Assembly: GCA_949317995.1 (NCBI GenBank)
Contig: OX439040.1
Location: forward strand, 71,893,972 to 71,957,971
Direction of reading: 5' to 3'
DNA length: 64,000 bases
Origin: Acholoe squamosa
Taxonomy: Eukaryota; Annelida; Polychaeta; Phyllodocida; Polynoidae
Part shown: piece by piece, positions 1 through 64,000 of the stretch
How positions within the stretch are numbered: position 1 is the first letter of the stretch
Layout of the letters: each line of letters starts with the position of its first letter
Notes under the pieces: generated by a model
The model's input: only the letters and a program-made list of their open reading frames with translations
What the model was told of the DNA's origin: nothing
The model's database searches: none
Program-made: the position numbers and the translations under genes

Positions 1-1290
1 AAATTAATACATAATGGATGAATAAGTGTGATGAGGTTAGAGGGTAACCGGTGAGGTTAGCTGGGAAAAATCCAGCAAACCTCACCTCGTCCTCGATTAT
101 CCATACATTAATAGCTTATTCACCACCACTGCATTGATGCTTCTGGCTTGCATTTCAGTGTTCAACATTACCATATCACTGGTGTGAGATGCATGGACAC
201 AGTGCCTCTAAGCTATATGCCACTGTGGCATTTATGTATCACAGTACCTACTTCTGTGTAAAAGCTGTGCTTGCCCTTTACATGGTTAAACATGTGGTGA
301 TGACAATGATGCTTATCTAAGATAAGTAGGGCAGGAATCTTTGCACTCATCATGTCAATCTAGAAATTATGGTATGACAGAGAGTAGCTCTCCATGCAGT
401 ACACTGTGAGAAGTTTATCTTTTATAACAGAGATGTCTCTTGTAGGCTTACAGGGGAAAGTGTTGTACTCTCAAATACCGTGACTCTTACTGTAATACCA
501 AGGCTTTGTATGTGGAGATACATGTGTACGGTGAGTGATCCTATATAATTACTCTGTATGCAGTATGCCCTTGGCCAGCCAGTGACCCTAGTGGCCCTAC
601 AAAGGGTTTACCGAAATAGCCTTACATGTACTTTTCCCCACTGGAGGTCAGTAGTATGCCATATGTTTAGTATGTGTAGTCTTATATTGCACAAGTCAAT
701 CCAATATAGTCCCCAGAGCTTAATAATGAATTGCAATATGTTATACCAAGGTTATCACATTGTTGAATGATTTACGGTGCCGGGAGCGGATAATGAAGTT
801 TGAATAGTATGCGCTAAATGAACCCATTTTGATACAAGTTGTTATGTTGGCATATGGTCTTAGGCCATTCCGCCCGCCACGCGCGCTCCCTACCAGCTCT
901 ATGAAAATGCCTGTAGGACACAGGTGAATGTAACTCTTTGCGTCCTCGCTGTCCAGTCCGCTCGACGGTTTATTTGATTCGAACCAGAGCCCTGTCATCG
1001 ATTGAAAAAGTCTAAATTGAGGAGAATAAGATATACCATGATGGATTCAAGGACATGACGACTTATATATGTGTGTTTATGATTACATCTCTTGTCAAAG
1101 ACTCCAGATTTGCTGTATTTACAGTGTCAATGGAGAATATGTGCTTGCATACCAATGACTTGGCAAGAAAGCAATATGGCGGAGGAGCGGCCTCTTCACA
1201 TTGACTCGCAAAAAATAACATTGATTTTCATGGTTTTATAAGGTAAATATATTTAATTTGATGGTGGAAACCATGGTATGAACCACATGG

Positions 1291-1405
1291 ATAACAAATG
1301 GAGGTTCGCTCGGTGATTCTATCAGCTAGATAAGAAGGAACTCGGCCCATGGCCTCGTGCTTGTTATCTGCCGATAGAATCACCTTGTGAACTTCTATTT
1401 GTCAT
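1291..1405. repeat. Short foldback element (hairpin)
   Basis: Positions 1291-1333 and 1364-1405 are imperfect inverted repeats, both carrying the core GGTGATTCTATC or its complement, around a short GC-richer centre. The size and symmetry are those of a small foldback MITE (non-autonomous DNA transposon derivative). No target-site duplication could be resolved. Confidence 0.6.
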
Positions 1406-1811
1406 TTATGCCCTTTATAAGAACCTCAACAGGTTCAATCTAGCATTGTGAACCAATGATATTGAGAAGAAACTAGGATCAACCAATAGTATGCATACAT
1501 GACACCATAACTCTGTCTAAATCTGAAATAAAAGTCCTTGGACTCTGGGGTTGAAGCTAGCATAGGCCTACCTGCCTTTAGGTTATTTCAGTGTTAAAAC
1601 TAAATGACTATGAAATGGTTTGGGTGAGATGGTCCTCTTACCCTCAATAGTGCCTCATGTCATTGGATTGGAGACAGGTTTGTCTTCTTTAGGCATGCAT
1701 GATTTATACGATCAATGCATCCATAGAGCGCACACATAAATGATATTGTGGGCATGATTACCATGAACTGACCCCAATAGCAGAGTATATAGCAGTCTCT
1801 TTTATAACATA

Positions 1812-1813
<2 letters not shown>

Positions 1814-1875
<62 letters not shown>
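1814..1875. repeat. (TA)n microsatellite
   Basis: An almost pure TA dinucleotide tract. It abuts the left TIR of the 1.3-kb element at 1876. A second TA tract abuts the right TIR, so the element appears to have inserted into, or seeded, one TA array. Confidence 0.95.
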
Positions 1876-1876
<1 letters not shown>

Positions 1877-3167
1877 GGGTCAATCCACTGAAAGTGGGCA
1901 CTTGTCCATGGTAGAGGGTCATTTTTAAAAACTAAGAATTAGATCATGAAACTTAATTTTATTGATAGCCCTATATCTTGGCTCTTAGGAAAGGTTCATT
2001 CAAGTCACTAACTCCCAAGCGGTCAGTTTTTATTGCAAATATTCAAAATTATGAAAATGTAATGGGCGTGAGCAAAATGAATTCTTCTCTACATCACAGA
2101 AATATTTGTCATAACTACATGATTTTCAGTTAGGATATTTGACAAAAGGTCCCGAAGACACACTATGAAGAAAATAGGAAAAAAAGATGGATATTTACAA
2201 TACATAAGGAAATAATATGAATGTAATGGGCGTGAGCGTAATGGGCGTGAGCGAAACAACTTTCCCAGGCTTCAGACAGCAACTCAGCAATATAACCTCA
2301 CCCAGAATTAATCTAGGCAATAAAAATAATCTAAGAATACTTATAGGATGCATTTGGAATGCATCAAGCCTGCCAACATGCTTGCAGTGTATTTTACTCA
2401 CGCCCATTATGCTCACGCCCATTACGCTCACGCCCATTACATCTGTCAGTTAACCCTTCTTTTTGGCATAAGAAAGGCATGTAGAGACTAGTCTTTTTTT
2501 TAAATGACTTATTAACAATAGATATTCAAGTTAGGCTGGTTGAAAGAAAGAAAACTTTGATAGTATTTATCCTGGATGCAGAAATTTGAATGTAATGGGC
2601 GTGAGCAAAATGGACTTGAAAATACTTGAATATGTACTGCACAGTCATGCCTGCAAGTAGACCCTAAGTTTCTGTACCAGAAAATCCCCTATGATGACCC
2701 TAATCTTGGTGGGAAAGTAGAAGATTGAGGGTAGTGTTTTAGTAGGCCTACCAGTGTACTTTCATTTTGCTCACGCCCATTACAGCACCTGTATTTGGTT
2801 ATAGAAATGAACAGGGGAAAAGGAATGCCAACCAGAGCACCTCCAAACAACATGAAAATGTTAGATAGGACCCCCCACTAAGGAATAGATAAAATTATAT
2901 TGGTCTGTTGCTGTTTGGCTTGATGGTATAGACCCTGGGATGAGGTGGAAATTGAATAAAAAGGCAATTTTTGGCCATTTTTTAACTTTGGGCCACCATA
3001 TCGAAAAAAATAGCAGGCTGACATATGTAAACTTGCCCTTCTTTTGAAGCCCAAGGTGTTTTCTTTGAAATGAAACCAGAAATAAGAAGAATGGTTACTT
3101 ACTTTTTATTTTACAGCCCCCTGTATCCAAAAAAGACCCAGGTGCGCACTTTCAGTGGATTGACCCA
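1876..3167. mobile_element. Non-autonomous TIR DNA transposon, family 1, copy 1
   Basis: The two ends are inverted repeats: the left begins TGGGTCAATCCACTGAAAGT and the right ends with its near-complement, ACTTTCAGTGGATTGACCCA. A second copy with the same ends lies at 46320-47618 in the same orientation. Inside are eight copies of ATGGGCGTGAGC. Four are forward (2062, 2226, 2241, 2595) and four inverted (2396, 2411, 2426, 2769), so the array is close to mirror-symmetric. The inverted copy at 2396 has one mismatch. Symmetric subterminal motifs of this kind are usually transposase-binding sites in non-autonomous elements (inference). No transposase-like frame is present. Superfamily is not assigned; flanks are all TA, so the target duplication is unreadable here. 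Confidence 0.85.
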
Positions 3168-3177
3168 TATATATATG

Positions 3178-3239
<62 letters not shown>
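3168..3239. repeat. (TA)n microsatellite
   Basis: TA tract directly following the right TIR of the element ending at 3167, with one ATGTATGT interruption near its start. Confidence 0.95.
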
Positions 3240-3242
<3 letters not shown>

Positions 3243-3261
3243 TACATTTGTTGTTGATTAA

Positions 3262-3640
3262 CAGAACCCCTTGCTGTAATTCTACAATTTGAGTTTCTGT
3301 AATTCTACAGCAATAGTTGCTGGAACCTTAGTTGCCAGCAAAGGTTTCTATAAATTTACAGTATATTTTATTTTTCATTTACAGCAAAGGTTGCTGGCCA
3401 TTCACAGAAAATATTGCTGTTTATTTACAGGACATTTCTCTGTAATTCTACAATACATTTTTCTGTTAACTTACAGCATATGTTTCTGTAGAACTGATTG
3501 GTCTTGGTGTATGATCACACTGAATGTTACTGTATGATTACTCTGAATTGTTCTGTAGAATTACAGTGATTCACCCCCTGTAGATTTACAGCAAAGTATA
3601 CTGGAACCAAAGTTGCCAAGGGATGTTGCTGTAAAATAAC
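3262..3640. repeat. Array of short palindromic CTGTAATTCTACAG-like units
   Basis: About a dozen variants of a self-complementary motif (TGCTGTAATTCTACAG, CTGTAGATTTACAGC and similar) occur every 20-40 bp, interleaved with GCAAAGGTTGCTGG-like spacers. Because the motif is palindromic, the array has no clear strand. It could be the inside of a foldback or satellite-like element. No coding potential. Confidence 0.6.
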
Positions 3641-3656
3641 CCTGCCTACCTCTTGG

Positions 3657-4484
3657 AGTGTATAATACGGAGCCCTAATAGGATAAACCAAAAATAATTT
3701 TTTCCCAGAAAAATATTCTTGCGGATACTGAAGAATTCTTGCGGATACTGAAGAATTCTTGTGGGTACAGGGATATTGTTGCATGTATACAGGATCATTC
3801 TTGCGGGTACAGAATCATTCTTGTGGATACAGGGACATTCTTACATATTTAGTAATATTTTCTAGATGAATAAAAAAAAATACCGCCAGGGCATACCAAT
3901 TAAAGTAGGCCTAGTCCATGTCTCTGCATCATAGGTAGGCCTACCATAATATCCCCTTAGGCCATAGCTGGTAGGCACTTAGGGCAAGAAGGGTATAAAG
4001 CCATATATGAGGGGGTCCTCATGTCCATTTTTTCTGCATCTCAAAGAATTCGTTTTCAGATGAAAAAATATTTGTGCAGCCACATAAAATGTTTCTGCAC
4101 CTGCAAGAATTGTCTGCACATATAAGAATGCCCCTGTACCCACTAGAATGTTCCTTGTTCCGCAGAAATGTTCCAGTACCTGTAGGAATATTTTTGGTAT
4201 GTTCTGTTAGGGGCGCCGTATATGTGGGTAATTCTACAATTCTAAACCTTAAAAATGTTAGAATATTCCCGTTCCCCAGAAATCTTCCTGTACCCACAGA
4301 CATCTTCCTGTATCTGCAGGAATGTCCCTGTATCCGCAGGAATGTCCCTGTTCTGCCAGGAATGTCTCTGTTTCTGCAGGAATGTCGCTGTTTCAGCAGG
4401 AATGTTCCTGTTTCCACAAGGATATTCTTTGCATGAAAAAAAAACCTTTGGTATGTCCTATTAGGGGCTCTGTAGTATAAACTT
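3657..4484. mobile_element. Foldback element with inverted minisatellite arms
   Basis: The ends mirror each other: the left carries GAGCCCTAATAGGATAAACC and the right GTCCTATTAGGGGCTC. Inside the left end a 20-21 bp tandem repeat (GAATTCTTGCGGATACTGAA and variants) spans about 3718-3850. The right arm (about 4260-4430) carries the same repeat in inverted orientation (AGGAATGTCCCTGTATCCGC and variants). The middle (3850-4070) is unrelated AT-rich DNA. A further internal copy of the end sequence occurs near 4191-4227. Tandem repeats inside long terminal inverted arms are the hallmark of foldback (FB/Galileo-type) transposons. Assignment to a superfamily is not possible by eye. Confidence 0.65.
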
Positions 4485-7400
4485 ATAAATGGTTAGTAGG
4501 GGCAATTCCCCTTAGCCTCTTAAATCTGAGGCTGTAAAGACCTAAGTGCATCAATGCACTTTGGTCTTTACTATGTCTAGGTGTGACTCTGGTGGGCAAC
4601 TCTAATGTGCTGCATTTATGCCATCATTAGACTTTTAGGATATTGTTAGTTGTGTTATCCTATATACAATAGGGCACCATTTAAGAATAACTTTGCAACA
4701 CCAAAACTTTTTTTCGAATTTCGACAGATTGCCCATGAAACATAATTTGGGATCATATGGCCAACAGGTTGGAGCCCAGAGGAGCAATATCATATTTCAA
4801 ATGTTGATACAGCCCTTGATGCGTCAAGTGGGATCAACGGCCAAAATGTTGCATTGGCGAGTAACAACAGGAGGAAGGGAAAAGGTTTTCGGTTTTGAGG
4901 GAGTTTGGTGTTATGAGCAAAATGAGAAGAGAAAAAGAACTTAAATGGTGAAATTAAAGGTGACAAGATCTGATCAATATGGATAGATCATACTGGCACT
5001 CAACAAGGTGAGTGGCGTAAATGCATTACTCTTTGATGGGTGTATGTGAAAAGAAGATAGAGATGATGATTATCTTTCATAAGTGGGACAGGAATTCATG
5101 TGCCCTCTTACTATGTCAACCTTGAAACTGGACCTGCCACTCATGCTTTTCAGAAATGCCAGAGAGGAGCTCGTCAGCATGTTTTGACAGTCGGCCTTCC
5201 CGACCTCTTCTAGTTCAAGGTACCTGTTTACATGAGGTTACTGCCAGACGACTGTTCTTGCAAAAGACAAAAGCTAACCTTTCCAGTGGTAATCATGTTA
5301 TGTCAAAGACAGCTTGGAATTCTTTAGTTCAGACACCTCATCAAGCAATCAGAAGATGTCAAATCTGAACCGGATCTCCATTGAAGAACCCTTATCCCCT
5401 ATTATAACGGGGACTTAACACATGGTTTAAAGTGACTGCCATTGAGTTAAATTGTGTAAAACAAGTATGCAAAGAATCGACCCATCAGCCTGTAAAAACA
5501 CCCAAGGATAATGGCTGTTCTCTCAAGCAGTCACATGAGAGTCTCACCACATTTGAAGCTTTCACTGTTGGGAATTAAGTACTGCACAGGGGATCTAACA
5601 TTCCAATACAAAGTACCATGACACTGCACAGAAACCATGAGTATTGTTATTCAGGAATTCATCGCAAGCTTTGTTACTATGGAGAATTGCCTACTCTCAC
5701 TTGTAATGGTTGCCAGCCTGTTGTAATCTCTTTTACGTTTTCTCCCATTCTATTTACAGTAACGCGAGTGAAAAAGGAAAAGGTGCCAGGCTGTTGGAAT
5801 CCCATTTATGTTCTGTCCTATTCTATTTGCAGTGGAGCGTAGGGCTTGCAAACAATGAAACGATTTCAAGCAGCAAATATGAGAGTAATATAAGCCCTAA
5901 TATGAATCTCATGTCAAACCCAGCAATGCTCACAGTTTTCAGGCTTGAACTAGACATACAAATATAATTTCTCACATATTTCACTTGAAAGGTTTGCTAT
6001 GTTAAATTCAAGGCAAAAATATAAGACCTCATCTCAAAGTCAGGCCATTTTCTTTGATGGATATGATGAAAGGACAGCTTCATGAGAAACCCTTTGGTGG
6101 CATCTGTGTATTCACCCTACATCTCATTAGTACTCTTTTGAGGCTTTACTCCGATGGTCCAGGTCTTTTCCTAATATCACCTATAATCAAATGCAAAGGA
6201 CCCAAATGGAACTTACTGTGCCTGGGGAGATATGTTGGCTAGATCTCTTTGACTAAAATGAATTGCACTGAAAATTCTAACCATACAAATAAAAGTATAG
6301 CTAAAAACTTTGAATAGTCTCTCATCTCTGACCCCTGTACTTCAAAGTACAAAGGTGCATTATGCCAATTTCCATTTCCTTTCATAATGCATTACATCTT
6401 AGTGAACTCCCAAAGAAGATTCACTAATGCTGTACCATAGATTAGATTATTTTTGCCTGAAACAGGTATGTAACTATATATACATATTTGATGAGGTATG
6501 GATTGATATGACCGAGAAACTGGAAAAGACCCTAGCTTCCAGTTGACTATATACACTGCAGTGAGCAGCTATCAGTCATCGCCTCTCAGGGAGGGTGTTA
6601 GGCCCAAAAGAGCTGCTTAACCACCTTAATTGCAATTGAGCTAATGACTGTGGCAATGATTGGTCAGATCCTCCTAGTTTTTTACATTTTAACCCATTAA
6701 GACCTGGTTGATAGCTCTTTATCACCATGGTGCATCAGTGTGCTTGATTAATCTGCACTATCGGGTCAGTAGGATGAAAAAGATGTAGCTGCAGTGAAGC
6801 ATTGTTGTGACTGATCTATGACTACCATTGTGTAAAACACTATGCTGCTCTTAAATGTCCTCAACAACATGCCTAGTTTCTTGTACCATAAGTGTAGGTA
6901 GATTAAAGTAATTCTAAATAATTCACTGAATGCATTGTGACAATTTTGTGGTATAGATGGAATCTAGCTCAATCCATACCTGTAATTCGTTCATTTCTAC
7001 TTTGTTTGGTTGATTTATTACCATTTTTCAAAAATATTTCCAGAGTAATCATCCCTGTCAAAAGTCCTAAAGTCAAATATAAGCATTTAGCTGTATTCTT
7101 TTGATCAGGGGTAAGGAGGTGCTGACCCCTACTGCATACTTATGACATTAATACCCAAGCCAGCTAGCAATGCTATAGTTCTATGGCACCACCAACGTCA
7201 TGAATATACATATTTTGCAAATACCACTACAAGTACATCCCTCTCCCAAAAATTCGGCAATACATATTGCTTTATATATATAGGTCTTATGTTGATGATG
7301 AGCAGGCTGATGAGTGGTTGGCCTATCTATTGATGGTAGCTCAAGGGGGGTGCCCTAAAATGGTTAGCTAGATACACCTTAATCCTACCAGAAAAACCAT

Positions 7401-10339
7401 CCCAGGTCACAGAGAGATTCTTAGTGTTAGCTATTTTCCCACTCTAATAATAGCTATATAAATTGAGAGAAACAATTGGAATATCACTTTATCATGAAGA
7501 TTTAGACTTATCCTGTACTACTGATATACTATAATACACCACACATCCATTATAGATAGTCCAGGGCATGTTTAATGCTGGGTCTTTTAGCACTGTTACA
7601 CATATGGTGACGAGAGTTGGCTGAACAGCTGGCCTCTCTAATAAGTGATGGCTTTGACAGGACAGTATTTCCTAGGGGGAGCATACAAAATATCATTATG
7701 CAGAGTCTGAATCTGAGTCATTTACAAGTTCTGGCACTCCTTCATGGAACAACTGCACATTAACATGTGGATTGCAATACATGATTTATGATCATTGTCT
7801 TATAACCATACCTCAGACCCCAGGTCCCCAGAAACCAGTTATAGCCTAATGAAGGGAGCAGATCTCCTATGATAATTATTTTAGCATGCCTGAGATTGAT
7901 AGAAAAGAAGAACAATGTTAGTTCCTAGACTTTGAAAGTGATTTATATCATCTTATACAGTCTATGTATTTATTCTGCTACATCAATTCCAATACTATCC
8001 ATATAATCCATATGGGAATAAAGATTTCAGTCATAACAGGAGTAGCTCCCTACCTTGATCAATACTGAAGAGGTGATTTAAAATTCATTTTATTCTTTGA
8101 ATAAAGATTTATCCCCAGATTATCTGCATTCCAGAACATCTATTTGATGTGAACATGGGAATAGGTAGCCTTTATCTGATTAATATCACAGGTCTTTACA
8201 AAATGTAAATGCATTAGCTCTGAAACCTTCCTTTTGAAGGTAGTAAACATAGTAACAAAAATCGCCCTTGACAATGCATGGCTACAGGTGACAGTAATTG
8301 TCCTGGTGGAAGGGTAAAAAGAATCCTGAGAAGTGAGGTTTGAAAAGGAGTGGGAGGAAATAGCAGGGTTCTCTAGTGAAAACACTTGCTTCTTTAGTAA
8401 ACAAACAACCCTATAAAGGCTCCTTTGTTTCCTGTCTAACATGAAAGAAGAGTAGGATGTGTCTGAGATCCTATGTTTTAAAGTTGAAATTCATTGGCAA
8501 TTATTAATTTCAAAATAAATTTATGTAGGCCTATCCGCAAAGAAATCACTTCGGAAAAAGAAGTTCAAACATGAGATAGGTATTGAGTGTCAGATAATTG
8601 TAAAATAATTTGTGACTAAGCAATTTTTGAAAATATATTACAAACACACATAATTTTTAAATGCCGATGCAGACCAAGAACCTAAAATCAGTTTCATATA
8701 ATCTCAGACCTTAGGCTCCTATTAGCTTCTCGATTAAGCACAATCACTGCACTCTTTTCTTTATCTCACTTCATCAATTAACACCGGGCAAATAAGAAGG
8801 GCGTTTTCCATCAGGGCTTTGACAGCAGATATTTTGAATAGTAGGGAACAGGCATACCTGGTAAAATGCATGGGGAGAGGAGCTTAGCTCATGATATGGT
8901 AGGGCTTGATATACATCAGCTAAATGTCAGGTGCTAAGTAGATTGCCTAGTAGCGTACTGTGTGTGTGGGGGGGGGGTGTAATATGCTAATGGTGTCATG
9001 CTGATATGAACAGTTCTGAGCCAGATATTCTCAAATTTTAATCTATTTGCTTATAATACATTAAACATGGCTGATTACAGTCTTGTTTTAGATATTTTGA
9101 CTATAGGTCTATAAAGCATCACAGGGTTTGGAGGGCAGGTAGGGTAGTTCACCTTGCCTAGTTAGTACCATGCCACTGGATTAGGTTTTGGCTTGCAGGT
9201 GATTGGGGTCATGGGATTATTCCACCTGAAAGCCCCAGATACTTGTGCTAGGCTGACTAGCATAGCTTGCTCTTAGAGAGGCAGAGACTACATCCAATAG
9301 TTGTCATGGAAATCAGAATTGCAGTTAGATTCTTTTTTTGCAAAAATAAGCAAAAACACAGCGATATAATATATGTGAAAAAGATAAGGTTATCCGTTTC
9401 GTTATTCGTTTAAGGTGGAAATAAAACACCTTAACTTGGTATTTAAAAACAAATTTAATGCCCAATTTTCCCCAACTCATTCATTTCATAACAAATAGAT
9501 CCTTCTCAAAATCTTACGATTGTGTTTGAAATAGCCAGCAAGGCATGATGATTTAGCCACCAGCTGTTTACTTGAGCAAGATATGTATGATCTCGAGATT
9601 TGGTCAGCATCACACTTGTGTGCACTATATTGACAGAGAGGCTTTCTTCTTTATTCCTGTAATAGATAAAGCATGCTGTTAAGACACCAACTCATTCCCC
9701 AAGATGGCAACTTGAACTGCCGCATAAGCCAAGTGTAGCCCAGGGCTTTAGGGTGTATAGCAGAAGAGCACCACTTGTTGACTCAGGCCAATGTCAATAT
9801 TACCACTAGGGTTGATAATATTAAGACACCTTGCGGAGGAGGTTTATCTGAGTTTACACTACCCACTGCAGATACTACAAACTACTCAGGTTGTGTCAGA
9901 GCAATATCAGTGGGCACAGGCCAGTAATTCAATTTGTTACTATGGCAAGTACTGGGGGTAGTCCACAGGATTATTGTCTACTTTTGTTTTTCTGCCAGAA
10001 TCTTCTACAAAAAGTTTATTTACCAATGAAATTGGTTATATCATGTTCAGTTGCCATCTAGAGGATTATATTATTGGTGTCTAAGAATAGTATAGATTTA
10101 TTGATGACAAATGGCAAAACACCAGTATTAGATTGTTTGGTTGCGCATCCAGGGAATTGAGCATCTGATGTCATGAAGTTCAACAGGTTTGAAACATTAT
10201 TTTTCATATTACCTGCGCAAACTGACTTTCTGTATGGCACGGGCAGTTTAATACTTGGTCAACTTTGGGACAAAGCTTTCTCTGTTATTTTTACTGAGAT
10301 TCCTTGTAACATAATGCATTAAACAAGTTGTACTACTAT

Positions 10340-13300
10340 TGCACACTGGCATATCATGCTGGCATTTCAGTGTTCAGCATTGTCATATCAATGTTGTGTC
10401 ACTGGCATAATGCATGGACACAGCGCATTTGGGCTGGAAACCTGTATAGTATTAATGTATTACAGTGCCTAGTTCAGTCAGTATAAAGCAGTGCTTGGCA
10501 TTTTAAATGGTACAATGCAAAATGATGGTAATGATGCTTATCTAAGATAAGTAGCGCAAGAATCAATGCAGTCATCATGTTAATCTAGAACTTTAACACA
10601 TCCACCTACACACCTCACATATAGCAGAGAGTTGCTCTCCAGTATGTCCTTATGACTAGCAGGAGCAGTTCTGATTTTCCTCTGTTAACTATTGTAAGGA
10701 TGTGTAATGCTTTAGAATCTCAATGAAATTTGGTCTTTACTATGTCTAGATGTGACTCTGATGGGCAATGCTCATGTGCTGCATTTAAGCACTATGTCAT
10801 CAGTCTGTAGGTTAAGGTTAGCTATTACATTGTATCTAGACGAGTAACTGACTGCTTGATGTAGTTATGCTAGGCAATCACTTTAGAATATTCTTGCCTC
10901 CCTAAACTAATTGCAAATTGAAGGGGACGTAAATCATTTTTTTTCTTTCTTTTCCAATTTTGAGTTTTTGATAGATTGCCCATACGACATACTTGGGATC
11001 AAGTGCTGGCCGATCTCGTGAGTCGGAGCCTAGATGTGTAATACCATCTGAAGGGAGCAATGTCTTAAAAAAAGGACTAAACCACAAAATGCTGCATCAG
11101 CGAGTTACTTTCCAGGGTTGCAACCTGATAAGAGAAAGTGCAGAGCCGTACTCATTCTAGCAGAAGGTGAAAAGGGAGAGGGACGATAATTATTTTTCAT
11201 AAGTAGGGAAAGAATCAGCCATCTCTGGATGTCAACCTAGAAACTGGACCTGCCGACATGGTGGCGAGTAGCTTGCCAGCATGTTTTGACAGTCAGGGAC
11301 AGTAGTTCCACTTGGCTTTACTGACCTCTTCTAGGCCAGGGTACCTGTTGGCATGGGGATGGGGTTATAGATAGACTACTACTCTATCAAGAGACAAAAG
11401 CTCACCTATCAGCCAATCCTGAGGGAAAGGATATTGAATGAAGAGGGCTAATACCATTCATGTTCGTGAAGAATATTCGTAATTGTTAAAAGCATGTGGT
11501 GATATCGCCATATGTCACCTATCACTGTAGACCAATGTCCTCAAATCTGAATTAAAATCTTCCTTGATAGGTTACGAATCCATAATATAACTTTGACATA
11601 ATGCAGGGTTTATCGGAATAAGTAGCCTTGGCAGCTCATACAATCTGAAAGTATTTCTAAATGAATCCATATAGCTAAATCCCAACAGAGGACTTGGATT
11701 CAGAGAACTTTAACTTATTGCCCCATATCAAATTAAGTGCAAATAGGGTAATGGCTGTTTGAAAGTAATAGCAGTATCCTACTTCTACCACACATAACAC
11801 TTTGACACAGTCTTCAGGGAATTAGATACCGAGCAAGTGATCTGACATCCCAATACAAAGGAACAAGGGAGCCATGGTAATTGCTATTTAGGAGGTCATC
11901 GCAAGCTCTATTACTGCAGAGAATTGCCACTTCTCACTTGTATTGGTTGCCTGGCTGTTTGAATCTTTTTTATGTCTTTTCCTATTCTAGTCACAGTAGT
12001 AGGAGTGGAGAAAGATGGGTCTTTTAGTGCCTGCAATACAGTGCAAAGCCCAACATAATCAAGTATTGTCTTTAGAAAAGTATGAATCAAGAAAGGTTAT
12101 TCTAGATTATTTTTCTAGATTATTTGGCTCTCTAGAAGGTCCATGTATCCTGATTAAGACAAAGTATGCATCTGGTTTGAGCATAGGGCTTGCAAACAAT
12201 GAAACAGCTTCAAACAGAGAAAAAAAGGGGTTATATAATCTCTATTACAGATGGTTGAACTCAAAGGGATAAGAACTCATCTCAAAGTTAGGCCAATTTC
12301 TTTGCTGGATATCATGAAAGACTATTCTTATTATAAACCCTTTGGTCTAAACTCTGTCACTCCACATCTCATTACTACCCTTTTGAGGCTTTACTCAGAA
12401 GGGCCAGGCCCATCCCACATATCATCCATGATCAAAAGCAAAAGAGCCAAATGGAACTTCCTGAGCCTGGGAAAGCCCAGGGGTTTACTATGCATATTTT
12501 ATGGACCGCAGCTAATGGTAATGAATGTAGCTAGGAGAAGAAAAAGTTATGATGAGAAGGCTGTTTCAGATTTTTCCAATCCAATTTACCATGTAGGTTC
12601 AATCAAATGACCTCTGCCTTTTCATTTCACACAGAACATTCTTTGTATGTATATCATGTTGCAAGATTTCTTTTGCAAACATATTTCAGGTAGCTCCCTA
12701 GGAACCTGAGACAGTCTCTTAACCCCTTGTGGGCATCAAATTGCTATAATGTATCATGCTGATTTGCTCTCAAAATACATAAAGCAAACATTGTTTTTTG
12801 CATTTGGAAACCGTGCATCATCATGAAAAAATGTATATTAACCAAAGAGTATCATTTTCATCTGAAATAGCTTTATCTTATGAGTTATGGATTGACATGA
12901 CAGAGAAGCTGGAAAAGATCCTGATTTCCAATAGATTACTTACACTGCAGTGAGTAGCTATCAGCCATTGCCTCGAAGAGATGTCGTTAGGTGCCAAAGA
13001 GCTGCTGGACCACCTTAATTGCAATTGAGCTAATGACTGTGGCAACAAATGGTCAGATCCTCCTAGCTTCCTACATTTCTAACTCATTAAGGGACAGTTT
13101 ATAGCTGCTTTGTCAGCCTGGTGAATCAGTGTGCCATGATGAATCAAGGAGAGCATCAGCACTATTGGGTCAGTATGATGCAAAAGATGTCAGTGCGGTG
13201 AAGCATTATTATGACCAATTCATGGCTATCATGTGTCAAACACTATGCCACTCTTAAATAGTCTGGCTATATTGACATGTTTCTTACCATAAAATGATAG

Positions 13301-16300
13301 TTTTGACAGGCCAGTAGCTCTTACGGGGCTACATAGAAAAACTCATCATGCACTGAATCTGAGCTGCTTACAAGTTCTGGCACTTCTTCATGGACAAACT
13401 GCACCCTGTGACTTCTCAAGTCGTTAATATGTGTATTGCAATGCATAATATATCATCATTGTTTCATAACCCTACCTCACACTCCAGGATCCCCGAAACT
13501 AGCTTGCTGAATGGAGCAGATGCTTCATAATTAATAATCATTTTATCATGACAGGGGGATTGAAAGGGGAAAAAAAGAAACAAAAAACATTTAGTACCTA
13601 TCAGACACTTTCAATAGAGTTTATTTAGGAATAGAGATTTTAGTCAAAACAGGATTGAACAATACTAAAAGTGGTGAATTCATATTCATAATCCTTTAAA
13701 TACAGATTAATCCCCAGATTAATCTGCATTCCAGAACATAATATTATAGCTGGCATGAAAAGGGGAACTGATAAATTTATTAATGTCTCGGATCTTTATA
13801 AAAAGTAAATTCATTAGAACTGAAGGCCTTGTTTTGTAGGTAGTAAACATGGGAACATAACTAATGCTTGACAGTGCAGTGCAACAATGGTGACAGGGAT
13901 TGTCCCGGGGGAGGGGTAAAAAGAGTCCACAGATGTGAGGGTTGGGAAGGAGCTTGAGGAATTAGCATGGGCTCTCTAGTAAAAACACTTGCTTCTGTGA
14001 GACGCAAACAACCCTATAAAGACGCTTTTTGTTGTCTGTCTGACATGAAAGAGGAATAGGATGTGTCTGAATGCCACCATTTCTGTTATCCACTCTGAGT
14101 ATCATATCTTTGAAATTTGAAATTTAATGTCAACTTTTGATGTCAATATACATTATGAAGGCCAATGCACAGTGAAATCCCTTCAGTTGTAAAGAAAGAA
14201 GTTCAAGGATGAGGAAAGTATTGAGTGGAAAGATAAGGGTATGTCAAAATAATTCCTTATCGAGCAATCTTTTGACATTTTTGTGTTCTGCTTCCCGTAG
14301 GTGAAAATAGGGAGTTTAAGATCACGACTTGTATGGCAACGTGTATGTCTAGAATGATAGGGAATGGTAGGCTAGACGTTGCCGTAGACGTTACAAATAG
14401 GCAAATCTTAAACTCTCTATCAGTGTATAGACAAGATTTTACAGAAACCAAAGTTCAGACCCTGAGTTGGCTCCAGTAAGAAACGGCTTATCATCAAAAG
14501 CACATTTGCAATGCTTCCTGGATGTTAGAGTCTAACCAAAGTCATCATATTTGCCTAATGAATATCTTTCCTCCCTCCTATGTAGTATTAAGACCTATAT
14601 TTCTTAAATGACAATGCGGGCAAAGAATCTAAGAAAGTGATGCATCATTGTATGATATAATGTTAGACCTTAGGCTCTTATCAGCATCTACCACAATCAC
14701 TGTCCTTAATCAGAGTCCTTTATTTCAATCTATAAATTAGCACTGGGCAAATCAGAAGGGCATTTTGCAATATGGTAAGTCTAGACACAGATATATCAAG
14801 CAAGTCACTTTGAACAGTAGGGAACAGGCATGTTTTGAACAAGGGACAAACGTGGACAGGATATGGGCGGGCACCTCGTTTACATTTACACATGCAGTAT
14901 CTTTAGCCTCGTCCATGACAGCCGTTGAGCTTGTTAGATACAGTGAGAGGGGAGCTCAGCTCATAATGCTGCAGGGTTTGATAGATGAATAGTTGAGCAG
15001 CTGAATGTCAGGGGCTGAGTAGATTGGCCATTTGGTAACTATGTTAGTGTAAAAGGGGGCAGGAGGAGATTGTTCAATGTTAATGGTTATATAAATGTTG
15101 ACATCAACTTCTCTGAGCCAGATATCCGTATTGCATTTTTTGCTGTCAATACGTATTGCTGATTTAAATAAATACTCTCATTTAAACTATAGCTTTCAAA
15201 TACAGCCAAGAGTGTGGAGGGCAGACAGAGTAGCTCAGCTTGCACTGCTAGCACCATTGTAGTTGATTAGATCTCGGTCTGCAGGTGATTAGGACCATGA
15301 GGTTATTCCACCTGAAGGCTCCAGATATCTGTGTTAGGCTAACTAACATAGTTAGTCTGCAAAGAGGCACAGGCGTTAGACATTTGCACACATTGAATTT
15401 CTTTTTTTTTTGTAAATTGGAAGAATAATAGGCCTGGGTTATGTGTGAAGATGAAACTGCGTTAGGTGATCCTCAAGGTAATCCTCAAGGGTTTGTGATG
15501 AAAACAGTGCAGTCAGAACCCATTTGTTAAGCTTATACAGACACATTTAATGCAAAATGTTGAGAGAAACACTTATTTCATATTTAAAAAAATCCTACAA
15601 AGAATTGTATAGTTGTGTCTGGAATTAGCTAGCACAATGGGTCAGGCAAAGTAAACAATAATCAAAAAGTGTATGATAATTTAGCTACCATCTCTTTACT
15701 AAGCAATATATGTACGATCTTGAGATTCACGCAGCATGGCACATGTCGACTACGCTGACTGTGAGGTGCTCCTCTATACTTCTGTAATATATAAAGCCAA
15801 ATAAAGCATGCTGTTCAGACACCAACTCACCCCCCCCCCAAGATGGCAACTTCATCTGCCGCATAAGCCAAGTGTAGGAAAGGGCTTTCAGGTTTATATC
15901 AGAAGAGCCAAGCACCCCCTGTTGTCTCACGCCAATGTCAATATTACTAGGGAGCTTAATCATATTAATACATCTCCAGGGGGAGGTTTATCTGGGTTTA
16001 CTCTACTCGATTGAGATACTATAAGCTAATCAGGTTGTGTCAGAGCAATATCAGTGGGCATAGTCCAGTAATTCACTACATTACTATGGCAAGTACTGGG
16101 GGTAGTCTACAGGAATTATTGTCTCTGTATGGTGTTCTGCCAGAATTTCCTCCAGCAATGGTATGTAACAATAGAATTGAATGAGGAATTTCTATCATGT
16201 AGAGTTAACATGTAGAATCTATTGGCGTTAAGAGTAGTATAAATTTATCATTGGCAAATGGTAAAAACATATGTATCATTTTATTTGATTGTACACCAAG

Positions 16301-16310
16301 AACATATATC
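10340..16310. repeat. Segmental duplication block I, copy b
   Basis: Divergent direct repeat of 130-10260 (see that entry for landmarks). Near-identical short stretches remain, for example the match of 6624-6660 with 13008-13044, and of 9890-9960 with 16030-16100. Most of the rest shows many substitutions and small indels, so the duplication is old. Copy b lacks the repeat nest found at 440-4520 in copy a. I see no gene, RNA or recognisable mobile element in copy b. Confidence 0.75.
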
Positions 16311-16354
16311 TAAGCACAATACCCTGGCTACATATCTATCTAAGTCATATCATA

Positions 16355-16625
16355 GTACATAATGCAGCTGTGACAGGTAGATAATCTGATTTAAGTCTCC
16401 AGTCTTTTCAAGAAGTAAACTTATTACTATAGATTCCCTCCTTGCAGCGGTGTTAACATAACGCATAGCAACATAAATGACTCCTGACGGTGCACTGCAA
16501 GAGTGGTGACAGGAAATGTCCATGAGAAAATGAATGTGAGCATCAAAAAAGAGGAATTGGTAAGGGCTCTCTAGTGAAACATCTGCTGCCTTAGGACACA
16601 AACAAAGCCATCTTTTAGCTTTTCC
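16355..16625. repeat. Partial third copy of block I segment
   Basis: This stretch matches 8170-8430 and 13790-14020 in the same orientation: the same succession of 'gtaaac...gtgacaggaa..gtcc' followed by 'ggctctctagtgaaa...acttgct' and 'acaaacaa' landmarks. It directly follows copy b, so block I was duplicated more than once, the last copy being truncated. Confidence 0.6.
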
Positions 16626-16639
16626 TACAGAACAAGGAA

Positions 16640-19600
16640 AGACTCACATTGAGGTTTACTTTAATGTTTCTGCCATTAAAGATCATTGATTAGATACATA
16701 CTACACCTGTAAGTATGTTATTCACATTTACTGACACAGCTGACACGTTCCATTTTTTTTAGAAATGGTTGAATTTCCATTTCATTTGTGCAGAGAATCC
16801 ATAGTTAAATTTCTGATGTGGCCATTATATTCAACTTCACATAACATTAACATTCCATGCAAATAACATGAAAAGGGTGCTAAGAGATCAGCTACCTTGA
16901 CATCAACAATGACCCGACCCTTAAGGCTCCACAGTCCAAGGACCTTCAAAGAGCCCCTGAGGCCTGGAAAACCAGCAGAAGTAGTAGTAACCTGCTGTTA
17001 CTGGCCTTGTCTACAGCTACCATATCAACAACTGTAACCTTTTTCGTGTCACAGTAGTATTCCGTCCCAGTAAACCAAGGACAGCTAAATAGTCCCAACT
17101 AAAATTGATGTTTTGCTTGATATAATCAGTGTCAGGGGACCTTATTTTTATCACAGATGAATAAAGTTGGTATGAAAAGAAAGGTAACGATTTAGGGGGA
17201 AAAGTTGCCAAAACGTTTTGGTCACCATGAAAACCTATTCTGTAGGAGAGGGGTCCTGTTAGGGGCACCTGTATGGGTTAAGATGAGTTTGAGTTTTGAA
17301 AAGTTTTATTGGCCAAAACAATCATATGATTCACAATAAGTTTTTCACCATGACTAAAGATGACAGGCCCTTAAGTCACAACATGGTGATATCCATGGCA
17401 ACTGGTACAAAAACGGACCTGACTACGTTACTGTTGACCATGCTAAAAGAATCAGGAATAATTTTAGCCTTTATTTATGAACGCCATCAAAATAGAATCC
17501 AATCTACGCCAGTTTTATGCTGGAAGTTCGGTAAAAAATCAGAACGTCCTTGGCCCTAATACTACCGTGCACATTTTAAGGTCGGCTAAACCATTACTCC
17601 ATCATGTTCAGTCTCACTAGTATTTTGAACAAAGGTGCATCATGAAGACCAACCGACATGATGCAGTCCGGCATCAGCGGCCCTGAATGGTTTAGGTGCG
17701 AGGTTTTGAAGGGGCACCTATATCTTAGATAAAGACTGGCAGTAAGGATACATCATGGTATTTGAGAAGTAAGGGACATTCTATAAGTACCAGTTTTGAA
17801 AAAAAAGGACATGGGTAGTCGGTCCGCCAGTTCTATTAGCACCAGCTGGGTTGTTCACTACTATATTGGTAACAGTAATGAGTGAGAAGTAGAGGTGGGA
17901 GTCTGCTAAAAGAACAGTATTATTAGTAATAAGCAGTTGTGTTGAGGACACGTAGGGCTGGGTAGGTGAAAAAACACTCTATATTGAGCAATAGGCTCAT
18001 AATAAGGGGCTTGCCATTGTTCAGTCAAGTAGTAGGAATACGATTGGTATCAACACAGATAAAGGCAGGACATGATAAAGCTTGCTGGCTGACATTTACA
18101 TACCCAGTAAACACAAAGCCTTTTTCAACGTCGAAAAAACCCTTTAAACATCACCCGCATCCACACCTACATCTTTAACAGGAGTGCATTATGCCAATGG
18201 ATGGGCATGATGCACCAATGAAGTGCTTGCCAGCACTTCGTTGGTGCATCATGCCGACCCTCTGGGAGTGTATCAAACCCATAGGGGCGGTATTGTGTTT
18301 GAATAGGCCTGGAGCATTACTTATTTTATGTATTATGGGGGCATGATGCGTTATTGCATTAGCAGCACTTAAGTGGTTATTTAAAGGAGGGCAGGGCGGG
18401 TTTCCAATATCCCTCACGGCAACATACTGGATATATTGCTTATAATAATGAGGCATGTCTTGCCGTCAGGAAACTAAAAACAAGCTCCAGAACTCGGTGA
18501 AGCGTGTTGAGGCTGGCAGTACTGGATGAAAGAGGGGAAAGGGAAGGAAGGGGGGTCAGAACTGTAGCCTTGACCAGGGATATTTTAACATCCCTGATGA
18601 CTGCATGGTGGCTTATAGGTGCCTACATTGTTGTCTGGGGTTCATCAATATGTCAGCAGTCCTCAAATGGTCTTAGTGCAGAAGGTGCCACACCACACCC
18701 AACCATGACCATGGTACTAATTAACATATCGTACATAATAATTATCTCACTGTTGTAATGGAGGTCTATAGCATCATTAGTGGATCTGTCCTAACTATGA
18801 TTATACAATATCGTATTGCTGAGGGTCAGAGGGTGAGTTATATGAATGGATATGGTGGTTGGTGGACAAAAACAGTATAATGATTATACCATATGCATTA
18901 CATGAAATCAACTTTAGGGCAAGACAAAAATGATAAAACAACATGAATTCAACGTAGCATCATTATCCAAACTCTCAATACATTTATCATACATTATATC
19001 TACTATGCTAGACTCAGGTAAATATCAGACGTAAGGTGTTTGTGTATCAAAATAATAACCAAGCTACCTGTAGGAAGGGCGGAGGTTTATCGGTCAAATG
19101 GCGTAAAAAAGGAATCAATTTATTTCTATTCATGAATATATTCAGACAGTACTCTATACAAGCATGTACCTTCATAATCCTATAATGTAGATGTATGCAA
19201 TCATGGCGTATTGCCATGATGCACCAATACAGCACCAGCGAGTGACACACAAGTACTTCGTTAGGGCATTATGACGTCAATGTAACATGAACCTTCAGTC
19301 ATCAGACACAAAAGCTCAGTCTCAGCGTTTGACTGTTATCTTGTAATTTATGAACCGATACTACTTTTAATTCAATAAAGCTATGCCATGAATTTTGACC
19401 AATTTGGCGCTGGTCTTTTTTTAAACTTTATCCCAATAAGTGTAGCTATAGCACACCACTGAGGTGTATGTCTAATTTAAATGTAATTTAAGGATTATCA
19501 TGAAGAGGAAATGAAAGACAACTGAAGCCACCATATATTATAATGTTGGATGTGGGTGATTGCTAAAGTGTGCATACTATCTAAGTCAGAACAGGTGGCA

Positions 19601-20740
19601 CAATGCGCTAGCTGATTAGATCTGGGACCCCTGCTGATTAGGATTATGAAGTTATAACATAGACAGTGTTAGTGCTTTTCCTACTTAAAGCTCCAGACAC
19701 TGTCTGGGCATCTAAGGGGTCTTATTGCATTAATGTATTCATCGCCTTTGATTGTCATGACATGTGCATGAAGACCTTGTGGATGACTCATCATGACAAC
19801 ATCATGCCAGCCCTGGGTCAGCATGATACATCGATGCAGTGTATGTGGCATTTTGTCAATTTGTCAAATGAACATAACTAGAGATCAATATGGCAAGAGA
19901 ATGTGACCTTTCGAAGTGTTAACAAAGTTGTGAGTGTGGCATTGTAAGTTGCTAACAAATGTTACATTTCAACCAGAATTATGAGCATTCCACTAAAATC
20001 AATGTCAGCACAACTTAATTCACTCACCCTTTCTCACTGCATGGGTCTATAGGAGGGTTAATTAATGGCCAATTATGCCCTTACATATGCAAAATATGAA
20101 GTTGAGTTTCTGACAAAGACTTTAAGTTATAAGCCACTAGTAGATTTCATACTGTTGTTAATGCTGGGATGGAGAATACATCTCCCAGTTACTGATTAGG
20201 GTTGTTTTTACACATCGTGTAAATTTGAGTATCCCTTTTCACCCCTGGTGTTCTTGAACATATTACAATCAAGCAAACATTTTTGTTTCCTAACCAGAGA
20301 TGCCTGAGCATTGTTTGCACCAACAAGATCTTAGCCATAGACGCTACAGCTCATGGCACACAACATCCTTTGTATTGAAATAGACTCTTCTCATCTTCAC
20401 TGGAGGCCAAGGGAACAGGGAAACGAGTGAAGGTAAATGATGCTGATGACATCACAATTGCCCAAATGCATCAGCTGCTGCATTCTCTATACAACAGAGC
20501 GTGTTGGAGAATCTGTTGTATTTTAGAATAGTGAAAGATAAAGGAGGTGGCATTGCACAGGTACCTTCTTTAGAGTAGTCTATCGGTATCTGTTGAGAAA
20601 ATTAACAAAGCATTACAGATAAAAAGCTAGAGAGGGACATGTAATCCACAGTCATGACGCCATCGGATGCACCGGAAACTGTTGCCCACCTCCCTAATGA
20701 CATATATTTCATTAGCCATCTTTCTTCTTTACCTAAAGGA
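16640..20740. other. Gene-free stretch with scattered palindromes
   Basis: No supported gene. 17820-17960 is related to 23160-23320 and to 31570-31720, a small segment belonging to block II. Between 17636 and 19850 several copies of a GCATGATGCACC-like sequence occur in both orientations (17636-17690, 18204-18255, 18340-18370, 19205-19275, 19790-19840). The remaining sequence shows nothing I can name. Confidence 0.5.
18204..18255. repeat. 24-bp near-perfect hairpin
   Basis: Arms 18204-18227 and 18232-18255 are complementary over 24 bp with a 4-base loop. The only non-Watson-Crick pair would be a G-U wobble in RNA. Degenerate copies of half of the palindrome occur nearby, which favours a palindromic repeat family over a single functional RNA. 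A small-RNA precursor cannot be excluded from sequence alone. Confidence 0.7.
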
Positions 20741-23700
20741 CAACAAAGTACACTTTCATGAAAATGAGGTATTCTCTTTTCTTTAAGCGGCTGATTGAGT
20801 GGTGCTTTATCATGTTTCATTTGCATTGGTCATCATACTGCATGAATGCAGCCCCGATGAGCAATAATAATGAACTGCAAATAAGTATCGTGAGAATGAT
20901 GAGATTAAGGTGCGATGTGTGGGCATGGCATTATCACTTTATCAAATGAAGACTTTATATGTCTGAGGATTTGTCTAGATAGTTGAAAAAGTTTATGGTG
21001 CCCGCGTAAATAGACAAAAAATCTTTCTCAAACTTAACTTTTGGTAAACATTATTGGAGTCTCATGAGGAGAAAAGCAAATTTTAAATAAAGGGAGAACC
21101 TAAAGAAACCTGGGTATATGGCATGAAAAGATGAACAGGCCGAATGCCTTAATGACCAATTGTGAACTGATATTGAATTAAATCACTTTGTTGTCTGGTG
21201 TTTGGTCTTATCACATGAGAGGAGGGGGTGTTCTTTCCCTGTACTTTTCTCAATATAATATAATGCAATATATGCCAGACGCCTCATTGTTGCCAGTAAT
21301 TCAATTACCAGCCTAAGTGTGAATTCAGCTGCTGCCTTTCTTGGTGAAAAAGTAGATTAACTCCAAGTCAATTTACTAGGGGAAAGTTTATTCTAAATAT
21401 AAAGATCAAAGATTCAATGTTTTGATCAAGAAGATAGTTCTTCAATGTGCCCTGTAAATACAAAGGAAATGTCTTTGTGAAATGGTTAATCTGGTTGGTC
21501 ACTCTGTTTACTCTTCTTACCTCTTCCGTCTCCTATTCACTACTTACTTACTCCTAGGCTATGTGTGAAGAAGTATTCATGAGAACAAGGTCCCAGATGG
21601 ATGATCAGTCTACACTGCACATAGTGATTCCAGGTTCTAAGAGGGTTAGATGTAAAGATTGATAATGTGTTAAATAACGGTACAACCTGACAACATTATT
21701 AAGACTCAGAACACCACAGCAGTATGAGCATTCGTACAAAGAGGCCCTACTCTTCCAAAGTAGGCTGGGGAAAATACCTCGAACAATAGCAATGTCAGGG
21801 GATGTTGTGACCCTCGGCAATGCCTCCCATATCTTAAATCTCCATAAAATAACACTCTGTATACCAGAAGGAGGCCCCTGAAATGACAGTCTACCTGTTG
21901 TAGTGGCTACTGAACATGGAACTAATCACTGCTAATGGCCCTATAGTATCACGGACATGATAGCATATCTACATAGGTATTGTACCATTAACCAGAAATA
22001 GACAAGGGATAGCCACTAGCTGCTCATGAGCCTGCATAATTATGAGCCTGTATATGAGGACTAGGAGAATTAGCCTTAAAGAGGAGAGCTGCATTCATAA
22101 CCCACAGCAATAATGCTCTGAATGCTTTTGTCATTACCAGAGGGTGTTTCTTCCGGGAATACAAGTATGCACAATGTTCAGAAATTCATATAATAATCTA
22201 TCACCATCATAATGGTCAATGCAGGGGTTGAACATTAGTGTAGATTATACCAACCTCAGCTGCGGCCCCGCTCTGCCAGTTCTTAATTCCTTCACAAGGG
22301 CTACTGGGGCTGAACCATTCCTTATCAAATCATTCTAACCCACAATTTGAAAAACAAATGATCTGGTATCCGGAATTACTTTGAATGCAGATAAGCCTAA
22401 CTTGGCAAAGTGCTTTCAAGTGGTTGCCATGCATAAGCAGGTAGGTAGGCAAAAATATCGAGAAGATCTATATCAACTTTATCATGGCTAAAATAAACAT
22501 TACTGACTGGTTGGTTTCAGACCCCTTTAGGTCATCAGCAGGCTCTACACTAAAATGGACCAGGTCTTTTTCTATGAGCCATTTAAAGCATACGATTTTG
22601 TAGATATAGTTTATGCTACAAGCAGCTGTTAGCTCATACAACATAACCCCCACATAGAAACAATAACTTCATAGCCTATTTATGGAATCACAGACTTAAC
22701 TAACATTAAGCCTGCGCCACCAGCTCAGGTTTCAGGGAAAGCATGATTACTTGATTAGGTCTTGGCTTTGCTGTCATTATGACAATGAGGCTATTCTACA
22801 TCTTGCTGCCAGTAAACATAATCTGCTCTTGCTATTTGATGTAATATCCACATCCATCATTATGAAATGTGATATCTAAATAGCTCTAAAACAGTTATGA
22901 TAAGGTACTGGGCACTTAGTTAGTGTTGGAGATGTATTAACTATAAGATTTTCTGAGTTACAATTATGTTCATCTCCCTGATCTTCATCATGAAACAGAA
23001 TATCGCTTTTTAATAAGAATTCAAAAGGTATATCACAGTGAAAAATTCCAGTTTATTCCCCCTCAGTGTGTGGCCCTCCCCCTCCCTAAGCTTTACTATC
23101 CACACTGTGTATAGAGATTTTGAAAGGGGGGAGTAATATCCCTATACTATGGCATCTAACCCTGCAGTTCTGACAGCACCAGCTCGGTTCTTCACTACAA
23201 TACCATATTAGTAATGAGGGAGAAGTGGAGGTGAGAGGCTGTTAGAAGGACAGAGTTTTTACTGATAATCAGTGGCTATGAGGGTGCATGAGTAATGACA
23301 TAGGGTTGGGTAAGTGAAAAATAACAACAATGCACCTTTAGAAGTTAAATAAAAGACTGTTGAATCTAGCAGAGGAATTCATGAGGTTCCAGTTTCGTCC
23401 CCCTCAGTGCTTTATCTATACTACCTGTAAAGAGTCCAAAGAAGGTAGTAAGGGCCCTGGCCCTATACTATGGCATCTAATTAGGGAGGCATGTCTATCC
23501 GTCTACCCCTATAGGAATACTGGCAGACAGCTTCATTAGTGAGCTCAGCCACCTGCTAGAGTAGATTTTGCTGATAAGCCATTTGGCTCTGTTCATGCAG
23601 TATAATTTTGCAGTGCATTAAAATCAATAACAAGATGTTATTAATGGCTTCTTTTTCTTTTTCTTCATTTTTACCAAACCTCCCTGGCCGGGATTAAGTA

Positions 23701-26700
23701 AAGTAATCTAATCAGGTTTGATGAGTGGTAGGCATGCTTCCAATGCAGATCCTTTTTTCCTGGTAGTTATTACATCTTTTTTTTTCTGCTAATTGCTTAT
23801 CCTTGTCTGTTCATTCTTGCTTGCCAATCCATTCATTTTCAGACACAGTGCAAATGTGCAATGACGCTCATTGTTGGTAGTACTTGTTGTACCCATGATT
23901 CCCAAGAATAGATAGTTTAAAAGAAGACTTGTAAGAAGGTGGAAGATGGAAAGTGTATCAAAATACACATCAAATTCCCGTTTAGATTCGATTGATCCTA
24001 TCAAATGTAAAGGTTATTTGAATATAGATATAGAACAATGTTTGCCTTGGATGATTTAATGAAATACATTGTTTTTGAGAGGAAATGCCCATTTGAAACA
24101 CTGGACCTATCACCAAGCACCTAAGGAGGTGGATCTGAAGAATGGTGTGTGCTCTGGCAGATCTAATGAAGATGTCAAATATCTCTCTCCTATTTTCCTG
24201 ACCCTTTCCTGGCTACCACAGGGTACATTAATGCATTACATCAAATCCATGCTGGTGACACCCTCCTCATTGTAACAGTACATGTGAGTTGACAGAACTC
24301 CATTATTACTACCAAGATGCAATAACCTTTAGGCATCACACACCCCTTAGACGGTTTACGGTTTGGGAGCTGCATGACACTCAAAGGTTCATATTCTACG
24401 TATTTGGCATTGCATCCAAAGATGCCATTTTGCCATTTGTAACCAATCAAGCCAAAAAATCGCAATACAATGCAACAGGAATTATTAATATTGATGTAAA
24501 ACAGAGGCCTGCTCTTGAGCAGACAACTACCCAAAAGTGTGTGTATGCAACTTACGAAGAAATAGCCAAAAGGTAATGATTCTGCATTAGACCTTTAGAG
24601 TCTTATGGTTGGGACAAGCAGCTCATATGCTGGGGATTAAGCACATCACAATGGGCAGGAGGAACAGGACAGGAAGAAACAAGGGACAGGGGTGGCAGCA
24701 TCAGGCCCCTTGACATTTATATCTATGCCATATTCATAGGTACACTGCAAAAATGGTGTTTAGATCCTAAACACAATTCTAAACATATTCTTGCAACGTT
24801 TTTGTAATCACATTAATTTCCTAGACATGTTTAGCCAAACAATGTGCTTAGCTCAAGTGTTTAGAAATGTAGGTGTTAAGGTTAAACTTTTGTGTTTAGA
24901 TATATGAATTTTTGTGTTTAGGTGTTTAAGAATTTTTGTGTTTAGATGTTTAAATGATTTGATGGAGAGTTAAGGTTTGCAGACATGTATGCATTAAAAA
25001 ACAGATATATATATTATATATTTTTTTTTCTCATTTACTGGGGGGGGGGGCATCAGCAGGTATTTACTTGTCGAAGTCTCCAAAGATGTCAGCCACACCT
25101 ATTTATGTGTACATATATTACACACTGCATCAGAATGAGAGACCTGAGAAAGTACAACAACTTGGCAGGAAGGACATTGCCTTATCTATTCCAGAATAAC
25201 ATCAAATAGGTGTCAGTCATGGAGTTTATTGATTATTTTATGGTAATAATGGTGTCATGAGGTGAATCTAGTCAATTTTCTATTGCCCTTTCTATTCACA
25301 TGACATTCTATGAAATGAAACCATGATAAACATGGGGTTTGGGGACATTTGTCACAACAATTGATTATAGCTGTGTGCAGATAGTCCAGTCAAAGGTAGT
25401 GCTGCTACCTGCTGTGGATTCAACTTCCAATTATCTAAACATATTGATGTTTAAATCTAAACACCTATTATTCAACTGTCTCAACTTTAAACATCTAAAC
25501 ATGTTTAGCATAAATGTTTATGTAGTTAGAATAAAAGTGTTCATTTCCTAAATGTGTAGTCGATGATACACCTAACTGACCTATTATGTTTAGGTTTTAA
25601 ACGTGTTTAGACCTAAACATGTTTAAAATCTAAACACCATTTTTGCAGTGTATGTCCCTGACACCTGCTAAGACCTTGAGGCCTTGAATGACTTGTTTTT
25701 GGCTAACCCCTTTATGAACTGTATGATACCTAGGATTCCGTGTCGGTTTTTGTATGTTGGTGATCATTCATGAGTGTGCATGAGTCATTTGATGGTGGAT
25801 AGCATTTAAATGTTGCAATTTGCCAATACTTTTTGCTGTAACCCTTGAAGAGAGCGCTACTTATCTGATTAAAGCATCAACAAGAAACTTAACTTCAAAA
25901 GAGAATGCTCAGCAAAACTCACCAGCTAGTCGGAAATCTAGTGAGCACCATTAGGGATAGGTCTACCACATAACTACCCCTCTTGGCTTTCATGTCTACC
26001 CTTAGCTAATTAAAATGCTCCCATTTCTCTACCAGATATGAGTTCAGAATTAACCATGAGCAAAAGATCCCACAGGGATGATCAGTCTACACATTACATG
26101 AAGAGTAAAATGGTTAATAGCTGATGGCATGTATAAGTAGGTGAACACCTACTGGTGTCAACAAGGAGACATTTCCCAACATGGTACGACTGCAAACAGC
26201 CACTATTATTTGAAATCCTCAAAGCCTTCATCAACATCTCAATGTCATTGGGCACTGTTTACACCACACTGAAATGAAAAAAGAATTGTCTTGTCTATTG
26301 AGAATGAAATCACATCTACAAGAACATAATTATTAAGATATATGTGGGGTTATTAGCACACCCATTATGACAAAGTAGAGACACTGCTGTTACCCTGAGC
26401 ACATCACTACTCCCTCCACAATCTGCTGCTATACATTAAACAGTACTCCATATTCCAGTATGAGGTCCCTGATGACACTAATTCTGTTCCAATGACTGCT
26501 GGACATGGTGCTAAGGGCCCTACAGTATTAGTGGTAGGGCACCTTATAGACCAGTATAGATGGCTAATTTGTCATTAAGCAATCCCCTTATCATGCATTA
26601 TTTACACCTGAACTAGGGGCAGGGGAGCCATTGGCTGTTCATGGGCCTGAATATGAGGCAGTTAGTGTTTAGGGATGTAACCTTTTATGGGCAACTCGGT

Positions 26701-26900
26701 CCATAAATGAACTACCTTTGGCTTTGTGCTGTAACGATGCATGAGGGCAAGTCTGAGAGGTAATTTGAAAGGGCTGCATTTATCTACAGTGTTAATGCCA
26801 TCATTAGAATGATGGGTCAAATGCAGAGAAAGTGCACAAATGAGGGGCACACAGTGCAGAATAACAAAAGTAAAAAAAAAACAATAAAACTTTATCATGT
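20740..26900. repeat. Segmental duplication block II, copy a
   Basis: Repeated in the same orientation at about 29590-38060. Landmarks: 21040-21110 with 29640-29720, 21400-21480 with 30020-30110, 21590-21650 with 30230-30300, 23160-23500 with 31570-31870, 24620-24740 with 34470-34590, and 26030-26680 with 36940-38010. There is also older internal redundancy: 21600-22080 resembles 26070-26680, so an ancestral smaller unit was duplicated before the large one. No coding exon is evident. The TIR element at 24743-25650 is an insertion specific to this copy. Confidence 0.7.
24743..25650. mobile_element. TIR element (CACTGCAAAAATGG ends), full-size copy, TA target duplication
   Basis: The element begins CACTGCAAAAATGGTGTTTA and ends with the inverse complement, TAAACACCATTTTTGCAGTG. 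It is flanked by TA on both sides. The paralogous segment of block II at 34581-34600 reads straight through with a single TA, so boundaries and the 2-bp target duplication are directly supported. Both subterminal regions (24770-24960, 25440-25620) are packed with TGTTTAGATGTTTA-like motifs, inverted on the right side. The centre holds AT-rich DNA with a run of G at about 25039-25050 and no transposase. Ends and TA duplication fit a Tc1/mariner-like or CACTA-like non-autonomous element; the superfamily is uncertain. Confidence 0.85.
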
Positions 26901-26939
26901 TGATAATGTAACATCTTAGCTCTATGAAAACCTTTGGTG

Positions 26940-28070
26940 GACTGGCGTTCTCAAAAAACTGTAGTTTTTATTCATGGTCTTTTAAAGGCGTCCAAGAGAA
27001 TAACTCTAGAAATTGATTAAAATATGTTATAAGACTTCCCAGCACCTCCTTATTCTATCTGCAAGTATATACAGGGCTGGGGAGTAGGTTTACTCAGTAT
27101 GATAATGCTAAATCATCAACTTTTTGTTTTACAGGCTCAGGAAAGGTCAGAAATATTGAAAAATCCCAAATTATTTGCTTGACATCACCAACATTACCCT
27201 ATATTCATCAAAACTACTCTAATTGTTACTAAAATTACGGTAGTATAACCTAAGTATATCTGCTATGGTTTAAGTGTGCATGGTACCATATTTACATGGC
27301 ACTGCCTAGATACACAGAAATGGTTATTGTCTCGGAAGCCTCAAAACCCTGAAAAGATTTTATATGCCATCCTACACCTAGTTAACATCGTCACAACCCT
27401 TTCAAACAATTATGTTCAACACAAAAGAGTCAGAACTTGGAGTTCATGTCAATAGACCATCATTTTCCAAGCATTTTGACTATAGAATGGTGTCTTCTAC
27501 ATCATATTTTTCCTTACACTTTCTGAGTCTACACCAGTGTTTGATCACGAAAACATGTCTTAATATCACTCCCACATCTTTACTCCATCAGTCCAATGTC
27601 TGTCCTATCTGGATAAACAATAATTAAGACAATCCTGTTGTTTTGAGGCCCAAAGTAGTAAAGTATTCCAAAAATGAGATAATGTCTCGGACGCCTCAAT
27701 ATTTCTGCAACCCTGTTATGAGCCCTAGTAGTATCAAGCATCATCAAATATGTATGAGACACATTAATTATTCAATGTTGTTCAATACTACCACATATAT
27801 CAACACTATAGCCATATCTGCCAGAGATAACATGATGTTGGTGAGGCGTCCGATACGTTAATGAGGCGTCCAAGGCGGAAACTCAGTCCACGATTGATTT
27901 TTTTCTCCATAAATCAGAAAATAAGTGGCCTGTTACAAAGATCTTTCTGTCAACTTAGCACCCCTATAGAAGCTTTAGATGGAGGGTATTAAAGATATTG
28001 TTTAGATATACAATTTATGCATTTATTGAGACCTTTTAGTTATTGTCTTGGACGCCTCACTGAGTAAAGT
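26940..28070. repeat. Cluster of GAGGCGTCC-containing repeats
   Basis: A GTCTCGGACGCCTCA-like sequence occurs at 27329, 27684 and 28044, spaced 355 and 360 bp, and in inverse form at 26985, 27843 and 27863. The sequence between the spaced copies does not look tandemly repeated, so this is more likely one element or a nest with several inverted subterminal motifs than a satellite. No coding frame supports a gene here. Confidence 0.45.
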
Positions 28071-28399
28071 TTGTAATTTGCGACCCGCTTACTTTAAGAA
28101 CTTTTGCCCAACAGATCTAAAGTAATAATGTTCTGAAAGCCTAGAGTGTTATCTCTTGAATGAGACCAGAAAAGACAGGATTAGGTTAGCTATATATCAT
28201 TCTGAAGCTAGATGAAGGTGAGAAACCCCTGTTTTCCCCCTGTTTTGTGCACTCTCTCTGAATTTGACCCTGATACACCATGACCAGGGTTCAATCATAA
28301 TGTGAGCGCTACTACCAAAGCACAATGACAAGATTCATTGAAAGCATGATTGCAGTTCCTTAGAGGATGTAGATCTTTTCTAAAATAATTAGAAGTTAA

Positions 28400-28720
28400 A
28401 TGCTGGAACAAACAGTTCATAGGGTCGAGAACACATCACCATGGACAGGAGGAGTAAGGGCAGACAGGGGTAGGGGCAGACTGCATCAGGGTCAGTAACT
28501 ATTTGACATTTAAGCAGGCCATACTTATACATAAAAGTCCATGGCGCAGAGAGAGGCATTGAGGGTGGGAGAATATAGCCATAAGATAATGACCTTTTAT
28601 TTCCCTTACACCATCAAGATGGAGTAATGCTCCAAGGTCGGTCTGATGTAAGACTGATTTTATGTACAGACGCAGTTCAGGCGTATTGCTCACCAGGCTG
28701 ACATGGATGTATTTATAGCA
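28400..28720. repeat. Partial extra copy of a block II segment
   Basis: Resembles 24590-24760 and 34440-34600: the shared order is 'cagttcat..gg', 'cacatcac.atgg.cagg', 'gcagcat.agg' and 'tgacattta'. It lies just before copy b, as expected from an unequal exchange or an incomplete earlier duplication. No gene is visible between this and 29590. Confidence 0.5.
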
Positions 28721-31700
28721 GTTACATTAATTTGAGACCATAACCCATCAAGCTTTGATCAAAGCTTCTACCCCCCCCTACAGACTATGGACAGCATGAC
28801 TTAGTTCAGCTTTGTAAAGAAATGGCAAAATCACATAGCATCGAAAGATTATATGGCCCTAAAAATTGATAACTGCACCAGTCTCAGTGGTGTCCCACGG
28901 TTTACTGAAATAGTTGGCCCCCTTTCATGAAGCAGGTCAAGGGAATGGGAAAATATATGAATGCGAGGGAACACACTATAACAATGTTCATAAGCTACTT
29001 AATCATTGGCCACCTGTGGGTTTTGTCCTTTTTTATTTATCATTCATAACAATGGGCAAACAAATTGATAAATAAACACTGACATGGTTCATCCGCGGGC
29101 AGTGGATGACCTGATAGGGGAAAGACTGCATCAATCTTAAGATTCAAGCAATTATAAACAGAACGTGATAAATTATTGCCATTGTCCTCCCATATAAAGA
29201 TTGTCAGCTAACCCTGCCACAATGATCAAACTTCCCATTCTCAACCAATCAACAAAGTTCCAATATTCAGATTGAATGAATTCAATGAAGGTAGTTTGTA
29301 GTTAATGGACAATATCAGAACTGATTGCTAATTGCCCCATTAAAACCAGTCCCTTATCCCCAACAGACAGCCCCAAAATAGGAAATCGCCTAAAACTAGT
29401 ATGGCTGCTATCTTGATAATGATTTGTAGTACAGATAGACATGACAAGGGAAATGGGAAGTGCATATCATGTTGTTTCTGACCATATCAGGATAGCATGA
29501 TTCTTGAGGGATTTGCAATATGTTTCCTTCTATTGGAATGTTACACTGATGGCGTCTTTACTCACAAACTTAACATTAGTTAAACTTTCTTGAATATTCT
29601 TTTGCATTGTTACACATAGGGGGTCCTCTCCATAACTGGACTTGAGTGTCGTGAGGAGAAAAGGAAGTTTTAAATAAAGGGAGAACCTGAAATATATATG
29701 GCATGAAGAAATGATTAAGTGACCAATTGTGAAAACAAGGCAAATTAATGTTATATTGATTGATCAAATCAACTCTGTTGTCTGTTCTTTGGTGTTGTCA
29801 AATTGGAGGAGGGATATTCTTCGCCTGTACATCCTCTGACATTTTCTCAATATATGCAACACATGCAGACACTTCATTGTTGGCAGTAATACAATTACTC
29901 TTTCAGCCTAAGTGGAAATTCTGCTGCTGCCTTTCTTGGTGCAAACGTAGATTACCTCCAAGTCAATACACTAGGTGAAAATGTGTTCTTACTACCATCA
30001 TATCAAAGTAGGTTGACTATAAAGATTAAAGATTCAATGTGTTGATCAAGAAGATAGTTCTTCAATATGTTCTGCAAATACAAAGGAAAAATGTCTTTGT
30101 AAAATTGTTAATCTGCTAAAGACAGGTTGGTCATCTTTCTACTCTTCTTACCGCTTCCTTCCTCTATTCACTACTTCCTTACTCCTAGGCTATGTGAGAA
30201 GAATTATTCATGAGAACAAGGTCCCAGATGGGTGATCGGTCTACACTACACATGGTGATTCCAGGTGCAGGAGCCAGAGGCATAGATGCAAGGATTGATA
30301 ACTTGTGTTGAATAGTGTTAAGCTTAATGAGGTGGCATACTGTGTTAAAGAATCTAAGTAATTTTATCTAAACTGGTCTGTGCCCCAATACTAATACAAG
30401 ACCCAGAGGGCATTTCTACACATTGTACAACTAGACGAACATTGCTAAGACTCAGAGCACTAATAAGCACTCGAGATGGGCAAAATACCCTGAGAAATAG
30501 CAATGTTAGGAGATGTTGTGTCTCTGAGCAGTGCCTTCCACATCCTAAATCTCCATAAAAGAGCACTCTGTGTTACAGGAGGAGGTCCCTTTAATGGCAG
30601 AAATTAGAGAATTAAACTTCCATCGAAAGAGTTGCCTTTATCTTCCACAACATTTATGCTCACAAAGTCTTGTGCCACTGCCAGAGGGTGTTTCTCTCAG
30701 GAATTCAAGTATGCACCATGTTGAGAAATGAATATAAGAATATATCACTGTTATGATGGCTAATGTAGGTGTTAGTCATAGTCTATATAGTATCATCATC
30801 AGCCCCAGCCTCGATTACTTATCAAATCATTGTAACCCAAAGTTTAAAAAGAAAAATGATCCATTGTCCTGAAGCATTTTTCTATTCAATTAAGCCTACC
30901 TGGTTGCTAGTGATTTAAATTGATTGCCATACATAGGTTGGCAACAGGCCCTACATTGAGATGGGACAGTGTAGTTAGCAGAAGAAGTAGTGAGCAATTT
31001 AAAACAGAGGCCTATGCTAGCACAACAATTAATCAGTAAACTTTATGCTACAAGCTGCAGTTAGCTAATACAATATCAACCCCGATCCTCAAAGCATAAA
31101 GTTGCAGCATATCCATAGACTCTATGCCAGAGTCTATGAATATGCTGCAGAAAGTGAAAGCGTGATTGCGGCTGTTTAGATCTTGGCTTTCCTGTAATTA
31201 TCTTGATGAAGCTATTCTACCTGTTGCTGCCAGGAAACATAATCTATTCCTGCCATTTGATGTAATATTAATGACTATGTGATGGGCTTTTGCATATAGG
31301 TAGTTCTGGAAACAGGTTGGATAAGGTACCAGGGAATAAGTCGGAGTTGGATACTAAGATTATCTATATTCTAATCCATAAGAAGAGAATCTTTCACATA
31401 ACAGAGGTGAATCTCCCGTATCTTCCTCATGAAACAAAATATCACTTAGGAGTCAAAAGGTATATATTCACAGTAAGAAATTCATGAGGTTCCAGCCTCC
31501 TCCCTCTTAGTTTGTGGCCCTCTCCTCCCTATGTTTCACTATCTGTGCTACAAATAAAGAGTTTGAATAGGGTATTAATAGCTGTTCATTACAATACGGT
31601 AACAGTAATGAGGGAGAAGTTGAGGTGAGAGGCTGTTAGAAGCACAGTATCATTAGTAATAATCAGTGACACGTAGGGTGCATTACAAATGGCAAGGCGC

Positions 31701-32202
31701 TGGGTAAGTGAATAAAAAAACGACTGCACCTTTAGAAGTTAAAGAATCTAGCACAATAATTGATGAGGTTCCAGTTTCTTCTCCCTCAATGCTTTACTAT
31801 ATCCACTCTACCTATAATGAGTCCAAAGAAGGCAGTAATAGCCCTGCACTATGACATCTAATTCAGCAGAGAGTGTTTACCCCTCCTTCCGGTCATATCA
31901 CATGGGGCATGAATGTCAACAACAGTAGGAACTATTTCTGTGGTCTGCAGACCACATTTCCCAAGTATTTTGGCCCACATTCATTCAAAAATCTATTTGT
32001 ATTTAGCGTTTAATTCATGTTATGAGACAGCACTCGTGGGTTTATGGGTTAATAATCCACGACCGCCATGGAATAATGAGTTTATCTAACGTATTCATCA
32101 ATTATGTATGAATTTCTTACCTTATAACCCCAGAATTAATCCATGAGAAGACATTTTGTAAGTGCATGCAATCCGCACAGTTTGCAAAGGCACCGTAGCC
32201 AT

Positions 32203-32852
32203 TGTTTTTACTCCACCCATTATACCCTGGTCTTTCCAAAGACTTTTCGGGTAGAATCCAAGCATGTCAATTCCTGTACTTCTAGCAGCGCCAAATATAC
32301 AATCTCTAGTTGGTGTTCGCCTTCATTTTGTCTCCATTTTCTTAGAAATTAATGAGAATCCAATGATTTTACATAGCGATCCAACGCACACGGCCCGGTA
32401 CATGGCCATTGCATCTTGTTGACGAAGCAGGTAGGTGCCCGGATGTAAGAACTATCGCTATGGAAATGTTTGATATCAACCTTTTAACCTATCTATTCTT
32501 AACTACATGGTGCCAAGGATTATTCCCGACAAGTTTCAGTGCAATTCTGGTCTATATACAGGCCAAATACCAACAAATTCTTTATAAATCGAACCGAAAA
32601 CCAAGCCGGCTTTGTTGAAACTGGAAAAGTAGACCAGATGTCGGCATGTGACACACTTATGGGTCAGAGGTCAGCAAGCCGCAATGGCGGGTGCCGAGAC
32701 GTATCGCTATGGAAAATCAATTGATTCTTATTTATTTCGAAGAAAAAGGAGAAATTAGGCATGGCATGTTCATCTAGGATATCTAAGGATGTTTCCCTGT
32801 TAATAACTCCACCAGGCTCCATTGGATTCTATGCTTACGAGGTCTGTAAACA
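32203..32852. mobile_element. Palindromic element, family A, diverged copy
   Basis: The left side carries CGGGTAGAATCCAAGCATGT and the right side ATTGGATTCTATGCTTACGA followed by TGTAAACA. These correspond to the inverted ends of the better-preserved copies at 35692-36110 and 57836-58242. Internal marks are shared too: a GGAAAATCAATTGATTCTTA stretch near 32712 and a 'gacacactt' stretch near 32650. This copy is longer and its left end appears interrupted, so its exact borders are uncertain. Confidence 0.5.
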
Positions 32853-32906
32853 TCAGGTATGTCAGACAACTTTTTCAAATCCTTGATGTACATTGCCTTG
32901 TATCAC

Positions 32907-32975
32907 CAGTCGGCTTGGTATAGTGGACAGCAAGCTTGCCTCCTGCCACAGCGGCCGGGGATCCATTCCCCAATG
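32907..32975 (+). other. tRNA-like segment (short-element Pol III head)
   Basis: A box-like TGGTATAGTGG (32916-32926) fits the Pol III A-box consensus, and GGGATCCATTCCC (32958-32970) is a near-match to a B box. The middle matches the tRNA-like segment at 36642-36702 (shared 'gcggccgggg'). It is best read as a tRNA-derived short-element head next to the family A palindrome, not a functional tRNA gene: a good anticodon arm and acceptor stem could not be drawn. Confidence 0.5.
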
Positions 32976-32989
32976 AACCTAAATGGTTT

Positions 32990-34440
32990 TAAAAGGAAAT
33001 GTATGGAGGAGTTGACTTTGTATATTCCTCCAATTTATTAACATGTCCAGATTGAAACTAGCACCTTCTTGAAGACGAACAAAAGGCCTGAGAGTGTGTT
33101 ATGGCTGGATAAAGAAACTCTGGTTATGAGCAAAAACGCACTGTAGAGGCCAGAATCGTGAGATAATACTTAATACAGCCCTCATGCCATGGTAAATACC
33201 TTATATATTCATGTCCTGGTTCAGGATAAGCTGTATATTTATGGTTTTCCAGTAATCTGGCATTCAATCCAGTCGGGAAGACTACGACATGTTTTGATTT
33301 CAACTTGTTTTCGGTTTCTGTTCATTTGCATTCAGTCACCAGGAAAGCGTTCATTCTCCAAGCAGATGTTTTGACTATGTTGTCTATGCATAGATACTAT
33401 GATGTGGGGGTGGAGTGTCGAAGCCACCGAGGTCAAGGGTCAACTTGAGCGACTGGTCCAAACTGGCCCCAGTTCGACCACTATAGTGTGAGTCGTCTCT
33501 GGCGACCAGCATTTCTGGGTAAAAGTAGTTCTGGGCGCTGGTTGCTGTAGTGGTTACATGTAGGCAGGTATAGTGCATAGTAATATTCCCCAGAATATGA
33601 GGGACCCAAATTCCCCAAACACGAGCGAGGGAGTTCCCTGAATCCCGACTGGACGAGACTGCGTCTGCTCTCTTACCAGATCCTTAGTAGGTTATATAAA
33701 ATACAAAGAGGAAACGATGTGCGCGTACATTTTAACAAACATATTGTTCTGTAAGGGTCATAATAGCCTAGTAAACTTTATCTGAATATAGATATGGATT
33801 ATTTAGAGTTAAGATGCATGGATATGTGAGTTTAGCACAAAATAAGTGAATTTTATATTGGGAACTATATTTTCTGCGGAGCACTCTCAATCTGGAAGTT
33901 GACAGTAAAGGCCAACATGGCTGCATCTGTTCGTATAACTCTCTCGAGGGAAATATGACTGGCTCTCGATGTCAATACAGATATTCAATACAGAAAAATC
34001 GTCACAAATTGTCAATCGTATACTTTCTGTCTGTGGGATACACTAATGCATTTTTTCAACTTGCCATGATGATATTCTAAAGCTGACCTTGGTAGAAAAC
34101 AGGGCAGATTGGCAATCCTATGCAATTAATACACTTTTGAAAAAAACATCTTAAATCACATGAGAACTACATGCCTCCATTATTAAAGCCAAGGCATAGT
34201 AACCTTTAAGCCTAACATTTGAAGAGGTAATCCTTTAGGACCTGCACTCCCAGGCTCTTACTTTTGGCCATTGCACCTCACAAATGCAATCCTATGAGTA
34301 ATTTGCAATCGATGACTTGTAATACCATGTCAAGGAACAACAAACTCATCGATACAAGATTATGTATGTATCTTAAGCAGGCAGCTTCCTCCAAGGGAGT
34401 CAATTTATTCATCTTGGTAACAAATGGGAGAAAGGTGATA
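32990..34440. other. Gene-free stretch
   Basis: No supported gene. 33410-33660 is GC-richer than its surroundings and contains a split inverted repeat (CCACTATAG..GCGACCAGC against GCTGGTTGC..TGTAGTGG, about 33477-33556), probably remains of a short foldback element. The rest is AT-rich sequence without recognisable features. Confidence 0.4.
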
Positions 34441-35576
34441 ATTCTACATTTGATGCTTATATAAACAGCTCACAGGGTGGAGATTAAGCACATCACAATG
34501 GACAGGGGGAAACAGAACAGGAAGAGACATGGGAGAAGGGTAGGCAGCATAAGACCCCATTGACATTTACATATGCCATATTCATAGTTATGTCCTTGAC
34601 ACCCAGTTCGGCCTTGGGGGTATAGGCGAAAGCTGATCAGGTAATGGCTTGCTTTTGGCTAACCCTTTTTTGAACTGCATGATGCCTCAGGCGTTTTTTT
34701 TTTTCTTTTGTATACATGCAGATGATCCTTCATAAGTATGCATGTATCAATGGTGCAGTGTTAGCAACCCCTCATTTAAGACACACTATGATTTCACAAC
34801 AGACCTATAAGCCACACAGAGGAGCTTTTCTGGGACATTTAACTCAAATTAGAACATGCTGGTTGTAAATCTGGGCTGCAGTTGAGGGTGTCTTTATGCG
34901 ATAGAAACCTGGGTCATAAAAGCATTGCAAGCAGGGTTGTATAGTCCCCTCCTTCGTCGGGAACTATAAAACCCTGTAGAATTCATTTTAAACGGCCTTT
35001 AGAGCAGCCATGGGATTTGGAAGGGTTACATGAGGCAGGTATAGTTTAGTTTGATGTACAACGTACACCTTATATACAAGCTATAACGGTATACCTTAAT
35101 ACAGTTAACCTTATGAAAATATACTGCGTCCTATATATGCAGGAGGATCCATAGAAGAGATTTATAGAAATCATGGATTTTCCGACACAGGTAGCAATAA
35201 GTTACGTAGCTTCTAAAAGTGACCGCTGGGCTAAATTTGAATAGCTAATGAGGAATCTAGTGAACACCTAAAAGGATAGGTCCTGAATACTCCTGTCTAC
35301 CCCTCTTGGCTCTCATGTTTACCCTAAACTACTCATGCCTTGATCAAGAAGGAGTCCATAACTATTCATGATTATACCACTATTGTGGCACCTCCCTTAC
35401 TGTTATGCCCTCTCCTACCAGTGCATTATGAGAGCATATACGCACATGTGCATTTTTTTGGATTTTTGGATATACTTTTTCGAGGTCAAGTTGGACTTAG
35501 AATATTTTGGGAAATTTTGGGAGACATACAAATTCAGTCTCGCCATTGTTTCAATGTGAAAAATCGTCCAAACTCG

Positions 35577-35638
35577 TAGGAGAATTGCACCCCGGCCGCA
35601 GTGGAGGTAGGCGAAGACCTTAGCCATAGCGCCACACT
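35577..35638 (-). other. tRNA-like segment in left arm of foldback
   Basis: On the minus strand it reads TGTGGCGCTATGGCTAAGG (A-box region) and then GGGGTGCAATTCTCC in the B-box position. The right-arm partner keeps the better B box GGGGTTCAATTCTCC. It resembles the head of a tRNA-derived short element. It lacks a plausible acceptor stem, so it is not called as a tRNA gene. Confidence 0.55.
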
Positions 35639-35691
35639 TGATGAAACCCAATACGATAGTAAATAACTTCTAACCTGGGGTCCTTGTCCTA

Positions 35692-36110
35692 TGTTTACAC
35701 TCACTTTTCGTATGGAATCCAAACATGACATGTTATAATATCAAAGTTCCAAGAAGTATTCGATCCATAGACGAGGAATGTTTGCTAATTTTCTCCATTT
35801 TCTTCGATATAAATAAGAATCCATTAATTTTCCCAACGTACGCGAGTCGCGGTCCGGCCATTCCCACCCGCCTCCTTGTCCGGCAAAAGTGTGTCAGTGG
35901 CCCGGATGTAGATATAGGTCATCCGCTCGCCGTACGAGGAAGACGGCGAAAATTTCGGACCATTTTGGAAAATCAATCGATTCTTATTTATTTTAAATAT
36001 ATCGGACATATCAAGCATGGAGTATTCACCTAGAATGTCTAAGGATATGTATGTTTTAATTTGAAAACTTGTCATGGTTGGATTCGATACGAAAAGTGAC
36101 TGTATACACA
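35692..36110. mobile_element. Palindromic element, family A
   Basis: The left end is TGTTTACACTCACTTTTCGT followed by ATGGAATCC. The right end carries GATTCGATACGAAAAGTGAC near its terminus, the inverse of the left end. The interior is itself nearly palindromic around 35830-35980 (GGTCCGGCC and GGACCATTTT marks). A relative of about the same size lies at 57836-58242. No coding capacity: a non-autonomous foldback MITE. Here it sits between the two tRNA-bearing arms of the family X composite. Confidence 0.65.
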
Positions 36111-36641
36111 GCGGTACCTCTTCCGGCAAGGAACAAAAACAATGGCTTCGCGCAGAGCGCTGACCCGGGCCTTATCGCTTGCTTTTACAAAATGTCTTGT
36201 CGTGGCTATATTCTGTGGATATCAGGTTAGAAATTAATACAAGATGGAGGAAAAGGTGGTATTAATGGAATGTGGCATAAATATGGCAGCACAAGGGTGG
36301 TATATTGACGAATATTACACATCCATTGATTTTCCAAAATGGTCCGAAATTTTCGCCGTCTTCCTCGTACGGCGAGCGGATGACCTATATCTACATCCGG
36401 GCCACTGACACACTTTCGCAGGACAAGGAGGCCGGTGAGAATGGCCGGACCGCAACTCACGTACATTGGGAAAATCAATGGATTCTTATTTATATCGACG
36501 AAAATAGAGAAAATTAGCACACATTCCTCGTCTATGGATCAAATACTTCTTGGATTCCATACAAAAAGTGAGTGTAAACATAGGACAAGGACCCAAGGTT
36601 AGAAGATATTTACTATCGTATTGGGTTTCATAACCGTTCAG

Positions 36642-36702
36642 TGTGGCGCTATGGCTAAGGTCTTCGCCTACCTCCACTGCGGCCGGGGTTCAATTCTCCT
36701 AC
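36642..36702 (+). other. tRNA-like segment in right arm of foldback
   Basis: GTGTGGCGCTATGGCTAAGG (36641-36660) followed by GGCCGGGGTTCAATTCTCC (36681-36699) gives recognisable A and B box positions at tRNA-like spacing. It is the inverted partner of 35577-35638. This is probably a tRNA-derived Pol III head carried inside the foldback. Whether it is transcribed cannot be judged. Confidence 0.6.
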
Positions 36703-38059
36703 GAGCTTGGATGATTTTTCACATTGAAACAATGGCGAGACTGAATTTGTATGTCTCCCAAAATTTCCAAAAAAGTCCAACTTGACCTCGAAAAAGTATA
36801 TCCAAAAATGCACATGTGCATATATGCTCTCATAATGCACTGGTAGGAGAGGGCATAACAGTAAGGGAGGTGCCAGAATAGTGGTATAATCGTCAATATA
36901 CCACCCTTGTGCTGCCATATTTATGCTATATTCCATTAGTACAGGATCGCATAGTGGTGATCAGTTTACGCCCTTGTAAGTGCCTGTGGGAAGGGTAAAA
37001 TGGTGAAATGTGAAGTGCAGTAATGGAAGTAAAAATGTGTTAATAGCAGGGTGGCATGCATAGGCAACTGAGCACTTACTGATGTCAACTAGAAGGCATT
37101 TCTCAGGATGCTACAACTAGACCCCTTCAAATCATAGTGGGCACACTCACTCTAATGCCATTATAGCCATGCATTTAGTTGTCACTAAAGATGACTGTCC
37201 TATCAAACCCCTTTGTGTTCCAAGGGAGCATATGAAAAAAGTATGAATGTGCATTCATGGCTTCAGTTATCGCGATTCATTATGGTGGAAACTTGCATGC
37301 AACCTCTCCATTTATGTATTACCAGTGTATCTCCGAGCTGTGTACTGTCTCGGAGATCCAATAATACAAGTGAGTTACCCACAAGGTTTTCATTATGTTC
37401 ATAAGAAATAAATGTCATTTTACCTGGTAGGTCAAGTAGCTATAAATAGATGCTTTAAGCAGATGGGATGATAACCTGCATGTATTATAGTGTGCAGTGA
37501 TGTTTTTTTCAGCAGATTTCTGGGGAAGGCATCTATGTTCAAATGAACACCTTCACCTACATCTAAATGTCATGGGACACTTTATGGGCACTGTTTGCAC
37601 CCCACTGTAATACATATATCTTGTTTACATATGAACAAAATCACAACTGCAATAACATACAAAGATTATATAAGATTATATGGGGGGTTGTTAACACACC
37701 GATTATGTCAAAGAAGAGATAATGTTGTGCCCCTGAGCATATCACTACTGCCACCCCCCCCCACAGTCTGCTCCTATACATAAAGCAGTACTCTATCTTA
37801 CAATATGAGGTCCTCGATGAGACTCAGCCTCTTTTAACGGCTGCTGAACATGGTACTAACGACCTTACGGTATTAGCAATAGGGCACCTTACAGTGAGGG
37901 TAGACAGTTATCGTGTCATTAGCTGGTCTAGTTATCATACATTATTAACACCAGAACAAGAGGACTGGGAGCCATTGGCTCTTCATGGGCTTGGATATGA
38001 GGCAGTTTATGGTTAGGGATATAACCCTTAATGGGCCACTAACCAATAAATGTAATACA

Positions 38060-39340
38060 TAGCAAGAGGTGAACGATTGTGGAATACATCGTCATCAATT
38101 CATTTTGAGGGGCCAGAGACCTGTTTCATAAGCATTCTATATTAAAGATCGATCTATCCACTCTATGAGTGACCACTTAAGATCAGTCATTTGGGAATGA
38201 CTACTAGTGTTTCAGAACAAGCTGTTATTAATATTGGAACTTAAGACTGGTCCTTTAGAAACAGCTGCCAATTAGACATAGGGGCAGTAATCAAGTTCAG
38301 TTGTAAGGTCACTCATTGGCCATTTATCTATCCAGCTAGTAAGATCGATCACCTAGGTGCAAAATGTGACTTTACATCATAATTTCATGATAGAAAATGG
38401 TATTAAAAGGGGGAATTTCCATTTGATATATGCCTGACTTCATGCAGTAGAAAATGTTGTGGGATTCCACTTGTTGATTTTTCACATTTATGTGTACCCT
38501 CAACCTTTCACATAAATCAGCTCCTTTATGTTGGTCATAAGTCACTCTTGCATTGGCCCTTTACTAGTAAGTTTCACTCCCAATTTACTTTTGAAACACT
38601 TCCCCTAAGCCTAAGAACCCTAAGATCAATCTTAGCATGACCATAGAAGTGATCTTGCTCGTACACCAATTTTACTCGTACATGGTCCTTGTGAAACAGG
38701 TCTCTGTCCTACCAACAACATGTCACAGGGAGCTCGTCTCTTAGTTTATAGCTTGTATATTGAAAGGCTTCTTAAATCCAATAAATTAAACAACTAAAAG
38801 GGTCACTTGGCAAGGAGTGTGGGTGTAGAGAGATTATTGCAAAGTAGGGTGCTGAACATTTTACATAGTCATGATCATGTAGCCCTCTAGGCTATGCCGT
38901 TGATTATGTAGATTGTGTATGGGGTCATGCTAGGAATCCTGCTATCCCCACCAATTGTAAAATTTAAAAGAAGGTAAGACACACATGGATGCTAAAGTGC
39001 ACTACATATAAAGGCCCATATATAGAGGTGTCAATTCTAAAACTTAACTAAGACTTAAATAGTGCTGCTTTCAACAATATACTTCACTTTTCAAAGGAGA
39101 AACTACCATGTGGAGGGGGAAGGATACAAATATGTCCTCCGAATCAACAACAGAACCTTCATTTCACTGTTGAAATGTACAGGGCTTCTTGGCCATTGTT
39201 GTGTCCCTTGGTAGGCTTGAAGAATAATGTCATGCTGATTTTTTAACGGTTCTTAAAATGACACTTTGCAATAATTAAATCATAATGTTTAATTCTGTTG
39301 CCCATTCGATCCCTTTCATCCTCCCTCACATCTGTTTGCC
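38060..39340. other. Gene-free stretch between blocks II and IV
   Basis: No gene, RNA or repeat could be recognised. The sequence is AT-rich, without extended reading frames, and I found no counterpart elsewhere in the window. Confidence 0.4.
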
Positions 39341-40769
39341 ACCTCTTTAATTACACAGGAATAAAACCCAAAGACTTGCCCTCACTACTAAAGTCTGCCC
39401 GCATCTGCTAATCAGACCTGGGTGTCAAGTAGATCAAGGGCAGTGAAAGAAATCTCCTCCTAGCACATTTGGGGAAATGTTAAATGGCTCAGAGTTCAAT
39501 TAGATTCTTTGTACACAGCTTGCTGGGTGTTAGTGCATATGGGTAAATGTTGAAGGAGCTCTATTCATTTCAAGGATAACCTTTATATTACGAGTTGAAC
39601 TTGCAATAAGCTGCATAGTTACATTACTTAAGAGTGATTCTAAAATGCCAAAGTTCTATGTCGTAATGGAATTGTGTGGCATAATTAGAAACATAATTGC
39701 TATTTTAAATAAATGTTGTCCAAGGTAGTTCTTTAACAACCATTATCATGATACATCAGAAAATTACAATATCTTATTTGTGGCATACTAGGTTAATGAT
39801 TGTGTTTGCTTAGAAAAAGAAATTCTAACAAAACTGAGCACAGCAAAGTTCACATCACACATGCTGAGTCAGCTCATGGAAGGTTTTCCACAGCTCTTGT
39901 TTTTTTTTAGCATTTATAAGCTGTCAGGCAGTAAATTGCCAGTAGACCAAATCAAATACCTCTTTTAAAATATTGAGAAATTCAGGGGGGGCATGGCAAT
40001 TCTATTAAATCGTACATGAGGTAGTAGCCAGGCCCTACTAATCATACACACATTAATTCATGCCAATTATATGAAGCTGTCATAACCTAAGCCATTTGTA
40101 CACTGGAAATTACTTAGGGCAACCATCACCTCCTTAGTATCCACACACATATGGATGTCCCCCCCCCAGATTCTTCTCCTGGCTACCACGAGTTCTACAT
40201 CCATCATATAAAATTTCCTGGTAGATTTACATTGCCCATGCAAGAGGTTGGAAGCTAAAACATGCAGATGGGTAGATTTCTTCTCTGAACCCTTTAGACT
40301 GAGACACCGTAAGTTCGTCCACATTACTTGCCACAAACCAATATCATTTAAGAAATCGAGAGAGGAAGGTAGCAAACTAGATAAATAGTATTTTATTTTG
40401 TAATTGCAGGCAAGCTGTAGATGCCAGGCAATTATTGAGAAATTGAGGACATACTAATCTGCAACCTATCTTAAGTTTATCGGAAATACACCATCTGCTG
40501 TCAATTGAACTGCTAATTAATCAACATGCAAAAAGAAAACTGCTGTAGACAACATGCAGCGGGAGAGAGCCTTTTTCCAATCACCGCTCACCTCCACCAC
40601 CGTTAACATTATTTAAAACTACTAAGGAGTGATCTGTAGTTCTTTTGTAACTAGGTGGCTCTACCTAGTCGCACACAACAAATGTGTTAGAACAAAAATT
40701 GCTAAAAAAAAAAAATACCCTTTCAAGATCTTATAAAAACTATGATTATCTAAATTTTAAAAATCCATG

Positions 40770-41213
40770 GTATTAGCTTCATTTGATTATGCTGATTAGG
40801 GTGACAATTATGAACTTTAGCTTATACAAAATAAGGCACTAAGAATTATATATAAGGTAAAACTTGCGAAAAATCCAATTTTCACCACAGCACAGCTACT
40901 TAACAAAGCTGGATGTAAAGAACTAGTTGATAGAAGAGACATGCATCTCCTTTGTTATGCTGTCACATTGAAGTCCAAAGAAGGCTTGGTTGATAATAGA
41001 GACATACCAAGAAGAAGACATATAGGTATGAGACCTAATGTACCAAGGTCAAATAAAACAATAGTTATGAAATCGGCTCTATATAGAGCAATCTCCAGGT
41101 GGAACTCTCTTAAACTGGAGTTTACTATTATTGAAGACCTAAACACCCTCAAAATTCAGATTAAGAAGAACTACAATTCTTGTTTATGTAATGGTCTTAC
41201 TATAACTTAATTG
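40770..41213 (+). pseudogene. 3' end of a CR1/Jockey-like LINE reverse transcriptase ORF, decayed
   Basis: Read in frame with 40941, the translation runs from a FDYAD segment through IQNKALRIIYK (about 40826-40858) to RRDMHLLCY (about 40933-40959) and ISRWNSLKLEF (about 41088-41120), ending at the stop at 41208-41210. This order (DYAD, QNKALRII, RR..HLL, R..WN.L) is typical of the C-terminal part of non-LTR reverse transcriptase proteins of the CR1/Jockey group (family knowledge). Two TAG stops interrupt the first 20 codons, so it is a dead 5'-truncated copy. The 89-codon open stretch from 40941 is what remains open. It lies in an insertion absent from block IV copy b. Confidence 0.75.
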
Positions 41214-41242
41214 AAAATTTATTAAAATCGAAACTAACCAGG

Positions 41243-41815
41243 GTCTACCATGATGCCAAACTTATTTTTGGCAAATGCAAGAATAAATCCCTCAAGGATA
41301 AACTGGTCCACACCTCGACCAGTACCAAACCAGAGAGACCGAAAGGTCTACACTTATGAAATCACCCATGCAAATGCCCCAAAGGCTGCAAGTATTGTTC
41401 AAACATTGACAAGAGTGGCTTCATCACTTCTAAGGTGACTGGACGGTCATTCAGAACATTAATTCAAGTAAATTGTCAAACTGAAAACTTAATTTATGCT
41501 ATTACATGCAAATATTGTAAAATTTAGTATGTTTGACAGACAGAGAAAAAGCTACTGGACAGGTTTTGTGGACACATGGGTGACATTAAATACCTACATC
41601 ATGACACCACAGTAGCATTTTAGAGCATGCCCCAATGACCACAGGCCCCCAAATGAATGCTTGGAAGATGGCCCTGTGATCAGCATCTTAAGCTTCATAA
41701 AAAATCCAGCCACCTCAATGGCAGGGATCTCGAAAAAAGAAACAGAGAGGAGAAAAGATGGATGCATCGTTTATGCAGCATTAATCCCAATGGACTCAAT
41801 CTCCTTGACTAAATC
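41243..41815 (+). pseudogene. Penelope-like element C-terminal GIY-YIG endonuclease, decayed
   Basis: In a single frame starting at 41243 the translation shows LKDKLVH, then a cysteine cluster CKCPKGCKYC, then TGRSF, NLIYAITCKYC and RFCGHMGDIKY, and finally REEKRWMHRLCSINPNGLN (41747-41803). This succession (LKD.LVH, CxC..C..C, IY.ITC..C, RF..H..DI, E..WI..L....P.GLN) is the C-terminal zinc-finger-like region and GIY-YIG endonuclease of Penelope-like retroelements. The frame is unbroken by indels but carries several stop codons, including two within the canonical catalytic QYVGQT region (read here as I*YV*QTE), so the copy is inactive. It starts about 30 bp after the end of the LINE fragment. 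Confidence 0.85.
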
Positions 41816-42045
41816 TAGTGGTTCCCCAGCTCCATTAAGAAGAAGAGATAATTTATTAACGCACTCTGTTTGTTTCACTCTTCATTTCAACATCAATTCT
41901 TATCCCTATGTAGATGAATTACTGTGAGATACAATCAAACACTTTTCTAGAAAACAATTGTACTGTATTATATACATCGCCACCAAATTGTACAATATGC
42001 TTCTTTTACTACACAGAGAAAAGAAGACTGATCGCTTTGACACAT

Positions 42046-42264
42046 ACTGCACAGGTCACGATTGTCTCCCACATGACATGCGTGAAAGGCATGTTGAACG
42101 AGGTTGACACTCTCACATTTGGTTTGTCAACTCCACTTGACATGCGTAATGAAGACAATTGTCATGGTGACATATGTGCCATGTCCCAATGACATGTGCT
42201 CTATGTGTCAAATCAAGTTGACATGGATATACATGTAATTTTGTCATTTTGACTTTTTTCAGTG
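42046..42264. mobile_element. Small TIR-like element with repeated TTGACATG motifs
   Basis: The right end is GACTTTTTTCAGTG followed by TA. The left end (TACTGCACAGGTCACGATTG) is a poor inverse of it. Inside, TGACATG-like motifs repeat five or more times in both orientations. The terminus resembles the CACTG ends of the 24743-25650 family, so it may be a distant relative. Borders are uncertain. Confidence 0.35.
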
Positions 42265-45200
42265 TAGTTATATGAGAATAGTAGGGGTCCCTAGCGGAGG
42301 GAAGGTGGAGGCTAGGTGGATGATGCACTGTATTGCATTAAAAGTTACCACATATTTCGATGTAATTGTATTATCTATGCCCAATAAAAACACTTTAAAA
42401 AACAGGTGAAACAGTTCTGCAATTGGCCCCCTCTAAAACAGATGTGTCCTCAGGTAGGAATATCTGTTTTGAATATATGGTGAAGTCTAGACAGCTAACA
42501 AACAGAGGGCATAATAGTCATACCAACCTAAAATAGTGCCTACAGTGCTATGACTATTCTACCAAATCGTATGTGCAAGATTACATATAGGGACAAATCT
42601 TTAGCTTGTCAGATGTCCTATTGAAATGTGCCTCTCGAAGCCATTTATTTTCATTCAATATGTATCTAAAAAAAATTACAGGAATCTGCAGTCCCGGGTG
42701 AGATCATAATACCTTAAGAATTGGCCTCCTGAGGCACTTTCTCTGTATTCAGTGCTTATTCTTCCCTACGGCAGTCTACCATTTAGACAAGACAGATTTT
42801 GGCAGCACCATTAGTTTGACTACAACATTTAGATTGGGAAATAAAGATTGATTGCTGCTTAAACTCACTGAACGTTTATCCCTTGAATATGACATGCTGC
42901 CGTCAGTCAACATTTTGTGTGATTTACAAAGGAGAAACTCTCTGTTGAGACAATCCTATAGTATTGCATCATATGGTGGATTTAAACATGAGGGTGGAAG
43001 GGCTCCTTTTTTTCCTGTTATTGAGTTATTTACAGATTATTGGCTTGAAATTTAGTAGAATTACAGGCTACACGAGGGACATGCCCCTATCTCCTTTTTC
43101 AAAATCAATTGGCACCTCCTTTGTTTACAGGCAGTATGATATAACAATGCACTTCCATTACAGCTGATCTCATTGCCTACCAAAAGTCATATCCTGTCAC
43201 CTCTCACAACTCCTCACTCTACACCTCATTGCATTGACTTGAGGCCACAACTGCTGCTGTCTGACCTGGAAGTGGAAGCTGACCTTAGGTCAACATCCTG
43301 AGTGCCTGGAGTCCATGCACCTTTGGTTTCGGTCCCCTCTGAGTACTGATGTGTTGGCACTGAGGAAGGTTATAATTACTGGTAATGAAACCTTGGTCAC
43401 TTAGTATAGATAGGCATGAGGGCTTTAAATATTCTTGACTATTAGTGTGTGCATTAACTGTGAAATTATATACAATGCAACTGCAACATTGACTTCAATA
43501 TTTCAACGGACAAATCCAGTGTCGGCACTTCCTTTAGCACAATTGATCCACTTTTGATTCAATAACCTTTCAGGTTTATGTATATATTTCTAGAAAGACA
43601 CTCAAGTTGATATTGTTATTGTCAGGTCAAGATTCTCCTTGATCTAACTGAAAACTCACACCTGCTCAGCACACCATACAATGAGTTACAACAAGCACTG
43701 AGGTCAACATAGCGTGGATGGTGGTAGTTAACAATGACAACAACCTATGCATAAAGAATGATATGGCTGTCTCAGGTGTCTTTCTTGGCTGATAGATGAA
43801 ACACCATTCACAGCTTGGAGACAAGAGGTTTGTGCCTATAGTGTGGCAAAGGTGGACCCAGGCCATGCTAACACCCTAGTGTTATTTCCATTCTCATTTG
43901 ATTGCTAGAATGGTTTGCATAGAGAATGAATTGGAGTATCAAATGTGTGTTTCACCTGATGGAGGAAATGCCATTTACACAAGCAAATGGGTGTAAAAGG
44001 CAGTAGTGGGGAAAAGGTGAGACTATGGGTTTATGGTGTAGATCCACATCATTTAATCATTTTCATTTCCATTTGGTTGTAACCTAAATCAGATGATTTA
44101 GTGTAACTACTATGTCCAAAATGGACCATATCGAATATTAGTCTCTTTCTGATGGCAATCGTCCCCAATTTCATCCCAATGAGATATCAAATTTACAATA
44201 AATAAGCTATTCTTTCATAAGGCACAAACTTATAATCTTATGAGTTGAAGATCACCATTGCAAAGGTTTGTTATTGTCTTGTTATACTTTAAATGAAATT
44301 AATAGAAACTACAAATAACTTGGTCATGCCATAATTTAAGAAGTATCTTCCGGTCGAAAATCATAGAAGGTGTGCATATGACGAATTTGGAGGTATTCCA
44401 GCCCCTACTCTTTGAATTTTAGTTTCCCCCTCTATTTCTTTGGCTCAAAGTGTCAGGCTGGATGAGATCTTCATGTTACATATGGGTTTTGATGGTCCCA
44501 TATGCATATTTTGGGCTCCAGGGGGGTAAAATGTGCCCAAAATGACCAAAATTGTCTGGGCGAAATTGTGTCTGGGAGAATAGTTACAAGCCATGTTGAG
44601 GGCTTAATTTCCTACAGAAACAATCTTCATACCTCCATGAAAATCTCAGGTCCAGACTATTTTGACCTGTAGATTAAGAAAATCATATTATCATTTATGT
44701 CAGAAGTGTCCTTGCTATTGTAAAAGAAGCATACTTATAAGAATTATTTTTCTGGGCACATGTCTGGGCGAATGACATGTAAGGCCCCATATGCACACTT
44801 TCTATGATTTGTGACCTTCCATTACATTCCACATTGGCTGTTCAGGCTAAAATGATACATAAGGCATACCTGTTAAGTGCGATGATATTCCCTTCCCATG
44901 TCTTATAGAAGCTGTGTGAAGGCCTTATTGTCATGATTTCCCTCTACAAGGAAATCTCTACAATCTAAGTTATGTTTCCCTTGTACATCACTTCTCCAAA
45001 TAGTACATGTGTCTTCAGGAGGATATAGTGATTACATAACTTTTAGAATACTAAGTTAAGGATTTTGTTTAGACCTGGCGCACCACTTTTACCGTGAAAT
45101 AAATAATATGTATTTGCATTTTGCCATCTACCTCTGAGGTAAGTAGAGAAATAGCAGAATAAAAGTGTGGAAGATCTACTAAAAGTAGTCAATATATACA

Positions 45201-46319
45201 GGCCTCCTTTTACAGGGTGCCTCCTGGGCCTGTTCTAGCACACCTGTGAATCTGCTATTATATTTGGGAGTGGCCTCTATTATTTGTGCAACTTATTTGA
45301 CTTGTGTTCCGTATGGTCTTTTATAGATACAGATCTGAAATATAATTGGTTAATGGTAAACACCACACAGAATCTGTTCCATACATTACCTCTAGGATAT
45401 GACACACATTAAGCACAAATCCAGTGTAGGTACTCACCTGAAAAGGAGATAAGAAAACAGGTCATGTCAAATTGCATTTAGATGAAGAGGGATTCTTCCT
45501 TCGCAACCTAATGTAATAGAAAATATGTTTATCATGTTCAAATTGATTTTGTAGTGTTCATGAATCTGTCAGAGAACTCTTTTGTTTGAGGTAAATATTT
45601 ACTAAAAAAGAAAACTCAAACAATTTTTTGCAATTGACAGGTTTTTATGATGTTATGGAATGTATTACATATACAAGAGTACTATTTAAACTATCCCTTT
45701 AGATATATCATATGGGTTGAAAAGGGAATTGTACAGAATACATTGCGAAAGTTCTAAAACATCACCACTTTGGAAAATTTCGGTCTGGTCATATTGTTAC
45801 AGGTTAGCGCACTAAACTTACTTTCTGACATTTCTGCATTAACCCTAGCCATGTCATGTCAATAAAGTACTCTTTATTTTCTAATGTTTATTTTGCATGT
45901 CAGCAAGTTGTCTGCTTAGACCACCCATATTTGCCCTGCTCCATTGGCCGTGCAACAACTGATAAATGGGAAGGTTTTGAATATTGATTGTTGTCCAAAC
46001 CCGATCGAGGTTAACCCTTTGGTGATTGTATAAACATATTGCTTGAAGCCAACCTCTCATTTTCGTACACATTTTTGCTTACATTCATGCACTATGACAA
46101 ACAAAGGGCATATTGTACAGGACCATAAGCAGTAATAATTGCAGGGTCTTAAGTGGGCAAAACCTAGAACAGACTACATCATACAAACATGTCATTTTCG
46201 ATACATACACCCCTCCAATATCTATAGTCAGTCAATATGTACACAAGTCTATCAAAAGATATCATTTGAGATCGAATAATTTTCCATTTACATTTCCCAA
46301 TACTATTTTGAAATCTATA

Positions 46320-47618
46320 TGGGTCAATCCACTGAAAGTGGGCACTTGTCCATGGTAGAGGGTCATTTTTAAAAACTAAGAATTAGATCATGAAACTTAA
46401 TTTTATTGATACCCCTATATCTTGGCTCTTAGGAAAGGTTCATTCAAGTTACTAACTGCCAAGCGATCAGTTTTTATTGCAAATATTCAAAATTATGAAA
46501 ATGTAATGGGTGTGAGCAAAATGAATTCTTCTCTACATCACAGAAATATTTGTCAGAACTACATTATTTTTAGTTAGGATATTTGACAAAAGGTCCCAAA
46601 GACACACTATGAAGAAAATAGGAAAAAAAAAGATGGATATTTACAATACATAAGGAAATAATATGAATGTAATGGGCGTGAGCGTAATGGGCGTGAGCGA
46701 AACAACTTTCCCAGTCTTCAGACAGCAACTCAGCAATATAACCTCACCCAGAATTAATCTAGGCAATAGAAATAATCTAAGAATACTTTTAGGATGCATT
46801 TGGAATGCATCAAGCCTGCCAACTTGCTTGCAGTGCATTTTACTCACGCCCTTTACGCTCACGCCCATTACGCTCACGCCCATTACATCTGTCAGTTAAC
46901 CCCTCTTTTTGGCATAACCAAGGCATGTAGAGACTCCAGTCTTTTTTTAAAATGACTTATTAACAATAGATCTTCAAGTTAGGCTGGTTGAAAGAAAGAA
47001 AACTTTGATAGTATTTGTCATGGATACCGAAAATAATGGGCGTGAGCAAAATGGACTTGAAAATACTTGAATATATACTGCACAGTCATGCCTGCAAGTA
47101 GACCCTAAGTTTCTGCACCAGAAAATCCCCTATAATGACCCTAATCTTGGTGGGAAATAAAAAGATTGAGGGTAGTGTTTTAGAAGGCCTACCAGTGTAC
47201 TTTCATTTTGCTCACGCCCATTACAGCACCTGCATTTGGTTATAGAAATGAACAGGGGAAAAGGAATGCCAACCAGAGCACCTCCAAACAACATGAAAAT
47301 GTTAGATAGGACCCCCCACTAAGGAATAGATAAAATTATATTGGTCTGTTGCTGTTTGGCTTGATGGTATAGACCCTGGGATGAGGTGGAAATTGAATAA
47401 AAAGGCAATTTCTGGCCATTTTTGAACTTTGGGCCACCATATCTAAAAAAACAGCAGGCCGACATATGTAAACTTGCCCTTCTTTTGAAGCCCAAGGTGT
47501 TTTCTTTGAAATGAAACCAGAAATAAGAAGAATGGTTACTTACTTCTTATTTTACAGCCCCCTGAATCCAAAAAAGACCAAAAAAGACCCAGGTGCCCAC
47601 TTTCGGTGGATTGACACA
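46320..47618. mobile_element. Non-autonomous TIR DNA transposon, family 1, copy 2
   Basis: Same ends, length and internal order as 1876-3167, same orientation, differing by scattered substitutions. The eight ATGGGCGTGAGC-type motifs are all retained at matching places, with single-base changes in the first forward copy (46503 region) and first inverted copy (46845 region). The left flank ends TCTATA and the right flank begins TATATC. The paralogous block IV copy b reads through this point near 54091 without the element, so it inserted after that duplication into a TA-containing site. No transposase is encoded; the paired 78- and 80-codon frames over the motif region are shadows of the symmetric repeats. 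Confidence 0.85.
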
Positions 47619-49126
47619 TATATCAAATGTGGTAATATGACTGTTTGGCATAATGTAGGCAGACAGCACTGTTCACTTGGGTGGTCTGTTAAAAACACAC
47701 ACTTTAAAAACTTTTTGCATCAGCATTTTCATTTGCCATATGTGTGGTGCATCGACATGTAGTCATTTGTGACAAAGCACTACATTTCCAGTAGTATCAT
47801 GCAAGCAAAGAACATTCCTGCCATAATTCAGTGCGTGGTCCATTTAGATAAAATCCAAATCTGCTGATGCAAGCAAAATGTGCAGACTTTGCCTTTTTAT
47901 ACAGACTTTTATTCATGCATATGCACATCGGAAAGGTCACCCTACCATTAAAGACTGTAAAGAGTGTAAATCTATTCCGTGATCAAATAGATTCTGATTG
48001 TAGAATTCAAGAAGTTTTGTATACATGCCTATTTCCGTGAGCGTGAGTATTCACACTTCCAAAGGCAAAAAAAACAACAGTCCATTTCTCCCTGTAATTA
48101 TCAATGTCTGACTCATCAGGCTTTGGTGTCAAGGAGATCAAGAATGGTAAAAATAATCTCCTCCTGGCATATCTGGAGAAATGTTAAATGACACAGAGTT
48201 TAATCACATGCTTTGTACACATTTTATGGGGTGCTAATGCATATGGGGTACATGACGAAGAAGCTCATTTTGGTATTACTAGCTTAAATTGGAATATGTT
48301 ACATAATAAATAAATGACAAGTGATCCTAAAGATTCTAAATGTTAATGGCATAATTATTGGAATTATTTGGCAAACAATAGTCCCAGGTGATCCTCTAAG
48401 AATCATAGTAATGATACATCAAAAGTCATGATATATTATTTTTAATTTAGTAGGTTAATGATAATTTCCATTAAAATCAATTAATTTTCAGAAAACATAG
48501 CAAAATGAAGTTCAAATTATACAGACAGAGTCAGCTCGTTTAAAGTTTTCCACAACTCTTGGTTTTCAATATATTCTGATGGGCAATAAAACATCGATGA
48601 AGCAAAGCAAATTTCCCTTCAAGATATTGAAAATTAGGGAGGGCAGAGCAATATCAACTCCTATACATGAGCTAGTGTCCAGGCCCTAGTTATCATAACT
48701 ATATTAGCACAGTCTGAAACATAGTTTTAGCAATAAGGTGAAGCTGTCATAACCTGAGCCATTTCTTCACTAGAAATCACTTTCTGCCTTACAAACTATC
48801 ACCTATTTAGTATCCACTTACATGCGGATGTTCCCTGAGTCCTTCCGGAGGCATTATATGTGATTATCTAGTAGTGTTACTTTGCACCATGTTATAGGTT
48901 GGAAACTGAAGCATGGAGTTATGCAGATTTCTTCTCTTATTGCATCAGGCTAAGACACCGGAAGTCACCAACGTCACTCTGACAAAACAATTCATAAAAT
49001 CTAAGAGACAGGAAGGTAGCAAACTAGATGACTATTTTTGTGTTAATTTAGGAAAGGTGTAAATGCCAGAAAATTACTTAGAAATACTAATCACTGACCT
49101 ATCCCGTCCTTGTAGTGTATTGAACA

Positions 49127-49250
49127 AGTAATCAATGGATAACTCATGATGCGTGTGTGTTAGTGGAGGATAATGACACGAGGCCGTAGGCCGAGTGTTA
49201 TTAGCCTTCGCTAACACACACAAGTCATGAGTTATCCATTGACTACTTAT
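49127..49250. repeat. Long hairpin at composite element edge
   Basis: AATCAATGGATAACTCATGA near 49132 is mirrored by TCATGAGTTATCCATTGACT near 49225. TGTGTGTTAG is mirrored by CTAACACACA. The centre is itself palindromic (GACACGAGGCCGTAGGCCGA). It is most likely a foldback MITE or the terminus of the composite element. Confidence 0.75.
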
Positions 49251-49681
49251 TTTATACCACGAAACCAATAAATAATCAATATTATACCAATAAATTCAAG
49301 TTGAAAACAAAAATTATTCCCCCTCCCCGGGACTCGATGCCAGCCATTGTGTGTACACGATCGGTACATACACCTCCTCGCCCGGCAGCAGACAGCGGCA
49401 GCACCCGTCTCGGCTAGCCTTGGCAGCGGCACACGGTGAAAGATTTCAATGCGTCTCGCTGTTATGTTTGTGTATAATACACCTCCTCGCCCGGCAGCGG
49501 ACAGCTAAGGCTTTGAATGCGTCTCGCTTTTATGTTTGTGTATAATACACCTCCTTGCCCAGCAGAAGACAGCGACAGCACACACGGCGAAAAAAAAGCT
49601 TCTGGCGGCTATGTTTGTGTATAATACACTTCGTTGCCTGCCAGCGGACAGCGACAGCGCACACGGCGAAAAAAGATTCGC

Positions 49682-49751
49682 CCGGGCCGGGGCTCGATCC
49701 GTGTACCTCTCACAGCTGAGCGCAAAGCGCTAACCGCTAGACCACCGCGCC
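49682..49751 (-). other. tRNA-Glu-like Pol III head, copy 1
   Basis: On the minus strand: GGCGCGGTGGTCTAGCGGTT (A box TGGTCTAGCGG, a full match to the Pol III consensus) and CGGATCGAGCCCC (B box). The T6 run on the minus strand at 49674-49669 follows about 10 bp beyond and could terminate Pol III. The 5' half resembles tRNA-Glu (GTGGTCTAG.GGTTAG). The T stem pairs badly, so this is a tRNA-derived element head, not a tRNA gene. Confidence 0.65.
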
Positions 49752-49879
49752 TTCTCCGTTCACTGCGTCTCGCGGTTATGTTTGTGTAGAATACACCTCC
49801 TCACCCGGCAGCGGACAGCGACAGCGCACACGGCTTTGTATCATATCCAGACTTGGTTCGAACCGAGCATTTCTCGTCA

Positions 49880-49948
49880 GTCCCTGTGGCGCACTGCATA
49901 AGGGTTGGACTAGGGATCTTAGGCTGCAGGTTCGAGCCCTGCCCTGGT
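49880..49948 (+). other. tRNA-Arg-like Pol III head, copy 1
   Basis: GTGGCGCACTGCATAAGG occupies the D-arm/A-box position and resembles tRNA-Arg (GTGGCGCAATGGATA). A perfect T arm follows (stem GCAGG, loop TTCGAGC, stem CCTGC, 49926-49942). It faces away from the tRNA-Glu-like segment about 130 bp to the left. The copy at 57141-57212 keeps the same layout. A complete acceptor stem was not found, so it is treated as a tRNA-derived segment. Confidence 0.65.
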
Positions 49949-51166
49949 CTAGTCTATCATGGGTTTTAACATGTGACATGTGACATGGGAGAGGCGTGCT
50001 GTTATCCAGGATAACAGCACACCTTAGATGGATAACAGCACGCCTTAGATGGATAACAGCACACCTTACAAAATTGATGTTACAGCCTACAAGGTGTGCA
50101 ACATCGACAGATATGTGGATGGGAATAGACCCCAAAAAGCACTGTGTAACCCACAAATCGTGGTATAAGAGTAAATACCCTGGTCATCTGCTCGCATTCA
50201 AACTGCTAATAAGCATGTTAAAAGAAGACTGCTGTAGATGGCATACTATGATAGAGAGGTATTTCCCAGTTACAGCTCACCTGTACTTCCATTATTAAAG
50301 ACTACTTGGGAGTGTTCTGCAGGTCTTATGTAATATGGTGGTTATTTCTAGTCTCTGCATTTCATATTTTGATGCTGACATCAGGAGAAATTTAATTAGA
50401 ACTCTATATACCTGTTTCACACAATGAGCGAAACAGTCTTACAATTGGCCCTGTGTCCTCAGGAGCTGCCTAACATATAATCCTTGCTATATTAGAGATT
50501 GCTAGATTAGAGAATTGATCAGTACAGGTCTGTGAGAGTGCACTTTGTGGACAGTAATGTTAGCTCCCCAATGATACCAACAACTATTTCACCCACAAAA
50601 GGGCCCCTGTTAGCATATGTTCTGCTTCCGTCAAAAGAGCCTAATGAAATAGCCATGGCTTTAGGAGGAAGGGGTTTTATGTTAAATGACCCCCTTGTGA
50701 GATAATTATGATAACAAAAATAGCATTCAACTCGTTCGGACAGCTAGCCAACACTGACCTGAATTTATACATCTAGTGCTTTGACAGTTTTACCAACACA
50801 TGTGTGCCTTCACACATAAAACTTTGTCTGATTTAGAAGGTATAACTGTCTTGCTATACATGAGATAACCCTAACGTATTACATGCTGTAGCAGATTTGA
50901 ACATTTTTCCTGTAGTTTTTCCTGTAGTTGGTGTTTTTACCTTTTTTGGCCTAAAAATTAGCCAGAAATTAGGGGCTACACTAGAAACTTGCACTCTACT
51001 TTTTTTTCAAATCCGAGATCCACCAATGGCATCTCCTCTCCAAAGTTAGCATGATACACCAAAACCAGAAAACATTCAAATAAAGCCGATCCCATTGATT
51101 ATGATTAGCCATATCTAGTAGATGTTGGCTAGCAAACCATGTCACACAGTCCCCCACTCTACACTA

Positions 51167-51269
51167 CACTGCAAAAATGGTGTTTAGATCCTAAACACAA
51201 TTCTAAACATATTCTTGCAACGTGTTTAGACCTAAACATGTTTAAAATCTAAACACCATTTTTGCAGTG
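51167..51269. mobile_element. TIR element (CACTGCAAAAATGG ends), internal-deletion derivative
   Basis: A 103-bp copy of the 24743-25650 element. It keeps about 52 bp from the left end and about 51 bp from the right end, joined inside AACGT, a short sequence present at both break points of the large copy (near 24796 and 25599). TA flanks both sides. The paralogous position in block IV copy a (near 43225) lacks it. This is how small MITEs arise from larger elements. Confidence 0.9.
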
Positions 51270-53450
51270 TAGGGTGCACCGACTAGAGGACACTATTGCT
51301 GATGTCTGATCCAGAAGTGGAAACCGACCTTAGGTCAACATCCTGAGTGCTCTGAGTCCATGCAGTGTATTGGTATCAGTCCCCTCTCTGTACAGCAATG
51401 GAGGCACAGAGGTAGTAAATAATTCATCACTGGTTCCGAAACTGTCGCCACTGACCACAGATAGACATGAGGGCTTTAGACTTCCTTCACTGAAACTGGA
51501 ACATATTCAATATTCCAATATATATAAATATTAAATGTTGGCCTTTTTTTAATACAGGTGATCCACAGGAAAATTGCCTGTATCTTTAATATATCCTTGG
51601 CAGGTAGAGACGCCCACCGATCTAATTAAATATTCACACCTGCATAGAGGAGCCCATACAATGCCTTACAACAAGCACTGAGGTCAACACAGCATGGGTG
51701 GTGGTAACAATGACAACAGTCCATGCATAAAGAATGATACAGTTGTCCCAGGGTTCTCTAGAATAATTTATGAAACACCATTCATAGGTTGGAGACAAGC
51801 AGTTTATGCAGTTTATAGTGTGGGAAAGGTTGAACCGTGGGGTTCCAGTTCACACTGACACCGTATTCTTATATGGTTGCTGGAAGGGTTTACATAGAGA
51901 ATGAGATGGAGTATCAGATGTCTCTTTTGCCTGATGGATGAAACACCAATTACTCAGGCAACTAGGTATTGGTTAGAGCGGTGATAGGGAAGAGATGGAT
52001 CCAATGGTTCTGGTGTAGTTTAGGACTACCATGCTATTTTCCCTTTTTACCTCTCTGGTTGGTATCAAATTTCTAATTAATAATAAAGCCTATGAAATTT
52101 TAAGTTTTGTTGTTCTAGTTTTGTCTATTATGTATTTCTAATTAATAAGCCATTCTTCCATGTGGCAAACGTTTGGAATGTAATGAGTTGAAGGTGGGAA
52201 TGTATTGCAACTTAAAAGGCAAACTTAAGATTCAAAGATTATGCAAAATGACAAAAGAAGATATGTCCCCTGTTGAGCCTTATTGGTCGTACATAATCAG
52301 GATGTTCCATTTACAAGGTGTGCTTTTTGCGATTCTACGGCACCTCTCATTGTATCAATATTCTTCAAAGACAGAGCCAGTACATGATGGTTCAATGATT
52401 TTGTCCTATCTGATACCAGAGACACCATGGAGTGACAATAAGAATTGGAACAGGAATTGATCGAAAAGAGTGCCCGATATGTCCACCTTCCAACTACACC
52501 TGAATTGGTGATACACACTAAGGGGGCAATCTGCCCCAAGGGACAGATCCACTGGACAGAGGGAGGAACTCTGTCCCCTACACTCCTCCTAACCAGCTCA
52601 AGCCAAGGGCCCCTACAGGTACCCAGGACTAGTACGGAGACACATCCAGAGATCATCGCTGTCAGGTCCCGAATGCTGTCTGTATCATACGAGCCCAGGC
52701 ACCGAGGTCTATCTTACAAAGTTTGCTTGGTAAAGATGCCTCTTGACTCTGTTTTAGTGCACCTGTGAATATGTTGTTATATTTGGGACTAGTCTCTATG
52801 CTTTATGTAACTTATTTGACGGCCCAAGGAGAGTTAATGGCTCTCTTTACCTGTTTTCCTGTAGACTGAAGGTTTAAGATCCGCAGAACTGCATAAGCAG
52901 GAGGAACCTTAGGTAAACACAGCTATTTGAACATAATATATGCCATCCCAGTTTTTCATTTTGAGTAGGCATAATAAGGGATTGTATTTGATGTAAGTTC
53001 CCCATGTTTCCTAACTTAACCCAGTGTTTCCTAACTTAAATATTGCTAGAAAAATAAAATCTAAATCTACTTTGAATTTAGTTCTGAGACACTCAGCAAA
53101 GAAAAGACAAGATCATGACTTTAGTAAAGGGATGCTCTAAACTTGTTAATGGATAATAGTAAGGAAAATGTCTTAAATGGATGCCAAGTTTGTACAGATG
53201 AGAAGATTGCACAAAAGCAGTTCAAACATGAGCCACTTGGACCTCCATAATACAGGTTGATGGGATTCTAAGAGCAACACCACAGTGAACCTGATGAATA
53301 CATTACCCCCAGGATATATCAGGTTTGGGGCAGAAATCCAGTGTAGGCCTAGGTACTCACCTGAAAAGGAGATCAGAAAACAATAAACATTGGGCCATGT
53401 CAAATTGCATCTGGATGAAGTTACACTGTATACTGGGTTCAAGTTTATAG

Positions 53451-53454
<4 letters not shown>

Positions 53455-53535
<81 letters not shown>
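53455..53535. repeat. (TA)n microsatellite
   Basis: About 80 bp of uninterrupted TA repeats. The corresponding stretch of copy a, near 45550, has no such tract, so the tract expanded or arose after the duplication. Confidence 0.95.
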
Positions 53536-53539
<4 letters not shown>

Positions 53540-54328
53540 TGAGGCAGATATTTCTAAATAAATTCACCACAATCTTGTTTTGACAGGTCTTTATATATTA
53601 TGATGAAATAGGATAATCTGCACTACAATAGTATGTCCTACTTAAACTCTTAGATATATCTTGGATATGATTTGGCCTGAAAGGGGAATCATTCAGAATA
53701 CATTGCAAATATTTTACCATTGCCACTTTGGAAAACCCCAGCTTGGTCATATTGCTATCACAACAGTTCACAGTATCAAACTGACTTTCTGGCATTTCTA
53801 CATTTATCCCAGTACATATCAATAAAGTACCCGTTACTTTTCAATATTTATTTTGCATATCAGCAATATTCTGTTTAGACCACTCATATTTTGACCTGCT
53901 CCATTTGCCAAACTACACCATGTAAATAGGGAAGGCACAGACATTGATTGCACTACAAACTCTATGGAGGTTACCCTTGCGTGACAGATACATTCCATCA
54001 ATATCTATAGTTAGTCAATCCACACAAGGCTATCAATAATATTTTTAGATCTGATAATGCCATTTAGATTTCGTAATATTAATTGAAATCTAATGTTGGT
54101 ACTATGAATGTTTGGCAAAATAAGACATCATTGTGTGTTTGGGTGGTCTTTTTTAAAAACCTTTTAACATTAGTATTTTCATTGACCATATGTGTATTCC
54201 GTTGTATGATAACACAACATTTTTAGGGGTATCATGCAACAAAGAGTATTTTAGCCATAGTTCAGGACATGGTCAATTTAGTTTAAAGCAGTATGGAACT
54301 GCTTATTTGCATTTTTATACAGACTTTC

Positions 54329-54331
<3 letters not shown>

Positions 54332-54384
<53 letters not shown>

Positions 54385-54385
54385 C
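54332..54385. repeat. (TA)n microsatellite
   Basis: About 50 bp of TA repeats replacing the sequence found at about 47905-47925 in the paralogous copy. Confidence 0.95.
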
Positions 54386-55027
54386 ATATCAGAAAGGTCA
54401 CTCCAGCATATTAGACCCTAATCAATATCATTATAGACTCTAATTGACAGTATAGATTTATTCAGGGAGGAATAGACTATGTTTGGCAACAAGATGTCTA
54501 GCTCAAGGATATTGGTGCTGCATCAATGCATACCTGAAAATCTCCATGATGCATTTACACTACTAAAGGCAGAGCACAAATAGTTCCTGCTAGCAGTGTC
54601 AAACAAAATATGTAAGAGCAGATGTAAAAGATATATCAAAGGTTTTTGATTTCTTTAAATCTTGTTTGATGTCACTCGTTTGTTGTTTTGACTCTGATTG
54701 CTGGAATGTTTTTAGCATTTCCGCACAAGAACCCACAATGCCTGTCTTCCAGTCGGTGAGAAAAGGATATGGAACAGGTTTTACTCCTCCCTCTTCAAGC
54801 ATAGTTTGCATTTTTGTATTATGAAACATATGCTTTGAGGTTGTGGAGTTGAAGGCTTCTCGAATGTTACTGGTGCATTTCTAGTGCCAGGTATTCACTG
54901 CCCACATATGGAGCATCCCCTTTCTTCATCTGTTTTTTTTTCTCCTTAGAAGATAGAGAATGTGATGGAGAAGGTGATGAAAGCATACAAAATCTCATAT
55001 GTGACCCATGTTATGCCTCACTTTAAC

Positions 55028-55468
55028 CACGTGACACATATTGTCCACAACACATTTTTCACAATACGTCCACAACGGCCCAGGGCAAGGTGTCCAAAAA
55101 ATATGTACTGTCCACAGACTATTTTCGCAGAGTGTCTATAAGATACAATTTGTCCACACCCAACAATGACAATGTATCCACAAAATACACTCTGTCCACA
55201 ACCTATCTTCACAAAGTGTTCACCAAACACATTTTGTTCACATACTTTCATCACAAAATGTCCAAAACACTTTTAGTGCACAAGACATTACCACAAAGTT
55301 TCCATAAAAACCACTGTCCACATTCAACTTGAACTGTCCACAATCTATCATCCCAAATTATCCACAAAACTCATTTTGACCACAAGTTTTGATCGGAAAG
55401 TATCCACACAACACATTCTATCAACAGTGTATGGTCACAAGGTTTCAACAAAATTCATCTAATCCACA

Positions 55469-55513
<45 letters not shown>

Positions 55514-55735
55514 AAAAGTGTCCACAAATTACATTTTGTCCACAGGCTAAAATGTGGCCACATGGACAATTTGTGATGGTTTGTGTGGAAAATGTGTGTT
55601 CTGTGGACATTTTGTAGCACATTTTGTGGATATTTATTTATGTCAACACAATTTGCTGCCTGGAAAGAATGTGAGGAATTTGTGATGGTTTGCTGTTGAC
55701 AAGGGGTGTATTTCAAATATTTATAGGTACAGCAA
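55028..55735. repeat. TGTCCACA minisatellite with an inverted right half
   Basis: From 55028 to 55470 a degenerate unit of about 43 bp (TGTCCACAACCTATCTTCAC and onward) repeats roughly nine to ten times. A TA tract (55471-55511) follows, then one more forward stretch, then the same motif inverted (TTTGTGTGGAAAATGTGTG, TCTGTGGACATTTTGTAGC) up to about 55640. The inversion suggests a foldback element. No gene. Confidence 0.6.
55471..55511. repeat. (TA)n microsatellite
   Basis: A 41-bp TA tract embedded in the TGTCCACA minisatellite. Confidence 0.95.
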
Positions 55736-55739
55736 GGAC

Positions 55740-56916
55740 ACACAGTGGGTACTTGGTGATTCCTAACAGTGAGACCACCCTGATTATATATCTAAATGTT
55801 GCCAAGCTGGCATTGCTGGGCTAATTCCATACAGCATGACTTTCTTTAAGGGGTCATAAGGGGGAGATTCCACAAAATCAATTTTTCATGAAAAAATAGT
55901 GTAAAACACAACAAACCTGCACATATTATACCTGGTTGGAGACATAATTAGTGCCTTTATCAATTTCCTTCCACCCTGTAACATTGTCTATGGAATGTGA
56001 ATGGAACAAAAACGTTCTTTTTTAGCTTCTTTTGCTATGAACATCATTATAGGATAGAAATTTGTTATATGATACTTCTGATGAGTTCAGATGAATTTTG
56101 GAGGGATTTCAAGGTCTCTTTTTTTCTTTTGTTGATACTCCAATTATTAAGATCTACAGAGCTGTTTAAAATTGGGTTGTCATTCAAAAAGTGTAATTTT
56201 TACCTGTGTTTGCCCATTCTCCCCTGAAATTTACATGGCTGAACAGGTAGGTGTCTAGACCCATAAAAACAGCCAGGAAGTTCACAGTGCAATGGGCAGG
56301 TTTAACTGATATAGGTGGGCAAAGGACACTTTTCTATACATTTGCTGTATAAAAATTGTTGAATTAGCATAGAATTGCCCAACCAGCATTAGTGGAACCA
56401 GTTCTTCTGGACCCTGAAAAAAATAAAACCTTCAGAAAGCACCCACACTATACGTTGTGATGCCAAAATGACCAACATTCACATTTAATTTCTCGGCCTC
56501 TGAGAATTACTAGAGAGGCAAGGGTTTGCATATGAATGATCAGGATACGATTACTTAGTATTCTGGGTAATTAGTCTTGGAAAAGGTGTGTTTACACTGA
56601 AAAGCAATTATTGGAAAAATATCTATGTACCGAATGATATTTTACTTAGAATTTATAGAACTTGACAGTTTCACCTTTACCTGAAGCACCTGCACTTCTA
56701 CAGATTCGATACATCATATCACTTTTGTTAGCTGGGAGAAAACACTATCATGCCAGAATTATCCAAAATACCAAGATTTCAACAAAATTTAAAACGTCTA
56801 TAGTAAACTCTATGTCAGAAGTCTCTGTTGAACAATTGTGGAATGTCTGAAATGTTGAGGAAAGATCTATTGAAAACTTAAGTTGAAGATGAGGGAAAGC
56901 TTCATAACTTGATATA
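55740..56916. other. Gene-free stretch
   Basis: AT-rich sequence with no supported gene, repeat or RNA. Short open frames here lack any family resemblance. Confidence 0.4.
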
Positions 56917-57140
56917 TTAAAGCAATATAGCATAAAAATGACAGCCCAAGGATTGTATATTGACGATTATACCTCAATTTCTGGGTTACACAGTGCTTTT
57001 TGGTGGCTATTCCCATCCACATATCTGTCGATATTGTACAGCATTAATGCTGTAGCATGACTTTTGGAAGGCGTGCGTTTATCCATGGATAACCCGCACC
57101 CCGTGCGGTTATCCATGGATTAAAACCCACAAAATCTTCC

Positions 57141-57212
57141 AGGCCAGGGTAGGGATCGAACCTGCAGTCTCACATCCCAAATCCAACTCCCTATGCATTG
57201 CGCCACAGGGAC
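57141..57212 (-). other. tRNA-Arg-like Pol III head, copy 2
   Basis: On the minus strand: CCCTGTGGCGCAATGCATAG at the A-box position and GCAGGTTCGATCCCTAC as T arm with a good B box. It is the counterpart of 49880-49948 and points away from the tRNA-Glu-like segment. Pseudo-tRNA head of a short element; not a functional tRNA gene as far as can be seen. Confidence 0.65.
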
Positions 57213-57341
57213 TGACGAGAAATGCTTGGTTCGAACCACGTCTCAATATGATATGGGAAGGAGTCGACTGCGGGCTGTCCGCTACCATAACCGCGGGACG
57301 CATTCAAACATAGCCAAGCTGACAGGGCTGATGAAGGAGGT

Positions 57342-57412
57342 GACGCGGTGGTCTAGCGGTTAGCGCCTTGCGCTCAGCCATCGGAGGTCCGCGGGTCGCG
57401 TCCCGGTCTGGG
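57342..57412 (+). other. tRNA-Glu-like Pol III head, copy 2
   Basis: GACGCGGTGGTCTAGCGGTT contains a full A-box match. The B-box position reads GGGTCGCGTCC, weakened by one change. A T7 run (57419-57425) follows within 10 bp, and this run is also the start of the first GC-rich tandem unit. Counterpart of 49682-49751. Confidence 0.65.
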
Positions 57413-57418
57413 TGAATC

Positions 57419-57736
57419 TTTTTTTCGCCGTGTGCGCTGTCGCTGTCCGCTGCCGGGCGAGGAGGTGTATTATACACTAACATAACAGCGAGATGCATCT
57501 TTTTTCGCCGTGTGCGCTGTCGCTGTCGGGCGAGGAGCTGTATTATACACAAACATAACAGCGAGACACATCTTTTTTCGCCATGTGCGCTGTCGCTGTC
57601 CGCTGCCGGGCGAGGAGGTGTATGTATCGATTGTGCACAAACATAACCACGAGAAGCATCTTTTTTCGCTGTGTGCGCTGTCGCTGTCCGCTGCCAGGCG
57701 AGGAGGTGTATGTATCGATTGTACACAAACATAACC
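57419..57736 (+). repeat. GC-rich tandem repeat, four units of about 73-88 bp
   Basis: Each unit begins with T6-T7 followed by CGCC or a variant (57419, 57500, 57573, 57661), then GTGCGCTGTCGCTGTCC, then GGCGAGGAGGTGTAT, and ends in ACAAACATAAC. Units differ by small indels and a TGTATCGATTG insertion in the last two. The inverse array at about 49345-49835 belongs to the other copy of the composite element. Confidence 0.85.
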
Positions 57737-57835
57737 GGATATTCCCAGAATAAAGGCAGGAGAAGACAGCGATACTCCCCAGGTCGCTCTGCGTGAAGCA
57801 ATTGTTATTGTTCCTGGCCGGGAGCGGTACTGCTG

Positions 57836-58242
57836 TGTTTACACCCATTTTTCATATTGAATCAAAGCATGACATGTCGAGATATTAAAACATGTATACA
57901 CATCCTTCGACTTTCTAGATGATCCCTAAATGGTTATTATGTCCAATATATTCAAAATAAAGAAGAATCCAATGATTATTCCATCGTAAGCGAGTCGCGG
58001 TCCGGCCATTCTCAGCATCTGCCTTGTTCCTCCTCTGACCTACATACTGGCCACTGACACATTTCGTCGAGCAAGGAGGCAGGGGGGAATCACTGGACCA
58101 CGACTCGCTTACAAGGGAAAAATCAATGGATTCTTCTTGGACTCATGGGGCATGGAGGGATCATCTAGAATGTCTAAGGATATTTTCATTTTGATAACTC
58201 AACATGACATGCTTGATCCAATACGAAAAGTGGGTTGATACA
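57836..58242. mobile_element. Palindromic element, family A
   Basis: The left end TGTTTACACCCATTTTTCAT is mirrored by ATACGAAAAGTGGGTTGATA at the right end. The interior pairs too: TAAGCGAGTCGCGGTCCGG (57988-58006) against CCACGACTCGCTTAC (58096-58110). Relative of 35692-36110. It directly follows the composite element, repeating the association seen in the 35-36 kb foldback. Non-coding. Confidence 0.7.
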
Positions 58243-58613
58243 TGGACTATCAGGTTAGTAGTTTTTACATAAGAGAAAATTGACTGCAATATATTTAATT
58301 AGTTGATCATTACTGGCATAGATGAATGTATTACTGGCACTCCAAACCTTAGCCATTGCAATGCCATTTTATGAAACACCTGTGTCATAACTACTATAAA
58401 GTGGATCTGCCAACCTATTTTTATATCTAGATTGAGATAAAGGTGGTCCAAAGGTGGTCGCTAATGCCATCCAAAGGTATTAGTAGTTGTTGAATATTCT
58501 GGAAACTGCCAAGATCAAAATTCATCTTCCTACAACTGATTTCATGATACCAATGCAAGATAGGATGAGGACAATGATCAATTATAGCAGCTTTTGAGTT
58601 ACATTAATCAGCC

Positions 58614-58662
<49 letters not shown>

Positions 58663-59310
58663 CCCATAATCTCAATAATGAGAGGGGCCTAGGTTGTAAT
58701 ACAGAATCAATTGCACACCAACCTGCTCTTAGCTGTGTTCATAACACAGCTGCTGAGCATAGATCTATTCAAGAAACCAAGCAATATTTCGTTTCTGCTG
58801 TAGGAATATGTGGGTCAACAGGGGAAAACACGCCTCCAGGGGGGATTTTTAGTACACATAATACCTTTAGATCTTCCCCTCGGGGATGCCATGTTATAAA
58901 TAGCACATAGGGACACGACACTTATCTACTTACCCTTGCATATTGTGTTGGTAAATCATAAACATCAAAAACTTAATGATCCCTCAAAAGACTGTCACGT
59001 TTCCTTCATTACATGTGGATGTTAGGGGGTGTTTCTAGACCATGATTCAAACTCTTTGCTTATACACCGTATGCTCTTTCGCTTTCTCTCTCTCTCTCTC
59101 TAGTTTTATGTAAACACAATGTATGAACATGAAGATAACAGGTGATGTAAGTACTTTCTTTCACCTCGATATAAGACATGACACACCCCTGGTTTACTTA
59201 TTTTTAGACATCTTAACTACATGCCGTATTCTGTTTCACTTTCTCTCTCTCTAGTTATATGCAAACTTGATGTATAGAATAGTCAAGTATTACTTAAAGT
59301 AATCAAATTA
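58243..59310. other. Gene-free stretch with microsatellites
   Basis: Contains a (TA)n tract (58617-58660) and two short CT tracts (about 59080-59101 and 59243-59254), the second set in a repeated context (TTTCACTTTCTCTCTCTCTA). Apart from these I see no gene or element. Confidence 0.5.
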
Positions 59311-59520
59311 TTGCCAACCTAGGGTTGATCATTACACAATGGCTAGGCACAAAATGTTGCATACCTCAGACATGCACTTCACTGCTGGCCACTCTCTCCC
59401 TACCTCCACCTTGGATGGATAAGTGACCTCATCCCCCTCTCTAACTACGTGCCCAAGGAACATCACTCTTCACAATTAGATGGTTTCACCTTTAGCCCTG
59501 CTGCAATCAGTTGATATAGG
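59311..59520 (-). pseudogene. Ty3/gypsy reverse transcriptase fragment, decayed
   Basis: On the minus strand the translation includes RVMFLGHVVREGDE and YPSKVE, followed by REWPAVKCMSEVCNILCLA. This matches the reverse transcriptase to RNase H junction of Ty3/gypsy elements (..FLGHVVS.dG...DP.KVEA...WP.P....EVR.FLGLA). Two stops lie just before RVMFLGH, and no other gypsy domain was found around it, so it is an isolated relic. Confidence 0.65.
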
Positions 59521-59539
59521 ACCTAAGCCCATGGATTTA

Positions 59540-61160
59540 GCCATGCCAGGCAGATAAATTAAAATAATGCCTGTTGCTAAGCAAATAATGACCATAGCAT
59601 GAAGGGAATAACAGAAATGAATTTCCCAGACTTGAGTTTGTGGGAGTAGTAGGAGTGCAGCAGAAGCTGCCACAGAAGTGATTTAATGCAGGGTCATTAC
59701 TTAAGGCTACAACTTGTTTTTCCATGTTTATGCATATCTTACGATTCAGGAAAGTGCTGTTGTACTAATGAAATCATGTCCATATATATGAAACTTACAA
59801 TTTTGAAACCCAAATAGTGATGAGAGATGTGGTTGGACAGGGATGTTTCCTTGCCATGCATATATTGGGTTATATAGGCATGGCAGTCCAGTGGATGTAC
59901 AGCTCCTCTAATAGGTCTGCTGTGCAATTATTTTGGTAGCCATGAATATACGATTTAATAATGCAGGGCAGTGGTATGTTTTGACACCTTATCATTACAG
60001 GAATAAGGCCACTTCAAAGGGGATGGAGTGTGAATCTATTATAAGACCTTGGGGTAGCCCCCTGTCTTTATTGTTCAATACATGCACACCCACTCCCCTT
60101 CTGCATATTACTTCTGCTAATGTTGTATTCACCTTTGGCCGTCATGAACAATGTACATGTGACTATGATTGATTGGCTGATGGCCAGTGGAAATGTTACC
60201 ATATACATGTTTCAAGAGGATAAAACACCAGAGACAGAAAACTTCAATGCTTAAGAGAAAGCGCATAAATAAAAAGGTACTTACAGAGGCACTCAAATTT
60301 CAACTTGAGCACTAAAAGGTGCCCTGATATTCATTTCTCAAATCTTCATCTTGTTCACATATATTTAAACTCATCTACTTTTTAGTTCAAGAAAATGATT
60401 TTATAAACTTCTTCTTTTCACACTGCTTACAAAAATTTAATCTTTCCTGTAATCCTGTCATTGTGGTTCCGAATTTCCAATCAGTAATCCATCCATTCAT
60501 GGTAGATATTATTTCAGCTTTGTTTCATTTTCTTCTTTAGTTTTGGTCCGGGCATTATCTTTGACACAGAAAAGTTGCCCCATTGAATGGTGTTTCATAC
60601 TCATCTAAGCACTATTACTGCTTTTTTGCAGTGAGATCAGGCACATAATTCTTGGTCCCCCGAAATAGGTTGGTGGTCCACCAGGCAATGCTGCTGAAGA
60701 ATAGGCAGTGCCTAAAAAAGTAAATTTATGCAATAAAAACTATTTTTACCACCATGCATTCCATTGGTGTCCAGAAATGACATAGTAAAGGTCCTCACCT
60801 GCACAGGTGGTGGAAACGTGGTTGATGTGCACAGATGAGACAGTGTCACTATTTTATGATAAGTCAGGATTTGTATTGCAAGTAGTTTGTGGTAAAACCC
60901 TACATTGTAGTGACTAGATACAGACTAGCTGGAAAATATATTCTACAATGTTATAAATTTGTCTTAAAGAAGTATCCTAACCATCATTTCCATTTCAGAC
61001 ATCTGTAGCTCAATAGACTTAGTGGTACCTGTGGCAATGGGCTGAAGACCTTCACAGTTAAAGGGTATCATATCACAAAGGGAATTACTATACGAGGAAC
61101 ATAAAGCCTGTTATTCATCTTTTAATAATATGTAAATGCAAAATAGATAAGTGAGAGCTG
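59540..61160. other. Gene-free stretch upstream of the LINE
   Basis: No supported gene. It may include 5' untranslated sequence of the LINE that starts near 61160, but the element's 5' end could not be located and no target duplication can be tested because the 3' end is outside the window. Confidence 0.4.
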
Positions 61161-61161
61161 A

Positions 61162-62154
61162 CACATATCGAAACAACCAAGTGGCAAACAAGGGATACAT
61201 TATGACCAATCAAAATATCAAGGTGTACTGCCGGATGGCCTCCCAGAGGGTGAAAACGAAACATCTGAAAGTTTGAGGGTAGAGTTGGGAAGAATCTTTT
61301 GGCGCCATGCAAAAATGGAGAGTAGCTGCATTGACGTGGCTCATCGCATTACGAGGAACCCTGGACAAGCTACAAGGCCTGTACTAATAAGGCTGAAATT
61401 CCTGGATGCAAGAAATAAATTGTGGGGGCGAAGAGCACAGTTTAGCGACTACAAAGTAAACGGTGCCCAACTCTGGCTCAGTGAGGATATCCCCACCAAA
61501 CTGAAAGGGGAACTAGCTAAAGTTAAAAAGACGTATTGGGTGGCCAAGAACCATGGCACTTACAGAGAGGTGAGAATGTCGGGCACATCCCTGTACCTCG
61601 ATGGCAAGCTCTACAACAAAGAAAACTGGGACACTCTTCCTGAATATTTGGGACCAGAGGCTCTGGCTACACTAGAGAATGAGAACACTGTAGTTTTCTT
61701 CACCAAGGCCTCCCCTTTTAGCAACCACTACCCTGCTACATTTAAGATTGGAGACAAGACCTACACATCGATGGAGAAATACCTCGCCATACAAAGGTGC
61801 ATTATCGCAAGGCGTGAAGACTTAGAGAGACAGGCATGGCGGCTGGACGTGCCTGCCAAGCTAAAGGGCATACTACATAAGTGCAGGGAAGAGCACAAGG
61901 ACGAATGGATCGCTAAATCCAAGTCCATCGCAATGGAAGGGATTAGGGCTAAGGTCCAACAAAATCCACTCATTCGCCAGCGTCTCCTTAGCACAGGAAA
62001 TAAGGTTATTGGTGAAGCCTCAAAAGATGCTGTATGGGGCATAGGGATGAGACTGACTGATAAGAACGCCTTAAACCAGGAGCTATGGTCTGGAAAAAAC
62101 TTGCTTGGTAAAATTCTCCAAGAAGTGCGCCAGGAATTTGAGGATAATGCTTAA
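61162..62154 (+). CDS. LINE ORF1: L1-type RRM/C-terminal domain fused to a NADAR domain
   Basis: Likely the RNA-binding partner of ORF2 in the retrotransposon particle. The frame is open from 61162 to the stop at 62152; the first in-frame ATG is at 61315, inside the conserved region. Residue numbers count the codon at 61273 as 1. Just before and through about 115 lies an L1 ORF1p-like RRM and C-terminal domain: GLPEGENE, then IDVAHRI (20-26), RPVLIRLKF (35-43), WLSEDIP (68-74) and SLYLDGKLY (106-114). Residues about 138-290 form a NADAR domain (PF08719-type) of normal length: SPFSNHYP (147-154), MEKY (167-170), QNPLIRQRLLSTG (230-242), GEASKDAVWGIG (247-258) and LWSGKNLLGKILQEVR (271-286). 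Most NADAR signature positions are kept; the usual EH near 168 is EK. No N-terminal coiled coil was found. An ATG at 61202 in another frame reads TNQNIKVY, so a one-base shift may have cut the N terminus. NADAR function here is inference. Confidence 0.85.
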   Translation, partial: HISKQPSGKQGIHYDQSKYQGVLPDGLPEGENETSESLRVELGRIFWRHAKMESSCIDVAHRITRNPGQATRPVLIRLKFLDARNKLWGRRAQFSDYKVNGAQLWLSEDIPTKLKGELAKVKKTYWVAKNHGTYREVRMSGTSLYLDGKLYNKENWDTLPEYLGPEALATLENENTVVFFTKASPFSNHYPATFKIGDKTYTSMEKYLAIQRCIIARREDLERQAWRLDVPAKLKGILHKCREEHKDEWIAKSKSIAMEGIRAKVQQNPLIRQRLLSTGNKVIGEASKDAVWGIGMRLTDKNALNQELWSGKNLLGKILQEVRQEFEDNA

Positions 62155-62650
62155 CTTACTCCGCCCCAAAATGTGTACATGTATATGTATGTGTGTGTGT
62201 TGATGGTAATGACTGCAACAGCTGGGTATAATCATGTGGTGCTCAAGATTCATTCAACTTAGGGATGGATCGCAATAGTCTTAATTAAAATACCCAACAA
62301 AAATGAACATATAATCAAACAGCTCTCTCAGGTGCATGAGACACATGGTATATGGAGCAACTAAATGTGAATGCTCTACTTTTCTCTTCTTGTGTGTTTA
62401 TGTTTATCTGTTATTTGTGTGCGCAAGATTATGTACATCATTTTGGTAGTTGTGTTATTGTATTTTGCTTCTATGAGGTGCCAACAGAATGTTAGCAAGG
62501 CTTACATGATGATATATGTGTATTGTACCCTCACAGCGTGGCTGTGGATGATTGTAAGACAACTGAACCTAAAAAGTAGAGTTATTGGTACCCCACAAAT
62601 TCTGTGTAAAACCAAATATAATATGACCCTTATTCTGAATCCAAAATGTT
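62155..62650. other. Spacer between LINE ORF1 and ORF2
   Basis: About 500 bp, longer than the short gap of vertebrate L1. It holds a TG-rich run (about 62180-62201) and the small open frame described separately. No hairpin or clear internal ribosome entry signal could be identified by eye. Confidence 0.6.
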
Positions 62651-62661
62651 ATGACCAATAA
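62371..62661 (+). CDS. Small hydrophobic ORF overlapping the ORF2 start (doubtful)
   Basis: A 96-codon ATG frame with very hydrophobic stretches near residues 1-17, 21-36 and 46-62. The sequence resembles no family I know. Its stop codon lies within ATGACCAATAA (62651-62661), which also contains the ORF2 start, so the frames overlap by 11 bases, a layout compatible with termination-reinitiation. The T-rich spacer could produce such a frame by chance, and it may not be a real protein. Comparison with other copies of the element would decide. Confidence 0.25.
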   Translation: MLYFSLLVCLCLSVICVRKIMYIILVVVLLYFASMRCQQNVSKAYMMIYVYCTLTAWLWMIVRQLNLKSRVIGTPQILCKTKYNMTLILNPKCYDQ

Positions 62662-64000
62662 CACAAGAGTGATTAACCTATGCTCCTTTAATGTTAATGG
62701 CATAAGGGTGAGAGATAAGCGAAGAGCTATTTTCAAGAAGCTAAAGGATGAAAGTTATAATATTGTCTTCCTTCAGGAAACCCACTGCACAGCAGAAGTG
62801 GAAAAGATTTGGAAGGCTGAGTGGGGTGGTGATATGGTATGTGCAAATGGTAGCTCATCATCCAAAGGTGTAGCCATACTCTTCAATAGAAATTACCCTT
62901 ACAAATGCCTAGAAAAGACACTGGATGCCAATGGGAGGTATATTATATTGCACATCGAGGTTCAGGGAGCGGAGTATGTCTTATGCAATATTTATGCTCC
63001 AACACAAAACTATGAAGCAGACCAGATGGCTGTATTAGATGAAATATCAGATAGATTAAAAGGCTATGAAGTCGAAAACTTTCTCCTTGGAGGTGACTTT
63101 AATGAAACCCCGGACCCATATATAGACAGAAGGGCAACTAATAGTATAAGGGCAGCTAATAAGCAGTATAGGAAGCAAATATACGGTCTACAAGATACTC
63201 TCAGCTTAGTAGATATATGGAGAGTTAGACACCCTAATTTACGTAGATATTCTTTTCATAGGCAGGAGCAAGCATCCAGGATAGATTTCTGGCTAGTGTC
63301 TGAGCATTTGACAGGCTTTGTTCATAAAACAGATATCCGTCCTGGAACGCTGTCTGACCACAGTAAGGTAACACTGGGAATCTCCAGTGCTGACCAGGAC
63401 AGAGGCCCAAATGTGTGGAAGTTTAATAATACCCTTCTCTCAGATAAAGACTATGTGAATCAACTTAAGACTATGCTTGGAAAATGTAAGATAGAATACC
63501 AGGATCTGGCACCCAATGCGAAGTGGGAGATTCTGAAGTATGAGATAAGGAAATTTTCAATTAATTACAGCAAAAAGAAGAAGGCAGAGTCTAAAAAGGT
63601 GGAGAGGGAGTTAGCAAACAGTCTGGGCAAATTGACTGCAGCCTTTGATGAGGGCCATGATGTAATTGATGAAATGGAAAGTGTTAAGAGAGACCTGAAA
63701 GATATTGAATTAAAGACAGCTAGAGCCATCATGTTTAGGTCAAAAGCGAATTGGTCCCAGGTGGGTGAACGACCAACCAAATACTTTTTGAATTTAGAAA
63801 AGAAGAATTTTATGGACAAACTTATTACTCAACTGAAAGATCAAAATGGGCATATAGTCACTAAATGCAAAGATATCCTTAGCGTACAGAAGCAATTCTA
63901 CAGAAATCTGTACTCAGATAGCTATAGAGAGTTAGATGATATTGATGACAGTTGTCCCTTCATAGATACAAACAACTTAACTGTCTTGTCTGACAACCAG
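62651..64000 (+). CDS. LINE ORF2 (APE-type endonuclease and start of reverse transcriptase region), 5' part
   Basis: Encodes the element's endonuclease and reverse transcriptase, which nick target DNA and prime reverse transcription there. Start: ATG at 62651, the first after an in-frame stop at 62636. The frame is open for 450 codons to the window edge. Residues 1-245 are an exonuclease-endonuclease-phosphatase domain with all expected motifs: SFNVNG (12-17), LQETH (41-45), IYAPT (114-118), GGDFNE (147-152), SRIDFWLVS (209-217) and LSDHS (234-238). The catalytic Asp, Asn, Glu and His positions are present. A lysine-rich linker follows, then GERPTKYFLNLEKKN (372-386), a hallmark of the L1/Tx1 group before the reverse transcriptase. 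The reverse transcriptase core is beyond the window. The domain layout and absence of stops suggest a potentially functional copy. Confidence 0.93.
   Translation, partial: MTNNTRVINLCSFNVNGIRVRDKRRAIFKKLKDESYNIVFLQETHCTAEVEKIWKAEWGGDMVCANGSSSSKGVAILFNRNYPYKCLEKTLDANGRYIILHIEVQGAEYVLCNIYAPTQNYEADQMAVLDEISDRLKGYEVENFLLGGDFNETPDPYIDRRATNSIRAANKQYRKQIYGLQDTLSLVDIWRVRHPNLRRYSFHRQEQASRIDFWLVSEHLTGFVHKTDIRPGTLSDHSKVTLGISSADQDRGPNVWKFNNTLLSDKDYVNQLKTMLGKCKIEYQDLAPNAKWEILKYEIRKFSINYSKKKKAESKKVERELANSLGKLTAAFDEGHDVIDEMESVKRDLKDIELKTARAIMFRSKANWSQVGERPTKYFLNLEKKNFMDKLITQLKDQNGHIVTKCKDILSVQKQFYRNLYSDSYRELDDIDDSCPFIDTNNLTVLSDNQ

Follow-up and report, generated by a model that had tools for sequence, protein, structure and literature searches.

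An open frame in the genome of the polynoid Acholoe squamosa joins an RNA-binding region of the L1 ORF1p type to a complete NADAR domain, lies upstream of an ORF2 with an APE-type endonuclease, and represents a fusion that recurs in other proteins. From sequence comparison and predicted structures, we propose with roughly even confidence that it belongs to an L1/Tx1-type LINE whose ORF1 protein would bring an eraser of guanine ADP-ribosylation onto the ribonucleoprotein of the element. L1 ORF1p trimers bind element RNA and NADARs hydrolyse guanine ADP-ribose, and it is because of these two properties that the eraser reading is put forward. Documented NADAR activities include hydrolysis of ADP-ribose linked to guanine in DNA (PMC11543638), and an oomycete NADAR is reported to remove ADP-ribose from guanine (PMC11543638, PMC11125620). 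Among the hydrolases tested in another study, NADARs were the only family to reverse guanosine ADP-ribosylation of RNA, and its authors propose that binding to nucleic acid may make the best NADAR more active (PMC11833690).

Architecture of the element

The sequence-only reading of the window (the whole stretch of 64,000 nucleotides analysed here) described one continuous frame running from an L1-type RNA-binding part into a full-length NADAR domain, and Pfam, a profile search and a structure model all confirm it. The frame extends for 330 codons without a stop (Table 1), a length expected by chance with a probability of about 1.6e-9 given the stop frequency of the window. Pfam family PF08719 (NADAR) matches it with 95.7 bits (cut-off 35.1; E=4.7e-27), and because the match spans profile positions 9-162 of 163, the domain is complete. 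Its predicted structure is a YbiA fold.

Table 1. Features of the NADAR-bearing element in the window, with residues counted along the ORF1 open frame
Feature	Position	Strand	Remarks
ORF1 open frame, 3' two thirds: RRM, CTD, NADAR	61162..62154	+	
L1 ORF1p-type RRM, residues about 20-111	61219..61494	+	
L1 ORF1p-type C-terminal domain (CTD), residues about 112-163	61495..61650	+	structural alignment and predicted secondary structure
NADAR domain, residues 164-330; Pfam match 182-326	61651..62151	+	
Glu205, equivalent to E43 of Phytophthora NADAR and E88 of E. coli C7	61774..61776	+	invariant in 12/12 fusions
Arg212, at the K50 / K95 position	61795..61797	+	
Lys235, equivalent to K75	61864..61866	+	invariant in 12/12 fusions
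Glu285, equivalent to E125, the glutamate defining the YbiA type	62014..62016	+	invariant in 12/12 fusions
Spacer, 496 bases, from ORF1 stop to first ATG of ORF2	62155..62650	+	
ORF2 5' part: L1-like APE endonuclease and following stretch	62651..64000	+	window edge precedes RT core

The kinship of the first part of the frame to L1 ORF1p emerged from comparisons other than the Pfam family originally suggested for checking it, PF02994 (Transposase_22), which gave no match above the gathering score. At E≤10, a range in which the HMMER filters drop most weak matches, the window protein has no entry for this family. Among eight relatives, the family appears only for P0005, under the cut-off (E=0.094); the result for P0006 covers 25 of its 59 families. 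In contrast, a profile of 10 fusion proteins matches the human L1 ORF1p structures 2yko (E=8.3e-12), 2ykp (9.1e-12), 2ldy (9.4e-8) and 2w7a (2.1e-5), with the L1 ORF1p matches falling within profile positions 76-233 and the NADAR matches at 273-432. Among the best 50 structure matches, residues 8-163 of the modelled window protein align to the L1 ORF1p trimer (2ykq_B) with an rmsd of 6.7 Å, and a relative, P0002, has a predicted helix at residues 75-173 and aligns with the trimer over residues 131-326. Human LINE-1 ORF1p (2yko, 2ykq, 2ldy, 2w7a) has the same order of coiled coil, RRM and CTD as is predicted for the complete NADAR fusions, but its solved chains carry no NADAR and identity in the structural alignments is 15-21%. 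The predicted order of the complete ORF1 is coiled coil-RRM-CTD-NADAR, with the coiled coil taken from the relatives and its absence in the window copy read as 5' truncation. Upstream of the frame within the window there is no convincing candidate for the coiled-coil half of ORF1, and position 61162 is therefore the start of the open frame and not of the gene; homology of the nearest relative begins only at 61210. The window copy is probably a 5'-truncated, otherwise open, L1/Tx1-type LINE.

That the fusion lies upstream of an endonuclease-bearing ORF2, as had been supposed, is borne out downstream of the spacer. ORF2 begins with an ATG, stays open until the end of the window and carries an APE-type endonuclease (PF03372, E=9.7e-16), and its residues 1-444 align to residues 1-439 of human L1 ORF2p (8sxt, E=2.4e-32). 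Features of the L1 superfamily (L1/Tx1) are present in both frames: the L1-type RRM and CTD in ORF1 and this endonuclease in ORF2. A search with ORF2 returned 1390 matches, the best 120 of which were used for comparison. The best match, P0033, is 64% identical to the window ORF2 and includes the start of RVT_1, and P0042 comprises the endonuclease, nearly the whole of RVT_1 and a zf-RVT. P0033 and the fusion protein P0002 share a source and a contig size of 5264 bases, just as P0042 and the fusion protein P0025 share a source and a contig size of 7435 bases; because the sizes are equal and the source is shared, we infer that each pair lies on one contig, although one of the size matches could be coincidental. 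For the other nine of the 11 fusion contigs, the best 120 of the 1390 matches include no ORF2 on an equal-sized contig. In an ORF2 tree built from the window and 75 of the 120 listed matches (76 rows), the window pairs with P0033 (SH-aLRT 99) and P0042 is placed elsewhere, and because P0042 stands apart from these two, NADAR-ORF1 may occur in at least two ORF2 lineages, provided that P0042 and P0025 do share a contig.

When the element DNA, P0002, P0033, P0042 and P0034 were used as queries against the remainder of the window, nothing beyond chance turned up that would be a further copy of the element. The window contains several other repeats. Two direct copies of 1.3 kb (1869-3172 and 46313-47623) are 95% identical, have the 15-base repeat GTAATGGGCGTGAGC at one side and its reverse complement at the other, and are probably a mobile element; TA microsatellites flank the first copy on both sides. 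Direct duplications, about 66-80% identical, are numerous in about 5570-16291, 21057-31863 and 39404-53984, spaced by about 5.6 to 8.7 kb (e.g., 6485/12874, 21057/29644, 39404/48107 and 43641/51619) with a few wider, and may represent an ancient tandem array or a gene cluster. An inverted repeat (35363-35981 / 36321-36898) has arms of about 0.6 kb that are 87.5% identical, and a tandem array at 57420-57736, with units of 73-88 bases, has a related stretch in inverted orientation at 49350-50177. A 129-codon open frame on the forward strand (40821-41207), with no Pfam match at E≤0.1, resembles the C terminus of a Jockey-type reverse transcriptase.

Type and active site of the NADAR domain

Active-site residues were compared across 12 fusions, including the window, with the Phytophthora nicotianae NADAR (8bau) as the ruler and residue roles taken from PMC11543638. 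The catalytic core is retained throughout: the equivalents of E43, K75 and E125 are invariant, as is that of W89, and both catalytic glutamates are found in 10 of 10 fusions if P0003 and P0009, which have little of ORF1, are left out. The W133 position is always aromatic (Trp in 10, Tyr in one and Phe in one). Glutamate at the E125 position in all 12 fusions makes the domain a YbiA type. In the DarT1-associated NADAR antitoxins, which belong to the same superfamily, an aspartate (D171) replaces this glutamate (PMC11543638). The BC4488 / DarT1-linked type was rejected for the window on this residue, and the DarT-associated proteins named by the sequence-only reading for comparison are thus not the closest. 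The solved chains of 8bau and of E. coli YbiA (2b3w) are stand-alone proteins, unlike the fused domain of the window.

Within the domain, 17 of 146 columns are invariant. These include four of 13 ligand sites (P 0.047), which is only mildly above chance, and the probability that both glutamates fall among them by chance is 0.013. Across nine proteins, mean pairwise identity is 36.5% in NADAR vs 28.3% in RRM-CTD; NADAR exceeds RRM-CTD in 33 of 36 pairs, equals it in one and falls below it in two. Such conservation fits a constraint on an enzyme, although there could be other causes, and the RRM-CTDs may simply evolve faster.

Four residues that contact ADP-ribose in 8bau are replaced in the window (R79 by His, Y84 by Glu, D86 by Lys and R93 by Ser), in addition to the substitution at K50, and some of these contact positions vary in stand-alone NADARs too. 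Because several contacts have changed, the affinity or substrate of the window NADAR may differ. An alternative hypothesis, to which these changes lend some weight, is that the domain acts on a substrate other than guanine in nucleic acid, such as ADP-ribosylated proteins of the host or the element, small ADP-ribose derivatives or by-products of RNA processing, and that host NAD-based signalling is thereby dampened. NADARs of RNA viruses have been argued to counter ADP-ribosylation of host macromolecules, and those of phages may act on soluble derivatives (PMC9503650). We nevertheless consider a different substrate unlikely, as fusion to an RNA-binding protein favours nucleic acid and the activity that has been measured is on guanine ADP-ribose (PMC11543638, PMC11833690).

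The K50 position is Lys in eight of the 12 fusions, Arg in three (the window, P0002 and P0026) and Gln in one (P0009). In the E. coli C7 NADAR, the K95R variant is active in vitro and fails to rescue from DarT1 (PMC11543638). Arg or Gln in four fusions, along with the altered ligand contacts in the subgroup of the window, would also suit a domain that has no catalytic role and either positions the particle by binding RNA or protein that bears ADP-ribose or packs within the ORF1p trimer as a structural part. This we judge improbable, for both catalytic glutamates persist among proteins with as little as 22% identity to P0002, and binding alone would not obviously demand that they be invariant. 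We retain the eraser reading, in which the NADAR domain is a putative hydrolase of guanine ADP-ribose.

Recurrence of the fusion

The sequence-only reading allowed that the fusion might be confined to a single copy; as far as other genomes are concerned it is not, and 11 of the 30 distinct database proteins returned by our searches are ORF1-NADAR fusions. Six appear full-length (P0002, P0006, P0007, P0024, P0026 and P0027), two begin at the RRM (P0005 and P0025), and three have less of ORF1 (P0003, P0004 and P0009); P0004 lacks the RRM, and P0003 and P0009 were counted by eye on a short ORF1 remnant. The 19 proteins excluded from this count are 18 NADARs with no visible ORF1 part (P0008, P0010-P0023 and P0028-P0030) and P0031, which resembles an ORF1 with no NADAR. 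Identity to P0002 ranges from 22 to 54% for the other nine aligned proteins. Searches, each with one short peptide pattern, gave 15 pattern matches and no relatives among viral contigs, and 41 matches among genome contigs, two of them relatives, both in bacterial records and matching in the NADAR part only. Although a single copy was found within the window, a chance juxtaposition, by insertion of a LINE copy beside a host NADAR exon or by an assembly join, was rejected as extremely improbable, since the fusion recurs in the same one-chain order in other proteins, the nearest of which shares 55% identity with the window protein across 95% of the latter.

LINE NADARs form one group in 0% of 200 bootstrap trees of the domain, and a single clade is not rejected by an AU test (p 0.377), so that the two neither show nor reject a single origin. 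Distances in the RRM-CTD and NADAR halves of nine proteins agree with a Mantel r of 0.83 (3 of 10000 permutations), which falls to 0.36 (903 of 10000 permutations) without P0002 and P0026, each a member of a different close pair. Co-inheritance of the two halves is possible, but the agreement owes largely to these two close pairs.

The architecture, for which the sequence-only reading knew of no precedent among L1-type elements, is not wholly new. In Crassostrea gigas, several families of Tx1 LINEs have ORF1 proteins that appear to hold a YbiA-family NADAR, for which the authors suggest, in one sentence, a role in processing RNA intermediates (PMC12477816, Genome Biol 2025). Going by that description, on which our comparison is based, these LINEs are probably the same kind of element as that of the window. 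The same paper describes Gypsy elements of Ectocarpus whose Pol begins with a NADAR, possibly acquired horizontally according to its authors; these too are retroelements with a YbiA-type NADAR, but LTR retrotransposons with the domain in Pol. Our literature search, mostly of non-subscription papers, found no other report of a NADAR in a LINE among the matches listed, and the word NADAR is absent from the main text of two papers on mollusc LINEs (PMC11203168 and PMC10294476). Our analysis adds the order of the domains, the degree to which the catalytic residues are conserved, a predicted fold and a view of how widely the fusion occurs.

Putative role in host-retrotransposon conflict

We speculate that ORF1p trimers coat the RNA of the element and that each subunit contributes a YbiA-type NADAR. 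The NADAR would hydrolyse ADP-ribose from guanine in element RNA or its cDNA, its presumed substrates, and the particle would thus carry its own eraser of nucleic-acid ADP-ribosylation. Left in place, the modification could block reverse transcription or mark the RNA. Candidate sources of such modification are pierisin-like animal enzymes, PARP-family antiviral proteins and other enzymes. The sequence-only reading had suggested that the element may strip ADP-ribose from its RNA or cDNA to evade a host defence; of that reading, the fusion, its place upstream of ORF2, its recurrence and the retained catalytic core are borne out, and the enzymatic activity, the substrate and the host defence we infer. 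The full scenario, in which the RNA-coating protein contains an active guanine ADP-ribosylhydrolase and hosts defend themselves by ADP-ribosylating the RNA or cDNA of retroelements, is possible but doubtful.

Were it true, the NADAR-ORF1 would be a retrotransposon counter-defence parallel to the NADARs of phages and invertebrate RNA viruses, and nucleic-acid ADP-ribosylation would be revealed as an anti-transposon mechanism. The replicase polyproteins of invertebrate RNA viruses, which are among the best 50 structure matches, likewise embed a NADAR in a selfish RNA-based replicon (PMC9503650), although they are polyproteins and not LINEs. What NADARs do in eukaryotes, including animals, has been called unclear (PMC11125620). 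A NADAR joined to the RNA-binding protein of a LINE, with its catalytic residues kept at such low identity, offers a concrete hypothesis for eukaryotic NADARs, and the answer would show whether nucleic-acid ADP-ribosylation matters in the conflict between hosts and retrotransposons.
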